This document shows, in pieces, positions 1 to 64,000 of a stretch of DNA of 64,000 bases (position 1 is the first letter of the stretch; each line of letters opens with the position of its first letter). The stretch is from Pseudomonadota bacterium (GTDB lineage Bacteria; Pseudomonadota; Gammaproteobacteria; Burkholderiales; Thiobacillaceae). The stretch lies in NCBI GenBank assembly GCA_021847835.1, contig JAJZPR010000006.1, positions 1 through 64,000 on the forward strand, read 5' to 3'. The notes below the pieces were generated by a model. The model saw only the letters and a program-made list of their open reading frames with translations, was not told the DNA's origin and made no database searches. The translations under genes and the position numbers were made by a program.

Positions 1-147
1 CCCTGATCCCTGATCCCTGATCCCTGATCCCTGATCCCTGATCCCTGATCCCTGATCCCTGATCCCTGATCCCTGATCCCTGATCCCTGATCCCTGATCC
101 CTGATCCCTGATCCCTGATCCCTGACCCCTGGCCCCTACCCCCTCAC
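1..147. repeat. CCCTGAT heptamer tandem array
   Basis: Seventeen perfect CCCTGAT units fill positions 1-119. Degenerate units follow (CCCTGAC, CCCTGGC, CCCTACC, CCCTCAC). The array runs into the 3' end of the minus-strand decarboxylase gene, so its stop codon (TAG, 136-138) and last codons lie inside degenerate units. It may extend beyond the window edge. Confidence 0.97.
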
Positions 148-2379
148 GCAGTCCACGTGGTATTTGACCCCTTCGCCGGTCTGCTCCTTGACCAGCCCGT
201 GGATGTCGGTTTCGAAGCCGGGGAATTTCTCGTTGAATTCGCGCGCGAATTGCAGGTAGCGCACGATGGTGCGGTTGAAGCGCTCGCCCGGAATCAGGAG
301 CGGGATGCCGGGCGGGTAAGGCGTCAGCAGCACGCTGGTGACGCGGCCTTCGAGCTGGTCGATCTCGACGCGGTCGATCTCGCGGTGCGCCATTTTCGCA
401 AACGCGTCCGAGGGCTTCATCGCCGGCTGCATCTCGGAGAGATACATTTCCGTGGTCAGGTGGGCGATGTCGTGCGCCTTGTAGATGCCGTGGATCTGGT
501 TGCACAGGTCCTTGAGACCGATGCGCTCGTAGCGCGGAAACTTGGCGACGAATTCGGGCAGCACGCGCCACAGCGGCTGGTTCTTGTCGTAGTCGTCCTT
601 GAACTGCTGCAGCTCGGTGACCATGGTGTTCCAGCGGCCCTTGGTGATGCCGATGGTGAACATGATGAAGAACGAGTACAGGCCGGTCTTCTCGACAATG
701 ATGCCGTGCTCGGCGAGGTACTTGGTGACGATGGCGGCGGGAATGCCCCAGTCGGCGAAATCGCCTTCCACGTCCAGTCCGGGCGTGATCACGGTGGCCT
801 TGATGGGGTCGAGCATATTGAAGCCTTCGGCGATGTTGCCGAAACCGTGCCAGTGCTCGCTGTCGCGGATGGTCCAGTCGGCGGCCTCGCCGATGCCCTC
901 TTCCGCCAGCTTCTCAGGCCCCCACACCTTGAACCACCAGGATTCACCGAGTTCCGCGTCGACCTTGCGCATGGCACGGCGGAAATCCAGCGCCTCGGCG
1001 ATGGACTCCTCCACCAGGGCGGTGCCGCCGGGCGGCTCCATCATCGCCGCGGCCACGTCGCACGAGGCGATGATGGCGTACTGCGGGCTGGTGGAAGTGT
1101 GCATGAGGTAGGCTTCGTTGAACACGTCGCGGTCGAGCCTGCGGGTCTCGGAATCCTGGATCAGGATCTGCGAGGCTTGGCTCAATCCCGCCAGCAGCTT
1201 GTGCGTGGACTGGGTGGAGAACACCATGGAGTCCTTGCAGCGCGGGCGGTCGCGGCCGATGGCATGCATGCCGCGGTAGTAGTCGTGGAAGGTGGCGTGC
1301 GGCAGCCAGGCTTCGTCGAAATGCAGGGTGTCGATCTTGCCGTCGAGCATTTCCTTGATGGCATCGACGTTGTAGACCACACCGTCATAGGTGCTCTGGG
1401 TAATGGTCAGGATGCGCGGCTTGCCCTTGGTCTTGCTCGCGAAGGGGTGCGCGGCGATTTTCTTCTCGATGTTCTCCCAGCGGAATTCCTCTTTCGGGAT
1501 CGGGCCGATGATGCCGTAGTGGTTGCGCGTCGGCGTCAGGAACACCGGGATCGCGCCGGTCATGGTGATGGCATGCAGGATGGACTTGTGGCAGTTGCGG
1601 TCCACCACCACGATGTCGCCCGGCGCCACCGTGGAATGCCACACCATCTTGTTGGAGGTGGAGGTGCCGTTGGTGACGAAGAACAGGTGGTCGCAGTTGA
1701 AGATGCGCGCGGCATTCAGTTCGGAAGCCGCCACCGGGCCGGTATGGTCGAGCAGCTGGCCGAGTTCCTCGACCGCGTTGCACACGTCGGCTCTGAGCAT
1801 GTTCTCGCCGAAGAACTGGTGGAACATCTGCCCTACCGGCGACTTCAGGAAGGCGACGCCGCCGGAGTGCCCCGGGCAGTGCCAGGAATAGGAGCCGTCC
1901 GCGGCGTAATGGGTGAGCGCGCGGAAGAACGGCGGCGGCAGCGAATCGAGGTAGGCGCGCGATTCGCGCACCACGTAGCGCGCGATGAACTCGGGCGTGT
2001 CCTCGTACATGTGAATGAAGCCGTGCAGCTCGCGCAGCACGTCGTTGGGGATGTGGCGCGAGGTGCGGGTTTCGCCGTACAGGAAAATCGGGATGTCGGC
2101 ATTGCGGAAACGGATTTCCTCGACGAAGGCGCGCAACGTGGAGACCGCCTGCTCCGCAAGATCCGGGCTGGAGAACTGCTCGTCGTCGATGGACAGGATG
2201 AAAGCGGAGGCGCGGCTTTGCTGCTGCGCGAACGAGGCCACGTCGCCGAAGCTGGTGACGCCCAGCACTTCCAGCCCTTCGCCCTCGATGGCCGTGGCCA
2301 GCGCGCGGATGCCGAGGCCGCTGGCGTTCTCGGAACGGAAGTCTTCGTCGATGATGACGACGGGGAAACGGAAGCGCAT
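136..2379 (-). CDS. Orn/Lys/Arg decarboxylase, PLP-dependent (fold type I)
   Basis: This 747-residue protein has the full length of the biodegradative-type arginine/lysine/ornithine decarboxylases. These release CO2 from a basic amino acid to give agmatine, cadaverine or putrescine in the cytoplasm. The first ~130 residues resemble the receiver-like wing domain. HCPGHSGG (167-174) opens the PLP core, HFDEAW (353-358) holds the Asp that contacts the PLP ring nitrogen, and STHKLLAG (391-398) carries the Schiff-base Lys394. A C-terminal domain follows. Substrate cannot be assigned from sequence alone. Its neighbours dcd and apbC, on the same strand, match a common betaproteobacterial order. The start is the ATG preceded by a heptamer array; no strong Shine-Dalgarno is seen. 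The C-terminal codons overlap degenerate CCCTGAT units. Confidence 0.9.
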   Translation of the reverse strand: MRFRFPVVIIDEDFRSENASGLGIRALATAIEGEGLEVLGVTSFGDVASFAQQQSRASAFILSIDDEQFSSPDLAEQAVSTLRAFVEEIRFRNADIPIFLYGETRTSRHIPNDVLRELHGFIHMYEDTPEFIARYVVRESRAYLDSLPPPFFRALTHYAADGSYSWHCPGHSGGVAFLKSPVGQMFHQFFGENMLRADVCNAVEELGQLLDHTGPVAASELNAARIFNCDHLFFVTNGTSTSNKMVWHSTVAPGDIVVVDRNCHKSILHAITMTGAIPVFLTPTRNHYGIIGPIPKEEFRWENIEKKIAAHPFASKTKGKPRILTITQSTYDGVVYNVDAIKEMLDGKIDTLHFDEAWLPHATFHDYYRGMHAIGRDRPRCKDSMVFSTQSTHKLLAGLSQASQILIQDSETRRLDRDVFNEAYLMHTSTSPQYAIIASCDVAAAMMEPPGGTALVEESIAEALDFRRAMRKVDAELGESWWFKVWGPEKLAEEGIGEAADWTIRDSEHWHGFGNIAEGFNMLDPIKATVITPGLDVEGDFADWGIPAAIVTKYLAEHGIIVEKTGLYSFFIMFTIGITKGRWNTMVTELQQFKDDYDKNQPLWRVLPEFVAKFPRYERIGLKDLCNQIHGIYKAHDIAHLTTEMYLSEMQPAMKPSDAFAKMAHREIDRVEIDQLEGRVTSVLLTPYPPGIPLLIPGERFNRTIVRYLQFAREFNEKFPGFETDIHGLVKEQTGEGVKYHVDCVRG

Positions 2380-2385
2380 GGCGTC

Positions 2386-2415
2386 AGTGAGGAGAGAGGA
2401 GTGAGGAGTGAGGAG
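2386..2415. repeat. GTGAGGA heptamer array before decarboxylase start
   Basis: Three to four imperfect units of GTGAGGA lie 7 nt from the decarboxylase start codon. On the gene's sense strand the array is pyrimidine-rich (CTCCTCA). It is inverted relative to the array after the dcd stop (2491-2517), so the spacer can fold back on itself. Confidence 0.85.
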
Positions 2416-2490
2416 CGGCCGTAACGGACGCGCAAAAATTAACCGCCATGGCCAGGCTCCCGTTCGTTAATCAAGACCGGCATTTTACCC

Positions 2491-2517
2491 ATAACTCCCA
2501 ACTCCTCACGCCTCACT
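2491..2517. repeat. Heptamer array abutting the dcd stop codon
   Basis: Imperfect ACTCCTC/GCCTCAC units run directly into the dcd stop (TAG, 2516-2518). On the dcd sense strand this reads TAGTGAGGCGTGAGGAG, i.e. purine-rich immediately after the stop codon. Confidence 0.8.
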
Positions 2518-3082
2518 ATATCTTCGGCAGGGTCACGCCGGTCTGCCCCTGGTACTTGCCGCCGCGGTCCTTGTACGAGGTTTCGCAGACTTCGTCGGAT
2601 TCCAGGAACAGCATCTGCGCCACGCCCTCGTTGGCGTAAATCCGCGCCGGCAGCGGCGTGGTGTTGGAGAACTCCAGGGTCACGTGGCCCTCCCACTCGG
2701 GTTCCAGCGGGGTGACGTTGACGATGATGCCGCAGCGCGCGTAGGTCGACTTGCCCAGGCAGATGGTCAAGACGTTGCGCGGAATGCGGAAGTACTCGAC
2801 CGTGCGTGCCAGCGCGAAGGAATTGGGCGGGATGATGCAGGAATCGCCCTTCACTTCGACGAAGGAATTGGGGTCGAAGGCCTTGGGGTCGACGATGGTG
2901 GTATTGATGTCGGTGAACAGCTTGAATTCGTTCGAGCAGCGCACGTCGTAGCCGTAGGACGAGGTGCCGTAGGAAACGATGCGGCGGCCGGCGACTTCCT
3001 TGACCTGGCCGGGCTCGAAAGGCTCGATCATGCCGTGGCTTTCGGCCATGCGGCGTATCCATTTGTCGGATTTGATGCTCAT
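2516..3082 (-). CDS. dcd: dCTP deaminase
   Basis: This 188-residue protein has the usual length of the homotrimeric dCTP deaminase, which converts dCTP to dUTP and ammonia and supplies the dUMP needed for thymidylate synthesis. Family segments are visible: [16 protein letters not shown] near residues 40-56, the substrate-binding stretch [20 protein letters not shown], and [17 protein letters not shown], which contains the catalytic Glu region. The ATG at 3082 begins [14 protein letters not shown], the typical N-terminus. It lies between apbC and the decarboxylase on the same strand, separated from each by spacers bearing inverted heptamer arrays. Confidence 0.96.
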
Positions 3083-3083
3083 A

Positions 3084-3110
3084 GAAGAGTTAGGAGTTAG
3101 GAGTTAGGAG
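3084..3110. repeat. TTAGGAG heptamer array before dcd start
   Basis: Three perfect TTAGGAG units lie 2 nt from the dcd start codon. They read CTCCTAA on the gene's sense strand. The array is inverted relative to the one following apbC (3129-3168) in the same 82-bp spacer. Confidence 0.92.
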
Positions 3111-3128
3111 AATTCTACACCCCAGATT

Positions 3129-3168
3129 CCTACTCCTTACGCCTCACTCCTCACTCCTCACGCCTCAC
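3129..3168. repeat. CTCCTCA heptamer array supplying the apbC stop codon
   Basis: About five units of CTCCTCA/CGCCTCA. On the apbC sense strand the array reads TGAGGCGTGAGGAGTGAGG, and the first TGA is the apbC stop codon itself (3165-3167). A stop codon therefore sits inside the repeat. Confidence 0.9.
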
Positions 3169-4250
3169 GTATTTTGAATCACGATATTGGGGAACTTGCT
3201 GGTGTGGTCCACCGCCGACTCGCCGATCTTGACCGCCACGCGGCGGGCGATCTGGCGGTAGATGTCGGCAATGCGCGACTCCGGGGCCGCCACCACGGTG
3301 GGCTTGCCGGCGTCGGTCTCCTCGCGGATCTGGATGTCCAGCGGCAGGGCGCCGAGGAATTCGACGTTGTAGTCCTTGCACATCCGCTCGCCGCCGCCTT
3401 CGCCGAAGATGCGCTCTTCGTGGCCGCACTTCGAGCAAATGTGCAGGCTCATGTTCTCGACCATGCCCATGATGGGAATGCCGACTTTCTCGAACATCTT
3501 CAGGCCCTTGCGCGCATCGATCAGCGCGATGTCCTGCGGGGTGGTCACGATCACGGCACCGGTCACCGGCACGCGCTGGGCCAGGGTGAGCTGCACGTCG
3601 CCGGTGCCCGGCGGCATGTCCACCACCAGGTAGTCGACGTCCTTCCAGTTGGTGTCGTTCAGCAGTTGTTCCAGCGCCTGGGTCACCATGGGGCCGCGCC
3701 ACACCATGGGGGTGTCGGGGTCGATCATGAAGCCGATGGACATGGCCTGGATGCCGTGGCCCATCATGGGCTCCAGGGTCTTGCCGTCGGCGGATTCGGG
3801 ACGGCCGGTGATGCCCAGCATCATGGGCTGGGACGGGCCGTAGATGTCGGCGTCGAGCATGGCCACGCTGGCGCCTTCGGCGGCCAGGGCCAGGGCCAGG
3901 TTGACCGCCGTGGTGGACTTGCCCACGCCGCCCTTGCCGGAGGCCACGGCGATGATGTTCTTGATGCCGGGGACCAGCTTCACGCCCTTCTGCACGCTGT
4001 GCGACACGATCTTGAAGCTCACGTTGGCGGTGGCGCTGGCAGCGCCGGCAGCCTTGAGCTTGTCCTCGACCATGGCCTTGATGCCGGCGATCTGGCTCTT
4101 GGCCGGATAGCCCAGCATGATATCGACCGAAACGGTGTCGCCGTCCACCTTGATGCCCTTCACGGACTTGGTGGAAACGAAGTCCTTTTTCGTGTTCGGA
4201 TCGATCAGTTCCTTGAGGGCGGACTGAACCTGCTGTTCGGTAAGTGCCAT
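3165..4250 (-). CDS. apbC: Iron-sulfur cluster carrier protein ApbC (Mrp family P-loop ATPase)
   Basis: This 361-residue protein matches the Mrp/ApbC family, cytoplasmic ATPases that bind and transfer Fe-S clusters to apoproteins. An N-terminal MIP18/DUF59-like domain (residues 1-~85) precedes the deviant Walker A GKGGVGKST, then DADIYGPSQP and DMPPGTGD. The C-terminal CSKCG (CxxC) is the cluster-binding pair. The start begins MALTEQQVQSALKELI. Neighbouring Fe-S clients in this window include the SoeA and SoeB subunits. A good sigma70-like promoter lies at 4293-4321. The stop codon is contributed by a heptamer repeat. Confidence 0.95.
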   Translation of the reverse strand: MALTEQQVQSALKELIDPNTKKDFVSTKSVKGIKVDGDTVSVDIMLGYPAKSQIAGIKAMVEDKLKAAGAASATANVSFKIVSHSVQKGVKLVPGIKNIIAVASGKGGVGKSTTAVNLALALAAEGASVAMLDADIYGPSQPMMLGITGRPESADGKTLEPMMGHGIQAMSIGFMIDPDTPMVWRGPMVTQALEQLLNDTNWKDVDYLVVDMPPGTGDVQLTLAQRVPVTGAVIVTTPQDIALIDARKGLKMFEKVGIPIMGMVENMSLHICSKCGHEERIFGEGGGERMCKDYNVEFLGALPLDIQIREETDAGKPTVVAAPESRIADIYRQIARRVAVKIGESAVDHTSKFPNIVIQNT

Positions 4251-4292
4251 TTTAGAGTTTGCTCCAGAAAAAATACCTGATTAATTTGCTCA

Positions 4293-4321
4293 AGTATATC
4301 GACTTGGCTCGGCCAAGGCAA
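4293..4321 (-). promoter_or_regulatory. Predicted apbC promoter with dyad in the spacer
   Basis: On the minus strand TTGCCT (-35, 4316-4321) and TATACT (-10, 4293-4298) are separated by exactly 17 nt, about 43 nt upstream of the apbC ATG. A perfect dyad CTTGGC-TCG-GCCAAG (4303-4317) occupies the spacer, and CAAGT-N6-ACTTG (4291-4306) overlaps the -10. Promoter match and dyads are seen directly; a bound regulator is inference. Confidence 0.55.
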
Positions 4322-4354
4322 TATTAGAAAACCTTTATTATGCAGCCACGGCAA

Positions 4355-4377
4355 CAAAAAAGCGGCTTGGCGGCCGC
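4355..4377 (-). terminator. Rho-independent terminator after the rppH-associated small gene
   Basis: On the minus strand GCGGC, a 6-nt loop and GCCGC (4362-4377) are followed by a run of six T (4356-4361). This lies 23 nt past the stop of the small unknown gene and separates it from apbC. Confidence 0.7.
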
Positions 4378-4399
4378 CTTCGTCCGTGTGCGAGCCCGG

Positions 4400-4705
4400 C
4401 TAGCGCGTGTTGTGCGCCACCAGCACCGCCTCGGGAAACTGCTGGCGAATGGCGCTGACGATCTCCAGCATGAGCCCGGCGCGGTAGCGATGCGACACCC
4501 ACAACAGGTTCAGCTTCAGATCCATGTTGGCGAACACGACTTCCTGGTGCCGGTTCAGCACGCCTGCGATCCAGCTCTGCGCGCGGCCAATGTAGGCAGG
4601 CTGCTGCATTTTCAGGCGCGGGATCAGCACCATGAAATCGCACAACAGCTTGCCGGATTCATCCCTGGTCGGCGCGAGCTTCCACAAGGGCACACCGGGC
4701 TGCAT
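4400..4705 (-). CDS. Conserved-looking small protein of unknown function downstream of rppH
   Basis: I do not recognise the family. The 101-residue product from ATG 4705 (MQPGVPLWKLAPTRDES) is basic and carries mixed alpha/beta-like text, for example FVLIPRLKMQQPAYIGRAQS-type and VFANMDLKLNLLWVSHRYR-type segments, with no signal peptide or membrane helix. It starts 25 nt after the rppH stop, is on the same strand, and ends just before a good terminator, which supports a real second gene of the rppH transcript. An alternative in-frame ATG at 4768 would overlap the rppH 3' end and give 122 residues. No strong ribosome-binding site decides between them. Its amino-acid composition looks like a real protein, unlike the Ser/Arg-rich frame further upstream. 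Confidence 0.6.
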   Translation of the reverse strand: MQPGVPLWKLAPTRDESGKLLCDFMVLIPRLKMQQPAYIGRAQSWIAGVLNRHQEVVFANMDLKLNLLWVSHRYRAGLMLEIVSAIRQQFPEAVLVAHNTR

Positions 4706-4730
4706 GGGCAGCCCGATACGGGGCAGCCGC

Positions 4731-5294
4731 TCAGACTGCGGGCTCCTTGATGGCCTGGGCCGGTTCATGCCTGGCGGTTCGCTGTTCGTCGCGCTCGGGC
4801 CGGCGGCGCTGAAAGCGCGCATCCCGGCGCAGAAAATGCTCGAGCTCTTCCAGCGCCGAACGGTAGACATCGCGCTTGAATTCGACCACCGTCTCAAGCT
4901 CGATCCAGTAGTCGCTCCAGCGCCAGGCGTCGAACTCGGGATGGCTGCTGGCGCGCAGGCTGACGTCGCAGTCGCGCCCGGTGAGCCTGAGCAGGAACCA
5001 GATCTGCTTCTGCCCGCGGTAGATGCCCCGGTTGTCGCGCCGCGTCCATTGGCTGGGCACGTCATAGCGCAGCCAGTTGCGGGTGCGGCCCAGAATGCGC
5101 ACATGCTCGGGAAGCAGGCCGACTTCCTCGTTCAGCTCGCGATACATGGCCTGCTCGGGCGATTCCCCGGGCTGGATGCCGCCCTGGGGAAACTGCCAGG
5201 CGTGCTGATTGATGCGCTTGGCCCAGAACACCTGGTTTCTGGTGTTGCACAAAATAATGCCGACGTTGGGGCGGTAGCCGTCACGGTCGATCAT
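4731..5294 (-). CDS. rppH: RNA pyrophosphohydrolase (Nudix)
   Basis: RppH removes pyrophosphate from the 5' triphosphate end of mRNAs and so triggers 5'-end-dependent decay. The 187-residue protein begins [17 protein letters not shown], nearly the canonical N-terminus, and has [12 protein letters not shown] and [10 protein letters not shown], which together form the Nudix box G-x5-E-x7-REUxEExGU. I chose ATG 5294, preceded by GGAAAGG, over the TTG at 5315, which would add seven uncharacteristic residues. The tail beyond residue ~165 ([18 protein letters not shown]) is variable. The next gene on the strand is a small unknown. Confidence 0.95.
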
Positions 5295-5397
5295 CGCCGC
5301 CACCTTTCCAATCAATTAATCTCTAATCGCATTGTTCCACACCACCGGAAAAATGCAACCGGAAAAGGAGGTGAAATATGGCCGCAAGCCTTGATTT

Positions 5398-6180
5398 TCA
5401 ATGGCTTTTGTCCAGCAATGGCGCCACTGCGTCGGCCCAGCGCAGTTCGCGCTTGAAGGTCGCGAAATCCAGGCCCCATTTTTTGGAAAGCTTGTCGATT
5501 TCCGCCCGCGCAAGCCTTGCGGGCCCCTCATCGTCGGCCAGCGCGAAGGCGATGACATTGCTCTTGCCCATCACCGGCAGCCAGGCGACCTGGCCGTCGA
5601 AGGCCGCGACCAGGCGGGAAAACCAGGTGACGAATTCGGGATCGCGCCCCCACAGGTTGACCACCAGCACGCCCCCCGGCCTCAGGGCACGGCGGCAGGC
5701 CTGGTAGAACGCCAGCGAAGCCAGCGCCTCCACCTGGTTGCCGGCATCGAAGCCGTCGAGCAGGATGGCGTCGGCGCTGGCCGGATGCGCCGGCACGTAG
5801 GCCGCCCCGTCCTCAACCAGCACGCGCAGATGCTCATCGTCCTCGGGCAGGAAGAAATGGCTGCGCGCCGCCGCCACCACCTGGGGCGAAATCTCCACCG
5901 CGGTGATGCGTGTCTGCGGGCGGTGCTTGCGGATGAACTTGGCGAGCGAGCCGCCGCCCAGGCCGATCATCAAGACCTCGTCCGGCCCCGCGCGGAACAG
6001 CAGGCAGGCCATCATCGCCCGGGTGTAGGCCAGCTCCAGGTCCCAGGGCCGGGAAATGCGCATGGCGCTCTGGATGGCCTGGGTGCCCAGTTGCAGTTGC
6101 CGGATGCCGCGCGACTCGGTGACTTCCACGGTCGTGTCGGGGCTGACGGATTTGGCGAGGCGTTTGGAGAACAGGCGCAT
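5398..6180 (-). CDS. Spermidine synthase-like SAM-fold methyltransferase-type protein
   Basis: The 260-residue product starts at ATG 6180 (MRLFSKRLAKSVSPDTTVEV). The frame stays open far upstream, but that part is antisense to proS and not credible. It has the polyamine-aminopropyltransferase Rossmann core: LMIGLGGGSLAKF (SAM-binding glycine loop), ITAVEISP (acidic residue for the ribose), VLVEDGAAYV and DAILLDGFD. It is shorter than true SpeE (about 285) and lacks the typical N-terminal beta-domain. Many such proteins are annotated spermidine synthase-like without proven aminopropyl transfer, so substrate is unresolved. It is divergent from proS, with a heptamer array at its 5' side. Confidence 0.75.
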   Translation of the reverse strand: MRLFSKRLAKSVSPDTTVEVTESRGIRQLQLGTQAIQSAMRISRPWDLELAYTRAMMACLLFRAGPDEVLMIGLGGGSLAKFIRKHRPQTRITAVEISPQVVAAARSHFFLPEDDEHLRVLVEDGAAYVPAHPASADAILLDGFDAGNQVEALASLAFYQACRRALRPGGVLVVNLWGRDPEFVTWFSRLVAAFDGQVAWLPVMGKSNVIAFALADDEGPARLARAEIDKLSKKWGLDFATFKRELRWADAVAPLLDKSH

Positions 6181-6183
6181 TGT

Positions 6184-6212
6184 CAGTGAGGCGTGAGGAG
6201 TGAGGCGTAAGG
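6184..6212. repeat. Heptamer array between spermidine-synthase-like gene and proS
   Basis: Four imperfect GTGAGGC/GTGAGGA/GTAAGG units. The array is pyrimidine-rich on the sense strand of the minus gene whose start it precedes, and ends 1 nt before the proS -10 element. Confidence 0.8.
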
Positions 6213-6240
6213 TAAAATCGCGGTTTTCCGATTTTAACCG
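6213..6240 (+). promoter_or_regulatory. proS -10 element with adjoining dyad
   Basis: TAAAAT (6213-6218) is followed after 2 nt by CGGTT-N10-AACCG (6221-6240), ending 9 nt before the ATG. The same arrangement of -10 hexamer, short GC-rich step and 5-bp arms with a 10-nt centre precedes valS and alaS. No convincing -35 was assigned. Confidence 0.45.
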
Positions 6241-6249
6241 ACCGTCATC

Positions 6250-7959
6250 ATGCGTCTTTCGCAGTTTTTCCTCTCCACCAGCAAGGAAGCGCCCGCCGAG
6301 GCCGAACTGGTTTCCCACAAGCTCATGCTGCGCGCCGGCATGATCCGCCGCCTCGGCTCGGGACTCTATTCCTGGATGCCGCTGGGCCTGCGCGTGCTGA
6401 GGAAAGTCGAGGCCATCGTGCGCCAGGAAATGAACAAGGCCGGCGCGGTGGAGCTGTTCATGCCCGCGGTGCAGCCCGCCGAACTGTGGCAGGAATCGGG
6501 GCGCTGGGCGGTGTTCGGCCCGCAGATGCTGAAAATCAAGGACCGCCACGAGCGCGACTTCTGCTTCGGCCCCACCCACGAGGAAGTCATCACCGACATC
6601 GCGCGCAAGGAAATCCGCAGCTATCGCCAGCTGCCGGTGAACTTCTACCAGATCCAGACCAAGTTCCGCGACGAAATCCGCCCGCGCTTCGGCGTCATGC
6701 GCGCGCGCGAATTCCTGATGAAGGACGCCTATTCCTTCCACAGCAGTTTCGAGGACCTGCAGCGCGAATACCGCAACATGTACGAGACCTACACGCGCAT
6801 CTTCACCCGCCTGGGCCTGAAGTTCCGCGCCGTGGCTGCCGACACCGGCGCCATCGGCGGTTCCGGCTCGCACGAATTCCACGTGCTGGCCGATTCCGGC
6901 GAGGACGCGCTGGCCTATTGCCCGAACTCCGACTATGCCGCCAACGTCGAGCTGGCCGAGGCGCTGGCGCCAAACAGTGCCCGCCCCGCTCCCGCAGCCG
7001 CGATGGAAAAAGTCTACACGCCCGGTCAGCACAGCATCGACGAAGTCAGCGCCTTCCTCAAAATCGAACCCAGCCGCATGGTGAAGACCCTCATCGTCGA
7101 GGGCAATGACGGTCCCGTGGCCCTGTTGCTGCGCGGAGACCACCAGTTGAACGAGGTGAAGGCCGCCAAGCTCGAGCAGTTGCCCGACGAAGTCCGCCTG
7201 GCCCCGGATGCCGTGGTGCGCGAAATCGCCGGCGCCGCCCCCGGCTCGGTCGGGCCGGTCGGCTTGGACATCCCGGTGCTGGCCGACCGCGCACTGATGA
7301 ATCTCGCCGACTTCGTCTGCGGCGCCAACGACACCGGCTTCCATTACACCGGCGTCAACTTCGGGCGCGACCTGCCGGAACCTCTGTTCGTCGATCTCCG
7401 CAACGTCGTGGCCGGCGACCCCAGCCCCGACGGCAAAGGCAGCCTGGAACTGTGCCGCGGCATCGAGGTCGGACACGTGTTCCAGCTGCGCACCAAGTAT
7501 TCGGAAGCCCTGTCCGCGACCTTCCTCGACGAGCAGGGCAAATCCCAGGTCATGGAGATGGGCTGCTACGGCATCGGCGTCTCGCGCGTGGTAGCAGCGG
7601 CCATCGAGCAGAACCACGACGACCGCGGCATCATCTGGCCCGAGTCCATGGCGCCCTTCGCCGTGGTCATCACGCCCATCGGCTATCACAAGAGCGAGCA
7701 GGTGAAACAGGCAGCCGACAAGCTATACCAGGAACTGGGCACGGCCGGCGTGGACGTGCTGCTGGATGATCGTGATGAAAGGCCGGGCGTGATGTTCGCC
7801 GACGCCGAACTGATCGGCATTCCGCACCGCGTCACCCTCGGCGAGCGCGGCCTCAAGGACGGCATGGCGGAATACCTGCCGCGGCGCGAAAGTTCGGCGC
7901 GGAATGTGCCGTTAAGTGAAATAGCCGGGCTTTTGCTGGACGCCCTGAAAACCGCATGA
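6250..7959 (+). CDS. proS: Proline--tRNA ligase (bacterial type, with editing insertion)
   Basis: ProS charges tRNA-Pro. At 569 residues it is the normal bacterial-type length. It begins [19 protein letters not shown]. Class II motifs are visible: motif 1 around [19 protein letters not shown], motif 2 [21 protein letters not shown], and motif 3 [17 protein letters not shown]. The ~180-residue insertion between motifs 2 and 3, which removes mischarged Ala, is present. The C-terminal anticodon-binding domain runs from about residue 475. The 3' end overlaps the next gene by 4 nt (ATGA), suggesting translational coupling. Confidence 0.97.
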
Positions 7960-8579
7960 AACGACTGACGACCGCAAAACTGACCCTCGCCGCCCTGCTT
8001 CTGGGCGCGGCAGGGGCGGCTTTTGCCGGCGGGCAGTTGTACGAGCCGATGTCGGCCTCGGCCCGCGCCTACCTGTCCAAGTCGCTGGCCGATGTGGCCG
8101 TGACCCAGGTTTCGGTGCTGAAGGCGCCCGCGGCCCAGGCCTGGCTCAATGAAATGTCGAAACGTCTCGCCAGGCGCATGCCGGACGAGGCCGAGCGCCT
8201 GGAATTCCTGCAAACCCTGTATTACGAAGCCACCCGCGCCGGGCTCGACCCCGAACTGATGCTGGGGCTGATCCAGGTCGAAAGCGGCTTCAAGAAATAC
8301 GCGGTGTCGCCGGTGGGCGCCCGCGGCTACACCCAGGTCATGCCGTTCTGGCTCAAGGTGATCGGCACGCCGGACCACAACCTGTTCCAGCTGCGCACCA
8401 ATCTGCGCTATGGCGCCCTCATCCTTCGCCACTACATCGACATCGAGAAGGGCGACCTTTTCCGCGCCCTGGGCCGCTACAACGGCAGCCTCGGCCGCGC
8501 CGAGTACCCGACCCTGGTGGTCAACGCCTGGCAGAAGAACTGGCGCTATACCCCGCCCGCCAGGACGGCCGGGCTGTAA
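7956..8579 (+). CDS. Lytic transglycosylase, SLT domain
   Basis: The 207-residue periplasmic protein has a cleavable signal peptide ([24 protein letters not shown]). It then carries a soluble lytic transglycosylase domain that cleaves peptidoglycan between MurNAc and GlcNAc. The catalytic Glu is in LIQVESGF (Glu109), followed by [17 protein letters not shown], the conserved Gly-Leu/Tyr-Met-Gln equivalent region, and LGRYNGSLG, which matches the substrate-binding AYNxG motif. It overlaps proS by 4 nt. Its specific cell-wall role is not shown. Confidence 0.88.
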
Positions 8580-8597
8580 GCACTAACTGCGCAAGCC

Positions 8598-9122
8598 TCA
8601 GCGTATCTTCCCCAGGATGACGAGCGTGGGCGGGTTGAGCTCGGCGGGCACGTACATGCCGGGTTCGGCCTCGCGCACCTTCACCACGCCGTCGAACGGC
8701 GCCCTGAGCACGCTGTCTTCGAGATTTTTCCGCGCGATGATGAGGCGCGCCTCGGCTTCCCGCGCATTGGCTGTGGCACGCGCATGCTTCAGCTTGGCCG
8801 CATCGAACTCGGTAGTGGAACTCACGCCGCGATCGAACAGCTCCTGCGCGCGCCTGAACTCGCGCTCGGCGTCCTCGGCTTCCTGCTTCACGCGCATCAG
8901 GCCCGCCTCCGCTTCCATGACACGCGCCTTGAAGCGGGTATCGTCCAGCGCGAGCAACTTGTCGCCCTTTTTCACCTTTTGCCCCGCCTGCACGTAGACC
9001 TCCTTGACCACGCCGGAAACCGGCGTGGTCAGCTTCACCCTGTCCGCCGCCCAGCCGCTTGCGGCAACCGAAAGGACAGCGAAAAACGCCGAAGCCTTGA
9101 TCATTTTCCGGACTGTGCTCAT
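8598..9122 (-). CDS. Minimal HlyD/RND-type periplasmic adaptor protein
   Basis: This 174-residue protein has a signal peptide (MSTVRKMIKASAFFAVLSVAASGWA). A half lipoyl domain follows (VKLTTPVSGVVKEVYVQAGQ, KKGDKLLALDD), then an alpha-helical hairpin (residues ~60-130, rich in Ala/Glu/Arg), then the second half lipoyl domain (LRAPFDGVVKVREAEPGMYV). It ends there. Family members usually have about 350 residues with beta-barrel and membrane-proximal domains; both are absent, with no sign of a frameshift downstream. It overlaps the TolC-like gene by 4 nt. No inner-membrane pump gene is nearby, so its partner is unknown. Confidence 0.82.
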   Translation of the reverse strand: MSTVRKMIKASAFFAVLSVAASGWAADRVKLTTPVSGVVKEVYVQAGQKVKKGDKLLALDDTRFKARVMEAEAGLMRVKQEAEDAEREFRRAQELFDRGVSSTTEFDAAKLKHARATANAREAEARLIIARKNLEDSVLRAPFDGVVKVREAEPGMYVPAELNPPTLVILGKIR

Positions 9123-10405
9123 GGGTTCTCCGTAAACCTGGTTTGCGTTGGGAAATCGGCCAGCGGCCTGCCGGCCAGCGCTTCCAGCCGGGCCAGCGCC
9201 AGTGCCAGCCGGTACTCGGCCTCGGCGGCGCGGATGGCGGCGACTTGCGTCTCCGCCATGCTCGCCCCCAGGTTGGTGCGCATTTCCAGTTCATATTCGG
9301 CACGCGCGCGATCCAGCGCCTTGTCGCGGTATTCGATCTGCGCTTCCGCCGCGGGACGGGCGGAAGTCCGCAGCCACTCGATTTCCTGCAGGGTTTCCAG
9401 CAGGGACTCGGCAAGCTCGCGCCTGAACTGCTCGGCCTGCGCTTCCAGCCGCGTGCGCTCGGCGAGCTGGCGCGCCAGGCGGCTGTCTATGCGGCCCCCC
9501 TGGTAGATGGGCCAGTTGAGGATGAGGCCGCCGCTCAGGCGGTCGCGCGTGCTGGCATCGCGGCTGTAATCGGCGGCCATCAACTCCATGTCCAGTGTGG
9601 GGGAGCGGCCGGCGCGAATCGCCTCGCTGCGCGCAGCGACGGCATTCAATTGCGCCTGCATGGCCAGCAGTTTGCGGTTGGATTCCAGCGCCAGCGGCAG
9701 CAGGTCCTCGTAAGCAGGCAGCGGCCGGTCGTTGTTTTTCAGTTGCGGCGGCGCCAGCGTGCCGGGCAGCCTGCCCGGCTGATTGAGCGCATGGGCCAGC
9801 TTCTGGCGGGTGACGCGCTGCGCCATCAGGCTGCGGTTGCGTTTTTCGCGCTGGTCCTGGTAGCGCGCCTCGAGCAGGGCCAGTTCGCTTGCATTCAGCT
9901 CGCCCAGCTCATGGCGCTTTTTGGAATCGTCCCATCTGACGTAGAGCACCGCCATGAATTCGTTGTCGGCGCCGTAGCGCATGTCCGCCAGCATCACGTC
10001 GAAAAAGCGCGCCATGATGTCGATGCGGCGCGCATCGCGCACGTCCATCAGCGCAAGCTGGCGCGCGTTCGCCTCCTGGCGGGCGGCGTCGACCTGCCCC
10101 TGCCGGCGGCCGAAATCGAGCAGGGTCTTGCGCAGCGTAAGGCGGGCGATGTTGTCTTCCCGCCAGTCGCCGTTTCCCGCGGTCGGCCTGCCTTGCCGCA
10201 GCACGCCTTCGGCGTTGAGCGTGGCGTCGTTGCCGCTGGCGGCGATCCTTTCCTCCGCCAGCGCCAGATCCAGGTCCGCCTGCGCCGCCTGCATGAGCGG
10301 ATGCCCGGCATCGGCGGCAGCCAGCGCTTCCTCGAGGCTCAGGGCTTTTTCCTGCGCCAGTGCGGATGCCGCAATCAGCAGCAGGCCGGCTGATAGGAGG
10401 CGCAT
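9119..10405 (-). CDS. TolC family outer-membrane channel protein
   Basis: The 428-residue protein carries a signal peptide (MRLLSAGLLLIAASALA) and two structural repeats typical of outer membrane efflux proteins: long coiled-coil helices rich in Ala, Arg, Glu and Gln, with the beta-strand signature GGLILNWPIYQGGRIDSR around residue 290. TolC homologues form trimeric channels that dock onto periplasmic adaptors, and here the next gene is such an adaptor. Its start overlaps the preceding thioredoxin-like gene by 1 nt (TAATG), and its end overlaps the adaptor by 4 nt, so the set is tightly coupled. Confidence 0.88.
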   Translation of the reverse strand: MRLLSAGLLLIAASALAQEKALSLEEALAAADAGHPLMQAAQADLDLALAEERIAASGNDATLNAEGVLRQGRPTAGNGDWREDNIARLTLRKTLLDFGRRQGQVDAARQEANARQLALMDVRDARRIDIMARFFDVMLADMRYGADNEFMAVLYVRWDDSKKRHELGELNASELALLEARYQDQREKRNRSLMAQRVTRQKLAHALNQPGRLPGTLAPPQLKNNDRPLPAYEDLLPLALESNRKLLAMQAQLNAVAARSEAIRAGRSPTLDMELMAADYSRDASTRDRLSGGLILNWPIYQGGRIDSRLARQLAERTRLEAQAEQFRRELAESLLETLQEIEWLRTSARPAAEAQIEYRDKALDRARAEYELEMRTNLGASMAETQVAAIRAAEAEYRLALALARLEALAGRPLADFPTQTRFTENP

Positions 10406-10920
10406 TATTTTTTGCCGGCCTGGGTTTTCTTGTAGCGCTCGTAGGGCATCTGCTTGTAGGCGCCTTCCAGCACGTAACGCCCCAGCATCAGGAAATCATC
10501 CTTGTCCTTGCTCGGGCCGGTGTGGCGCGCGACCGGATTGCCCTCCAGGTCGAAAAACATGATGACCGGCGTCGCGCGCACGCGCTGCTGCAGGGCAAAG
10601 GTTTTTTCCACGGTTTCCTTGCCCTTGAAATCGGTCATCGGAACGTCGCCGAGGACGTCCACCGGGAAGACGAGAAAATGCTTGCGGTAGAAATCCTGAA
10701 CCTCGGACTGGTTGAGGATGGTGGCTTTCATGCGCGCGCAGAACGGGCATTCGTCCGACTCGAAAAACAGCACGATGCCCTGCTTGCCCTGCTGCCTGGC
10801 CGTCGCAAGCTCCTCCTGGAAATCGCCCAGCTTGGGATCGAAGAAATGCTTTTCGGGATCGCGAACTTCCGCCATTGCCGCCAGCGGAATCAACAACATC
10901 AATGCCAGCCAGCGTTTCAT
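10405..10920 (-). CDS. Periplasmic thioredoxin-fold protein (SoxW/DsbC-like, CxxC)
   Basis: The 171-residue product has a short signal peptide (MKRWLALMLLIPLAAMA) and a thioredoxin fold with redox motif ESDECPFCARM (CPFC). It also carries the cis-proline segment RVRATPVIMFF. Thioredoxin-like proteins of this kind in sulfur oxidizers are often annotated SoxW; here the gene is not in the sox cluster, so that name is not given. It probably keeps periplasmic thiols reduced or removes thiol adducts. It sits between a TlpA-like gene (11 nt away) and the TolC-like gene (1-nt overlap). Confidence 0.83.
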   Translation of the reverse strand: MKRWLALMLLIPLAAMAEVRDPEKHFFDPKLGDFQEELATARQQGKQGIVLFFESDECPFCARMKATILNQSEVQDFYRKHFLVFPVDVLGDVPMTDFKGKETVEKTFALQQRVRATPVIMFFDLEGNPVARHTGPSKDKDDFLMLGRYVLEGAYKQMPYERYKKTQAGKK

Positions 10921-10931
10921 GTCGTCTCCTT

Positions 10932-11414
10932 TTATTTGCGCGTGGTTTTCTCCGACTTGCGAATGAAGTTTTCCACGTCGGCGCGGGTAATCCCGCCCAT
11001 CTGGCGCGCCACCAGCTTGCCCTGCGGATTGTACAGGTAGGTGGTGGGCAGTCCTTCCACCGGGCCGACCTGCGCCGCCATCTTGCGGTCGCCCAGGATG
11101 AGAGGATAGCTCATCAGCATGCTGTCGGCGAAATCCTTGACCTGTTCGCCGTTGCGGTAATCCATGGCGACGCCCAGCACCACCAGGTTGTTCTTCTTGT
11201 TGTCGTGCAGCGCGATGAGATCGGGGATTTCCTCCAGGCAGGGCGGGCACCAGGTCGCCCAGAAGTTGACCAGCACCCATTTGCCCTTGTACTGGGACAG
11301 GCTGTGCACCTTGCCGGCCGTGTCGGTCATGGTGAAATCGGCGGCGCGGGCAAGAGATCCCAGGGACAGCGCCAGGCCCAGCGCCAGCAGGTAGAATGTG
11401 GTTTTCTTGAACAT
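10932..11414 (-). CDS. TlpA/ResA-like thiol:disulfide oxidoreductase
   Basis: This 160-residue secreted protein has a signal peptide (MFKKTTFYLLALGLALSLGSLARA) and a TlpA-type thioredoxin domain: LVNFWATWCPPCLEEIPDL (CPPC active site) and a cis-Pro segment VEGLPTTYLYN. The family reduces specific periplasmic disulfides, for example in cytochrome maturation. I chose ATG 11414. An in-frame ATG at 11429 would add five residues and overlap the divergent aspA start. Neither has a clear Shine-Dalgarno. It is the first gene of a four-gene run ending with the short adaptor. Confidence 0.85.
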   Translation of the reverse strand: MFKKTTFYLLALGLALSLGSLARAADFTMTDTAGKVHSLSQYKGKWVLVNFWATWCPPCLEEIPDLIALHDNKKNNLVVLGVAMDYRNGEQVKDFADSMLMSYPLILGDRKMAAQVGPVEGLPTTYLYNPQGKLVARQMGGITRADVENFIRKSEKTTRK

Positions 11415-11427
11415 GGTTTCGATTTTC

Positions 11428-12825
11428 ATGGCAGGTTTTCGTACAGAAAGAGACTCGCTGGGCGAGTACCAAGTTCCGCAGGACGCCTGGTATGGCATCC
11501 AGACCGCCCGCGCCGTCGACAATTTCCCCATTTCGGGGCGACGTCCCGACCCGGATTTCATCCGCGCCCACGTGCTGATCAAGCTGGCCGCCGCGCGCGC
11601 CAACTGCCAGCCGGGCTGGTTGCCTGCGGAAAAGCGCGACGCCATTGTGGCGGCCTGCGAGCGCATCCTGCAAGAGGAACATTTGGACCAGTTCGTGGTG
11701 GACCGCTTCCAGGCCGGGGCCGGGACCAGCCACAACATGAACACCAACGAAGTCATCGCCAACCTGGCCAATGTCGCGCTGGGCGGGGAAAAAGGCGTTT
11801 ACAAGCCCATCAACCCCAATGATGACGTCAACATGGGGCAGTCGACCAACGACACCATCCCTACCGCCATCCGCCTGGCCTGCCTGGCCAAGCTGCCGCG
11901 CCTGGTGGACGCCGCCGGGCGCATGGCCGCCGAATTCGAGCGCCTGGCCGAGCGCGAGAAGGATACGGTGAAGTCCGGCCGCACCCATTTGCAGGACGCC
12001 GTGCCCACCACGATGGGGATTGAATTTGCCGCCTATGCCTGGACGCTGCGCCGCGCCGGCTCGAACCTGGCCTCCTGCCGCGAGAAGCTCGCCGAAATCG
12101 GCCTGGGCGGCTCGGCCGCCGGCACCGCCTTGAACACCTCGCCCGGCTACCCCGAAAAGGTCGCGGCGGAACTGGCCAAGCTCATCGGCGAGCCCATCAG
12201 GTCCAGCCAGCTCGCCGCGCAAATGCAGTCCATGCTCGACCTGCAGGATCTGTCCGCGCGCATCCGCGGGCTGGCGCTGGAGCTCACGCGCATTGCCAAC
12301 GACCTGCGCCTCCTGGCTTCCGGCCCGCGCACGGGCCTGGGCGAGATCACCCTGCCCGCGGTGCAGCCCGGCTCCTCGATCATGCCGGGCAAGGTCAACC
12401 CGGTGATGTTCGAAATGCTCAACCAGGTCTGCTTCCAGGTGCTGGGCCAGGACCACGCCGTGGCGCTGATGACCCAGGCCGGGCAACTGGAACTCAACGT
12501 GATGATGCCGGCCATGGGCTCTGCCCTGTTCGACGCCATGGACTGGCTCACCAATGCCATGAACGCGGCGACGGAAAAGAATCTCAAGGGCATCATCGTC
12601 AACCGCGAGCGCTGCGCCTTCTTCATCCACCAGAGCGTGGGGCTTGCCACCCTGCTCAACACGCAGATCGGCTACATGCAGGCTGCGGAGATCGCCAAGG
12701 AATCGGAAAAATCAGGCCGCCCGGTGAAGGACATCGTGGTGGAAAAGGGCCTGATGAAGGCCGAGGACTTCGACGCGCTGGTGTTGCAGGCCGCGCACGG
12801 GGTGGGCTCGGGCGGCGGCAGTTGA
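11428..12825 (+). CDS. aspA: Aspartate ammonia-lyase (class II fumarase/aspartase superfamily)
   Basis: The 465-residue protein belongs to the fumarase/aspartase superfamily, with signature GSSIMPGKVNPVM. Aspartase converts aspartate to fumarate and ammonia. The N-terminus RDSLGEYQVPQDAWYGIQTARAVDNFPISG, read in parts, has the YGIQT-RA-NF-IS pattern of aspartases rather than the WGAQTQRS pattern of FumC. TNDTIPTAIRL and GRTHLQDAVPTTMG form active-site loops. Class II fumarase remains a possible alternative. The ATG at 11428 gives the family N-terminus; a GTG at 11398 would extend into the divergent tlpA 5' region. Confidence 0.83.
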   Translation: MAGFRTERDSLGEYQVPQDAWYGIQTARAVDNFPISGRRPDPDFIRAHVLIKLAAARANCQPGWLPAEKRDAIVAACERILQEEHLDQFVVDRFQAGAGTSHNMNTNEVIANLANVALGGEKGVYKPINPNDDVNMGQSTNDTIPTAIRLACLAKLPRLVDAAGRMAAEFERLAEREKDTVKSGRTHLQDAVPTTMGIEFAAYAWTLRRAGSNLASCREKLAEIGLGGSAAGTALNTSPGYPEKVAAELAKLIGEPIRSSQLAAQMQSMLDLQDLSARIRGLALELTRIANDLRLLASGPRTGLGEITLPAVQPGSSIMPGKVNPVMFEMLNQVCFQVLGQDHAVALMTQAGQLELNVMMPAMGSALFDAMDWLTNAMNAATEKNLKGIIVNRERCAFFIHQSVGLATLLNTQIGYMQAAEIAKESEKSGRPVKDIVVEKGLMKAEDFDALVLQAAHGVGSGGGS

Positions 12826-12845
12826 GGGGTTGGGCGCCTCGTTTG

Positions 12846-12883
12846 CCCCTCCCCCGCTTGCCGGGGGAGGTTGGGAGGGGGTA
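12846..12883. repeat. REP-like G/C hairpin element, copy A
   Basis: CTCCCCCGCTTGCCGGGGGAG is a strong hairpin, followed by a second G-rich arm (GGTTGGGAGGGGGTAAG). Nearly the same text occurs at 30368-30406 and, inverted, at 14520-14556. It lies between two convergent genes, aspA and an unknown. Confidence 0.75.
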
Positions 12884-12886
12884 AGG

Positions 12887-13288
12887 TTAAGCGCCGTTAT
12901 CGCCCAGCCATCGCTGGCGCAATCCCGCCGGCGCGTGGCGCGCCGCCAGCACCACCAGCGCAATGCCGAGCAGCGCCGCGAAGAAGGTTTTCTGCGCGGC
13001 CTCGCCCGGCAGGCCCGAAATCACGACATCCGCACCCGCCAGGATGGCGCAGGCAATCAAGGCGGACACGCGCCTGAGCGCCGGGTGCCATTTCGCCGCA
13101 CAGCGCCCCGCCAGGGCCATGGCATAGACGGCGAGCGCCGCGTAGGCCAGCCCATTCGCCGGCAAGCCCGGCATCCCGCCAGCCTGGGCATGCCAGGCCA
13201 GGATCAGCGCCCACCCGCCCAGAAACCCCGCCGCCGCGGCCACACAGGAAAACATGACATCGCCCCGCTTCAAGTAGAATCGAGGCAT
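12887..13288 (-). CDS. Small integral membrane protein of unknown function
   Basis: I do not recognise the family. The 133-residue product (MPRFYLKRGDVMFSCVAAAA) has about four hydrophobic segments, near residues 11-31, 44-62, 74-92 and 98-117. A cytoplasmic-like basic loop (RCAAKWHPALRR) and a polar C-terminus (GLRQRWLGDNGA) complete it. The gene is divergent from the WrbA-like gene, with about 50 bp between starts, and convergent with aspA. No catalytic motif is visible. Its composition and hydrophobic periodicity support a real gene over a chance frame. Confidence 0.6.
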   Translation of the reverse strand: MPRFYLKRGDVMFSCVAAAAGFLGGWALILAWHAQAGGMPGLPANGLAYAALAVYAMALAGRCAAKWHPALRRVSALIACAILAGADVVISGLPGEAAQKTFFAALLGIALVVLAARHAPAGLRQRWLGDNGA

Positions 13289-13293
13289 TTTAA

Positions 13294-14285
<992 letters not shown>

Positions 14286-14566
14286 AAAAAGCTTACTCCT
14301 CCGAATCGTTGGAGACTTAGCCCCGTCTGTGCCGCCGCAGCCTGAGGGTGGAGGGCGGAATAATGCGGCGCAGCATGCTAAGGGAAGCCGCAGGCCGGCA
14401 TAGCCGGGCCGCCTTCTTTTGGTCACTTTTCTTGGCGGAGCAAGAAAAGTAACTTGCTGCCGGGCAACCCCCGGCCACTGATCTTTGGGCCGAGGGGACG
14501 GCCAACCTGCCGTCACATTCCCCCTCACCCCTACCCTCTCCCGCAAGGGGAGAGGGAGTTTTAAGG
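14286..14566. other. Intergenic stretch holding repeat-like palindromes, no gene seen
   Basis: The 281-bp gap between convergent genes contains a perfect 10-bp-arm hairpin ACTTTTCTTG-GCGGAG-CAAGAAAAGT (14425-14450) and GC-rich palindromic text on either side. It ends in a REP-like hairpin CCCTCTCCCGCAAGGGGAGAGGG around 14532-14554. Text of this kind, with the AAGAAAAGTAAC core, recurs in many proteobacterial intergenic regions. Open frames through it look spurious. Confidence 0.6.
14520..14556. repeat. REP-like G/C hairpin element, copy C
   Basis: CCCTCTCCC-GCAA-GGGGAGAGGG hairpin with an adjacent CCCCTCACCCCTA arm. It is the inverted, diverged form of copies A (12846) and B (30368). It could double as a terminator-like structure for leuA, whose stop is 11 nt away, but has no strong U-run. 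Confidence 0.6.
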
Positions 14567-16102
14567 TCACACCTGCGGATGCGCCCGCTCCAGCTTGGAG
14601 TGCAGCTTGTTCAGCGCGTGCAGGTAGGCCTTGGCCGAGGCGACCACGATGTCGGTGTCCGCGCCCTGGCCGTTGACGATGCGCCCATCCTTGGCCAGGC
14701 GCACGGTGACTTCGCCCTGGGCGTCGGTGCCGCTGGTGATGTTGTTGACCGAATACAGCAGCAGGTTGGCGCCGCTCTCGACCACGGATTCCAGCGCGCG
14801 GAAGGTGGCGTCCACCGGGCCGGAGCCATCGCCCTCGGCGTTCCTCTCCGCGCCTTCGTCGGCGATCACCAGCCTGGCGTGCGGCACTTCGCCGGTTTCC
14901 GAACACACTTTCAATGACACCAGTTTGAAGCGTTCGTGCTCGGCGATGTAGCCCTCGTCGCTCACCAGCGCCTGCAGGTCCTCGTCGAAGATTTCGCGCT
15001 TCTTGTCGGCCAGGTCCTTGAAGCGCTTGAACGCGGCGTTCAAGGCTTCTTCGGAATCGAGCACGATGCCCAGCTCGCCCAATTTGGTCTTGAAGGCGTT
15101 GCGGCCGGAGAGCTTGCCCAAGGTCAGGCGGTTGGCGGTCCAGCCCACGTCTTCGGCGCGCATGATTTCGTAGGTCTCGCGGTGCTTGAGCACGCCGTCC
15201 TGGTGGATGCCGGATTCGTGCGCGAAGGCGTTCGCCCCGACGATGGCCTTGTTGGGCTGCACCGGATAGCCGGTGATGGTCGACACCAACTTGGAGGACG
15301 GCACGATCTGGGTGGTGTCGATGCGGGTGTCGCAATTGAACACGTCCTTGCGCGTGCGCACCGCCATCACGATCTCCTCCAGCGAGGCATTGCCGGCGCG
15401 CTCGCCGAGTCCGTTGATGGTGCACTCGACCTGGCGCGCGCCGTTCATCACCGCAGCGAGCGAGTTGGCCACGGCCATGCCGAGGTCGTTGTGGCAGTGG
15501 GTGGACCAGATCACCTTGTCGGAGTTGGGCACGCGCTCGATGAGCTGCTTCATGCGCTCGCCCCACAGCGCCGGAATGGAATAGCCCACGGTATCCGGGA
15601 CGTTGATGGTCTTGGCGCCGGCCTTGATGACTTCCTCGAAAATGCGGCACAGGAAATCCATCTCGGAGCGCACCGCGTCCTCGGCAGAGAATTCCACGTT
15701 GTCGGTGTATTCGAGCGCGAGCTTGACCGCCTTGATGGCCGCTTCCACCACCTGGTCGGGCTGCATGCGCAGCTTTTTCTCCATGTGGATGGGGCTGGTG
15801 GCGATGAAGGTATGGATGCGCCCGGACTTCGCCGGCCTGACCGCCTCGCCCGCGGCGCGGATGTCGCGTTCGTTGGCGCGCGCCAGCGAGCACACGGTGG
15901 AGTCCTGGATGGTCTCGGCGATGGCGCGGATGGCGTCGGCATCGCCCGGGCTGGCGGCGGCGAAGCCGGCCTCGATGATATCCACGCCCAGTTTCTCGAG
16001 CTGGCGCGCGATGCGCAGCTTCTCGTCCTTGGTCATGGAAGCGCCCGGACTCTGCTCGCCGTCGCGCAAGGTAGTGTCGAAAATGTATAAACGGTCAGTC
16101 AT
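14567..16102 (-). CDS. leuA: 2-isopropylmalate synthase
   Basis: LeuA condenses acetyl-CoA with 2-oxoisovalerate, the committed step of leucine synthesis. The 511-residue protein has [17 protein letters not shown] at the N-terminus (metal-binding Asp and catalytic Arg) and [17 protein letters not shown] (HxH metal ligands). [15 protein letters not shown] follows, and a C-terminal regulatory LeuA dimer domain occurs from about residue 390, the usual site of leucine feedback. ATG 16102 is preceded by AGGAG at 7 nt, so the GTG at 16120 is less likely. It is the last gene of the ilv-psd-pss-leu set. A possible leucine-rich leader peptide lies just upstream. Confidence 0.97.
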
Positions 16103-16189
16103 GCTGTTCTCCTGGCACACGCCGGGTTGACGAATTCTATCCCGCAGTTGCGGGGCTCGGATACGAATCGGGAGGGAATAAGGCGGCGT

Positions 16190-16270
16190 CTACTGCTTGC
16201 GCAGCAGCAGGGTGCCGAACAGCATGTTCGACAGGCAGATGGCGTAGGAGGGGGAAGCCACATTAGACAT
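16190..16270 (-). CDS. Candidate leu leader peptide (26 residues)
   Basis: A 27-codon frame between pssA and leuA begins ATG at 16270 and ends TAG at 16190. It encodes MSNVASPSYAICL followed by SNMLFGTLLLRKQ, with three consecutive CTG Leu codons near the end and five Leu in all. Position directly before leuA suggests a translated leader sensing leucyl-tRNA. The ribosome-binding site is weak. The downstream hairpin CCCGC-AACT-GCGGG (16140-16154) lacks a U-run, so classical attenuation is not proven. Confidence 0.4.
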   Translation of the reverse strand: MSNVASPSYAICLSNMLFGTLLLRKQ

Positions 16271-16284
16271 GGTCTAAATTGTAT

Positions 16285-17073
16285 TTATTTTTCGTCTTCT
16301 GGCAAGTGCCGGGCCGTTTTTTCCTTGCGGTGCAGCCAGTTCCATGTCGCGTAAGCGTAGCCAGACAGGCCATACAGCACGAATATCAGCAGCAGCACTT
16401 CGGGCGGGCTGGTGGAAACCAGGATGAAGAACAGCACGATCAGCAGCACCACGAAGAACGGCACGCTTTTCCTGAGGTTGATTTCCTTGCCGCTGTAGAA
16501 CTTGAAATTGGTGACCATGCTGATGCCGGCAAACAGGATGACGGCGGCGGCGAGCCCGGCCACTTCCGGCCCGGTAAACCCGTACTCGACCATCACCCAC
16601 ACGAAGCCCGCCACCAGCGCGGCAGCGGAGGGCGAGGGCAGGCCCTGGAAAAAGCGCTTGTCGGTGACAGTATCGAGCTGGGTATTGAAGCGTGCCAGCC
16701 TGAGCGCCGCGCCGGCGCAATAGACAAAAGCGGCGATCCAGCCGAACTTGCCCAGGCCCTTGAGCGCGAACACGTACATGATGAGCGCGGGCGCCACGCC
16801 GAAGGACACCATGTCGGAAAGCGAATCCAGTTCCGCGCCAAAGGCGCTCTGCGTGCCGGTCATGCGCGCCACCCGGCCGTCCAGGCCATCGAGCACCATG
16901 GCGATGAAAATGGCCACCGCCGCGTGCTCCCAGCGCCCGTTCATGGCCTGCACGATGGAATAGAAGCCCGCGAACAGCGCGCCGATGGTGAACAGATTGG
17001 GCAGCACGTAAATGCCGCGGTCGCGCATGCGTGAACGCGGCATCTCGCCCTTGCTGTGCTTGAAGTCGAGCAT
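16285..17073 (-). CDS. pssA: CDP-diacylglycerol--serine O-phosphatidyltransferase
   Basis: PssA makes phosphatidylserine from CDP-diacylglycerol and serine in the inner membrane. The 262-residue protein carries the CDP-alcohol phosphotransferase signature DGLDGRVAR...FGAELDSLSD (DGx2ARx8Gx3Dx3D). It has about eight hydrophobic segments, typical of the membrane-type (subclass II) enzyme. The N-terminus MLDFKHSKGEMPRSRMRDRGIYVLPNL is usual for betaproteobacterial homologues. psd, the next enzyme of phosphatidylethanolamine synthesis, lies 20 nt upstream on the same strand, making a functional pair inside the ilv-leu operon. Confidence 0.96.
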   Translation of the reverse strand: MLDFKHSKGEMPRSRMRDRGIYVLPNLFTIGALFAGFYSIVQAMNGRWEHAAVAIFIAMVLDGLDGRVARMTGTQSAFGAELDSLSDMVSFGVAPALIMYVFALKGLGKFGWIAAFVYCAGAALRLARFNTQLDTVTDKRFFQGLPSPSAAALVAGFVWVMVEYGFTGPEVAGLAAAVILFAGISMVTNFKFYSGKEINLRKSVPFFVVLLIVLFFILVSTSPPEVLLLIFVLYGLSGYAYATWNWLHRKEKTARHLPEDEK

Positions 17074-17093
17074 GTGCCGATTCTAAGCCATGC

Positions 17094-17726
17094 TCAGGCG
17101 AAACGGGCAAGTATGGTCGTGGTCGCGCTCACCTTGTCGCCCAGCCCGACCTCCGGCCGGGCATCGGGAGGCAGGTAAACATCCACGCGCGAGCCGAAGC
17201 GGATGAAGCCGTAGCGCTGGCCGCGCGCGAGCCGGTCACCCTCCTTCACGTAGCACAGGATGCGGCGCGCGACCAGACCGGCGATCTGCACGCAGGTGAC
17301 GTCGCCGCGTTCCGTGGCGATCCACAGCGCGTTGCGCTCGTTTTCGAGCGAGGCCTTGTCGAGGTCGGCGTTCACGAATGAGCCCCTGTTGTACCAGCGG
17401 CCCTTGATGACGCCGTCCACCGGGCTGCGGTTGGAATGCACGTTGAACACGTTCATGAACACGCTGATCTTGAGCGCCTCGCGCTCCAGATAGGGATCGC
17501 GCACCTGCTCCACCGACACGATGCGGCCATCGGCCGGCGCCAGCACGGCGTCGGCGTCGGCCGGCGGCACGCGCGCGGGGTCGCGGAAGAACTGCAGCAC
17601 GAACAGCGCCCACAGCCAGAACGGGGCCGACCACGCGCCGAGCAGCCAGGTGGCGGCCAGCGCGACCAGCAGGGAAGCTGTGAGAATGCCCCAGCCTTCG
17701 CGGGCGATAAGGGGATGTTTTTTCAT
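17094..17726 (-). CDS. psd: Phosphatidylserine decarboxylase proenzyme (short type)
   Basis: Psd decarboxylates phosphatidylserine to phosphatidylethanolamine. The 210-residue protein is the short form: one or two N-terminal membrane segments (residues ~15-45), the conserved [14 protein letters not shown] stretch, and the self-cleavage region [12 protein letters not shown]. There GS is the expected cleavage site that yields the pyruvoyl group. It stands between ilvC and pssA. Its start codon is preceded by a 14-bp-period array (17727-17760). Confidence 0.95.
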
Positions 17727-17760
17727 AGGGGGACAGGATTCAGGGGACAGGATTCAGGGA
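17727..17760. repeat. GGACAGGATTCAGG array before psd start
   Basis: Two units of a 14-bp (2 x 7) repeat, GGACAGGATTCAGG. It is pyrimidine-rich on the psd sense strand and inverted relative to the array following ilvC at 17786-17812. Confidence 0.85.
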
Positions 17761-17785
17761 AAACAAGGAAAGCAGCGCAGCCACA

Positions 17786-17810
17786 CCCCCTGATCCCGAC
17801 CCCTGATCCC

Positions 17811-17812
<2 letters not shown>
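17786..17812. repeat. CCCTGATC-type array abutting the ilvC stop
   Basis: CCCCTGATCCCGACCCCTGATCCC runs into the ilvC stop codon. On the ilvC sense strand it reads TAAGGGATCAGGGG, i.e. purine-rich after the stop. The units match the array at 1-147. Confidence 0.85.
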
Positions 17813-18919
<1,107 letters not shown>

Positions 18920-18921
<2 letters not shown>

Positions 18922-19411
18922 AGACTTTCAAAATGCGGTCGCCGCGACCGATGCCGGAGGCGCCGGTGCGCACGGTTTCGAGAATCGCGCTTTGGTCGAT
19001 CGCCTCGAGGAAGGCATCCAGCTTGGTGCCGGTGCCGGTCAGCTCGATGGTGTAGGTCAGATCGGCGACGTCGATGATGCGGCCGCGGAAGATGTCGGCC
19101 ATGCGCTTCAGTTCCTCGCGCTCCTTGCCGGCGGCGCGCACCTTGACCAGCATGAGTTCGCGCTCGATGTGGCTGCCCTCGGTCAGGTCCAGCACCTTCA
19201 CCACGTCCACCAGCTTGTTGAGCTGCTTGATGATCTGCTCGACGACATCCTCGGAACCCACGGTAACAATGGTCATGCGCGAGAGCGTAGCGTCCTCGGT
19301 GGGCGCGACGGTGAGCGACTCGATGTTGTAGGCGCGCGCCGAGAACAGCCCGGCCACGCGCGACAGCGCGCCGGCTTCGTTTTCCATCAACAGGGAAATG
19401 ATGTGGCGCAT
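18920..19411 (-). CDS. ilvH: Acetolactate synthase small (regulatory) subunit
   Basis: This 163-residue regulatory subunit activates the catalytic subunit IlvB/IlvI and confers valine sensitivity. The N-terminal ACT domain begins MRHIISLLMENEAGALSRVAGLFSARAYNIESLTV. The C-terminal half (from about residue 80) is the second, ACT-like domain. The start lies 1 nt after the ilvB stop, so the two subunits are co-translated. ilvC follows after a repeat-bearing spacer. Confidence 0.97.
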
Positions 19412-19412
19412 G

Positions 19413-21125
19413 TCAGAGCTCCTCCGCCAGGATCATTTCCGACAGGCCCTTGCCGCCTTCCACCATGGGGAAGACGTTTTCGGTCTGGTCGGTGAGGAAG
19501 TCCATGAACACCAGGCGTTCCTTGAGCGCGGGCGAGAAGGCCTCCTTCAGCGCGGCCTCGACATCGGCGGTCTTCTCGATCTTCATGCCGACGTGGCCGT
19601 AGGCCTCGGCCAGCTTCACGAAGTCGGGCAAGGAGTCCATGTAGGACTCGGCGTAGCGGCTGCCGTAGAAGAATTCCTGCCACTGCCGCACCATGCCCAT
19701 GTAGCGATTGTTGAGGTTGACGATCTTCACCGGCAGGCGGTATTGCTTGCAGGTGGAGAGTTCCTGGATGCACATCTGGATGCTGGACTCGCCGGTGATG
19801 CAGGCGATGGTCGCGTCCGGGTGCGCGAGCTGCGCGCCCATGGCATAGGGCAGGCCCACGCCCATGGTGCCGAGGCCGCCGGAATTGAGCCAGCGGCGCG
19901 GCTTGTCGAACTTGTAGAACTGCGCCGCCCACATCTGGTGCTGGCCCACGTCCGAGGTCACGATGGCGTTGCCCTTGGTGATTTCCCAGAGCTTTTCCAC
20001 CACGTACTGCGGCTTGATGATTTCGGACTCGCGGTTGTACTTCAGGCAGTTGCGCGAGCGCCACAGCTCGATCTGCGTCCACCAGGTGTTGAGCGCGGCC
20101 TCGTCGGGTTTTTCCTTGCTGGCCTTGAGCAGCTTGAGCAGTTCGTCCAGCACCTGCTGCACGTCGCCCACGATGGGCACGTCGACCTTGACGCGCTTGG
20201 AAATGGAGGACGGATCCACGTCGATGTGGATGATGCGGCGCTGTTCGCGGGCGAAGTGCGCGGGGTTGCCGATCACGCGGTCGTCGAAGCGCGCGCCCAC
20301 CGCCAGCAGCACGTCGCAGTGCTGCATGGCCATGTTGGCTTCGTAGGTGCCGTGCATGCCGAGCATGCCGAGGAACTGGCGGTCGGTGGCGGGATAGCCG
20401 CCCAGCCCCATGAGGGTGTTGGTCACCGGATAGTGCAGCAGCTTGGCCAGCTCGGTGACCTGGCCGGACGCGTTGCCGAGCACCACGCCGCCGCCGGTGT
20501 AGATCATGGGGCGCTTGGCTTCCAGCAGCATCTGCGCCGCTTTCCTGATCTGCCCGCTGTGGCCTTTCAGTACCGGGTTGTAGGAGCGCATGGTGACCGA
20601 TTCCGGATAGGCGAACTCGGTCTTGTGGGAAGTCACATCCTTGGGAATGTCCACTAGCACCGGGCCGGGGCGGCCGGTGGCGGCGATGTGGAAGGCCTTC
20701 TTGATGGTGCCAGCGAGATCGCGCACGTCCTTGACCAGGAAATTGTGCTTCACGCAGGGGCGCGTGATGCCGACGGCGTCGACTTCCTGGAAGGCATCCA
20801 GGCCGATCGCGGCGGTCGGCACCTGGCCGGAAATGATCACCACCGGAATGGAGTCCATGTACGCCGTGGCGATGCCGGTCACCGCATTGGTGGCGCCGGG
20901 GCCTGAGGTCACCAGGGCGACGCCGACCTTGCCGGACGCGCGCGCAAAGGCGTCGGCCGCGTGCACCGCCGCCTGCTCGTGGCGTACCAGCACGTGCTTG
21001 AACTTGTTCTGCTTGAAGATTTCGTCGTAGATGTTGAGCACCGCGCCGCCGGGATAGCCGAACACGAATTCGACTCCTTCCTCGGCCAGGCAGCGCGTGA
21101 CAATCTCGGCGCCGGTCAATTCCAT
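19413..21125 (-). CDS. ilvB: Acetolactate synthase large (catalytic) subunit
   Basis: The ThDP-, FAD- and Mg-dependent enzyme condenses two pyruvates, or pyruvate with 2-oxobutyrate, at the head of branched-chain amino acid synthesis. The 570-residue protein begins MELTGAEIVTRCLAEEGVEFVFGYPGGAVLN. It has the catalytic Glu region in RHEQAAVHAADA, the central FAD-binding domain, and the ThDP motif GESSIQMCIQELSTCKQYRLPVKIVNLNN, read in parts, with GES replacing GDG as in several homologues. It opens an operon with ilvH, ilvC, psd, pssA and leuA. A promoter is predicted 42-69 nt upstream. Confidence 0.97.
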   Translation of the reverse strand: MELTGAEIVTRCLAEEGVEFVFGYPGGAVLNIYDEIFKQNKFKHVLVRHEQAAVHAADAFARASGKVGVALVTSGPGATNAVTGIATAYMDSIPVVIISGQVPTAAIGLDAFQEVDAVGITRPCVKHNFLVKDVRDLAGTIKKAFHIAATGRPGPVLVDIPKDVTSHKTEFAYPESVTMRSYNPVLKGHSGQIRKAAQMLLEAKRPMIYTGGGVVLGNASGQVTELAKLLHYPVTNTLMGLGGYPATDRQFLGMLGMHGTYEANMAMQHCDVLLAVGARFDDRVIGNPAHFAREQRRIIHIDVDPSSISKRVKVDVPIVGDVQQVLDELLKLLKASKEKPDEAALNTWWTQIELWRSRNCLKYNRESEIIKPQYVVEKLWEITKGNAIVTSDVGQHQMWAAQFYKFDKPRRWLNSGGLGTMGVGLPYAMGAQLAHPDATIACITGESSIQMCIQELSTCKQYRLPVKIVNLNNRYMGMVRQWQEFFYGSRYAESYMDSLPDFVKLAEAYGHVGMKIEKTADVEAALKEAFSPALKERLVFMDFLTDQTENVFPMVEGGKGLSEMILAEEL

Positions 21126-21166
21126 AAAAAAACGCCTAAAAACAATGTTTTCCGTAAACCGCCAAG

Positions 21167-21194
21167 GGTATACGTTTTACCCCGCCACGGTCAA
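21167..21194 (-). promoter_or_regulatory. Predicted ilvB operon promoter
   Basis: On the minus strand TTGACC (-35, 21189-21194), a 16-nt spacer and TATACC (-10, 21167-21172) lie 42 nt upstream of the ilvB ATG. The resulting leader ends AGGCGTTTTTTT right before the ATG. An inverted copy AAAAACGCCT lies upstream of the promoter, so it would not be in this transcript. Confidence 0.55.
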
Positions 21195-21251
21195 GGAAAG
21201 TTCAGGTTTCAGGCGTTTTTCAGGCAACGCCGGCGCCGGGCCTGCGGGCGG

Positions 21252-21587
21252 CTAGTCGTGCGCGGCCTCGGCCAGGGCCTGCATGACCTCGTTCAGCGAG
21301 CCCTGATCGTTTTGCACCATGCACACCAGATTGCCCATGGAACATACACTCATCCGCTCGCCTTGCACGATCCAGCCCTGCGAGGGGGACCAGCCGCGCA
21401 TTTGCGAAAACAGCGAGAGCAGGTCGGTATTGCCCGACACCATGCGGCGGTACCACTGCGCGAACCGGCTCAATCTTTCCATCATGTCGGCCGGCAGCGT
21501 GCCCGCTGCATCCATGATGCTGCCGTCATCCTGAAAGCGGCACACCGCGACCACGCCGTCCAGAACGAGTAGTTTTCTGAGTGTCAT
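21252..21587 (-). CDS. DUF2173-like protein, third of a tandem triplet
   Basis: This 111-residue protein (MTLRKLLVLDGVVAVCRF) is homologous by eye to the two genes upstream. Shared text runs L-L-x-L-x-G-V-V-A ... GWxPSQGWIVQG ... VCSMGNLVCMVQN ... LNEVMQAL. The pattern matches DUF2173 proteins, small soluble proteins related to the roadblock/LC7 fold and frequent in sulfur- and iron-oxidizing proteobacteria. Function is unknown. There is no signal peptide or membrane helix. It overlaps the middle paralogue by 4 nt (ATGA). The family label is from memory and should be checked by a profile search. Confidence 0.6.
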   Translation of the reverse strand: MTLRKLLVLDGVVAVCRFQDDGSIMDAAGTLPADMMERLSRFAQWYRRMVSGNTDLLSLFSQMRGWSPSQGWIVQGERMSVCSMGNLVCMVQNDQGSLNEVMQALAEAAHD

Positions 21588-21946
21588 GCAGCCCCCTGCC
21601 CATGGGCGCCGCACGCCTGAACGGCATTGAACGCGTCTTCGTAATTGACGTCGCGGTTCTTCATGATCACGCCGCAGCGCCCGTTGACCACCGCCGACCA
21701 CTCCAGGCCCACCATGGAAAACCCTTGCAGCGGCTCGAAGCCCTTCTGCCCGGTCAGCGCTTCCCAGCCCCTGGCTTCCAGCGTGGCGACGGCCATGTTG
21801 GCCACGCACGAGTGCGCCAGCAGGTCGAGCACCTGCGGCGTGATCTCGCTGCCCTCGCGCACGCGATGATCGATCAGGTCGCCCTTGTCGGTGTAGGAAA
21901 AGGCCGCCAGCGCGCCCGGCAAATCCATCAATTGGTCCAGATTCAT
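21584..21946 (-). CDS. DUF2173-like protein, second of a tandem triplet
   Basis: The 120-residue product (MNLDQLMDLPGALAAFSYTDKGDLIDHR) is soluble and has the family pattern: LMxLPGxxAAFxYxDKGDL at the N-terminus, then GFEPLQGFSMVGLEWSAVVNGRCGV aligned to the QGWIVxG...VCxxGN region of its neighbours. It retains the Gly-Gln-Gly turn but not the VCxxGN motif exactly, making it the most diverged of the three. Overlap of 4 nt with the third gene and an AGGGGA Shine-Dalgarno indicate operonic expression. Confidence 0.6.
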   Translation of the reverse strand: MNLDQLMDLPGALAAFSYTDKGDLIDHRVREGSEITPQVLDLLAHSCVANMAVATLEARGWEALTGQKGFEPLQGFSMVGLEWSAVVNGRCGVIMKNRDVNYEDAFNAVQACGAHGQGAA

Positions 21947-21966
21947 GTTGTCCCCTATTTTTTCGT

Positions 21967-22371
21967 TTAGTACAAGGCTTCTTTCACGTCCCCGCCTATC
22001 CTGGCGTACAGGCTGACCAGAAGGTCGTCGCCGATATCGCCCACCTTGGCGCGCATGATGGTCATGACGTCGTTGAGCAGTTCCGGGCGGTTTTCGATGA
22101 AGGCGAAATAATTGCCGATGTTGCACACCGTGGCCTGGGCACCGCGCACGATCCAGCCCTGCACCGGCTTGCAGCCGCAGTTCCCGGCGAAGGAATCGAA
22201 AATCTCGGACTGCATGTTCACGCTCATGGTGTTGGAACGGCAAAGAATCGATGCCATGCGCGCGAATTCGGCAGTGAGCGCGCCTTCATACGAGAAGCGG
22301 TCGCCGCGATAGGCGAACTCGCCCGCCGCGATCACGCCCGGAATGGCCATGAGTTGCTTTACGATATGCAT
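21967..22371 (-). CDS. DUF2173-like protein, first of a tandem triplet
   Basis: The 134-residue product (MHIVKQLMAIPGVIAAGEFAYRGDRF) opens the triplet, with a strong GGAGGGGG ribosome-binding site. Family text: LMAIPGVIAAG, CGCKPVQGWIVRG, ATVCNIGNYFAFIEN, LLNDVMTIM. The cysteines in GNCGCKP and VCNIGN could be functional, but the pair is not fully conserved in the paralogues. A short C-terminal extension (DDLLVSLYARIGGDVKEALY) is absent from the others. It is divergent from the RDD gene, and the shared 88-bp region must contain both promoters. Confidence 0.62.
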   Translation of the reverse strand: MHIVKQLMAIPGVIAAGEFAYRGDRFSYEGALTAEFARMASILCRSNTMSVNMQSEIFDSFAGNCGCKPVQGWIVRGAQATVCNIGNYFAFIENRPELLNDVMTIMRAKVGDIGDDLLVSLYARIGGDVKEALY

Positions 22372-22459
22372 CGTGCCCCCTCCAGATGGATTTTTTTGTT
22401 TGGTTTGTTATGTCCCCGCGGCAAACCGCCGCACGGCTTAATGCAAATATAGAACCACC

Positions 22460-22891
22460 ATGCACGAAAACGCAACCACCCCCATGCAGCCGGCCGGCCT
22501 CAGGCGCCGCCTTGCCGCCATGCTCTATGAATCGCTGCTGCTGTCCGCCCTGGCGATGGTCGCGGGCTTTGCCTACATCCCGGTGTTCGGCGGCATCCAG
22601 GGGCCATTCCAGAAGGCGGTGTTCCAACTCTACCTGCTGGGGGTGATGCTGCTCTACTTCGTGGTGTTCTGGAAACGCGGGGGGCAGACCCTGGCCATGA
22701 AGACCTGGCGCATCCGCCTGGTCAGGGCGGACGGCGGGCCGCTCTCGACCGCGCAGTGCGTCGCCCGCTTCGGTCTGGCCACGCTGGGCCTGCTGTGCGC
22801 GGGGGCGGGATTCCTGTGGGCGCTCGTCGATCCCGAGCGGCAGTTTCTGCACGATCGCCTGTGCCGCACCAGGCTGGTGAGAACCGACTGA
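22460..22891 (+). CDS. RDD family integral membrane protein
   Basis: The 143-residue protein carries the RDD domain. An early LRRRLAAMLYESLLL matches the Arg-Asp position (here R-x-x-A-xx-YE), with hydrophobic segments near residues 22-42, 52-72 and 105-125. WKRGGQTLAMKTWRIRLVRADGG is the strongest family signature. The C-terminus ends LIDPERQFLHDRLCRTR-like text with the conserved DRLxxT. RDD proteins are thought to transport small solutes or ions, but the substrate here is unknown. It is convergent with lptG. Confidence 0.85.
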   Translation: MHENATTPMQPAGLRRRLAAMLYESLLLSALAMVAGFAYIPVFGGIQGPFQKAVFQLYLLGVMLLYFVVFWKRGGQTLAMKTWRIRLVRADGGPLSTAQCVARFGLATLGLLCAGAGFLWALVDPERQFLHDRLCRTRLVRTD

Positions 22892-22900
22892 GTTTCTGCG

Positions 22901-23974
22901 CTAACGCCGCAACAGGCGTTTCAGCACCAGCAGCGCGATCCCCAGGAACAGCAGCGACGGCGCCGAGGCGGTAAAGAACGGCGGCCAGTCGTTGAGCAGG
23001 CCGACATGGGAAAACAGCCGGTTGCTCAAGTGAAACGCCAGCCCGGCGAGAATGCCGAGGAAGATTTTCAGCGCGATGCCCCCCGAGCGCGGGGAATGGA
23101 AGGCGAACGGCAGCGCCAGCAGCATGATCACCGGAATGGAGAGAGGATAAAACAGCTTGGACCACAGGGCGACTTCATAGCGCGTGGTTTGCTGCCTGTT
23201 CTCCCTGAGATGCCTGATGTAGCCGACCAGGGCCGGCGTGGACATCTTTTCGGGCGCAATCAGCAGCACGCTGAGCATGTCGGGGCTCAGCACCGATTCC
23301 CAGTCGCGGTTTTCCTCATGGGTGACCCTGATGCTGTCCCGCGAAAAGTGCGTATCCGCGACACCGCCAAGCTTCCATTTTCCTTTTCCCTCCCAGGTCC
23401 CGCTCTCTGCCGTCATGATGCGCGCCAGCTCCCGGTTCTGGTCGAACTCGTAGACCTTGAGGCCGCGCAGGCTCGAATCGGGAAGCACATCGCGCGCATT
23501 GATGAAGGCATGGCCGTCCTTCACCCACAGCCCCGAGCGGAATGTCTGCGCCACCACGGATTCGGTGGCGCGCAGCTTGAGGCGCTTGGCCGCCTGTTCC
23601 GACCACGGCGACACCAGTTCGCCGACCAGCAGCGCGACCAGCGCAAACCCCATCCCCGCGAGCGCCAGCAGGGTTGCGATGCGCCAGCCGGAAACGCCGG
23701 AAGCGAGCATGACCGTGAACTCGGAATTCATCACCAGCCGCGACAGCGCAAACAGGGCCCCGACCAGGGCGGCGATCGGCACCATCTCGTAGACATGGCC
23801 CGGCACGTTGAGCGCCACATACATCACCGCCTGCGCGAATCCGTAGCCGGCACGGCCGATGCTGTCAACCTCGCCGGCCAGATCGAAAAAGGAGAACAGC
23901 AGCACCAGCGCCAGAAAGACGAAGCCGGCGGCCACCGCCACTTCCTTCAGCACATAGCGGGCGATCAGGCTCAT
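22901..23974 (-). CDS. lptG: LPS export ABC transporter permease LptG
   Basis: LptG with LptF forms the transmembrane part of the LptB2FG transporter that extracts lipopolysaccharide from the inner membrane. The 357-residue protein starts at ATG 23974 (MSLIARYVLKEVAVAAGFVFLALVLL). It has three N-terminal membrane segments, a periplasmic beta-jellyroll of about 150 residues, and three C-terminal segments (PLSIPVIMLLALPFAF, GIALKIFLGILAGLAFH, PSLLFLGIALLVLKRL). The start overlaps the lptF stop by 4 nt. The upstream open frame is not credible because it overlaps lptF. Confidence 0.95.
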   Translation of the reverse strand: MSLIARYVLKEVAVAAGFVFLALVLLFSFFDLAGEVDSIGRAGYGFAQAVMYVALNVPGHVYEMVPIAALVGALFALSRLVMNSEFTVMLASGVSGWRIATLLALAGMGFALVALLVGELVSPWSEQAAKRLKLRATESVVAQTFRSGLWVKDGHAFINARDVLPDSSLRGLKVYEFDQNRELARIMTAESGTWEGKGKWKLGGVADTHFSRDSIRVTHEENRDWESVLSPDMLSVLLIAPEKMSTPALVGYIRHLRENRQQTTRYEVALWSKLFYPLSIPVIMLLALPFAFHSPRSGGIALKIFLGILAGLAFHLSNRLFSHVGLLNDWPPFFTASAPSLLFLGIALLVLKRLLRR

Positions 23975-25062
23975 TTCCCCCCCGACCTCAAGCCAAACGG
24001 CTTCATGCGCATGCGCCAGGCGTACAACCCGAACAGGGCAGCCACGGCAGGCAGGTGGGCCGCCAGTATCCCCGTCGCCAGGCCCAGCCTGCCCTGGGCA
24101 ACCCAGGCCTGGCTGATCGACAGGAGATTGTGATAAATGAAGAACACCAGCAGCGCGGCAATCAAGCCGTACGAGCGCTTCGCGCGGTTGTTCACATAAC
24201 TGAGCGGGATGGCCAGCATGGCCAGCACCAGCAGGCTCAGGGGGGCATTGAGGCGCCCCGCCAGTTCGCCGCGGGCCTCGGGTTCCGCGCTTCGCCACAA
24301 GTCTGCACTGCTGCGCTGGCGTATGCTGCGTCTGCGCTCCTCGGCCTTGACCTCGACGGGGTCAAGGCGTATCCAGTAGCGCTCGAAGTGGACGATGCGG
24401 TATTCCGCCCCGCCCGGCTCGCCTTCGTAGCGGCGGCCCTTGGTAAGCACCAGGAAGCGCGTGCCGTCTTCCATCCTCCTTTGCGCGCCCTCATCCGCCA
24501 CCACCACGCCCAGCCTGCCGCTGTCCATGGACTGCATGAACACGTTGCGCACAGTGCCCGTGAGCGGATTCAGGCTCTCGACGAAAAAAACCCGGTCGCC
24601 CCCCTGCGACTCCGCGAAAATGCCGGGCACGACGAGGGAAGTATCATCACGGTTCTGCAGCTCCGCCTTGTAGGCATCCTTCATGCTGGCGGCCCAGGGA
24701 ATGATGGCGTTGGTGAGCAGCGCCAGGATCAGGGCCATGGGCAGCGCGAACATGAGCATCGGCCGTATCCAGTCATTGAGCGCCAGCCCCGAGCTCAGCC
24801 AGATGGCCATCTCGCTGTCGCGCCAGTAGCGCATGAGCGTGAGCAGCATGCCGATGAAAATCGCCACCGCCAGCAGCACCGGCAGGAAGCGCAAAAGACT
24901 GAATCCCAGGAAGGTGAACACCGCCTCATTGGCAAGCTCGCCGCGCGCAGCGTCGCCCAGCAGGCGGATGAACAGCGTCACCAGGGCGATGGCAATCACG
25001 ATGATCAGCGAGGCGCCGCTCGACAGGCTCAATTCCCGTAAAAACGCACGGCGGTATAGCAT
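23971..25062 (-). CDS. lptF: LPS export ABC transporter permease LptF
   Basis: The 363-residue partner of LptG has the same layout: N-terminal membrane helices (LYRRAFLRELSLSSGASLIIVI, TLFIRLLGDAARGEL), the LRFLPVLLAVAIFIGMLLTL segment, a periplasmic domain and C-terminal helices including APLSLLVLAMLAIPLSYVN. The order lptF-lptG is typical. The gene is divergent from pepA, with only 84 bp between the start codons, again a usual proteobacterial arrangement. Confidence 0.95.
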   Translation of the reverse strand: MLYRRAFLRELSLSSGASLIIVIAIALVTLFIRLLGDAARGELANEAVFTFLGFSLLRFLPVLLAVAIFIGMLLTLMRYWRDSEMAIWLSSGLALNDWIRPMLMFALPMALILALLTNAIIPWAASMKDAYKAELQNRDDTSLVVPGIFAESQGGDRVFFVESLNPLTGTVRNVFMQSMDSGRLGVVVADEGAQRRMEDGTRFLVLTKGRRYEGEPGGAEYRIVHFERYWIRLDPVEVKAEERRRSIRQRSSADLWRSAEPEARGELAGRLNAPLSLLVLAMLAIPLSYVNNRAKRSYGLIAALLVFFIYHNLLSISQAWVAQGRLGLATGILAAHLPAVAALFGLYAWRMRMKPFGLRSGGK

Positions 25063-25146
25063 GTGGGATGTGGAATTTGTAAGGGGGCTTTGACTAACCG
25101 GCCAGGGTTTGCAAAGATGGGCGCATCGCCAATTCGATTCAGCAAG

Positions 25147-26658
25147 ATGCCCATGTCCGCAAAAGATAATGTCCCGAAATTTAGCATAAAAACCGCAGCC
25201 CCCGAGAAACTCAAAAGCGACTGCGTCGTCGCCGGCGTGTTCGAGGAGAACAGGCTTTCCGCCGCCGCCCGCGCCCTGGACAAGGCTTCCAAAGGCCGCA
25301 TCGCCGCCGCCCTGAAGAGCGGCGACATGGAGGGGCGCGCCGGCAGCACCCTCCTGCTGCGCGACCTGCCTGGGATCGCCGCCCCGCGCGTGCTGCTGGT
25401 CGGCCTCGGCAAGCAGGAGGAATTTGCGGAAAAAGCCTATCGCGATGCTGTGGCCAACGCCGTCAAGGCGGTGGGCAATACCGCCGCCAGGGACGCGCTC
25501 GTCACGCTCACCGAAATCAAGGTGGGCAAGCGTTCCGCCGACTGGAACCTCACCCAGGCCGCCATCGTGGCGGGCGACGCGCTGTATCGCTTCGACCGCA
25601 TGAAAAGCAAGCCCGACAATAATTCGTCAAGGCTCAACAGCATCGGTTTCCTGGCCGCAGACAGCTTGGCTGCCAAGAGCTTGAAACAAGGCGTCGCCAT
25701 CACAAACGGCATGGCCCTCGCGCGCGACCTCGGCAACACGCCCTCCAATGTCTGCACCCCGGCCTACCTCGCCACCCAGGCCAGGCAGCTCGCCAGGACC
25801 TACGGCTTCAAGTGCAAGGTATTGGACCGCGCCGCCTGCGAGAAGCTCGGCATGGGCTCCTTCCTGTCGGTGGCCAAGGGCAGCGACAAGCCGCCGATGT
25901 TCATCGAACTGCGCCACGACGGCGGCAAAAAGGGCGCACAACCCATCGTGCTGGTGGGCAAGGCCATCACCTTCGATGCCGGCGGCATTTCGCTGAAACC
26001 CCCGGCAGACATGGACGAGATGAATTACGACATGAGTGGCGGCGGTGCCGTGCTGGGCGCCTTCCGCGCCATCGGCGAACTGGGCTTGAAGCTCAACGTG
26101 GTCGGGCTCGTTCCCGCCTGCGAGAACCTGCCGGACGCGCACGCCAACAAGCCGGGCGACATCGTCACTTCCATGTCGGGGCAGACCATCGAGATCCTCA
26201 ACACCGATGCCGAAGGCCGCCTCATCCTGTGCGACGCGCTGACCTATGCCGAGCGCTTCAAGCCCGCCGCGGTGGTGGATCTCGCCACACTCACCGGCGC
26301 CTGCGTGATCGCGCTGGGTCACCATCCCAGCGCGCTCTACGCCAACGACGACAAGCTCGCGCAGGCGCTGGAAGCTGCCGCCGACGCCGCCTGGGACCGC
26401 GTCTGGCGCATGCCGCTGTGGGACGAATACCAGGAGCAACTCAAGAGCAACCTGGCGGACATGGCCAACATCGGCGGCCGCGCCGGCGGCTCCATCACCG
26501 CTGCCTGCTTCCTCTCGCGCTTTGCCAGGAACTACACCTGGGCGCATCTGGACATCGCCGGCACCGCCTACCGCAGCGGCCGCGACAAGAAAGGCTCGAC
26601 CGGCCGCCCGGTGCCGCTGCTGGTGCAGTACCTGATCGACCAGGCCGGCAGGGGCTGA
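25147..26658 (+). CDS. pepA: Leucyl aminopeptidase (M17)
   Basis: PepA removes N-terminal residues from peptides with two metal ions in a hexameric cytoplasmic enzyme. It binds DNA in some bacteria. The 503-residue product (from ATG 25147, or ATG 25153) contains VGKAITFDAGGISLKP and MNYDMSGGGAV (metal and catalytic Lys/Asp) and the signature NTDAEGRLIL. No Shine-Dalgarno is evident. Upstream in-frame GTG/ATG codons would overlap the promoter region shared with lptF and add non-homologous residues. holC overlaps its 3' end by 1 nt. Confidence 0.96.
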   Translation: MPMSAKDNVPKFSIKTAAPEKLKSDCVVAGVFEENRLSAAARALDKASKGRIAAALKSGDMEGRAGSTLLLRDLPGIAAPRVLLVGLGKQEEFAEKAYRDAVANAVKAVGNTAARDALVTLTEIKVGKRSADWNLTQAAIVAGDALYRFDRMKSKPDNNSSRLNSIGFLAADSLAAKSLKQGVAITNGMALARDLGNTPSNVCTPAYLATQARQLARTYGFKCKVLDRAACEKLGMGSFLSVAKGSDKPPMFIELRHDGGKKGAQPIVLVGKAITFDAGGISLKPPADMDEMNYDMSGGGAVLGAFRAIGELGLKLNVVGLVPACENLPDAHANKPGDIVTSMSGQTIEILNTDAEGRLILCDALTYAERFKPAAVVDLATLTGACVIALGHHPSALYANDDKLAQALEAAADAAWDRVWRMPLWDEYQEQLKSNLADMANIGGRAGGSITAACFLSRFARNYTWAHLDIAGTAYRSGRDKKGSTGRPVPLLVQYLIDQAGRG

Positions 26659-27083
26659 TGACCTCCATCAGTTTTTACACCCACGCCGCGGACAAGCTCG
26701 CCATTGCGCACCGGCTCGTGGCCAAGGCCTGGGAACAGAAACTGAATGTACTGGTTTATGCGCCGGACGAAACAGTGGCAGCCGGCATCGACCGGCTGCT
26801 GTGGACCCAGCCCGCGTTGTCTTTCGTCCCCCATTGCCGTGACAGCAGTTCGCTGGCCGCCGTCACGCCCGTCATCATCGGCGAACGCGCCGATGCGCTG
26901 CAAAACGCGGACGTGCTGATCAATCTGGGGAATGAACCGCCGCCCGTGTTCAGCCGCTTCGAGCGCCTGATGGAAATCGTCACCGATGAGGAAAACGATC
27001 TGATCCAGGGCAGGCAGCGCTACCGTTTCTACAAGGATCGCGGCTATGAACTGGCCAACCATGATTTGCGAGGGAAGAAATGA
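26658..27083 (+). CDS. holC: DNA polymerase III chi subunit
   Basis: HolC bridges the clamp-loader complex with single-strand binding protein at the replication fork. The 141-residue protein starts MTSISFYTHAADKLAIAHRLVAKAWEQKLNVLVYA and contains DRLLWTQPALSFVPHC and the C-terminal family end RQRYRFYKDRGYELANHD. The pepA-holC-valS order is conserved in proteobacteria. Its ATG overlaps the pepA stop (TGATG), and its end overlaps the next gene by 4 nt. Confidence 0.95.
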   Translation: MTSISFYTHAADKLAIAHRLVAKAWEQKLNVLVYAPDETVAAGIDRLLWTQPALSFVPHCRDSSSLAAVTPVIIGERADALQNADVLINLGNEPPPVFSRFERLMEIVTDEENDLIQGRQRYRFYKDRGYELANHDLRGKK

Positions 27084-27541
27084 GTGATCCGCTGCTCGAC
27101 AAGATGGACGCGCTGCTGAAAAAACACCGGGGCGATGACACCCCCCCCGCCAGCGGGGAACGGCCCGCGCCACCGGAGACCGACGCCCCCCCGCCGCTGC
27201 CGGAGGACGCCTGGCTGCCGGTGCTGACCGAGGTCGTTGTCAAGGGCGACCCCGACGCCACCCCCATCCCCGAAGCCGTGCCCGCCGCCGAAACCGCAGT
27301 GGAGCCCCCTCCGCCGCAGGTCCCGGAAAAACCGGAACCGGCACAAGCGGATCCGGCCATGCTTGTCGAGCGGATCATGGCCGAACTCGAACCCCGGCTG
27401 AATTCGCTGCTGCGCGACCGCCTGATCCTGGAAATCCGCAACAGCCTGGACGACAGCCTGTCAACCCTGCTCGCGCAGATGGATGTGCACATCCGTGAAA
27501 TCGTGCGCGAAGCCGTAGCGGAACAACTCGACAACCCCTGA
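27080..27541 (+). CDS. Proline-rich protein of unknown function between holC and valS
   Basis: This 153-residue acidic protein (MSDPLLDKMDALLKKH) has an N-terminal helix, a Pro/Ala/Glu-rich middle (residues ~20-90) and a C-terminal helical part (PAMLVERIMAELEPRLNSLL onward), which looks amphipathic and could be a coiled coil. I do not know a function. Similar genes sit between holC and valS in other betaproteobacteria, and overlap with holC suggests a linked role or mere co-expression. No signal peptide or membrane helix. Confidence 0.7.
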   Translation: MSDPLLDKMDALLKKHRGDDTPPASGERPAPPETDAPPPLPEDAWLPVLTEVVVKGDPDATPIPEAVPAAETAVEPPPPQVPEKPEPAQADPAMLVERIMAELEPRLNSLLRDRLILEIRNSLDDSLSTLLAQMDVHIREIVREAVAEQLDNP

Positions 27542-27585
27542 CCCTCCCAGTCCAGCCGGTATAATGGCGGGTTTCCGAATCCGCC
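27538..27585 (+). promoter_or_regulatory. valS promoter with post -10 dyad
   Basis: CTGACC (27538-27543), 16 nt, TATAAT (27560-27565), then immediately GGCGG-N10-CCGCC (27566-27585). The ATG follows 10 nt after the dyad. The GC-rich step after the -10 is the sequence type linked to stringent (ppGpp/DksA) control of translation genes. The dyad is shared in form with proS and alaS. Confidence 0.6.
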
Positions 27586-27595
27586 GTCATTCCGC

Positions 27596-30337
27596 ATGGA
27601 ACTCGCCAAAGCCTTCGAGCCCCAAGACATCGAATCCCGCTGGTACCAGAAGTGGGAATCCGCCGGCCACTTCAAGCCTTCGGGCGTCGCCGGCAGGCCT
27701 GCCTACTGCATCATGCTGCCGCCGCCCAACGTCACCGGCACGCTGCACATGGGCCACGCCTTCCAGCACACCCTCATGGACGCGTTGATCCGCCTGCACC
27801 GCATGCAGGGCGACAACACCCTGTGGCAGCCGGGCACCGACCACGCCGGCATCGCCACGCAGATCGTGGTGGAGCGCCAGCTCGACGCCCAGGGCATTTC
27901 GCGCCACGACCTCGGCCGAGAGAAGTTTTTGGAAAAGGTCTGGGAATGGAAGGCGCATTCCGGCTCCACCATCACCCGCCAGATGCGGCGCCTGGGCACC
28001 TCGCCCGACTGGAGCCGCGAGCGCTTCACCATGGACGAAGGCCTGTCGCGCGCGGTCAGCGAAGTCTTCGTCAAGCTTTATGAACAGGGACTGATCTACC
28101 GCGGCAAGCGCCTGGTCAACTGGGACCCGGTGCTGATGACGGCGGTGTCCGACCTCGAGGTCGTCAACCAGGAAGAAGACGGCTTCATGTGGCACATCCT
28201 CTACCCCATCGAGGGTGAAGAGGGGCATCTCGAAGTCGCCACCACGCGCCCGGAAACCCTCTTGGGCGACGTCGCTGTCGCCGTGCATCCGGACGACGAA
28301 CGCTACAGGCATCTCGTCGGCAAGCACGTGCGCCTGCCCATCGCCGAGCGCAGCATTCCCGTCATTGCCGACGAGTACGTCGATCCCGCCTTCGGCACCG
28401 GCGTGGTCAAGATCACCCCGGCGCACGACTTCAACGACTATGCCGTGGGCAACCGCCACAAGCTCGCGCCCATCAGCATTTTCACGCTGGACGCCAGGAT
28501 CAACGAACTCGGCCCGGTCGAGTATCAGGGCCTCGACCGTTACGTCGCGCGCGAGAAAATCCTCGCCGAACTCAAGGACAAGAATCTCCTCAAGGCCGCC
28601 AAGCCGCACAAGCTCATGGTGCCCAGAGGCGACCGCACCCATGCGGTGATCGAGCCCATGCTCACCGACCAGTGGTTCATGGCCATGGAAGGCTTGGCCC
28701 GCCGCGCGCTTGATGTCGTCAAATCCGGCGAACTGAAATTCGTGCCGGAGAACTGGACCGCGACCTACAACCAGTGGCTGGAAAACATCCAGGACTGGTG
28801 CATCTCGCGCCAGCTGTGGTGGGGCCACCGCATCCCCGCCTGGTACGACGAGGACGGCAACGTCCATGTGGCGTCCACAGAGGAAGAAGCCAGGAAAATG
28901 GCCGGCGGCCGTGACATCCGCCAGGACGAGGACGTGCTCGACACCTGGTTCTCCTCCGCGCTGTGGCCCTTCTCCACCCTGGGCTGGCCGGACGAGACGC
29001 CGGAGCTGAAAACCTTCCTGCCCGGGTCGGTGCTGGTCACCGGCTTCGACATCATCTTCTTCTGGGTGGCACGCATGGTGATGATGTCGCTGCACCTCAC
29101 CAACAAGGTGCCGTTCCGCGAAGTCTACGTGACGGGCCTCGTGCGCGACGCGCACGGCAACAAGATGAGCAAGTCCAAGGGCAACATCATCGACCCGATC
29201 GACCTGATAGACGGCATCAGCCTGGACGAACTCATCGCCAAGCGCACCACCGGCCTCATGAACCCCAGGCAGGCAGAAAGCATCGCCAAACAGACGCGCG
29301 CCGACTACCCGGCGGGTTTCAACGCCTTCGGCACCGACGCCGTGCGATTCACCTTCGCCTCGCTCGCCACGCACGGGCGCGACATCAAGTTCGATTTGCA
29401 GCGCTGCGAAGGCTATCGCAACTTCTGCAACAAGCTGTGGAACGCCACGCGCTTCGTGCTGATGAACACCGAAGGCAAGGACTGCGGCCTGGATGCCAGC
29501 CTGCCGCGCGAACACTCCTTCGCCGACCGCTGGATCCTGAGCCGGCTCGATGATGCAATTCGTGCCGTGCAATCCGCCTTCGCCGACTACCGTTTCGACA
29601 TGGCGAGCCGCGCCATCTACGAATTCGTCTGGGACGAATACTGCGACTGGTATGTCGAACTCGCTAAGGTGCAGTTGCAGACCGGCAACGAAGCGCAACA
29701 ACGCGCCACCCGCCACACGCTCATCGCCGTGCTGGAAACCGCGCTGCGCCTGGCGCATCCCATCATCCCCTTCATCACCGAAGAGCTCTGGCAGAAAGTC
29801 GCACCCCTGGCCGGCAAGGCCGGAGACAGCATCATGCTTCAGCCCTACCCCGCAACGGACGACAAGGCACAGGATGCCGACGCCACGGCCAAGGTGCAGG
29901 AACTCAAAACCCTGGTCGATGCCGTGCGCGGCCTGCGCGGCGAAATGAAGCTCTCGCCCGCCGAGAAGGTGCCGCTCGCCATTGCCGGCGATGCCGTGCG
30001 CTACGCGATTTACACACCCTATCTCGCCGCGCTGGCCAGGCTTGCCAAGGTCGACATCCAGCCGGAGCTGCCGGCGGGCGACGCCCCGGTCGCCATCGTC
30101 GGCGACAGCCGGCTGATGCTGCAAATCGAGATCGACAAGGAGGCCGAAATTGCCCGCCTCAGCAAGGAGATCGCCCGCATCGAGGCCGAAATCGGCAAGT
30201 GCCGGGCCAAGCTCGGCAACCCCAGCTTCGCCGACAAGGCCCCGCCCGCCGTGGTCGAGCAGGAGAAAAAGCGCCTGGCCGATTTCTCGGCCACGCTGGA
30301 AAAACTTAACAGTCAGTTAAGCAAGCTGAACAAATAA
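27596..30337 (+). CDS. valS: Valine--tRNA ligase
   Basis: ValS charges tRNA-Val and edits Thr-type errors. The 913-residue length is normal for class Ia ValS. Signature HIGH appears as [11 protein letters not shown] (residues ~42-52). The CP1 editing domain follows ([19 protein letters not shown]), then KMSKS as [19 protein letters not shown], the anticodon-binding helical domain, and a C-terminal coiled coil (residues ~845-913, rich in Lys/Glu/Leu) that contacts tRNA. It begins [23 protein letters not shown] good terminator follows. Confidence 0.98.
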
Positions 30338-30364
30338 AAAGGGCCGCATCGCGGCCCTTCTTTC
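30336..30364 (+). terminator. valS terminator
   Basis: GGGCCGC-ATC-GCGGCCC (30341-30357) followed by TTCTTTC and preceded by A-rich sequence, starting right after the valS stop codon. Confidence 0.85.
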
Positions 30365-30367
30365 TCG

Positions 30368-30457
30368 CTCCTCCCCCGCTTGCCGGGGGAGGCTGGGAGG
30401 GGGTAAAGCAACATCCTTACCCACCCCAGCCCTCCCCTGCGAGAGGGGAGGGGGTGC
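30368..30457. repeat. Paired REP-like elements in inverted orientation (BIME-like), copy B
   Basis: CTCCCCCGCTTGCCGGGGGAG with a following GGCTGGGAGGGGGTAA arm (30368-30406) matches copy A at 12846. The second half (30413-30457, TTACCCACCCCAGCC then CTCCCCTGCGAGAGGGGAG) is the inverted complement of the same layout. Two units therefore face each other across a short CAACATC linker, in the spacer between convergent valS and the porin gene. Confidence 0.75.
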
Positions 30458-30547
30458 CCAAGCGGGGTGATGCAGGAACCCAAAGCTCTTCTACAAGCTT
30501 GCCGGGCTGCCCTGCCTCAACCCAAAACCACCCTTGAAATCCGGCGC

Positions 30548-30575
30548 AAAAAAAACCGGGCCATGGGCCCGGTTT
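30548..30575 (-). terminator. Terminator of the OmpP1/FadL-type gene
   Basis: Minus-strand AAACCGGGCC-CAT-GGCCCGGTTT with eight T following (30548-30555), 22 nt past the stop codon of the porin gene. Confidence 0.85.
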
Positions 30576-30596
30576 GATCGTGCGAGCAAGCGGGGA

Positions 30597-31847
30597 TTAC
30601 ATCTTCCAGCTGTACTGGATGCCGATCGCGTTCTGGTACATCTCGATCTTGTCGGTACCGCCGAAGACCGGGTCCGCGCCTGACACGTCATTCTTGAAGG
30701 CATGCATGTAGGCCATGGTCAGTTCGTCACCCGACGCCAGGGTATAGGTGAACCCCAGGGTCACGGTGTCCTTGATGACGGCAGGCGCCAGAATGTTGAA
30801 CATCACTTCGCCCATGTCGGTGCCGTTGATGGGATTGTCCGAACGGCTGTAGCCCGCGCGCAGCGTCAAGTTCTGGCTGTATTTGTACTCGGCGCCAAGC
30901 TTCCAGACATCGACGTTATCCCAGCCGAAGCCCGAGCCGTTGTCCGCCCCCAGAGGGCCGACCGCCATCAAGGTGTTGCTGGAAGGATTGCCGACGGATT
31001 TCACATCGCCGAAGTTGATGCGCTGGTAATCCAGCGCCAGCCTGAATGCCGGGTTCGCCTGCCAGGAAATGCCGATATTGTAGTTTTCGGGAATGTCGAA
31101 GTCGCCCTGCTCGGCGAACAGGCCGCGATACTTGTCGAATTCCTCGAAGTTCATCTTGCTGGCATAGGCTGCGCCGATAGTCACTGTGGGGGTGATCTTG
31201 CCCAGGTAGCCGACGCGCACGCCGTAGCCGAAGGCATCGTCATAACCGCGATTGCTCAGATTGGCGGAGTCAGAAGACATCGGTGCAAAAGCTTGCAACC
31301 CCTCCGCCTTGAAGCGCTGATAGCCCAGCAGCGGGGAAATGCCGATGGAATGATTGGGAGCCACCTTGAAAGCCGCTGTGGGGGCGATAATCAACTGCAT
31401 GAGATCCACGCCCAGGCGGCCGCTTCCGCCCAGAAGGTTAGCACCGCCATATCCTGGCACGGGAGAATAATTCGTATTCATGCCGCCGTTGCCGTACACC
31501 GTCACGCCCAGCGCCAGATCGTTGTTGACCATGTGGTTATAGCCAAACTCCGGGACCAGGAAATAGTTCGAGTCGCTTTCAACCGAGCCGTTAATCGCAC
31601 CACCTGACCGGCTGGCTTCGCGAATCGGGCTGAACAGGTCCACGCCCAGATCCAGACGGTTGCCGGCAAAGGCCGCAGCGGCGGGGTTGTTGGCGCCGAA
31701 GAAGGCGTCTTCGGTATTGGCGGTCGAAGCGCCGGCCATGCCCTTGGCTTTCATGCCGTAGCCGTGAGAGAAGTAGCCATTGGTTGCGTTGGCGCCAAAG
31801 GAAAGGCCGGCGAGCGCCAGACCCAGTGCGATGCGGGTGAGTTTCAT
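30597..31847 (-). CDS. OmpP1/FadL/TodX family outer-membrane transport protein
   Basis: The 416-residue protein has a signal peptide (MKLTRIALGLALAGLSFGANA). The FadL-family N-terminal hatch region follows (TNGYFSHGYGMKAKGMAGASTANTEDAFFGANNPAA, read in parts), with NPA typical of the family. Alternating amphipathic beta-strands then run to a C-terminal aromatic strand (IGIQYSWKM). Such 14-strand barrels take up hydrophobic compounds. It is adjacent to sulfur genes, so a hydrophobic sulfur species as substrate is imaginable but unproven. ATG 31847 has a strong GGAGG Shine-Dalgarno at about 4 nt. Confidence 0.87.
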   Translation of the reverse strand: MKLTRIALGLALAGLSFGANATNGYFSHGYGMKAKGMAGASTANTEDAFFGANNPAAAAFAGNRLDLGVDLFSPIREASRSGGAINGSVESDSNYFLVPEFGYNHMVNNDLALGVTVYGNGGMNTNYSPVPGYGGANLLGGSGRLGVDLMQLIIAPTAAFKVAPNHSIGISPLLGYQRFKAEGLQAFAPMSSDSANLSNRGYDDAFGYGVRVGYLGKITPTVTIGAAYASKMNFEEFDKYRGLFAEQGDFDIPENYNIGISWQANPAFRLALDYQRINFGDVKSVGNPSSNTLMAVGPLGADNGSGFGWDNVDVWKLGAEYKYSQNLTLRAGYSRSDNPINGTDMGEVMFNILAPAVIKDTVTLGFTYTLASGDELTMAYMHAFKNDVSGADPVFGGTDKIEMYQNAIGIQYSWKM

Positions 31848-32010
31848 GTTGCCTCCAAAAAAATCGTTATTTCAAGCAGCTTTGTTATGTGAACAACAAG
31901 CTGCCATGAATAGTACCGGCTTGGCCGGCTGGTAGAACAGTACTAGTTGAGCAGCCCGAATTCCAGACCATGGATATGTTGCAGGAAAACTACAGCGCAG
32001 GCGGGCAGGC

Positions 32011-32041
32011 AAAAAAATGCCCCGCATTTGGCGGGGCATTT
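32011..32041 (-). terminator. Terminator after dsrE2
   Basis: Minus-strand AATGCCCCGC-CAAAT-GCGGGGCATT followed by a run of T (32011-32017), 23 nt beyond the dsrE2 stop. Very stable and U-run supported. Confidence 0.9.
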
Positions 32042-32063
32042 CCTTGCTCATGCGGCGTCTGGA

Positions 32064-32573
32064 TCAGATGAACAGGCAGATATCGGATTCGCCGGCGAAC
32101 TCGAAGAAGGTGGCGGCGCCGCCGTATTCGAGGCCCTCGATGAAGTCGCCGTGCTCGAAACCGAACAGTTCCACGGTCATCTGGCAGGCGATGAACTTGA
32201 CGTCGGCTTCCTGGCACAGGCTGCGCAGTTCGGGGATGGTGGCCACGCCGTTGTTGGCGATGGTCATTTTCATCAGGCTGGTGGCGACGTTCTCGTAGCC
32301 CGGCACCAGGGACTGCACGGCATTGGGGATGTTCCAGTTGATGCCCTTGAACCACTTGGGACCGAAAGGCATTTTCATCGGCATGCCGGGATTGCCCAGC
32401 GGGCTGACCTTGAGGCCGGAAAGATCCTTGCGCACCAGTTGCAGACCGTAGAAGGTGAAGAAAATCTGCACTTCATAGCCCAGCGCCGCGGCAGTCGAAG
32501 CCAGGATGAAGGGCGGATAGGCCCAGTCCAGCGTCCCCTTGGTTGCGATGATGGCGAGTTTTTTGGTTTCCAT
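32064..32573 (-). CDS. dsrE2: DsrE2-like sulfur transfer protein
   Basis: The 169-residue protein belongs to the DsrE/DsrF-like superfamily. It begins METKKLAIIATKGTLDWAYPPF. The conserved cysteines are Cys120 and Cys130 in LCQEADVKFIACQMTVELFGF. In purple and colourless sulfur bacteria DsrE2 is encoded with rhodanese and TusA, and these three relay sulfane sulfur through persulfides. That is exactly the arrangement here (rhd-tusA-dsrE2). The hydrophobic stretch PPFILASTAAALGY suggests membrane association, as known for DsrE2. A terminator lies between tusA and this gene, so it may be expressed at a lower or separate level. Confidence 0.82.
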   Translation of the reverse strand: METKKLAIIATKGTLDWAYPPFILASTAAALGYEVQIFFTFYGLQLVRKDLSGLKVSPLGNPGMPMKMPFGPKWFKGINWNIPNAVQSLVPGYENVATSLMKMTIANNGVATIPELRSLCQEADVKFIACQMTVELFGFEHGDFIEGLEYGGAATFFEFAGESDICLFI

Positions 32574-32602
32574 TGTCAGTTCCTCCCGGTCTTGTAATAA
32601 AC

Positions 32603-32636
32603 AAAAAAGGCGCCTGACCTGCCGGCCGGCGCCTTA
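32603..32636 (-). terminator. Terminator-like hairpin between tusA and dsrE2
   Basis: Minus-strand AAGGCGCC, 12-nt loop, GGCGCCTT and a T-run (32603-32608). It lies 12 nt after the tusA stop and about 30 nt before the dsrE2 start, so it should limit read-through within the relay cluster. Confidence 0.75.
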
Positions 32637-32647
32637 TGTCTTTATTC

Positions 32648-32875
32648 TTACTTCTTCTTCATGAAGAAGGTGTATTCGCCTCCCGCTTCGGCGGAATTGA
32701 CCAGGTCATTGCCGGTCTGCTTGGCAAAGGCCTGCATGTCCTTGACGGAACCCGGGTCGGTGGCGAGCACTTTCAGGATCTCGCCGCTGGCCATTTCGGC
32801 AAGCGCCTTCTTGGTGCGCAGGATGGGCAGGGGGCAGTTCAGGCCGCGGGCGTCAAGTTCTTTGTTGAATTCCAT
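32648..32875 (-). CDS. tusA: TusA family sulfurtransferase
   Basis: The 75-residue protein has the TusA/SirA fold and the CPxP signature in LDARGLNCPLPILRTKKAL, with active Cys14. In sulfur oxidizers TusA takes sulfur from rhodanese and passes it to DsrE-type proteins or to the cytoplasmic oxidation machinery (Dsr or Hdr-like). Neighbours here are exactly rhodanese upstream and dsrE2 downstream, which favours the dissimilatory role over tRNA thiolation. A 14-bp palindrome CGCTAACGTTAGCG lies upstream at 32911-32924. Confidence 0.92.
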   Translation of the reverse strand: MEFNKELDARGLNCPLPILRTKKALAEMASGEILKVLATDPGSVKDMQAFAKQTGNDLVNSAEAGGEYTFFMKKK

Positions 32876-32910
32876 TGTGTCTCTCCGAAACGGGTTAATA
32901 AATCAGGAAA

Positions 32911-32924
32911 CGCTAACGTTAGCG
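32911..32924. promoter_or_regulatory. Perfect 14-bp palindrome upstream of tusA
   Basis: CGCTAACGTTAGCG is perfectly self-complementary, 35 nt before the tusA start. A related imperfect palindrome ATTAGCGTTCGTTAAT lies upstream of rhd (33298-33313). The shared TTAGCG half-site suggests a common DNA-binding regulator; which one is unknown. Confidence 0.4.
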
Positions 32925-32956
32925 CACGCGTCGAATTATTGCAACAAGACGGGGGT

Positions 32957-33271
32957 TCAGGACGCCAGCGCCTTGCCGTCACGCGCCCAGCCCATGATGC
33001 CGCCGGCAAGATTGTAAACGTTGTCGACGCCCTGCGACATCAGCCAGGCGCAGGCCTGCGCCGAGCGGGCGCCGGAACGGCAGTAGAACACGATGGGCTC
33101 GCTGCCTTTCAGATCCTGAAGCTTCAGCGGCAGCATGTGCAGCGGAATATGCGTGGAACCTTCGATCTTGGCCTGGGCATGCTCGGCCTCGGTGCGCACG
33201 TCGATGAGCTGCACGCCGGACTTCAGGGCTTCTTCAAGCTGATGGGAATCGATTTCGCGAATGCCAAACAT
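32957..33271 (-). CDS. Single-domain rhodanese sulfurtransferase
   Basis: This 104-residue cytoplasmic protein has one rhodanese domain: QLIDVRTEAEH near residue 21-31 and the active loop YCRSGARSAQAC with nucleophile Cys64. No signal peptide. In sulfur-oxidizing bacteria the first gene of the rhd-tusA-dsrE2 set encodes such a rhodanese, which mobilizes sulfane sulfur onto TusA. It is 98 nt downstream of soeC on the same strand, tying sulfur delivery to sulfite oxidation. The downstream gap to tusA contains a perfect palindrome. Confidence 0.9.
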   Translation of the reverse strand: MFGIREIDSHQLEEALKSGVQLIDVRTEAEHAQAKIEGSTHIPLHMLPLKLQDLKGSEPIVFYCRSGARSAQACAWLMSQGVDNVYNLAGGIMGWARDGKALAS

Positions 33272-33297
33272 GGGTGTATAGCTCCCGGAAAGGTAAA

Positions 33298-33313
33298 TTA
33301 ACGAACGCTAATA
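33298..33313. promoter_or_regulatory. Imperfect palindrome upstream of rhd
   Basis: On the minus strand ATTAGCGTTCGTTAAT; arms ATTA-CG and CG-TAAT match around an A/T-rich centre. It lies 26 nt from the rhd start and shares the TTAGCG half-site with 32911-32924. Confidence 0.35.
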
Positions 33314-33369
33314 TAGCAAAATTCCCTGAGAAATCAAGCCATAAGCCATGCCGCCATCATGGTTTAGGC

Positions 33370-34305
33370 TCAACAGCGCTGGGCGCCGTGGTACAGGTTC
33401 ACGACATGGCGCGCTTCTGCGAAAAACAGCCAGCGTTCGGCCACCAGCCCCGCGAAAACCGACACCAGCGCGGCGATGCCCAGCGAGGTCGCATGATATT
33501 CCAGCGCGATGTAGAGCAGCACCACGGGCACGGCGAAAGCCAGCAGCATGGAAATCAGGCGCAGGCTGAAGGCGGTCAGGCGCGGCACGACATAGCCGAA
33601 TTCCTGGGTGAGGAAGGTGCCGTGGGTATGGCCGGCGTCCAGCAGCTTGACCTGGGCGCGGGTGAAGCCGGTAGCGGTGTTGATGGTGGAGCCCACGCCC
33701 AGGCGGCCGATCCAGTAATAGTAGATCGCCTTGACGAAGGCCGCGACGAAGAGCTGGAACAGCGACAGCATCACGAAGGGCAGGGTCTGCACACCGGCCA
33801 GCATGGCCACCACCAGCAGGATCATGCCGCCGGAAAAATGCCCGAGCGACAGATAGGCCGCGGGTACCAGCGGCGTGTTCCAGTGGCGGATGGTCTTGAG
33901 GCTGGCGTAGATCATGGCGGTGGAGAAGATCGTCAGCCAGGCGAGCAGCGTGGCGGCGGCGCCGGCGAAATGGCGCACGACCGGCCACATGTCGAGCCAA
34001 TACAGCCCCAGGTAGGCCAGCGCGAACGGATAGAAGGCCACCGACAGCACGCCCTCGCGCGACAGCCAGGAAGTACGCCAGCGCGAGAACGCGCGCCAGG
34101 CGTTCTTGGGGTTGGCCAGGTGGAAGGTCGAGGACAACAGGCCCACGCCGACCATGACGATGGAGAGCACGCCGGTCCAGAACACGTAGGCGCCGGGCAG
34201 GCCGCCGCCCAGCTTGAAAAGATCAGCCAGGTAAATCAGGGCAAAGAGCCCGAAACCCGCGCCGGACAGCACGGTAAAGAAAATGACCGAGAAAGCCGGA
34301 TGCAT
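33370..34305 (-). CDS. soeC: Sulfite dehydrogenase membrane subunit SoeC (DmsC/NrfD-type)
   Basis: The 311-residue protein has about eight hydrophobic segments and belongs to the DmsC-like anchor family. It starts MHPAFSVIFFTVLSGAGFGLFALIYL. Conserved text includes GLLSSTFHLANPKNAWRAFSRWRTSWLSREG, read in parts, and the RLGVGSTINTATG stretch. SoeC anchors the SoeAB catalytic pair on the cytoplasmic face and passes electrons to quinone. Gene order soeA-soeB-soeC on the minus strand supports this. The related PsrC/DmsC subunits are alternatives if the complex acts on another sulfur compound. Confidence 0.82.
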   Translation of the reverse strand: MHPAFSVIFFTVLSGAGFGLFALIYLADLFKLGGGLPGAYVFWTGVLSIVMVGVGLLSSTFHLANPKNAWRAFSRWRTSWLSREGVLSVAFYPFALAYLGLYWLDMWPVVRHFAGAAATLLAWLTIFSTAMIYASLKTIRHWNTPLVPAAYLSLGHFSGGMILLVVAMLAGVQTLPFVMLSLFQLFVAAFVKAIYYYWIGRLGVGSTINTATGFTRAQVKLLDAGHTHGTFLTQEFGYVVPRLTAFSLRLISMLLAFAVPVVLLYIALEYHATSLGIAALVSVFAGLVAERWLFFAEARHVVNLYHGAQRC

Positions 34306-34396
34306 GAATTTTCCCTCTACTAAATAGCGTCCTCGCTCCCTGGGAGGAGGATCCTTTTATTTTGCCGCCCTCCCCTGGCCGGGAAGGGATCCCCAA

Positions 34397-35095
34397 TCAA
34401 CGCCTGACCATGCGGTTGACGAACTGCTTCAACTTGCCCGCGAGGCCCGCCTTGTCCGCACCCATGTCGGTGGGAATGGGCTTGTGCTTGCGCGGCGGCA
34501 GGTAGTGGTTGGTGGGGTTGTAGCCCAGCTCGGGCATCAGCACGTAGCCTTCGCGCTCGCGCACCACCTTGCTCACCTCGGAATCGGGGTCGTCGAAATC
34601 GCCGAACATGCGCGCGTGCGCCGGGCAGGTCAGCACGCAGGACGGCTGGCGCTCGGCTTCGGGGATGTTCTGGTCGTAGATGCGATCCACGCACAGGGTG
34701 CATTTCTTCATGGTGCCGGATTCGCGGTCGAGTTCGCGCGCGCCGTAAGGGCAGGCCCATGAGCAGTAGTTGCAGCCCATGCACTTGTCCTGGTCCACCA
34801 GCACGATGCCGTCTTCCGCACGCTTATAGCTTGCACCCGTGGGGCACACGGTGACGCAGTCGGCGTCCTCGCAGTGCATGCACGACATCGGGAAGTTGAC
34901 GGTCTTGTTGTTGGGGTAGGTGCCGACTTCATAGTGGCGGATGCGGTTGAACCACACGCCCGAGGGCTCGGCGCCGAAGGGCTGATAGTCCGTCAGCGGG
35001 CCGGTGGTGCCGGAGGCGTTCCATTGCTTGCAGGACACCGCGCAGGCATGGCAGCCCACGCACACGTCCAGGTCGATAACCAGTCCTAGTCTCAT
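34397..35095 (-). CDS. soeB: Sulfite dehydrogenase iron-sulfur subunit SoeB
   Basis: This 232-residue ferredoxin-like subunit has four cysteine clusters: CVGCHACAVSC (residues ~12-22), CMHCEDADCVTVCP, CMGCNYCSWACP, and CTLC with a later CVLTCP. It should bind four [4Fe-4S] centres. No signal peptide is present, consistent with a cytoplasmic complex. It begins MRLGLVIDLDVCVGCHACAV. SoeB transfers electrons from the molybdenum subunit to SoeC. The 91-bp gap to soeC holds a G/C-rich imperfect hairpin. Confidence 0.88.
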   Translation of the reverse strand: MRLGLVIDLDVCVGCHACAVSCKQWNASGTTGPLTDYQPFGAEPSGVWFNRIRHYEVGTYPNNKTVNFPMSCMHCEDADCVTVCPTGASYKRAEDGIVLVDQDKCMGCNYCSWACPYGARELDRESGTMKKCTLCVDRIYDQNIPEAERQPSCVLTCPAHARMFGDFDDPDSEVSKVVREREGYVLMPELGYNPTNHYLPPRKHKPIPTDMGADKAGLAGKLKQFVNRMVRR

Positions 35096-35122
35096 GTTGT
35101 TGCTCGCTTGATTCTTTTAAGC

Positions 35123-37999
35123 TCAGTTTTCTTCGTGCTTGCGGCGTGCGTCATAGCGCAGCACGTCGGGGCGGCTGTAATGGTCGGTGGGCAGCTTCTT
35201 GACCGTGCCGAATTGCGGCCAGCTACCGGTCTCGCCGTCGTTGGCCTTGCATATCTTCACGCGCAGGTCGAACCACGCCGCCTGGCCGGAGACCGGGTCG
35301 GAGTTGGTGATGCGGCGCTCGCCCTGTTTCTCCGGCAAGAGCTCGGAAATCAGGTGGTTCAGGAGAAAGCCCTTGGTCGCTTCGGACGCGTCTTCCTTCA
35401 GCCCCCAGGCCCCGCGCTGCTTGCCGATGGCGTTCCAGGTCCACACCGTGTCTTCCTGGGTGCCTTCCATGGTCTTCAGCTGGCAGCGGATCTTGCCGTT
35501 GTGCGACTCCACCCACACCCAGTCGTAATCCTTCAGCCCCATGTCGGCGGCTTTCTTCGCGTTCATGTAGAGGAAGTTCTGGGCCATGATCTGCCTGAGC
35601 CACACGTTCTGCGAATCCCAGGAGTGGTACATGAACATGGGACGCTGGGTGAGCGCGAAGAAGGGATACTCCCCGGCGTCCACGCGCTGCTGTTCCAGCG
35701 GCTCGTACCACATGGGCAACGGGTCGAAATACTTGGTGAGGCGCTCCTTGTCCGCGGGATCTTTCGGCTGCGGCCCGTCGTACAGGCCCTGGCCGGCGAG
35801 GCGGAACTTCTGCAGCGGCTCGGAGTAGAACTGCATGATGATGGGCTCGACCTTGCCGACGAAGCCGGCGTCCGCAGCGACTTCGAGGTAGTCGCGGTTC
35901 ACGAAGCGCATGTACTTCTGGTTGTCCGGCCAGTGGTGGGCGAAGAAGCTCTGGTTGTCGATGTAGGCCTGCCACTGGTTCGGGTTGGGCTCGCCCTTGA
36001 GCGATTTCGTCCCGTCCTTGCCGCGCCAGCCGGAGAGGAAGCCCACGCCGGGCGAGCGCTCGTAGTTGACGATGAAGTCGGGGTAGTCCTTGAACTTGCG
36101 CGTGCCGTCGGCGTTGGTGAAGGCCGGAAACTTGAGGCGCCCCGCCAGTTCCACCATGACTTCCTGCCAGGGGCGCACGTTGCGGTCGGGCGTGATCAGC
36201 GGATAGCGGATGGCATCGGCCGCCGCGTCCGGCTCGGAAATCGGGCGGTCGAGCAGGGAAATGCAGTCGTGGCGCTCGAGATAGGTAGTATCCGGCAGCA
36301 CCAGGTCGGCGAAATTGACCATTTCCGAATGGAAAGCGTCGATCACCACCAGGAAGGGAATCTTGTATTCGCCCGGCTCCTCGGGATCCTTTTCGCGCAG
36401 CATGTCCTGCACGTTCTTGGTATTCATGGACGAGTTCCACGCCATGTTGGCCATGAACAGGATCAGGGTGTCGATCGCGTAGGGGTCATGGTTGGTGGCA
36501 TTGGTGATTACCATGTGCATCATGCCGTGCGAGGACAGCGGCGTTTCCCACGAGAAGGCCTTGTCGATGCGCAGCGGGTTGCCGTGCTCGTCTATCACCA
36601 GATCTTCCGGCCGCGTGGGGAAGCCCAGCGGCGGGCGCGACAGCGGGGTGTTGGGCGCATTGATGATGTCGAGGTTGTTTTCCGGCAGCTGGTGCGGCGG
36701 GATGGGTTTGGGATACGGCGCGCGGGCGCGGAAGTTGCCGGGGCCGTCGAGGGCGCCCAGCAGCATCTGGATGAAGTGGATGGCGCGGCAGGCGTGGAAG
36801 CCGTTGGAGTGCGCGGAAATGCCGCGCATGGCGTACATCGCCACCGGGCGGCCGACGACCTTGTCATGCTTGCGGCCCCACACGTCGGTCCACTCGATGG
36901 GCAGCTCGATGGCTTCCTTGAAGGCCACGTGCGCCATTTCCAGCGCGATGCGCTCGATGCTCTCGGCCGGCACGCCGCACTCGGCCGCGACATTGGCCGG
37001 GGCGTAGCGCTCGTCCAGATAGCGCTCGGCCATCAGGGTGAACGCGGTCTTCAGGCGGCGGCCGTCATTGGCCACGAAATCGCCGAACAGCGCCGGGGTG
37101 ATGCCCACGTCGGCGCCGTTGACGAAGCTTTCCTTTTCCAGATCCCACACCTGCGGCTGGCCGTTCTCGTCGCGCAGGAACAGGCCGTCGTCCTTGTGGC
37201 CGGGGTTCTGGATCACCAGCCAGGGGGCGTTGGTGTAGTTGATGAGGAATTCGTAATCGAACAGTTCGCGGTTCAGCAGCACGTGCACGATGGACATGGC
37301 GAAGAGGCCGTCCATGCCCGGCTTGATCGGCACCCATTCGTCGGCGATGGCGGAATAGCCGGTGCGCACGGGGTTGACCGAGACGAACTTGCCGCCGCCG
37401 CGCTTGAGCTTTTCCAAACCGATCTTGATGGGGTTGGAGGAGTGGTCCTCGGCCACGCCCCACAGGATGAAGTACTTGGCGTAATCCCAGTCGGGCGCGC
37501 CGAATTCCCAGAACGAGAAGCCGATGGTATAGAGGCCCGCAGCCGCCATGTTGACCGAGCAGAAGCCGCCGTGCGCCGCCCAGTTGGGCGTGCCGAACTG
37601 CTGCGCCCACAGGCCGGTCAGCGCCTGCATCTGGTCGCGGCCGGTGAAGAAGGCGAGCTTGGACGGGTCGGTGGAGCGGATTTCCGAGAGGCGCTCGGTG
37701 AGGATGTCCAGGGCCCGGTCCCACTCGATGGCCTCGAACTCGCCGGCGCCGCGCTCGGTGCCGGGCTTGCGGATCAGCGGCTGCGACAGGCGCGCCTTGG
37801 AGTATTGCTTCATGATACCCGCCGAACCCTTGGCGCACAGCACCCCCTGGTTGGTGGGATGGTTCTTGTTGCCCTGGATATAGCGAACCTTGCCCTCCTG
37901 CAGCGTCACCTTGATGCCGCAGCGGCAGGCGCACATGTAGCAGGTGGAATATTTGATTTCCTGTTTGGAATGGTCTTCGACCGGAATGCGTGCGTTCAT
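35123..37999 (-). CDS. soeA: Sulfite dehydrogenase (quinone), molybdopterin subunit SoeA
   Basis: This 958-residue protein belongs to the DMSO reductase family (bis-MGD). A [4Fe-4S] motif CYMCACRCGIKV ... GVLCAKG is followed by the Mo-binding Cys region GGFCSVNMAAAGLY. It lacks a twin-arginine signal, unlike the periplasmic PsrA/PhsA thiosulfate and polysulfide reductases, which points to the cytoplasmic SoeA type that oxidizes sulfite to sulfate. ATG 37999 (MNARIPVEDHSKQ) is chosen; a start at 38083 would add 28 residues, without a clear Shine-Dalgarno either way. A dyad CCCGCGGA-AAC-TCCGTGGG (one mismatch, 38025-38043) precedes it. moaC, needed for its cofactor, is about 1.5 kb upstream. 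Confidence 0.85.
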   Translation of the reverse strand: MNARIPVEDHSKQEIKYSTCYMCACRCGIKVTLQEGKVRYIQGNKNHPTNQGVLCAKGSAGIMKQYSKARLSQPLIRKPGTERGAGEFEAIEWDRALDILTERLSEIRSTDPSKLAFFTGRDQMQALTGLWAQQFGTPNWAAHGGFCSVNMAAAGLYTIGFSFWEFGAPDWDYAKYFILWGVAEDHSSNPIKIGLEKLKRGGGKFVSVNPVRTGYSAIADEWVPIKPGMDGLFAMSIVHVLLNRELFDYEFLINYTNAPWLVIQNPGHKDDGLFLRDENGQPQVWDLEKESFVNGADVGITPALFGDFVANDGRRLKTAFTLMAERYLDERYAPANVAAECGVPAESIERIALEMAHVAFKEAIELPIEWTDVWGRKHDKVVGRPVAMYAMRGISAHSNGFHACRAIHFIQMLLGALDGPGNFRARAPYPKPIPPHQLPENNLDIINAPNTPLSRPPLGFPTRPEDLVIDEHGNPLRIDKAFSWETPLSSHGMMHMVITNATNHDPYAIDTLILFMANMAWNSSMNTKNVQDMLREKDPEEPGEYKIPFLVVIDAFHSEMVNFADLVLPDTTYLERHDCISLLDRPISEPDAAADAIRYPLITPDRNVRPWQEVMVELAGRLKFPAFTNADGTRKFKDYPDFIVNYERSPGVGFLSGWRGKDGTKSLKGEPNPNQWQAYIDNQSFFAHHWPDNQKYMRFVNRDYLEVAADAGFVGKVEPIIMQFYSEPLQKFRLAGQGLYDGPQPKDPADKERLTKYFDPLPMWYEPLEQQRVDAGEYPFFALTQRPMFMYHSWDSQNVWLRQIMAQNFLYMNAKKAADMGLKDYDWVWVESHNGKIRCQLKTMEGTQEDTVWTWNAIGKQRGAWGLKEDASEATKGFLLNHLISELLPEKQGERRITNSDPVSGQAAWFDLRVKICKANDGETGSWPQFGTVKKLPTDHYSRPDVLRYDARRKHEEN

Positions 38000-38024
38000 G
38001 GTTTCAAAAGGCAAATTCAGCACC

Positions 38025-38043
38025 CCCGCGGAAACTCCGTGGG
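38025..38043. promoter_or_regulatory. Imperfect dyad upstream of soeA
   Basis: CCCGCGGA-AAC-TCCGTGGG pairs with a single mismatch, 25-44 nt before the chosen soeA start. If the longer start at 38083 is used, it lies inside the coding region. Operator or leader structure cannot be told apart. Confidence 0.35.
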
Positions 38044-38136
38044 CCAAGTCCAGCATAGTGGAACACAGCCTAAAAAGCTGCACAGAATGGCAGCCGGGAC
38101 TTCCGGCCGGTCAGACCGGGGGATGCGTCAGGCAAT

Positions 38137-38166
38137 AAAAAAACCGCCAATCAATATTAACGGTTT
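38137..38166 (-). terminator. Possible terminator after the TlpA gene
   Basis: Minus-strand AAACCG, a 14-nt A/T-rich loop and CGGTTT followed by a long T-run (38137-38143). It lies ~100 nt past the tlpA stop and before soeA. The short stem makes it moderate. Confidence 0.45.
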
Positions 38167-38264
38167 CGAATATTGCGTTATTTTGCTGTAACGCCGCGCT
38201 TTGTGCAATCAACGAATTAAATTCATACCCAAAAAAATTAAATCGCGACCGTGGGCAGGGGCTT

Positions 38265-38771
38265 TCAGCGCATCAGCCCCTCAATCAGCGACACGGCCTT
38301 GCCCTCGTCCCACTCGGTCGGGCCGGCGAGCGCATAGCGCACCCTGCCCTGCTTGTCGATGAGGAAGCTGGCGGGCAGGCCATATACTTTCCAGCGCTTG
38401 GTGGCCGCGCTGTCGGGATCGAGCAGCAGGGTGAAATCCACCTTGATCCGCTTCAGGAACGCATCCAGGTCGGCAGGCTGCTCGCCGGAATTGACACCCA
38501 GCATGACGAAGGGCCTGCCGGCCATTTTTTCCTTGAGCCGCTGCATGGACGGCATTTCCTCGCGGCAGGGCGGGCACCAGGTCGCCCAGAAGTTCACCAG
38601 CACCACCTTGCCCTTGTAGGCATCGAGCGAGTGGACTTTGCCGCTCCTGTCCTTAAGCGCCAGAGGCGGCGGCGTGACGCCGTTGATCTTGACGAATTCC
38701 GCAGCCTCGACGGCAAGCGCGAACAGCGCAAAAACCGGCAACAGCAGCCAGCGCAGATAATGGGTCGTCAT
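38265..38771 (-). CDS. TlpA family thioredoxin-fold protein
   Basis: This 168-residue secreted protein (signal MTTHYLRWLLLPVFALFALAVEA) has the active-site motif WATWCPPCREEMPSM (CPPC) and cis-Pro segment VYGLPASFLIDKQGR. It acts as a periplasmic thiol:disulfide oxidoreductase. Its position between soe and sox suggests a role for Sox or cytochrome thiols, in the manner of SoxS/SoxW, but that is inference. ATG 38771 overlaps the upstream gene's stop by 4 nt, so the pair is co-translated. Confidence 0.83.
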   Translation of the reverse strand: MTTHYLRWLLLPVFALFALAVEAAEFVKINGVTPPPLALKDRSGKVHSLDAYKGKVVLVNFWATWCPPCREEMPSMQRLKEKMAGRPFVMLGVNSGEQPADLDAFLKRIKVDFTLLLDPDSAATKRWKVYGLPASFLIDKQGRVRYALAGPTEWDEGKAVSLIEGLMR

Positions 38772-39481
38772 TTAAGTTTTTTCCTCCATTCGGCAATGCG
38801 TTCGGCCAGGCGCCCGCCTTCGGCGATTTCGGATTCGGTCGCGGTCTCGCGCACCCAGTAGCGCTCGCGCATCCCTTCCAGCATGAGCACCTGCGCCTTG
38901 GCGCCGTCTTTGCGCAGGGCAGCCAGCTGGTCGCCCACCCAAGGGGTCGCGGCCGAGCGGCGTGGCTGAAGTACGAGCGCATCGACCCCCTTCAAGTTCC
39001 CGAAAGACAGATAATCCGCGCCCACCAGCGTGTCCACGCCGGAATAGAAATGCGGGTGCATGAGCAGGACGGCGGTGCGCCCGCAAGGTTTGTGCGCCAG
39101 CCCCCGCAATACCGGCACGGCGGCGCGGTTGACCGCGTACACCGTGAGTTTCCTCCCGGTCTTGCACGCGCGTCCAAAAATGGCCCGCACATCCTTCACG
39201 TCGACGCCATCCATGCTGCTGTTGGTCTGGGGCAGGAAAAACGCGTTGACGAAATCGAACTGCCAGACCTCGGTACCCTTCAAGGCAAGCTCGCGCGCCG
39301 CCTGGATTTCCGCGGGCGCCAGCCCGCGCTCGGACGCGAACCACAGCAAAAGTTGCCCGCCATTCGCCGGATGGCGCGTATAGGTCAGGGTTTCGCCGGA
39401 GGGCAGCGCAAGGCTCGCCTCCTCCGCATGCGCGGAAGCGGCCGACAGCAGGATAAAGAAGCAGGCCAGGAAAAGTCTCAT
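38768..39481 (-). CDS. Secreted protein of unknown function, paired with TlpA
   Basis: I do not recognise the family. The 237-residue product starts at ATG 39481 with a clear signal peptide (MRLFLACFFILLSAASAHAEE). The remainder has an alpha/beta-hydrolase-like rhythm: GQLLLWFASERGLAP, VWQFDFVNAFFLP, ALVLQPR and AQVLMLEGMRERYW. A GxSxG nucleophile elbow is not evident, so catalysis by a serine is doubtful. Two cysteines occur (RACKTGRK and HKPCGRT). It overlaps tlpA by 4 nt, suggesting that the TlpA protein maintains it. Confidence 0.7.
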   Translation of the reverse strand: MRLFLACFFILLSAASAHAEEASLALPSGETLTYTRHPANGGQLLLWFASERGLAPAEIQAARELALKGTEVWQFDFVNAFFLPQTNSSMDGVDVKDVRAIFGRACKTGRKLTVYAVNRAAVPVLRGLAHKPCGRTAVLLMHPHFYSGVDTLVGADYLSFGNLKGVDALVLQPRRSAATPWVGDQLAALRKDGAKAQVLMLEGMRERYWVRETATESEIAEGGRLAERIAEWRKKLK

Positions 39482-39554
39482 GGCTTTGTATTGTGTACGA
39501 ACGGGCAAATACGGTAAGGGCACATTCGTACTTTGCACCCCCGCCCTTTTACGA

Positions 39555-40031
39555 CTAAGCCTCCCACACGCCGGACTTGCCGCCCTCCTTGCGCAGGAGG
39601 CGCACGCCTTCGATGATCATGCCGCGGTCGACCGCCTTGCACATGTCGTAAATGGTGAGCAGGGCCACGCCCACGCCGGTGAGCGCTTCCATCTCGACGC
39701 CGGTCTTGCCGGTGGTTTCGGCCGTCACCGTGCAACGGATGCAGGATTCTCCGGCGTCCAGTTCGAAATCGGCCGCCAAATGCGTCAGCGCCAGCGGATG
39801 GCACAGCGGGATCAGCTCCGAGGTGCGCTTGGCCGCCTGGATCGCCGCCACCCGCGCCACGCCGAGCACGTCGCCCTTTTTCGCGCCGCCGGCCGCGACC
39901 ATTTCCAGGGTGGCCTTGTCCATGCGAATGGAGCCGGCGGCAATCGCGCGCCTGGCCGTGTCCTGCTTGGCGCCGACATCGACCATGATGGCGCGCCCGT
40001 GTTCGTCGAAATGGGTGAAACCGCCGCTCAT
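39555..40031 (-). CDS. moaC: Cyclic pyranopterin monophosphate synthase
   Basis: MoaC converts the MoaA product into cyclic pyranopterin monophosphate, the first molybdenum cofactor intermediate. The 158-residue protein starts [33 protein letters not shown] and contains the family stretches [31 protein letters not shown], and [21 protein letters not shown] with catalytic Lys/His/Asp residues. A MoCo gene next to the molybdenum enzyme SoeA is consistent with its use there. It is divergent from the M48 protease with 48 bp between starts. Confidence 0.97.
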
Positions 40032-40079
40032 TGTTAAACTCCATGCTGAACTCTTGATGAATCCGGCCATCTTAGCATC

Positions 40080-41507
40080 GTGAGACGAATCCCCATCCTG
40101 CTGCTTGCCATGATGATCGCCATGCCGCAGGGCATGGCCAACAACCTGCCCGATCTCGGCGAAGCCTCCCGCGAGCATTTCTCCGAGAAGCAGGAAAGGG
40201 ACATCGCGCGTTCCATCATGCGCGACATCCATGCGAGTCCGTCCTACCTCGCCGACGCCGAAACCGAAGCCTATCTGAACGGCCTGGGCAGGCGTCTTGC
40301 CGCGGAAAGCTCGGCCAGCGGCCGCAGCTTCACTTTCTTCGCCATGCGCGAGCCTTCCGTCAACGCCTTCGCGCTGCCCGGCGGCTACATCGGCGTGCAC
40401 ACCGGGCTGATCCAGGCCGCGGAAAGCGAGTCGGAACTGGCCGGCGTGCTGGCGCACGAAATCGCCCACGTTTCCCAGGAGCATCTCTCGCGCATGATCG
40501 CCCAGCAGGACCGGAACTACCTGCCCACGCTCGCCGCCATCGCGGTCGCGGTGCTGGCCGCGCGCTCGAACGCCAACGTCGGCTCGGCCGCGCTCGCCAC
40601 CGGCCAGGCGCTCAGCCTGCAAAGCCAGCTGAATTTCACCCGCGAGAACGAGCGCGAAGCCGACCGCGTCGGGCTGGACATCCTGGCCGGCGCCGGTTTC
40701 GACCCGCGCGGCATGTCCGGCTTCTTCGGCCGCCTGCAGCGGGCCAACCGCCTGTACGACAACAACGCGCCGGAATACCTGCGCACCCATCCGCTCAACA
40801 GCCAGCGCATCGCCGACATCGACGGCCGCCTGGAACGCATGTCTTACAAGCAGGTGCGCGATTCCAGGGAATTCCATTTCGTGCGCGCACGTCTTGTCGC
40901 CCTGGACGGCAGCGCCGACGAAGCCGTCGCCCGCCTGCGCGATCAGGTGCAGAACCGGAAGACGCCGCTGGAAGCCGCCAGCCGCTATGGCTTGGCGCTG
41001 GCGCTCATGCGGCAGAACAAATTTGCCGAAGCGGAAAAGGAGTTGGCGCTGGCGGCCAAGGCAGGCGAGTCGGCCATGCTGCTCAATCTGCGCGCCGAAC
41101 TCAAGGCAAGGGCGGGCGACTCCAGGCAGGCCCTGAGCCTCTACCAATCCGCCCTCTCGCGCCATCCGCAGCATCTGCCGCTGGTCTATGGCTACGGCGA
41201 CGCCCTGATCCGCGCCGGGCAGGCGCAGAAGGCAGCCGATTTCATCTCCCGCCAGTCGCGCCAGCGGCCCGACGATGCGCGCCTGTGGAGGCTGCTCGGC
41301 CGGGCGCACGCCGCGCTCGGGCACAGGCTCGCCAGCCACCGCGCCGAGGCCGAGGCGTTCGCGGCGCAAGGCAACCTGACCGCCGCAGTGGAACAGGTCA
41401 GCCTCGGCCTCAAGGCCGGCGACGGCGATTTCTACGAGCTTTCCGCAGCCGAGGCGCGCCGCCGCGAATGGCAGGAATCGCTCGCCGCTGAAAGCCGCAA
41501 GAAGTAG
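40080..41507 (+). CDS. bepA: BepA/YfgC-like M48 metalloprotease with TPR repeats
   Basis: This 475-residue periplasmic protein has a signal peptide (from GTG 40080: [20 protein letters not shown]). The zinc protease motif [10 protein letters not shown] follows, with ligands His126 and His130 and catalytic Glu127; a third ligand probably lies in [18 protein letters not shown]-rich C-terminal half begins near residue 275. BepA promotes assembly or degradation of LptD and other outer-membrane proteins. The GTG start is supported by its position just before the signal-peptide text. It ends before the sox operon. Confidence 0.88.
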
Positions 41508-41721
41508 CGCAGACCGCAGCGCGCACGTATGAAAATAATCGCGGCAGTAGTATTAATCTACTTGCGCAAAACCCGGCAAAAAACGGTCTTGACTATTGCA
41601 TGGGGAAAACATCCTGCTCTATGCTTGGCACATCCATAAAGGATGACCTGTTGCCAGATAAGGATTTCCGCATGTTTCTGGCGACGCGTTCGACACTTCA
41701 ATAGCCAACATTAAACGGAGG
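41508..41721. promoter_or_regulatory. sox upstream region: dyad and weak promoter
   Basis: This 214-bp gap precedes soxX. It has an imperfect palindrome GTAGTATTAATCTAC (41547-41561) and, downstream, TTGCAT (41596-41601), an 18-nt spacer and TATGCT (41620-41625), which could serve as a sigma70-type promoter about 95 nt before the ATG. The soxX ribosome-binding site is GGAGGA. Nothing else is recognised. Confidence 0.4.
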
Positions 41722-42093
41722 ATGACTATGCGGACAATCAAACTGGCAGTGGCAGCAGGTATCGCTGGCATGATGGTAATGGCCTCGACCGTCCAGGCCG
41801 CCGACGCCCCCAAAAAGGAACTTACCGGCAAGGACATCGCCTACGACCGCTCCAAGGGCAACTGCCTGGCCTGCCATGGCATGCCCACCCAGTCCGATGC
41901 ACAGTCCACCGGCCTTATCGGACCGCCGCTCATCGCCATGAGCGCGCGTTATCCGGACAAGGCCAAGCTGCGCGCCAAGATCTGGGACGCCACCGCCTCC
42001 AACCCGGCCAGCCCCATGCCGCCCTTCGGCAAGCACAAGGTGCTGACGGAACAGGAAATCGACAAAGTCGCCGACTTTATTCACAGCCTCTAA
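41722..42093 (+). CDS. soxX: Sox c-type cytochrome subunit SoxX
   Basis: SoxX with SoxA forms the SoxAX cytochrome, which oxidatively couples thiosulfate to the SoxY carrier in the periplasm. The 123-residue protein has a signal peptide (MRTIKLAVAAGIAGMMVMASTVQA) and a single haem motif CLACH (Cys46, Cys49, His50). The probable distal Met97 is in SPMPPFG. Starts with a good GGAGGA ribosome-binding site. It opens the soxXYZAB cluster, whose next gene is soxY after 16 nt. Confidence 0.95.
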   Translation: MTMRTIKLAVAAGIAGMMVMASTVQAADAPKKELTGKDIAYDRSKGNCLACHGMPTQSDAQSTGLIGPPLIAMSARYPDKAKLRAKIWDATASNPASPMPPFGKHKVLTEQEIDKVADFIHSL

Positions 42094-42109
42094 TCCAAGG
42101 AGATATTGC

Positions 42110-42577
42110 ATGAACGCTTTGCGTAGAAACGTCCTCAAAGGCGCCACCGGCGCCGGCGCGGTTGCCGTTGCAGTGGCCGCCGGCCTGATCACGCCCGCCC
42201 GCGTGCTGGCCGCCACCCCGCGCTCCGCCTTCGAAGCCAAGGGCATGGCCGACACCATGAAAGCCATGGGCCTTTCCGCCCCGGCCGATTCCAGGGACAT
42301 CGCCATCAAGGCTCCCGACATCGCCGAAAACGGTGCCGTGGTGCCGGTGGAAGTCACCAGCCGCATTGCCGGCACTTCCGCCATCGCCATCCTGGCGGAG
42401 AAAAACGTCTCCCCTCTGATTGCCGACTTCAACTTCTCTGGCGGCGCACAGGGCTTCATTTCCACCCGCATCAAGATGGCCAGCACCTCGCTGGTGCGCG
42501 CGGTCGTGACGGCCGGCGGCAAAACCTACACCGCTGCCAAGGAAGTGAAAGTCACCATCGGCGGCTGCGGCGGTTGA
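42110..42577 (+). CDS. soxY: Thiosulfate oxidation carrier protein SoxY
   Basis: SoxY carries the covalently bound sulfur intermediates on its C-terminal cysteine. The 155-residue protein has an RR-type (Tat-like) signal (MNALRRNVLKGATGAGAVAV) and ends in VTIGGCGG, with the carrier Cys153 in the GGCGG motif. Export by Tat as a folded SoxYZ pair is known for the family. soxZ follows after ~50 nt. The Shine-Dalgarno AAGGAGA is strong. Confidence 0.97.
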   Translation: MNALRRNVLKGATGAGAVAVAVAAGLITPARVLAATPRSAFEAKGMADTMKAMGLSAPADSRDIAIKAPDIAENGAVVPVEVTSRIAGTSAIAILAEKNVSPLIADFNFSGGAQGFISTRIKMASTSLVRAVVTAGGKTYTAAKEVKVTIGGCGG

Positions 42578-42626
42578 TAACCCGAGCGCCAATTGATCGA
42601 ACAGAATTTGAGTAAAGGAAACGAAA

Positions 42627-42941
42627 ATGGCTGAACCAATGAAAATCCGCGCCACCATGCAGGGCGACGTGGCCGACGTGAAAGTGCTGATGAACCACCC
42701 CATGGAAACCGGCCAGCGCAAGGACGCGAAGACCGGTCAACTGATCCCCGCCCATCACATCAACACCGTCACCGCCAAGATCAACGGCGCCGCCGTAATG
42801 GAAGGCAACATGGCCGGCGGCGTGTCCAAGAACCCCTACCTGGGCTTCAAGGTCAAGGGCGCCAAGTCCGGCGACACCGTTGAAATATCCTGGGTGGACA
42901 ACAAGGGTGACAAGCGCACCGACACCGCCAAGATTAGCTGA
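42627..42941 (+). CDS. soxZ: Thiosulfate oxidation carrier complex protein SoxZ
   Basis: The 104-residue protein is the chaperone-like partner of SoxY, has no signal of its own and is co-exported with SoxY. It begins MAEPMKIRATMQGDVADVKVLMNHPMETG, and family text KTGQLIPAHHINTVT and GGVSKNPYLGFKVKGAKSGD is clear. It is located between soxY and soxA as in other soxXYZAB operons. Confidence 0.97.
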   Translation: MAEPMKIRATMQGDVADVKVLMNHPMETGQRKDAKTGQLIPAHHINTVTAKINGAAVMEGNMAGGVSKNPYLGFKVKGAKSGDTVEISWVDNKGDKRTDTAKIS

Positions 42942-43024
42942 CAAGGCATAATCGAGCGCGACACGGCCGGGGTATCCGCCCCGGCCGTGCATGTAGCAAA
43001 CCGCCAAAATCTCCGGAGGATGAT

Positions 43025-43855
43025 ATGAAAAAAGCAATAGTGGGGCTGATCGGCCTGGGTCTGTTGGGAGGCGCTGTCAATGTAATGGCTTCGCCGGAGT
43101 CGGATCGTCAGGAAGTGATCAAATACTTCACGACCAAATACCCGAACATCAGCATAGAGGATTACGTCTATGGCGCCCTGGCGTTCGACGCCGACTCCAA
43201 GGCCCAGTACGACGCGATCATGGAATTCCCGCCCTATGAATCGGTGCTGGAAAAGGGCAGGAAGATGTGGGAAACCCCGCTCAAGAGCGGCAAGAAATAT
43301 GCCGACTGCATGCCCAACGGCGGCAGGAACATCGCCGGCAACTATCCCTACTTCGATGAAAAGCTCGGCAAGGTCGTCACCCTGGAAGACGCTCTCAACG
43401 CCTGCCGCGTCGCCAACGGCGAGGAAGCCTACAAGCTGGGCGACAAAGGCACCATGGGCACGCTGACCGCCTACATGCGCACCCTGTCCGACGGCATGCT
43501 GATGAACGTCAAGGTCGAAAGCCCGAAGGCGCTGGCCGCCTATGAAGACGGCAAGAAGACCTTCTACAGCCGCGCCGGCCAGCTCAACTTCGCCTGCGCC
43601 ACCTGCCATATCCAGAATGCCGGCGTGCGCCTGCGCTCCGAACTGCTCTCCCCGGTTCTGGGACAGACCGTGCACTGGCCCGTGTTCCGCGGCGGCGACA
43701 ACCTCGTGACCCTGCAGAGCCGCTACCAGGGCTGCTTCAAGCAGGTGCGCCACGTGCCGGACAAGCAGGGCAGCGCCAAGTTCAACAACCTGGAGTACTT
43801 CCACTCCTACATGTCCAACGGCCTGCCGATGCAAGCTTCGGTGTTCCGCAAGTAA
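43025..43855 (+). CDS. soxA: Sulfur oxidation c-type cytochrome SoxA (monohaem)
   Basis: The 276-residue protein has a signal peptide (MKKAIVGLIGLGLLGGAVNVMA). One haem motif FACATCHIQ (Cys191, Cys194, His195) and the catalytic cysteine region SRYQGCFKQVR (Cys237, the persulfide-bearing haem ligand in SoxA) are present. Cys95 and Cys127 could replace the lost N-terminal haem of dihaem SoxA by a disulfide. It makes SoxAX with SoxX. ATG 43025 has a GGAGGA site. A strong terminator follows before soxB. Confidence 0.96.
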   Translation: MKKAIVGLIGLGLLGGAVNVMASPESDRQEVIKYFTTKYPNISIEDYVYGALAFDADSKAQYDAIMEFPPYESVLEKGRKMWETPLKSGKKYADCMPNGGRNIAGNYPYFDEKLGKVVTLEDALNACRVANGEEAYKLGDKGTMGTLTAYMRTLSDGMLMNVKVESPKALAAYEDGKKTFYSRAGQLNFACATCHIQNAGVRLRSELLSPVLGQTVHWPVFRGGDNLVTLQSRYQGCFKQVRHVPDKQGSAKFNNLEYFHSYMSNGLPMQASVFRK

Positions 43856-43875
43856 GCCTCCCAGCCGTGCATGCG

Positions 43876-43906
43876 AAAAAGGCCTGGCCAGTCCAGGCCT
43901 TTTTTG
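43876..43906 (+). terminator. Strong terminator between soxA and soxB
   Basis: GGCCTGG-CCAGT-CCAGGCC (43881-43899) flanked by A5 and followed by T6 (43900-43905), 20 nt after the soxA stop. Confidence 0.88.
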
Positions 43907-44003
43907 TTCAGGCCGCATGGCCCATAGCTACTATTTACCTGCCAGTCCGCGCGGCCGACAATTCAGCCATAGCCGTCCCAATACAACCCAGGAGAAAACC
44001 AAC

Positions 44004-45713
44004 ATGATGAATCGTCGCGAATTCCTGCAAATGCTGGCAGTGGCCGCCGCCTCCGGCATGGCCATCGACAGCAAGAAAGCTCTGGCAGGCGAGATGGACA
44101 TGTACAACCTGCCGCGCTTCGGCAATGTGTCGCTCATGCACATGACCGACTGCCACGCACAGCTGTTGCCGATTTATTTCCGCGAACCCAATGTCAACCT
44201 GGGCATCGGCAGCGCAACGGGCAAAGTTCCCCACCTGGTGGGCGAACATCTGCTCAGGCACTATGGAATCAAAGCGGGCACCCGCGAGGCCCACGCCTTC
44301 ACCTATCTCGATTTCGTGCAGGCTGCCCGCACCTACGGCAAGGTCGGCGGCTTCGCCCACCTGAAGACCCTCGTGGACAAGGTCCGCGCTTCGCGCCCCG
44401 GCTCGCTGCTGCTTGATGGCGGGGACACCTGGCAGGGTTCCGCCACTTCGCTGTGGAGCAACGCGCAGGACATGGTGGACGCCTGCATCGCCCTGGGCGT
44501 GAACGTGATGACCCCGCACTGGGAAATGACCTATGGCGCCGAGCGGGTGCAGGAAATCGTCAACAACGACTTCAAGAAGGCGGGTATCGACTTCGTCGCG
44601 CAGAACGTCGTCACCAACGATTTCGGCGACCAGGTGTTCAAGCCCTATGTCATGAAGCAGATCAATGGCGTCAACGTCGCCATCATCGGCCAGGCCTTCC
44701 CCTACACCCCCATCGCCAACCCGCGCTGGATGGTGCCGGACTGGAGCTTCGGCATCCGCGACGACGGCATGCAGAAATGGGTTGACGATGCCCGCGCGAA
44801 GGGCGCCCAGGTCGTGGTGGTGCTGTCCCACAACGGCATGGACGTCGACCTCAAGATGGCCAGCCGCGTTACCGGCATCGACGCCATCCTCGGCGGCCAC
44901 ACCCACGACGGCGTGCCGCAGCCGGTGCAGGTCAAGAACGCCAAGGGCATCACCCTGGTCACCAACGCGGGCTCCAACGGCAAGTTCCTGGGCGTGATGG
45001 ACTTCGACGTCAAGGGCGGCAAGATCGCCGGCTGGAAATACAAGCTGCTGCCGGTGTTCTCCAACCTGCTGCCCGAAGACGCCAAGATGGCGGCGCTCAT
45101 CAAGAAGGTCCGCAGCCCCTACGAATCCAAGCTCAACGAAAAACTGGCGGTCACCGAGGACTTCCTCTATCGCCGCGGCAACTTCAACGGCACCTTCGAC
45201 CAGGTCATCCTTGACGCGCTGATGAAAGTGAAAGGCGCAGACGCCGCCTTCTCGCCGGGCTTCCGCTGGGGCACTTCGCTGCTGCCGGGCGACGTCATCA
45301 CCATGGACCGCGTGATGGACCAGACCGCCATTACCTATCCGGCCACCACGCTGACCAACATGACGGGCGAAACCATCAAGACCATCATGGAAGACGTGTG
45401 CGACAACCTGTTCAACGCCGACCCTTACTACCAGCAAGGCGGCGACATGGTGCGCGTGGGCGGCATCCAGTACACCGTGAACCCGAACGGGAAGATCGGC
45501 AAGCGCATCTCCAACATGATGCTGAACGGCAAGCCCGTCTCACCCACCAAGACCTACAAGGTCGCAGGCTGGGCGCCGGTGGGCGAAGGCGTGACCGGCA
45601 CCCCGATCTGGGACGTCGTCGCCGAGTACCTGCGCGACGTCAAGGTGATCAAGCCGGTCAAGCTCAACCTGCCCAAGGTGGTGGGCCTGGGCAAAAACCC
45701 CGGCATGGCCTGA
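44004..45713 (+). CDS. soxB: Thiosulfohydrolase SoxB
   Basis: SoxB hydrolyses the sulfone group from SoxY-bound thiosulfate in the periplasm, with two manganese ions. The 569-residue protein belongs to the 5'-nucleotidase/metallophosphatase family. It has MTDCHAQ (metal Asp/His), GGDTWQGSATSLWS and LGGHTHDGVPQP (His ligands). The N-terminus MMNRREFLQMLAVAAASG is a twin-arginine signal. The ATG at 44004 is preceded by AGGAG at 9 nt, so the longer frame from 43917 is unlikely. A stable terminator lies before this gene, implying either its own promoter or read-through. Confidence 0.97.
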   Translation: MMNRREFLQMLAVAAASGMAIDSKKALAGEMDMYNLPRFGNVSLMHMTDCHAQLLPIYFREPNVNLGIGSATGKVPHLVGEHLLRHYGIKAGTREAHAFTYLDFVQAARTYGKVGGFAHLKTLVDKVRASRPGSLLLDGGDTWQGSATSLWSNAQDMVDACIALGVNVMTPHWEMTYGAERVQEIVNNDFKKAGIDFVAQNVVTNDFGDQVFKPYVMKQINGVNVAIIGQAFPYTPIANPRWMVPDWSFGIRDDGMQKWVDDARAKGAQVVVVLSHNGMDVDLKMASRVTGIDAILGGHTHDGVPQPVQVKNAKGITLVTNAGSNGKFLGVMDFDVKGGKIAGWKYKLLPVFSNLLPEDAKMAALIKKVRSPYESKLNEKLAVTEDFLYRRGNFNGTFDQVILDALMKVKGADAAFSPGFRWGTSLLPGDVITMDRVMDQTAITYPATTLTNMTGETIKTIMEDVCDNLFNADPYYQQGGDMVRVGGIQYTVNPNGKIGKRISNMMLNGKPVSPTKTYKVAGWAPVGEGVTGTPIWDVVAEYLRDVKVIKPVKLNLPKVVGLGKNPGMA

Positions 45714-45731
45714 GCCAGTTTGCAGATCGAG

Positions 45732-45760
45732 AAAAACGGGGCCTCATGGCCCCGTTTTTC
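45732..45760. terminator. Terminator after soxB
   Basis: AAAAACGGGGCC-TCAT-GGCCCCGTTTTT, a symmetric hairpin with A- and T-runs on both sides, 19 nt after the soxB stop. Confidence 0.9.
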
Positions 45761-45792
45761 ATTTTCCACCCGCCTTCGCTATCCCCGGCTGA

Positions 45793-45819
45793 TAAAATGG
45801 CGGGCTTACGCTATCCCGC
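45793..45819 (+). promoter_or_regulatory. alaS -10 element with adjoining dyad
   Basis: TAAAAT (45793-45798), one G, then GCGGG-N10-CCCGC (45800-45819), ending 9 nt before the alaS ATG. No convincing -35. The same layout occurs before proS and valS. Confidence 0.5.
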
Positions 45820-45828
45820 TTCCCATCC

Positions 45829-48444
<2,616 letters not shown>

Positions 48445-48467
48445 ACGAGGTAGCGAAGACTTCGACC

Positions 48468-50144
48468 ATGGCTGGCATCAAACAGGTTCTCTCGGAGCGC
48501 TTTGCCCGCATGATGCGGCTGCGCAATCCGGACGACCCGCTTTCCAGCGTACAGGCAACCACGCGCTGGGCTCAGAACCTGCCTATCGGCGACGCGCTGA
48601 AGGCCCAGGGCGAGATCCTGGCCGAAGTCAAGCGCTTCAATGACGAGAATGCCCCCCACTCCAAGGAGCGCCTGCTCATCCTGATGCTGCTGGACGAGAA
48701 GGGCCAGCACACCCAGGCCGTGCTCAGCCGCCAATATCTGCGCAACCCGCGCATGTCGCGCACCGTGGAAAGCCAGCTCTGGCACGCCATCTACCATCTG
48801 AACTGGGAGGTGCTGCGCGCCTACCACAACTACATCATCGAATACTCGCGCAGTCCCGCCAAGTCTCACCTCAAGGCCATGATGCCGGTCGTGACCCTGC
48901 GCGCGCTGCGCGGCTTCCGCCGCGCCATCAAGTGGCGCACCATCCGCTACCTGCACCCCGGCGCGAAAACCTGGGCCAGGCTGCACCAGCTCTACCAGCT
49001 CGCCGAGACCCAGGGCTTCCAAAAAACCCGCCTGCTGGCCTATCCCGACGATGCGCACGAAAGCACCTGCGAAGGGGAATACCTGCATACGCTGATGCTG
49101 GACCAGGCCAATTCCGGTTCCCTCTACCCCCGCCAGATCGACCTCATCGACACCTGGATCACGGGATGGCGCGACATGCTGCAACTGGAAAGGAATCTTG
49201 ATCCGAAACGGCACGTGCTGACCGTCGACATGACCTGGGACCACGGCGCCAGGCGCATACGCAACAACAACCCCGAACTCTCGACCCGCTACTGGTCAAC
49301 CCGGGAACTGCTGGAACGGATACGAAGGATACAGGCGGAACTGCACACCGGAACGGCCCCGGCCCGCCTGGGGCTGACCGAGTTTGCGCGCGTGTCGGAA
49401 AGCCTCGAACTGCTCGATCATCTTTCACGCCAATGGGCGCCGCTCACCGGGCGCGAGCAGCGCCGCTCGCCGCGCATGGCCGTGAAGAAGATCGTGGAAG
49501 TCGTGCATGGCCTGCCCTCGGCCATCGGGCACATCCAGGAAGACCGTGGCACCGGCGCCCCCCTGAAAGGCAGGCTGGGTTTCGACGAACACGCAGACAT
49601 GGCCTTCTTCGGCTTCGTCACCAACCGCACGCTCAATCGCACTCACCCGGAAGATGCCCCGCGGCGGGAGACATCCGACATCGAGCGCTGGGTGATGGAG
49701 GATGAAAGCGAATACGGATTCGGCGCCACCATCGAAACCAGCGACAAGGACTGGCTGCGCATCGGCACGCTGGTCGGCCTGAGGGCCGACAAGTCCGCGG
49801 GCTGGATGCTTGGCGTCATCCGACGCCTCTCAAGGCTCTCCGACGCCGAGAGCTCCGTCGGCATCGAAATCCTGCCGGGGAAGCCGCTGGATATCCTGCT
49901 CCATGGCCACGAGGGCGTGGCCTACACGGTCAACGGCAGGGACACCCGCAGCGGGCGTGCCGCCATGCCCGGACTGCTGTTCGACGACCACTATGCGCCG
50001 TCAATCGTCATCGATCCGGCCTGCTATCAACGCAAGGGCATTGCCGAATACAGCACCGGACAGGAAACCAAAACCTTCCAGATGGATGACCTCGTCGATC
50101 ACGGCGAGGGCTGGATACGGGTCGGCATCACCCGGCTCGATTGA
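48468..50144 (+). CDS. Large protein of unknown function with PilZ-like sequence features
   Basis: This 558-residue protein starts MAGIKQVLSERFARMMRLR. It has no signal peptide or clear membrane helix. The N-terminal ~300 residues are mainly helical. At residues ~329-333 RRSPR fits the RxxxR motif of PilZ domains, and MEDESEYGFGATI (~residue 409) fits DxSxxG, but about 75 residues separate them instead of the usual 20-35. It could be a c-di-GMP-responsive protein with an insertion. This is inference from two motifs. Similar proteins follow alaS in some betaproteobacteria as I recall, without known function. Confidence 0.6.
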   Translation: MAGIKQVLSERFARMMRLRNPDDPLSSVQATTRWAQNLPIGDALKAQGEILAEVKRFNDENAPHSKERLLILMLLDEKGQHTQAVLSRQYLRNPRMSRTVESQLWHAIYHLNWEVLRAYHNYIIEYSRSPAKSHLKAMMPVVTLRALRGFRRAIKWRTIRYLHPGAKTWARLHQLYQLAETQGFQKTRLLAYPDDAHESTCEGEYLHTLMLDQANSGSLYPRQIDLIDTWITGWRDMLQLERNLDPKRHVLTVDMTWDHGARRIRNNNPELSTRYWSTRELLERIRRIQAELHTGTAPARLGLTEFARVSESLELLDHLSRQWAPLTGREQRRSPRMAVKKIVEVVHGLPSAIGHIQEDRGTGAPLKGRLGFDEHADMAFFGFVTNRTLNRTHPEDAPRRETSDIERWVMEDESEYGFGATIETSDKDWLRIGTLVGLRADKSAGWMLGVIRRLSRLSDAESSVGIEILPGKPLDILLHGHEGVAYTVNGRDTRSGRAAMPGLLFDDHYAPSIVIDPACYQRKGIAEYSTGQETKTFQMDDLVDHGEGWIRVGITRLD

Positions 50145-50151
50145 CCGCCCG

Positions 50152-50793
50152 TCAGGCCTGCTCCAGCAGGCCTGACAGCCAGCCCGACACGTCGCGCAAC
50201 TCCTGCTGGCAAATCGTGTGCGGCATGGCATACGCGCGCCAATCGACCGCCACGCCGCTTTCCGCGAGCGCATCGCGGCCGGCCTTGCCCAGCGCAAACG
50301 GAACCACTTCGTCCTGCTCGCCGTGCGCCATCAACACGCGCACGCTGCGCATGTCAGCAGGGACGGGCAGCAAAAACCGCGGCACATAACCGGACATGGC
50401 CGCGACGCCGATCAGGCCCGGCACGCCCTGCGCCGCCGCGGCCAGGCTGACGACCGCGCCCTGGGAAAACCCCGCCAGCACCAGCGGCAATGCGGATTCC
50501 CCGCGCAAGGCCCCTGCCAGTTCCCGCACCTGGCGGGCGGATGCGAGGATCCCCTCGCGGTCCTCGCGCCAGCGCAGGTCCGCCGCGGCAATGTCATACC
50601 AGGCACGCATGGCCATGCCGCCGTTGAGCGTCACCGGCCGCGCCGGCGCATGCGGAAACACGTGGCGGACATTGCCCGCCCCGAGCATTTGCGCCGCCGG
50701 TTCGAGGTCATAGCCGTCGGCGCCGAGGCCGTGCAGCCAGATCATCAGCGCGGCAGGCTTGCCGGCGGCATTCAGTTCGAAATATTCCAGCAC
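50152..50793 (-). CDS. Alpha/beta-hydrolase carboxylesterase (acyl-protein thioesterase type)
   Basis: The 213-residue product starts at GTG 50793 (MLEYFELNAAGKPAALMIWLHGLGADGYD), preceded by GTGGAG. A start further upstream is possible, but the frame there is not coding-like. The oxyanion LHGLGADG, nucleophile GFSQGAVVS (Ser in GxSxG), a probable acid in HGEQDEVVPF and the final His of AYAMPHTICQQE form the triad of the phospholipase/carboxylesterase family. Such enzymes hydrolyse short acyl esters; the natural substrate is unknown. It is convergent with the PilZ-like gene. Confidence 0.85.
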   Translation of the reverse strand: MLEYFELNAAGKPAALMIWLHGLGADGYDLEPAAQMLGAGNVRHVFPHAPARPVTLNGGMAMRAWYDIAAADLRWREDREGILASARQVRELAGALRGESALPLVLAGFSQGAVVSLAAAAQGVPGLIGVAAMSGYVPRFLLPVPADMRSVRVLMAHGEQDEVVPFALGKAGRDALAESGVAVDWRAYAMPHTICQQELRDVSGWLSGLLEQA

Positions 50794-50898
50794 GGAAACT
50801 CCACTCGCCAAGGCAAGCGAGTTTAACCCGGATTCCTCATGCGGCACGCGGGCACCAGCGCCCCCGAAAACGGCGGCAGCGCATGCTAGTATCTCGCC

Positions 50899-51897
50899 AT
50901 GCCGAGGCACATACTCCCCCCCCTTCTGATCCCTCTGCTGAAGCGCATGTCGGACGGGCGCTTCCACTCGGGCCAGGACATGGCGGCGCATTTCCGGGTA
51001 TCGCGCGCGACCGTCTTCAACCTGCTGCAGGCCGCCGAACGGAGCGGCGTCAGCATCCACGCCGTGCGCGGCAAGGGTTACCGGCTGGCGGAAAGCCTTT
51101 CCTGGCTGGATGCGGAAGAACTGCAGGCCATGCTGGCCGCATCCGGCCACGGCTATGTGCTGAAAACGGTTGAGGAAACCCGTTCCACCAACAGCCTGCT
51201 CACCCAGGAGGCGCTGGCCGGCGCCCCCCACCGCACCGTGCTGTATGCGGACTACCAGCATGCCGGGCGCGGCCGTCGCGGCCGCAGCTGGCAGTCCCCG
51301 CTGGGCGGCGGGCTGACGTTTTCCGTGCTGTGGCGCTTCGAGCGCGGCATGGACCAGCTGTCCGGTCTCAGCATTGCGGTCGGACTGGCGCTGGCGCGCG
51401 CGCTGGCGGGGCGCTGCCCTCTCCCCGTCAGGCTCAAATGGCCCAACGACGTGCTGGCCGGCTACCGCAAGCTGGCAGGCATCCTGGTCGAGGTGCAGGG
51501 CGAACTGGCCGGCCCCTCCTTCGCCGTCATCGGCATCGGCGTCAACGAGCATCTGCCGGCGCGGCACCGCCAGGAAATCGACCAGGCCGTGATCGACCTG
51601 GCCGAAATGGGCGTCGCCGTCCGCCGCAGCGAACTCCTGCACGCCATCCTGTGCGAGCTTGCGCAGATCATGGCGCTATTCGAGCAGGACGGCATCCGCC
51701 CCATCCTGGCCGAGTGGCCGCACTGGCATGCGCACGAAGGCCGCGCCGTGTCGCTGCGCACGCCCGACGGCCACCGCCATAGCGGCACCGTCAGCGGACT
51801 CGACGAAGCCGGCAATCTGCTGCTTTCCCTCCCCGGCGGCGAAATGCGCAAGTTCAGCGCGGGGGAAGTCAGCCTGCGGCCGGCAAGCGCGAAATGA
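50899..51897 (+). CDS. birA: Biotin--[acetyl-CoA-carboxylase] ligase, with HTH regulator domain
   Basis: BirA activates biotin and attaches it to AccB; proteins with an N-terminal HTH also repress biotin genes. The 332-residue protein has a winged-helix N-terminus (ILPPLLIPLLKRMSDGRFHSGQDMAAHFRVSRATVFN, read in parts). The catalytic domain has RSTNSLL, the AGRGRRGRSWQSP biotinoyl-AMP loop, LKWPNDVLAGYRKLAGILVE and a C-terminal SH3-like cap (GRAVSLRTPDGHRHSGTVSGLD). The HTH suggests dual function. It overlaps coaX by 4 nt. Confidence 0.95.
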   Translation: MPRHILPPLLIPLLKRMSDGRFHSGQDMAAHFRVSRATVFNLLQAAERSGVSIHAVRGKGYRLAESLSWLDAEELQAMLAASGHGYVLKTVEETRSTNSLLTQEALAGAPHRTVLYADYQHAGRGRRGRSWQSPLGGGLTFSVLWRFERGMDQLSGLSIAVGLALARALAGRCPLPVRLKWPNDVLAGYRKLAGILVEVQGELAGPSFAVIGIGVNEHLPARHRQEIDQAVIDLAEMGVAVRRSELLHAILCELAQIMALFEQDGIRPILAEWPHWHAHEGRAVSLRTPDGHRHSGTVSGLDEAGNLLLSLPGGEMRKFSAGEVSLRPASAK

Positions 51898-52634
51898 GCG
51901 GCGCCACCCTGCTGCTCGATGTCGGCAACAGCCGCATCAAATGGGCGCTGGTGCAGGCCGCGGAATGGCTTGCCGAGGGCGCTGCCGCGCACGACCAGAC
52001 GGGCAGGCTGTTGCAGGAGTGGGACCGTTTCCCGCTGCCGGCGAAGGTGATTGCCGCCAATGTGGCGGGCGGGCAGCAGGCGTGCCCCATATCGTCATAC
52101 TGGCAGGCGCGCAATGTGCCCCTCGTCTGGGTGCGGGCAAGCCGCGCAAGCGCGGGCGTGCGCAATCTTTACCAGCGCCCGGAGCAACTGGGCAGCGACC
52201 GCTGGGCGGCCCTGATCGGGGCGTGGACCCGCACGCACGGCGCCTGTCTGGTGGTTTCCGCCGGCACCGCCGTCACCATCGACGCGCTCAACGGGGCGGG
52301 CGAGTTCATCGGCGGCATGATCCTGCCGGGCCGGCGCCTGATGCAGGCAAGCCTCGCCTCGGGCACGCACGCGCTCGAGGATTTCGCAGGGCACGTCGTC
52401 GATTTCCCGCGCAGCACCGCCGATGCGATCAGCAGCGGCATCGCCTCGGCGCTGGCGTGCAGCGTGCGCTCGGCCTGGCAACGGCTGGCGGCGGCAAGCG
52501 CAGCCCCTCCGCCTTGCATCCTCACCGGCGGCGACGCCGGATGGCTGGCCGGGCAATTGCAGATCGGCGTTATCATCGCACCCAGACTGGTGCTGGAAGG
52601 GCTGCTGATCATCGAGTCAGGGGAACATGCATAA
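51894..52634 (+). CDS. coaX: Type III pantothenate kinase
   Basis: CoaX phosphorylates pantothenate, the first step of coenzyme A synthesis, and is insensitive to CoA feedback. The 246-residue protein has LLDVGNSRIKWALV (phosphate-binding loop), GSDRWAALIGAW, VVSAGTAVTIDALNGAGEFIGGMILPG (catalytic Asp region) and AISSGIASAL. The birA-coaX pairing is common in betaproteobacteria, and both sit in one transcript with overlapping ends. Confidence 0.95.
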   Translation: MSGATLLLDVGNSRIKWALVQAAEWLAEGAAAHDQTGRLLQEWDRFPLPAKVIAANVAGGQQACPISSYWQARNVPLVWVRASRASAGVRNLYQRPEQLGSDRWAALIGAWTRTHGACLVVSAGTAVTIDALNGAGEFIGGMILPGRRLMQASLASGTHALEDFAGHVVDFPRSTADAISSGIASALACSVRSAWQRLAAASAAPPPCILTGGDAGWLAGQLQIGVIIAPRLVLEGLLIIESGEHA

Positions 52635-53294
52635 ATGAAGTGGACTGCGGCTGCATTACTGCTGCTCAACCTGCTGGTCGGCGCCTATTTCTTCTGGTCA
52701 CACAGCCAGGCCGACGCCCAGGCCGGCGCCTACTCGCCGATCAATGCCGAGAAAATCGTGCTGCTGTCCGCGCGCCTCGTGAACAGCCATGCCCCGGCGC
52801 CGCCGCGTGCGCAAGCGCCGGCGGCAAGCGAGCCCATTTGCGTGGAATGGCGCGGCCTTGGCGAGGACGATCTGGCACGCGCGCGCCAGGCAATCAAGAC
52901 GCTGGCGGCGCAGCACGTGTTGTCCGCGGAAGAACTGCCGGTAGACAAAATGTACTGGCTGATTTTTCCGCCGCTGCCCAGCGAAGCGGCCAGCCAGGTG
53001 AAGCTCAAGGAAATGGCCGCGCTCAAGGTGCAGGACGCCTTCATCATCAAGGACGGCAGCTGGAAAAACGGCATCTCCTTCGGGCTTTATTCGACCGAGG
53101 ATTCCGCCCGCCGCTACATGCGGGAACTGGAGGGGAAAGGCGTTTCCGGACTGCGCCTGGAGACCAAGCCCAAGCGGGGAACGGCCTATTACTACCTGGT
53201 CAGAAGCGAGGATGCCAACACCCTGCGCGACCTCGACGAGATTCGCGCGACCCTGCCTGCAACCACGCTGACGCGGGTGGCATGCAAGAAATAA
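52635..53294 (+). CDS. SPOR-like, membrane-anchored protein of unknown role
   Basis: The 219-residue protein has one N-terminal membrane anchor (MKWTAAALLLLNLLVGAYFFW) followed by a periplasmic stretch rich in Ala/Pro. Its C-terminal half resembles a SPOR domain: YWLIFPPLPSEAASQVKLKEM, AFIIKDGSWKNGISFGLYS and YMRELEGKGVSGLRLE, where denuded glycan strands are usually bound. SPOR is assigned by pattern only. It begins directly after the coaX stop, so it is likely part of the birA-coaX transcript, as a SPOR-like gene often is. Confidence 0.6.
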   Translation: MKWTAAALLLLNLLVGAYFFWSHSQADAQAGAYSPINAEKIVLLSARLVNSHAPAPPRAQAPAASEPICVEWRGLGEDDLARARQAIKTLAAQHVLSAEELPVDKMYWLIFPPLPSEAASQVKLKEMAALKVQDAFIIKDGSWKNGISFGLYSTEDSARRYMRELEGKGVSGLRLETKPKRGTAYYYLVRSEDANTLRDLDEIRATLPATTLTRVACKK

Positions 53295-53305
53295 AGCTTA
53301 AAAAT

Positions 53306-53517
53306 GAACCACGGGGGACACGGGGAAGAACAAATCAAAAGGCAAAAATCAAAAAGCAAAATTCAAAAATGAAAACCGAAGGCAGCCAGGATGTTTTGCC
53401 TTTTGCCTTTTGCCTTTTGCCTTTTGCCTTTTGCCTTTTGCCTTTTGCCTTTTGCCTTTTGCCTTTTGCCTTTTGCCTTTTGCCTTTTGCCTTTGAGCCC
53501 CGAGCTCCCCGTGGTTA
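53306..53517. repeat. Compound inverted repeat with 14 TTTTGCC heptamers
   Basis: Between two convergent genes. Fourteen perfect TTTTGCC units run 53394-53491. Left of them is the diverged inverted counterpart, A-rich (AAAAGGCAAAAATCAAAAAGC, in parts, 53337-53371). The outer ends are AACCACGGGG (53307-53316) and its exact complement CCCCGTGGTT (53507-53516). The whole spacer is one long interrupted dyad. Confidence 0.9.
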
Positions 53518-53531
53518 AAATCTTCCAGCAA

Positions 53532-54383
53532 TCACGCGCGTATCAGCCCATCCAGTGCCAACCCGGCGAACACGGCGAAGCCGAACCAGGTGTTGTGCAG
53601 GAAGGCCTTGAAGCAGGCGGCGCGCTCGCGCTCCCGGATCAGCCACAGGTGATAGAGCGCAATTCCCGCCGCCGCCACTAGGCCGCCATGAAACGCCAGC
53701 CCCGATCCGGCCTGCCAGCCTGCGTATCCCAGCAGGCCCAGCGTTGCGGCGTAGCACAGGCCGACGGCGGCAAGGTCGAATCTGCCGAAGGTGATCGCCG
53801 AGGTGCGGATGCCGATCTTGAGATCGTCGGGCCGGTCCACCATGGCATATTCGGTATCGTAGGCCACCGACCAGAACAAGTTTGCCAGCAGCAGCAGCCA
53901 GGCCTCCGCCGGCACTTCGCCGCGCACGGCGGCGTAGGCCATGGGGATGCCGAAGCCGAAGGCGATGCCGAGATAGGCCTGGGGAATGGCAAAGAAACGC
54001 TTGGTGAAGGGATAGCTCGCGGCCAGGAACAAGGCCGGCACCGACAGCAGGATGACCAGCCGGTTGAGCGGCAGGATCAGCAAAAAAGCCAGCAGGGCCA
54101 GGCCGCCAGCCAGCAGCAGCGCCTCCTTGCGCGACACCTCGCCGGTCGCCAGGGGGCGCAGACGGGTGCGCTCGACATGCGCGTCGAAATCGCGGTCGGC
54201 ATAGTCGTTGATGGCGCAGCCCGCCGAGCGCATGAGCACCACGCCGGCAGCGAATATCAAAAGAATGTGCACGGGCGGCGGCCCGCCGGCGGCGAACCAC
54301 AGGCCCCACAGGGTGGGCCACAGCAGCAGCAGGATGCCGATGGGCTTGTCCAGGCGCAGCAGGCGCAGGTAAGGATGACTCAA
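53532..54383 (-). CDS. ubiA: 4-hydroxybenzoate octaprenyltransferase
   Basis: UbiA attaches the polyprenyl chain to 4-hydroxybenzoate in ubiquinone synthesis, in the inner membrane. The 283-residue protein starts at TTG 54383 ([28 protein letters not shown]), supported by GGGAG upstream and a 4-nt overlap with the ubiC stop. It has the Asp-rich motifs [15 protein letters not shown] and [21 protein letters not shown]. Nine hydrophobic segments are typical. A sulfur oxidizer would need ubiquinone for SoeC. Confidence 0.95.
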
Positions 54384-54940
54384 CGTGCTCCCTCTCCTCC
54401 CAGGATTGCCGGCAGGAAGACTTCCGTCACCATCAAGGGATGCCCCCGCAGGATAAACAGCGAACGCCTCGCCCACAGGGGAGCTCTGGCCGCAGCGAGG
54501 CCCGCGCGAGCCGCCTGGCGGGCCAGCGCATGGCGTGCGCCGATGCGGCGATATTGCAGGCTGCCGCGCGCTACCAGCGGGTTGCTGAAGAGGGCCTCGC
54601 CCAGCGGGCGGCTGCCCAGCCGGGTCACCGCGGCCCAGGGGCCGCGCAGCGAGCCGGCGGCAACCACGCTGTGCGCGAAGACCACGGCACGACCGTCGCA
54701 GTTCAGCACCACTTCGCGAACATAGGCCAATTCGTCCGTGCGCAACTGCAACAGGTCGTTTTCATCCTGGTTGGGTCGGGCAAAGCCGACGCGGACGGGG
54801 CGAACTGAAAAATCCCGGCAATGCCCCCTGAGCCTGCGCGTCAACGAACCCTGATCCGTCAGCCAGCGGCGAAATTCGCGCGGCAGAAAGAAGGGGGTTG
54901 TGAGCCAGCCTTGCGCGGCGGCCTCAAGTCTGAAACGCAA
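54380..54940 (-). CDS. ubiC: Chorismate lyase
   Basis: UbiC converts chorismate to 4-hydroxybenzoate and pyruvate, the first ubiquinone-specific step. The 186-residue length is typical. [17 protein letters not shown] occurs, with the C-terminal catalytic region [38 protein letters not shown]. The Arg-rich active site and the ELLP-type ending [11 protein letters not shown] are characteristic. It overlaps ubiA by 4 nt. Some uncertainty remains because UbiC families diverge strongly. Confidence 0.9.
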
Positions 54941-55024
54941 TGCGGCTTACCCGAAAAAACAAACCCGCATTATCCCGGAAACGGCCCCCGGGCGCACCCA
55001 ATGGCGGGGCCGAGCCCCTTGGGA

Positions 55025-55858
55025 TTATTTTTTGCTCTCGGCCAGCAGCTTCTTCACGCCTTCATAGTCCTGCAGGCTGGCGGCCTCGAAGTTGGGGAAG
55101 CCGGTGCGCTTGAAATAGCCGTTCTTCATGCCCGGGTCCTTGTGCGCGGCAAGCAGCGCCTCCCTGACCTTGGCCTTGGTTTCGGCGGGCAGGTCGCCGC
55201 GCACGGCAAAGGTCAGGTGCGGCGCGCCGGACGACTGCAGCACCAGGTTGAGGTTGTGTCCCTGGGCGCCCCAGGCGTTGTACAGGCCCGAGTTGGCCAC
55301 GCCGACATCGATCATGCCCAGCTTCAGGGCGCTGATCACGTCATTGGCGTCGTTGAAGACCATGACGTTGGAAAAATACCTGCGCGGATCGACTTTCATT
55401 TCGCGCAGCTTGGAGAAGGCCAGCATGGTCATCAGCGAATTCTCCTCCGGCATGCCGATGCGCTTGCCCTTCATGTCTTCCGGAAAGGCGATGGGGCCGT
55501 CGGCCAGGCTCATGAAGGCCGCCGAGAGCAGGCCGGGCACCTTGACCACCGGCTCGTAGCCGGCCAGGGCATTGGCTTCCATGACCATGGAAGGCGGGCC
55601 GTACATGAAGTGATAGCGTTTTTGCTTGGCCCGCTCCATGTAGCGCTGATAGCTTTGCACCGGCTCCACGATCACCGGCTGGCCGAGCTTGGCGCTCAGG
55701 TATTTCGACATGTCGCGAAACTCCAGCGAGATCATGCGCGGACTCTTGCCGTAATCCTGCACGCCCAGCACCAGCTCGCCCGCTGCCATGGAGGCAGGCA
55801 CAAACAAACCGAACGCAAAAAGGACAACCGCCCTGACGATGTGAGGGATTTTGTGCAT
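55025..55858 (-). CDS. PhnD-like periplasmic substrate-binding protein (orphan)
   Basis: The 277-residue protein starts at ATG 55858, with GGAG at 7 nt, and a signal peptide (MHKIPHIVRAVVLFAFGLFVPASMAAG). The PhnD/PBP2 fold follows: LVLGVQDYGKSPRM, MYGPPSMVMEANALAGYEPV, KGKRIGMPEENSLMTML, DANDVISALKLGMIDVGVANS and PAETKAKVREALLA. It is the solute-binding component for phosphate/phosphonate ABC transporters or related sensors. No permease or ATPase gene is nearby, so the ligand and partner are unknown. Confidence 0.78.
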   Translation of the reverse strand: MHKIPHIVRAVVLFAFGLFVPASMAAGELVLGVQDYGKSPRMISLEFRDMSKYLSAKLGQPVIVEPVQSYQRYMERAKQKRYHFMYGPPSMVMEANALAGYEPVVKVPGLLSAAFMSLADGPIAFPEDMKGKRIGMPEENSLMTMLAFSKLREMKVDPRRYFSNVMVFNDANDVISALKLGMIDVGVANSGLYNAWGAQGHNLNLVLQSSGAPHLTFAVRGDLPAETKAKVREALLAAHKDPGMKNGYFKRTGFPNFEAASLQDYEGVKKLLAESKK

Positions 55859-55964
55859 GACTGTCTCCACTTCAATGCTCCAATGGTCAACACCCATATG
55901 CTTGGGCTATTAGGAGCTGATACGGCCATGCCGCCCACCCGCTGAAGGGTATGGCACGAAAAAA

Positions 55965-57992
55965 CTAGCCGGCGGCCAGCTTCGCCCGCGTTCCCAGCCA
56001 GCGCCCGAGATGCCCCGCGACGGCCTCGGGGTGCCGCCCGATCAGTTCCGGCCCGAGGCGGGCCGCGCGCTCCAGCAAGTCACGGTCGCGCTCCGGATTG
56101 GCAAACCTCAGCATGGGCGCGCCGCTCTGGCGGGCGCCCAGCAGTTCGCCCGGGCCACGCAGCAGCAGATCCTGGCGGGCGATCTCGAAGCCGTCGTTCG
56201 ACTCGTAAATAACCCTGAGCCGACTGCGCGCCTCTTCCGACAGCGGATTCTGGTACAGCAGGATGCACACCGATTCACGCGCGCCACGCCCTACCCTGCC
56301 GCGCAACTGGTGCAGTTGCGAGAGCCCGAAGCGCTCGGCATGCTCGATGATCATGAGCGAGGCATTGGGCACGTCGACGCCAACCTCGATGACGGTAGTG
56401 GAAACCAGCAGCTGGATCCGGCCGGCCTGGAAGGCGGCCATGACCGCCTGCTTCTCTGCCGGCTTCATGCGGCCGTGCACCAGGCCGACGTTGAGTTCCG
56501 GCAGTTGCGCCTGCAGCATGGCGTGGGTATCCAGCGCCGTTTGCAGATCGACCTTCTCCGACTCCTCGATGAGCGGGCATACCCAGTAGGCCTGTCCGCC
56601 TTCGATGCAAACAGCACGCACGCGCTGCAGGATTTCGTCGCGCCGCACATCGGCGACCAGCTTGGTGACGACCGGGCTGCGCCCGGGCGGCAGTTCGTCG
56701 ATGGTCGACACGTCCAGATCGGCGAAATAGCTCATGGCCAGGGTGCGCGGAATCGGCGTGGCCGACAGCATCAGCTGGTGCGGCTCGGCGCCCTTTTCGC
56801 TGAGGGCGAGCCGCTGCTTCACGCCGAAGCGGTGCTGCTCGTCGACGATGGCAAGGCCGAGGCGGTGGAACTCAACACCTTTCTGGAACAGCGCATGGGT
56901 GCCGACGGCCACCAGCGCCTCGCCGCTCCTGATGCGGGCGAGCGCCTGTTTTTTTTGCGCAGGGGTCAGCGCCGAGGCCAGCCAGGCGAGTTCGATGCCG
57001 AGCGGCTCGAACCAGGCCTTGAGCTTCTGAAAATGCTGCTCCGCCAGGATTTCGGTAGGCGCCATGACGGCGGCCTGCATGCCGCCCTCGATGGCCTGCA
57101 GGCAGGCCAGGGCCGCGATCACGGTCTTGCCGCTGCCGACATCGCCTTGCAGCAGACGGCGCGTGGGGCGGGTGTCGCCCAGGTCACGGCTGATTTCCTG
57201 CCAAGCCCGTTCCTGCGCCGCGGTCAGCCTGAACGGCAGGGCGGCAAGCAGGGCTTGCATGAGTCTGCCGGACGGCTTGAGCGGCGTTGCGTGTTTCTGC
57301 GCGCGCGCCTCGCGCGCCAGCCGCAGCGAAAATTGCTGGGCCAGCAGTTCATCGAACGCCAGCCGCCTGAAGGCGGGGTGATCGCGCGCTTCGAGCTCTG
57401 CCAAAGGCATGTCCGGAGCGGGGTGGTGCAGCATGCGAACCGCTTCCGCAAAGCCCGGCAGACCCATGCCGGCATAGGTTTCCTGCGGCAGGGTCTCCGC
57501 CAGATCAAGCCTGGCCAGCGCCTTGTCGATCAGCTTGCGCAGGCTGGCCTGCGCAAGGCCCGCGGTGGTGGGGTAAACCGGCGTCAGGCTGTCCGGCAGG
57601 GGCGTGTCGGACTGAACCGGCTGGCAGCGCGGGTGCACCATTTCCAGGCCGAAAAACCCTCCGCGCGCTTCCCCGGCAATGCGGAACAGCCGCCCGGGCT
57701 TGAGCGACTGCACCTGGCTGGGATAGAAATTCAGGAAGCGGATGATCAGTTCGCCGCTGTCGTCGGCGACTGTGGCCACCAGCTGGCGGCGCGGCCGGTA
57801 GAGCACTTCCGCCTCTGCCACCCTGGCCTGGACGACTGCCTGCCGTCCGGGAATCAGATCGCGAATCGCGGTGATGCGGGTTTCGTCTTCCCAGCGCAGC
57901 GGCAGGTGCAGCGCCAGATCTGCATCGCTGCAAAGCCCCAGTTTTTCCAGTCTGGCTTTGACCGCAGGCGCAACGGGAAACGAGAAGCTCAC
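55965..57992 (-). CDS. recG: ATP-dependent DNA helicase RecG
   Basis: RecG remodels stalled replication forks and Holliday junctions. The 675-residue protein has an N-terminal wedge/OB domain ([28 protein letters not shown], in parts). Helicase motifs: [13 protein letters not shown], Ia [82 protein letters not shown]. It overlaps ridA by 4 nt on the same strand. Confidence 0.97.
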
Positions 57993-58366
57993 CGGACAGC
58001 CATGACTCCGTCGGCCTCGACCAGCGCGCCGCGCGGCAGGCTGGCCACGCCCACCGCGGCGCGCGCCGGGTAAGGCTGCTGGAAATACTGGCCCATGATT
58101 TCGTTGACCTTGGCGAAGTTGCCGAGATCGGTGAGAAAAACGTTGAGCTTGACGATGTCAGCAAGCGACCCGCCCGCCGCTTCGCATACCGCCGACAGAT
58201 TCTTGAACACCTGATGGATCTGCGCCTCGATGCCGTCGACCAGCTGCATCGACGCGGGATCGAGCCCGATCTGTCCGGAAAGATAGACCGTGCCGTCGAC
58301 CTTCACGGCCTGGGAATAGGTGCCGATGGCGGCGGGTGCGGCGGCGGTGGAGATGATGGTTTTCAT
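57989..58366 (-). CDS. ridA: RidA/YjgF-family enamine deaminase
   Basis: RidA hydrolyses reactive 2-aminoacrylate and related enamines from PLP enzymes. The 125-residue protein begins [37 protein letters not shown] and has the family signature [28 protein letters not shown] with the conserved Arg. It is placed between spoT and recG. Its start codon is preceded by a heptamer array inverted relative to the one after spoT. Confidence 0.95.
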
Positions 58367-58368
58367 GA

Positions 58369-58400
58369 TAGGAGGCAGGGGTCAGGATTCAGGGGGCAGA
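58369..58400. repeat. GTCAGGATTCAGG array before ridA start
   Basis: ATAGGAGGCAGGGGTCAGGATTCAGGGGG: imperfect 7-bp units, pyrimidine-rich on the ridA sense strand, inverted to the array at 58454-58509. Confidence 0.8.
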
Positions 58401-58453
58401 GGTTGTGCGGCCTTCGGCCGTTCATTTTATTAGAGAAAAGCGCGAAGCACATT

Positions 58454-58509
58454 CCCTGACCCCTGACCCCTGACCCCTGACCCCTGACCCCTGATCCCTG
58501 ATCCCTGCT
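58454..58509. repeat. CCCTGAC/CCCTGAT array abutting the spoT stop
   Basis: Five CCCTGAC, two CCCTGAT and one CCCTGCT units run into the spoT stop (TAG, 58508-58510). On the spoT sense strand it reads TAGCAGGGATCAGGG. Same unit type as 1-147. Confidence 0.95.
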
Positions 58510-60721
58510 ACTGCCCCCCGGCCCGGCTGTCCTTCCTGCCCTTCATGCGAAAAATCCTCACCACCTCGGGCAGCTGGCGCAGCGCGCGCATGATGCGCGC
58601 GAGATGCACGCGGTCTTCCACCTTCAGCGTGAAGTAGAGCACGGTATAGGGACTGCCGTCTTCCTCCTCCATGGCGACGTTGCCGATGTTGGAGCCCTGC
58701 TCGGAAATGGCGGCGGCAACATGCGCCAGCACGCCGCGCTGGTTGGCCACCACCAGCTTGATCGACACATCGAACAGGCCGCCGGGGGCGGCCTGCCATT
58801 CCACGTCCAGCCATTTCTCCGGATCGGAGCGGAAATTGCGGATGGCCGGGCAGTCGTGGGTGTGGATGATGAGGCCGCGGTCCTTGTGGATGAAGCCGAG
58901 GATGGGGTCGCCCGGGATGGGATGGCAGCAGGACGCCAGTTCCACCGGCACGCCTTCGGTGCCGCGGATGGTGACGGTCATCGGATGTGGCGTGCGACCG
59001 GTTTCGTCGCCCATGAGGTGCAGGAACTGGTGCGCCACCACCATGGCCGGCTTGCGGCCCAGGCCGATTTCCGCATACAGCTCGTCGGCGGACTTGCTGT
59101 TGGTTTCACGCAGGAGTTTCTGCAGCAGCGTGGCCGAGGGCTCAGGCGCTTCCGGATTGAGCGCCTTGATGGCATTTTCCAGCAGGGTCCGTCCGAGTTG
59201 CGCTGACTCCTCCGCCTTGGCCGTGCGCAGGAACTGGCGGATGTGCGAGCGCGCCTTGCCGGTGGCGACGAAGTTGAGCCACGCCGCATTGGGCGCGGCC
59301 TTGACTGCGGTGATGATCTCGACGTGGTCGCCGTTGCGCAATTCGGTGCGCAGCGGCATCAGTTCGTGGTTGATCTTCACCGCCACGCAGTGATGGCCGA
59401 CGTCGGTATGCACGGCATAGGCGAAGTCCACTGCGGTGGCGCCGCGCGGCAGCGCCATGATCCTGCCCTTGGGGGTGAACACGTAGACGTCGTCCGGGAA
59501 CAGGTCGACCTTGATGTGTTCGAGGAATTCGGGCGAGTCCTTGTTGTCGGCCTGGATGTCCAGGAGCGACTGCAGCCAGCGGTGGGTGCGCTGCTGCACG
59601 TCCGACAGCGCCAAGTCCGAGCTCTTGTACATCCAGTGCGAGGCCACGCCGGTTTCCGCGAAGCGGTGCATGTCCTGGGTGCGGATCTGGATCTCGATGG
59701 GCGTGCCCTGCGGCCCGAACAGGATGGAGTGCAGCGACTGGTAGCCGTTGGCCTTGGGGATGGCGATGTAGTCCTTGAACTTGCCCGGTATCGGCTTGTA
59801 CAGCCCGTGCAGCACACCCAGCGCCAGATAGCAGGATGGCACGTCCTTCACCACGACGCGGAAGCCATAGATGTCGAACACCTCGGTGAAACCGAGGTTC
59901 TTTTCCTGCATCTTCCTGTAGATGCTGTAAAGATGCTTCTCGCGGCCGGTGACCGTGGCCTCGACGCCGGCCTGGTCGAGCTTTTCCTGGAGGGTCTCGC
60001 GAATCTTCTCCACCAGTTCGCGGCGGTTGCCGCGCGCGGCCTTGACCGCCTGCATCACCACGCGGTGGCGGGTGGGATACAAATAGCGGAAACCGAGGTC
60101 GTCCAGTTCCTGATACAGCGCGTGCAGGCCCAGGCGGTTGGCGATGGGCGCATAGATTTCCAGGGTCTCGGCGGCGATGCGCTTGCGCTTTTCCGACGGC
60201 AGATCGCCCAGCGTGCGCATGTTGTGCAGGCGGTCGGCCAGCTTGATCAGGATGACGCGCACATCCTGCGCCATCGCCAGCAGCATCTTGCGGAAATTCT
60301 CCGCCTGCGCATGCTCCTCGCTGGCAAAGGACAGCCTGTCCAGCTTGGACACGCCCTCGACCAGATGGGCGACGGCCTTGCCGAAACGCAACTGGATGTC
60401 CTCGGTGGTGGCGGCGGTGTCCTCCACCACATCATGCAGGAGAGCGGCCGACAGCGCCTGGGCATCCAGGTGCCAGCCGGCAAGAATTCCGGCTACGGCA
60501 AGCGGGTGGGAAATGTAGGGCTCGCCGCTTTTGCGGAACTGCCCGGCATGGGCGTCGCGGCTGACGTAGAAGGCATCGCGCACCAGCTCGATGTCGGCCG
60601 GCGCGAGATAGGCCAGCTGCGGCGCAAGTATGGAAAAATCAGCCGATGCGTTGGTGTCGGCTGAATGATGGTGCGAAATCGCGGGCGAGGAGCTAGGCCT
60701 TGCCCCGGTTGAGGATTTCAA
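58508..60721 (-). CDS. spoT: Bifunctional (p)ppGpp synthetase/hydrolase
   Basis: SpoT makes and degrades (p)ppGpp, the stringent-response alarmone. The 737-residue protein has the HD hydrolase domain ([14 protein letters not shown] ... [10 protein letters not shown]), synthetase domain ([37 protein letters not shown]), TGS domain ([28 protein letters not shown]) and C-terminal ACT domain ([10 protein letters not shown]). With rpoZ upstream and recG downstream this is the standard gene neighbourhood. Its start (ATG 60721) overlaps the rpoZ 3' end by 29 nt; a later start is possible. Confidence 0.97.
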
Positions 60722-60902
60722 GTCCCACCTTGCCGGAAGCGATTTCGCGCAGCGCGGTCACCGTCGGCTTGTCGCGGCTCGCCACCAGCGGCTGCGAGCC
60801 CTGCGCCAGCTGGCGTGCACGGTAAGTCGCCGCCAGCGTCAATTCGAAACGGTTGCCGATTCTTGCCATGCAGTCATCAACGGTAATGCGTGCCACATTC
60901 AA
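60693..60902 (-). CDS. rpoZ: RNA polymerase omega subunit
   Basis: Omega helps beta' folding and forms the ppGpp site 1 of RNA polymerase. The 69-residue protein begins [35 protein letters not shown], the canonical N-terminus, and ends [12 protein letters not shown]. It sits between gmk and spoT, whose start it overlaps. The gap to gmk is only 9 nt. Confidence 0.95.
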
Positions 60903-60911
60903 CTCCTTTTT

Positions 60912-61526
60912 TCATCCCCGGCCGAAGCGCTCGAACAGCGAGGCAAGCCTGCGCGTCTGCCGCATGGTAGCCAGACGCGATGCTCTCACCACCGCCAGAA
61001 AATCCAGCAGGGCCTGGTCAAAGTCATCGTTGACAATTATATATTCGAACTCGGTGGCATGGCCGATATCGTCGCGCGCCGCGGCCATGCGTTTTTCGAT
61101 AACTTCCGCGCTGTCCTGGCCGCGGCCGGAAAGCCGCTCGCGCAGGGCTTCGAGCGAAGGCGGCAGGATGAACAGCGTCACCGCCTCGGGAAAATGCTTT
61201 CTGACCTGGGCCGCGCCCTGCCAGTCGATTTCCAGCAGGATGTCGCGGCCGGCGGCAATTTCCCCCGCGATCCAGGCCTGCGAGGTGCCGTAGTAATTGC
61301 CGTACACCTCGGCGCTTTCCAGGAACTCGCCGCGCGCGGCCATTTCCCGAAAATCATCCACGCTGACGAAGTGGTAATCGACACCGTTGACCTCGCCCGG
61401 ACGCGGCGCCCGCGTGGTATAGGACACCGACAGGCAGATGGCGGAATCGTTCTTCAACAGGGCCTTGACCAGGCTGGTCTTGCCCGCGCCTGACGGCGCG
61501 GATACAACAAAAAGGCTACCCGACAT
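60912..61526 (-). CDS. gmk: Guanylate kinase
   Basis: Gmk phosphorylates GMP to GDP, on the route to GTP and to the (p)ppGpp made by the neighbouring SpoT. The 204-residue protein has the P-loop SAPSGAGKTSLVKAL, GMP-binding SYTTRAPRPGEVNGVDYHFVS and LEIDWQGAAQVR. Start MSGSLFVVSAPSG. A CTCCTCA heptamer array lies between it and yicC. Confidence 0.97.
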   Translation of the reverse strand: MSGSLFVVSAPSGAGKTSLVKALLKNDSAICLSVSYTTRAPRPGEVNGVDYHFVSVDDFREMAARGEFLESAEVYGNYYGTSQAWIAGEIAAGRDILLEIDWQGAAQVRKHFPEAVTLFILPPSLEALRERLSGRGQDSAEVIEKRMAAARDDIGHATEFEYIIVNDDFDQALLDFLAVVRASRLATMRQTRRLASLFERFGRG

Positions 61527-61534
61527 TTACTCCC

Positions 61535-61588
61535 CCCTCCTCACTCCTCACTCCTCACTCCTCACTCCTCACTCCTCACTCCTCACTC
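61535..61588. repeat. CTCCTCA heptamer array between yicC and gmk
   Basis: Seven near-perfect CTCCTCA units. On the yicC sense strand it reads TGAGTGAGGAG, with the TGA at 61583-61585 being the yicC stop codon. No opposite array precedes gmk. Confidence 0.95.
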
Positions 61589-62449
61589 AATATTCTGTAT
61601 CTGTTCGCGCATCTGCTCGATCAGCACCTTGAGTTCGACCGATATTCGCGTGGTCTCCGCAGACACGGATTTCGAGCCCAGGGTGTTGGCCTCGCGGTTC
61701 AGTTCCTGCATCAGGAAATCCAGGCGCTTGCCCGCCGCCCCGCCCTTGCCCAGGGTGCGGCGCACCTCCTTGACGTGGGCTGCAAAACGCGACAACTCCT
61801 CGTCCACATCGATTTTCTGGGCGAACAGGGCGAACTCCTGCGCCAGCCTGTCGTTGGCGGGCTCGCCCAGCGCTTCTTTCAGGCGGCTGGAGAGCTTTTC
61901 CCGCCAGGCCGACAGAATGCCGGGCAGCAGTCCGGCGGCCTCGGCGATCAGGGCCTCCGCCCGGTCCAGGCGTTCCGCAATGTGTTTTTCGAGCTTTTCG
62001 CCCTCGCGCCGGCGGCTGGCGGCAAGGTCATCGAGCGCCGCGCCGACGACCGCAAGCAGGTCGCGCGACACGTCCGCTGTCCCGCCTTCGGGCAAGGCCA
62101 GCACGCCGTTCCAGCGCAGTATGTCCGCCACACCCAGCGGGGCGGCGTCGGGGAAGCGCTCGCGCACCTCGCTCTGCCAGCGCGCCAGGGACTCAAGAAT
62201 CGCCCCGTTCAGGCCGATATCCTGGGCAGCCTCGGGCAGTGGCGTCTGGCTGATGCGGCACTCGACCTTGCCACGGGACAGGCGCTGCGCAATGGCCTCG
62301 CGAATGGCGGGTTCCTGCGCGCGCAGTTCGTCGGGCAGGCGGAAACCGATTTCCAGGTAGCGCTGGTTGACGGAGCGCAGGTCCACCGTCACCAGCGCCC
62401 TGCCCACGGCGGCGGTATGGGTGGCATAACCGGTCATGCTGAAAATCAT
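61583..62449 (-). CDS. yicC: YicC family endoribonuclease-type protein
   Basis: The 288-residue protein starts at ATG 62449 (MIFSMTGYATHTAAVGRALVTVDLRSVNQRYLEIGFRLP, in parts) and matches YicC, which is conserved next to gmk. Homologues act on small RNAs such as RyhB and have RNase activity. The helical C-terminal DUF1732 region ends LIEQMREQIQNIE. The longer frame from 62527 adds 26 residues with no family match. The stop lies in a heptamer array. Confidence 0.92.
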   Translation of the reverse strand: MIFSMTGYATHTAAVGRALVTVDLRSVNQRYLEIGFRLPDELRAQEPAIREAIAQRLSRGKVECRISQTPLPEAAQDIGLNGAILESLARWQSEVRERFPDAAPLGVADILRWNGVLALPEGGTADVSRDLLAVVGAALDDLAASRRREGEKLEKHIAERLDRAEALIAEAAGLLPGILSAWREKLSSRLKEALGEPANDRLAQEFALFAQKIDVDEELSRFAAHVKEVRRTLGKGGAAGKRLDFLMQELNREANTLGSKSVSAETTRISVELKVLIEQMREQIQNIE

Positions 62450-62529
62450 TGAGGGGTGTTCCAGTGTCTGAAGTCCAGGATTTAAAGTAGTTTCGCACCG
62501 CGACAAATAATAGCAGTTAGACTTCACTT

Positions 62530-63474
62530 ATGGCGACCCAACCCAATCAGGCTCTGCCCAACGGCTACCGGCTGAACGAGTACACCATCGTGCGCAAGAT
62601 CGGCGGTGGCGGCTTCAGCATGGTCTACCTCGCCACCGACGACCACAACAATCTCTACGCCCTCAAGGAATACCTGCCCGGCGCCCTGGTGCTGCGCACT
62701 GCCGGCTCGATCGTCGTCGAAGCCAGCTCGGAAGAAAACCGCAACATCTTCCGTCACGGCATGAAGTGCTTCTTCGAGGAAGGCCGCACGCTCGCCAAGA
62801 TCAACCACGCCAATGTCGTGCGCGTGACCAATTTCTTCCGCGCCAACGAGACCGTGTACATGGTCATGCAGTACGAGCGCGGCCGCACCTTGCAGCAGTA
62901 TATCCAGACCCATCGCGGCAACATCCGCGAGAGCTTCATCCGCCGCGTGTTCGCGCAGATGCTGACCGGGCTGCGCGAGGTGCATACCCACAAGCTGCTG
63001 CATCTGGATATCAAGCCTTCCAACATCTACATCCGCCAGGATGGCTCGCCGGTGCTGATCGATTTCGGCGCGGCGCGGCAGACCCTCAACCAGGAGGAAA
63101 TCCGCCTGCAGCCGATGTACACGCCGGGATTCGCCGCACCCGAGCAGTACCACAACCGCGAGCGCCTCGGCCCCTGGACCGACATCTACAGCACCGGCGC
63201 CAGCATCTATGCCTGCCTGGCAGGCCTGCCCCCGCAAGCCGCGGACGCGCGCCTGCTGAACGACAAGCTCACGCCCGCGGCCAAGGCGTGGGCGGGAGAG
63301 TATTCGAGCCAGTTGCTGGAAACCGTGGACTGGTGCATGCAGCTGAACTACATGGAGCGCCCGCAAAGCGTGTTTGCCCTGCAAAAGCGGCTGCTGGACG
63401 ATTCCACGCAGCAGCAGGACAAGCCTTCGCTGCTGAATTCCATCAAACGCTCGCTGAACAAGGAAATTTTCTGA
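62530..63474 (+). CDS. Hanks-type serine/threonine protein kinase
   Basis: This 314-residue protein has the kinase core: glycine loop GGGGFSMVY (residues 25-33), ATP-binding Lys46 in YALKEYLPG, catalytic LLHLDIKPSN with Asp160 (HLD in place of HRD, so a non-RD kinase), DFGAAR (178-183), and APEQYHN in subdomain VIII. No transmembrane helix or extracellular sensor is seen. A Ser/Thr phosphatase gene begins 11 nt downstream, forming a kinase-phosphatase pair. Targets are unknown. It is divergent from yicC. Confidence 0.9.
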   Translation: MATQPNQALPNGYRLNEYTIVRKIGGGGFSMVYLATDDHNNLYALKEYLPGALVLRTAGSIVVEASSEENRNIFRHGMKCFFEEGRTLAKINHANVVRVTNFFRANETVYMVMQYERGRTLQQYIQTHRGNIRESFIRRVFAQMLTGLREVHTHKLLHLDIKPSNIYIRQDGSPVLIDFGAARQTLNQEEIRLQPMYTPGFAAPEQYHNRERLGPWTDIYSTGASIYACLAGLPPQAADARLLNDKLTPAAKAWAGEYSSQLLETVDWCMQLNYMERPQSVFALQKRLLDDSTQQQDKPSLLNSIKRSLNKEIF

Positions 63475-63484
63475 GCGCCGTATC

Positions 63485-64000
63485 ATGAAATTCACTATTT
63501 ACCAGGCGTCCCGGCAAGGCGGGCGCAAGAACAACCAGGACCGCGTGGCCTATTCCTACAGCCGCGATTCGCTGCTCATGGTGGTGGCGGACGGCATGGG
63601 CGGACACATGCACGGCGAACTCGCCGCACACCTTTGCGTGCAGGCCCTGGCCGATGAGTTCCAGCGCGCCGCGAGCCCCAGGGTGGACGATCCGCTGCGC
63701 TTCCTGACCGAAACGATCGAGCGCGCCCATTATGCGATCAACGACTACGCCGTCGAGCACGATCTGCTGGAAATCCCGCATACCACCTGCGTCGCCGCCA
63801 TCGTGCAGGACAACACCGCCTACTGGGCGCACGTCGGCGACTCGCGGCTGTATTTCTTCAGCGATGGCAAGCTGATCTCGCGCACGCTGGACCACACCGC
63901 GGTGGCGCGCATGGTCAAGGACGGCCTCATCAGCGAGGAGGAAAGCCTGCACCATCCCAACCGCAACCGCGTCAGCAACTGCCTGGGCGGCTACGTCCCG
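63485..64000 (+). CDS. PP2C-family protein phosphatase (3' end beyond window)
   Basis: The visible 172 codons begin MKFTIYQASRQGGRKNNQDRVAY, with NQDR near the metal site. VVADGMGGHMHGELAA (DGMGGH metal motif), HTTCVAAIVQDN, AHVGDSRLYFFSDGKL and LDHTAVARMVKDGLI follow, all PP2C motifs. It reverses Ser/Thr phosphorylation with Mn/Mg. Its gene follows the kinase directly and would be co-transcribed. The window ends inside the domain at NRVSNCLGGYVP. Confidence 0.92.
   Translation, partial: MKFTIYQASRQGGRKNNQDRVAYSYSRDSLLMVVADGMGGHMHGELAAHLCVQALADEFQRAASPRVDDPLRFLTETIERAHYAINDYAVEHDLLEIPHTTCVAAIVQDNTAYWAHVGDSRLYFFSDGKLISRTLDHTAVARMVKDGLISEEESLHHPNRNRVSNCLGGYVP

Follow-up and report, generated by a model that had tools for sequence, protein, structure and literature searches.

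Three small genes of the DUF2173 family lie side by side in the genome of a bacterium of the Thiobacillaceae (Pseudomonadota; GenBank assembly GCA_021847835.1, completeness approximately 97%, contamination 7%). They are within the first 64,000 nucleotides of contig JAJZPR010000006.1, and this whole stretch of DNA, which was analysed here, is referred to as the window. The arrangement raises the question of whether the three are tandem paralogues that happen to share an operon or distinct subunits of one assembly and, if the latter, what such an assembly would do. The genes and features concerned are:

21967-22371, minus strand: subunit A, 134 aa, the first gene of the trio, DUF2173 with a predicted Roadblock fold and a conserved C-terminal tail
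22297-22341, minus strand: residues 11-25 of A, containing PGVIAAGE (11-18) and GDR (23-25), invariant across the A clade
21584-21946, minus strand: subunit B, 120 aa, DUF2173
21252-21587, minus strand: subunit C, 111 aa, DUF2173 with a predicted Roadblock fold, overlapping B by 4 nt
22460-22891, plus strand: RDD-family membrane protein (PF06271), divergent from A and its usual neighbour

The three genes and their family

All three open reading frames are present, on the minus strand, at the place and with the lengths reported in a first-pass annotation made from the sequence alone. The same annotation described the genes as overlapping, which is true of B and C but not of A and B, these being separated by 20 nt. 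The trio is flanked in the window by the ilvBHC operon on one side and an RDD/lptGF block on the other. A search of the genome for further copies of DUF2173 identified none beyond A, B, and C.

Membership of DUF2173, which had been proposed, was confirmed by profile search. Against PF09941, A scores 124.8, B 109.4, and C 123.8 bits, far over the gathering score of 26.1 bits, and the matches span nearly the whole profile. BLASTP aligns A with C (E 1e-15, 28%) and with B (E 2e-09, 23%) and produces no alignment at all between B and C, thus B and C are connected only via A and the profile. Of the motifs listed as shared by the three, QGWIVxG, VCxxGN, and LNxVM are found in A and C and not in B, while LPGVxAA is present in A as IPGVIAA, is nearly present in B as LPGALAA, and is degenerate in C (LDGVVAV).

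Sequence comparison does not connect DUF2173 to the canonical Roadblock proteins. The PF03259 (Roadblock/LC7) profile has no match to A, B, or C at E 1 or better, a sequence search of the PDB returned no match, and the score of an hhalign comparison between DUF2173 and one canonical Roadblock protein, used as a single-sequence template, is not significant. Literature searches for PF09941, and for COG4831 and IPR018685, which we take to be the same family, found nothing, and those for roadblock with sulfur oxidation or with Thiobacillus returned matches that are unrelated by title. Databases may, we presume, already label the DUF2173 family as Roadblock.

Predicted fold

The AlphaFold models of A (pLDDT 86.6) and C (pLDDT 95.8) are predicted to have the Roadblock/LC7 fold, as the first-pass annotation had supposed. 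In both models the elements follow one another as helix, two strands, long helix, three strands, helix. Among solved structures, the best match to each model is the Roadblock/LC7 domain 3kye (A: Z 12.8 across 109 residues; C: Z 15.7 across 103 residues), based on VIA-align, which re-scores the list produced by Foldseek. By Foldseek alone, Roadblock chains are again top-ranked for A (best E 5.3e-4). Chains of LAMTOR/Ragulator, Asgard Roadblock proteins, and MglB rank close after 3kye for both models. For A and C respectively, Z is approximately 12 and 15 with LAMTOR/Ragulator, 10.9 and 13.2 with MglB, and approximately 9 and 11 with EGO, all of which share the predicted fold. The structure alignments left out 8 of the 76 representatives, one of them C itself.

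An ordered set of probable subunits

A total of 95 loci were confirmed in public genomes and the best 80 of these were kept. All were found via one short N-terminal pattern, so other architectures may be under-sampled. Among the best 80 of the 95 loci, 46 have the order A-B-C and 14 have a second set, A'-B'-C'. There are 11 d1-d2 pairs, two d1-d2-d1-d2 arrangements, one d1-d1-d2, which is perhaps due to a split gene, and three single genes. Parts of sets are present at contig ends, being A-B in L117, d2 in L057, and d1 in L092. No other order of the trio was found in these 80 loci, and a partial trio is seen only at a contig end.

The copy numbers follow a similar pattern. All nine genomes of the home genus have exactly three copies of DUF2173. 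In genus g6 (Thiobacillus), 50 of 56 genomes are positive, with three copies in 28, six copies in 15, and 5, 5, 7, 7, 7, 4, and 1 copies in the other seven. Three or six copies are therefore carried by 52 of the 59 positive genomes of these two trio-bearing genera. Gene order was counted in the 80 loci.

A quick tree of 167 rows was made once 61 of 228 sequences, being near-identical or shorter than 80 aa, had been removed. In this tree A (26 rows, SH-aLRT 93), B (34 rows, 93), and C (40 rows, 99) are separate clades, each of which contains both betaproteobacteria and gammaproteobacteria. B' groups with B (SH-aLRT 98) and C' with C (92), and the placement of A' is unsure; the columns are few and the B' and C' joins are possibly long-branch artefacts. 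A smaller tree of 42 rows shows both of these groupings as well, and a similar warning applies there to B'. If these joins are right, the three roles arose before the two sets diverged.

A, B, and C are an ordered set inherited together, mostly in sulfur-oxidizing bacteria. PF09941 is a family without an assigned function; here it is represented not by a single gene but by three members in a fixed order, each with a clade of its own. The proposal that the trio has been retained as a set of different subunits is supported by the ordered loci, the copy numbers, and the separate clades. The three genes have strong profile similarity and are not independently distributed, the reverse of what the first-pass annotation had named as grounds for doubting it. 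It is from such ordered and complete sets that we infer a hetero-oligomer, and the fixed order and the separate clades would likewise point to a heteromer.

Selection and conserved residues

Comparison of the window's genes with those of seven relatives gives dN/dS ranges of 0.008-0.100 (A), 0.033-0.206 (B), and 0.063-0.195 (C). On the whole A has the lowest ratios of the three across the 21 comparisons in total; in 8 of these dS is >1, which makes the ratios of those 8 rough. The trio is under purifying selection within the home genus. In 48 aligned sequences of A from beta- and gammaproteobacteria, PGVIAAGE, GDR, and Cys44-Arg45 are invariant. The C-terminal tail of A is conserved in 39 of the 48 and is shorter in the other nine, all of which are gammaproteobacterial. 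The residue of C that corresponds to Cys44 is a Gln. Across 47 loci the three proteins diverge in a correlated manner (r 0.87-0.91), which shared ancestry alone would also produce.

Distribution and the link to sulfur oxidation

DUF2173 is rare. In a sample of 299 genomes of the phylum it is present only in the window's own genome, and it was found in 17 of 61 relatives and in 64 of 117 genomes of the home family. The family had been called common in sulfur and iron oxidizers; it is not confined to these, with Methanosarcina acetivorans and Sulfolobus acidocaldarius matching among 14 control genomes. Conversely, many sulfur oxidizers are without the trio.

Across families, the suggested co-occurrence with sulfur oxidation is supported. 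For this comparison, 27 carriers were hand-picked from the best 80 of the 95 loci, one of them (G461) being the same as the home-family genome G020. SoxY is present in 24 of the 27 carriers, versus 103 of the 299 genomes of the phylum sample, the window's genome included. DsrA is present in 18 of 19 proteobacterial carriers, versus 18 of 40 hand-picked SoxY-positive non-carriers, and in none of the eight other carriers (seven Aquificota-type and one archaeon). HdrB-like proteins are found in 22 of the 27 carriers and 19 of the 40 SoxY-positive non-carriers, all of these matches being below the family cut-off and not proof of sHdr. Either DsrA or an HdrB-like protein is present in 26 of the 27 carriers versus 21 of the 40 SoxY-positive non-carriers (Fisher 9e-05). 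Without G461 the carrier counts become 24/26 for SoxY (Fisher 5e-09), 17/18 for DsrA (3e-04), 21/26 for HdrB-like proteins (0.01), and 25/26 for DsrA or HdrB-like proteins (1e-04), values that overstate the significance since the genomes are related and hand-picked and carriers from three phyla are compared with one phylum.

Co-occurrence within the home family was also considered and was rejected as not discriminating. It is uninformative there because SoxY is present in 100 of the 117 genomes and DsrA, over the cut-off, in 94; SoxY does not distinguish the 64 carriers, 57 of which have it, from the 53 genomes without DUF2173, 43 of which do (Fisher p 0.29). Three genomes of genus g6 (G023, G382, and G393) each have dsrA in triplicate, all three copies scoring above the family cut-off, which indicates multiple rDsr sets.

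Positions 32064-45713 of the window contain a DsrE2-like gene, a SoeABC-like molybdoenzyme, a cytochrome c, SoxY, and a SoxB-like gene. The first-pass annotation placed the trio about 9.7 kb from the sulfur genes, and this distance is right, the near end of the DsrE2-like gene being at 32064. As evidence, however, the proximity was discarded, since the distance is not conserved and no sox gene was found in the flanks searched at the 80 loci. The trio is approximately 20 kb from SoxY in three genomes of the home genus (that of the window and two others), on a different contig from it in the other six, and approximately 1.5 Mb from it in two single-contig genomes of genus g6. In the best 80 of the 95 loci, BLASTP of flanks of up to 9 kb per side with the DsrE2, SoeC, SoxX, SoxY, and SoxB proteins of the window as queries gave no match near the set, to sox genes or to the other two. 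The searched sequence extends to 8 kb on the left side at 48 of these best 80 loci and on the right side at 41. Relatives of SoeA or SoeB are in the flanks of two of the best 80 of the 95 loci (L052 and L085), and no conserved clustering with sulfur oxidation genes was seen there with the DsrE2, SoeC, and sox queries. The association with sulfur oxidation is genuine, though an indirect one.

Search for a GTPase partner

Roadblock proteins of known function mostly work with small GTPases or are dynein light chains, and both MglB and Ragulator belong to the former group. In ten carriers from the home family, the PF00025 Arf profile identified no stand-alone small GTPase, matching only frames of 297-1018 aa. 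Twenty non-carrier relatives are much alike, the shortest Arf-profile frame being 221 aa. Outside the home family, 7 of 27 other carriers have short Arf-profile frames; these are of 180-202 aa in five of the seven Aquificota-type genomes, 165 aa in G448 (E 1.7e-8), and 232 aa in G456 (E 1.1e-5). The Hydrogenobaculum carriers G436 and G437 have no short Arf-profile frames.

A motif scan for GTPases in 736 ORFs of 100-320 aa, of the 1,251 kept from the best 80 of the 95 loci, was empty, using a pattern that recovers all three of the Aquificota GTPases on which it was tried. In two of three loci checked (L179 and L182), the Aquificota GTPase is accompanied by a canonical PF03259 Roadblock gene, adjoining it or one gene away. 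These genomes also carry DUF2173 pairs, at a different locus, and the GTPase-Roadblock pairs are a separate system.

According to PMC4316618, most small MglA GTPases (390 of 449) are coupled to MglB. The trio differs from MglB in having no such partner found in the ten home-family carriers searched, either nearby or elsewhere in the genome, in consisting of three different subunits, and in the lack of a match to PF03259. The absence of a stand-alone small GTPase from the ten home-family carriers makes the role of an MglB-like GTPase regulator seem unlikely for the trio. PMC4316618 also records orphan prokaryotic MglB homologues, uncharacterised in 2014, and therefore Roadblock proteins without a partner are a kind already known. 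As far as the literature searches show, the new part is the ordered three-subunit form. Another report (PMC4476040) describes a fusion of a globin with a Roadblock domain.

Pairs and single genes

The d1-d2 pairs occur in Aquificota, Hydrogenophilus, and some Thiobacillus. At 13 of the 16 pair-type loci among the best 80 of the 95, a gene of an SCP2 cluster and one of a PAS sigma-54 activator cluster are nearby, two members of each cluster having been identified by Pfam. An exact sigma-54 -24/-12 site is just upstream in 8 of these 16 pair-type loci and is near none of the 61 trio-type loci among the same best 80; overall, 1.08 Mb of sequence contains 14 exact sites, counting both strands. The pairs with such sites upstream are L049, L051, L054-L056, L058, L059, and L092, most of them beside the PAS activator and SCP2 genes. 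A literature search with SCP2 and Hydrogenobaculum found no description of such a regulated operon. In one Thiobacillus genome assembled from a metagenome (L052:3499-8988), a DUF2173 pair is 68 nt downstream of a molybdopterin oxidoreductase operon on the same strand, which encodes a catalytic subunit, two Fe-S proteins, and a chaperone like the nitrate reductase delta subunit.

Single genes occur in the Sulfolobaceae, where 24 of 31 genomes have a strong copy and one genome has two. Their context is only partly conserved: of 20 fetched loci, 6 have gene clusters c2 and c1 next to the DUF2173 gene. Among 19 strong Sulfolobaceae copies of 112-135 aa, there is no strongly hydrophobic 19-residue stretch, the maximum being 1.44. 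These single-copy relatives show that the DUF2173 domain is able to work alone. Two of the 20 fetched Sulfolobaceae loci (L163 and L167) have relatives of SoeA or SoeB no more than approximately 8 kb away from their lone DUF2173 gene. A pair of weak DUF2173 relatives is also present in the Sulfolobaceae (L177:5672-6461), the second of which is 158 aa and has a hydrophobic stretch of 2.33. In the home family, genus g12 lacks the set and carries just one DUF2173 gene, a divergent one (L040, L043, and L047).

Proposed role of the set

It is probable, on balance, that A, B, and C are specialised subunits with the Roadblock/LC7 fold that form one cytoplasmic hetero-oligomer. The subunits would bind one another, probably in the dimer mode of Roadblock proteins, and the resulting platform would be asymmetric, with A presenting the most conserved surface. 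As a stand-alone small GTPase was found neither next to the genes nor among the ten carriers of the home family that were searched, the platform would most likely act as a GTPase-free scaffold or sensor. Judged by co-occurrence, its client is likeliest to be part of the cytoplasmic sulfur metabolism of lithotrophs. More tentatively, the three-subunit platform could organise or sense the oxidation of cytoplasmic sulfane sulfur, by rDsr or sHdr, in beta- and gammaproteobacterial lithotrophs, with a sigma-54-activated two-subunit form mostly in Aquificota; this more specific version is possible, although we would not expect it to be correct in full.

Ragulator and EGO contain several different Roadblock subunits in one assembly, which is the arrangement proposed for the trio. 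These complexes are eukaryotic, have Rag-type GTPases in the matched entries, and in LAMTOR/Ragulator and EGO are anchored to membranes; neither such GTPases nor an anchor was seen for the trio.

The likeness could instead mean that the trio regulates a small GTPase in the manner of MglB or Ragulator, whether as GAP, GEF, or platform, and that this GTPase is encoded at a distance or is too divergent to be recognised. The match of C to two GTPase-linked systems and the short Arf-profile frames of five Aquificota-type genomes, G448, and G456 are in its favour, but these frames are missing from the ten home-family carriers searched and from both Hydrogenobaculum genomes, the non-carriers look much the same, the scan of loci that should have revealed known GTPases was empty, and two of the three Aquificota GTPases already sit with a canonical Roadblock gene. 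Such a regulator is doubtful. Tandem paralogues with independent roles, together only through the structure of the operon, would explain the lack of BLASTP similarity between B and C and the existence of single-copy relatives. This is unlikely given the invariant order of the trio, the prevalence of three or six copies, and the correlated divergence, even though the last could come from shared ancestry alone. It is also conceivable, but quite unlikely, that DUF2173 subunits carry a hydrophobic or sulfane-sulfur ligand, such as polysulfide, and pass it to a lipid-transfer-like partner. The SCP2 and PAS activator genes and the sigma-54 sites of the pair-type loci, as well as the invariant Cys44 of A, would fit with this, but the trio loci showed no gene of the SCP2 cluster and C has Gln in place of the cysteine.

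If the hetero-oligomer is real, then a strongly selected set of three Roadblock subunits for which no stand-alone GTPase can be found would represent a different use of the fold. It would be predicted to be one complex that needs all three genes and, with rDsr- or Hdr-like proteins in nearly all of the carriers, it would provide sulfur biology with a new candidate component.

Neighbouring genes

Of the 47 A loci among the best 80 of the 95, 41 have the RDD gene upstream of A in divergent orientation. Of the remainder, it is absent in five and the contig end is too near in one; the misses at L116 and L120 are possibly filter errors, and the L120 contig does hold an RDD gene (as L046). The RDD gene was considered as a functional partner and rejected. 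It is read as probable synteny, since RDD and lptG are located together in many loci and RDD is missing from three trios of Sedimenticola/Chromatiaceae. None of the 14 A' loci among the same best 80 has RDD upstream. In L066 (7279-8347), L068, L074, and L080, the A'B'C' set is behind a small unannotated gene and a further gene, which in L066 is a DUF1540 gene, with a gamma-glutamyltranspeptidase further upstream in that locus.
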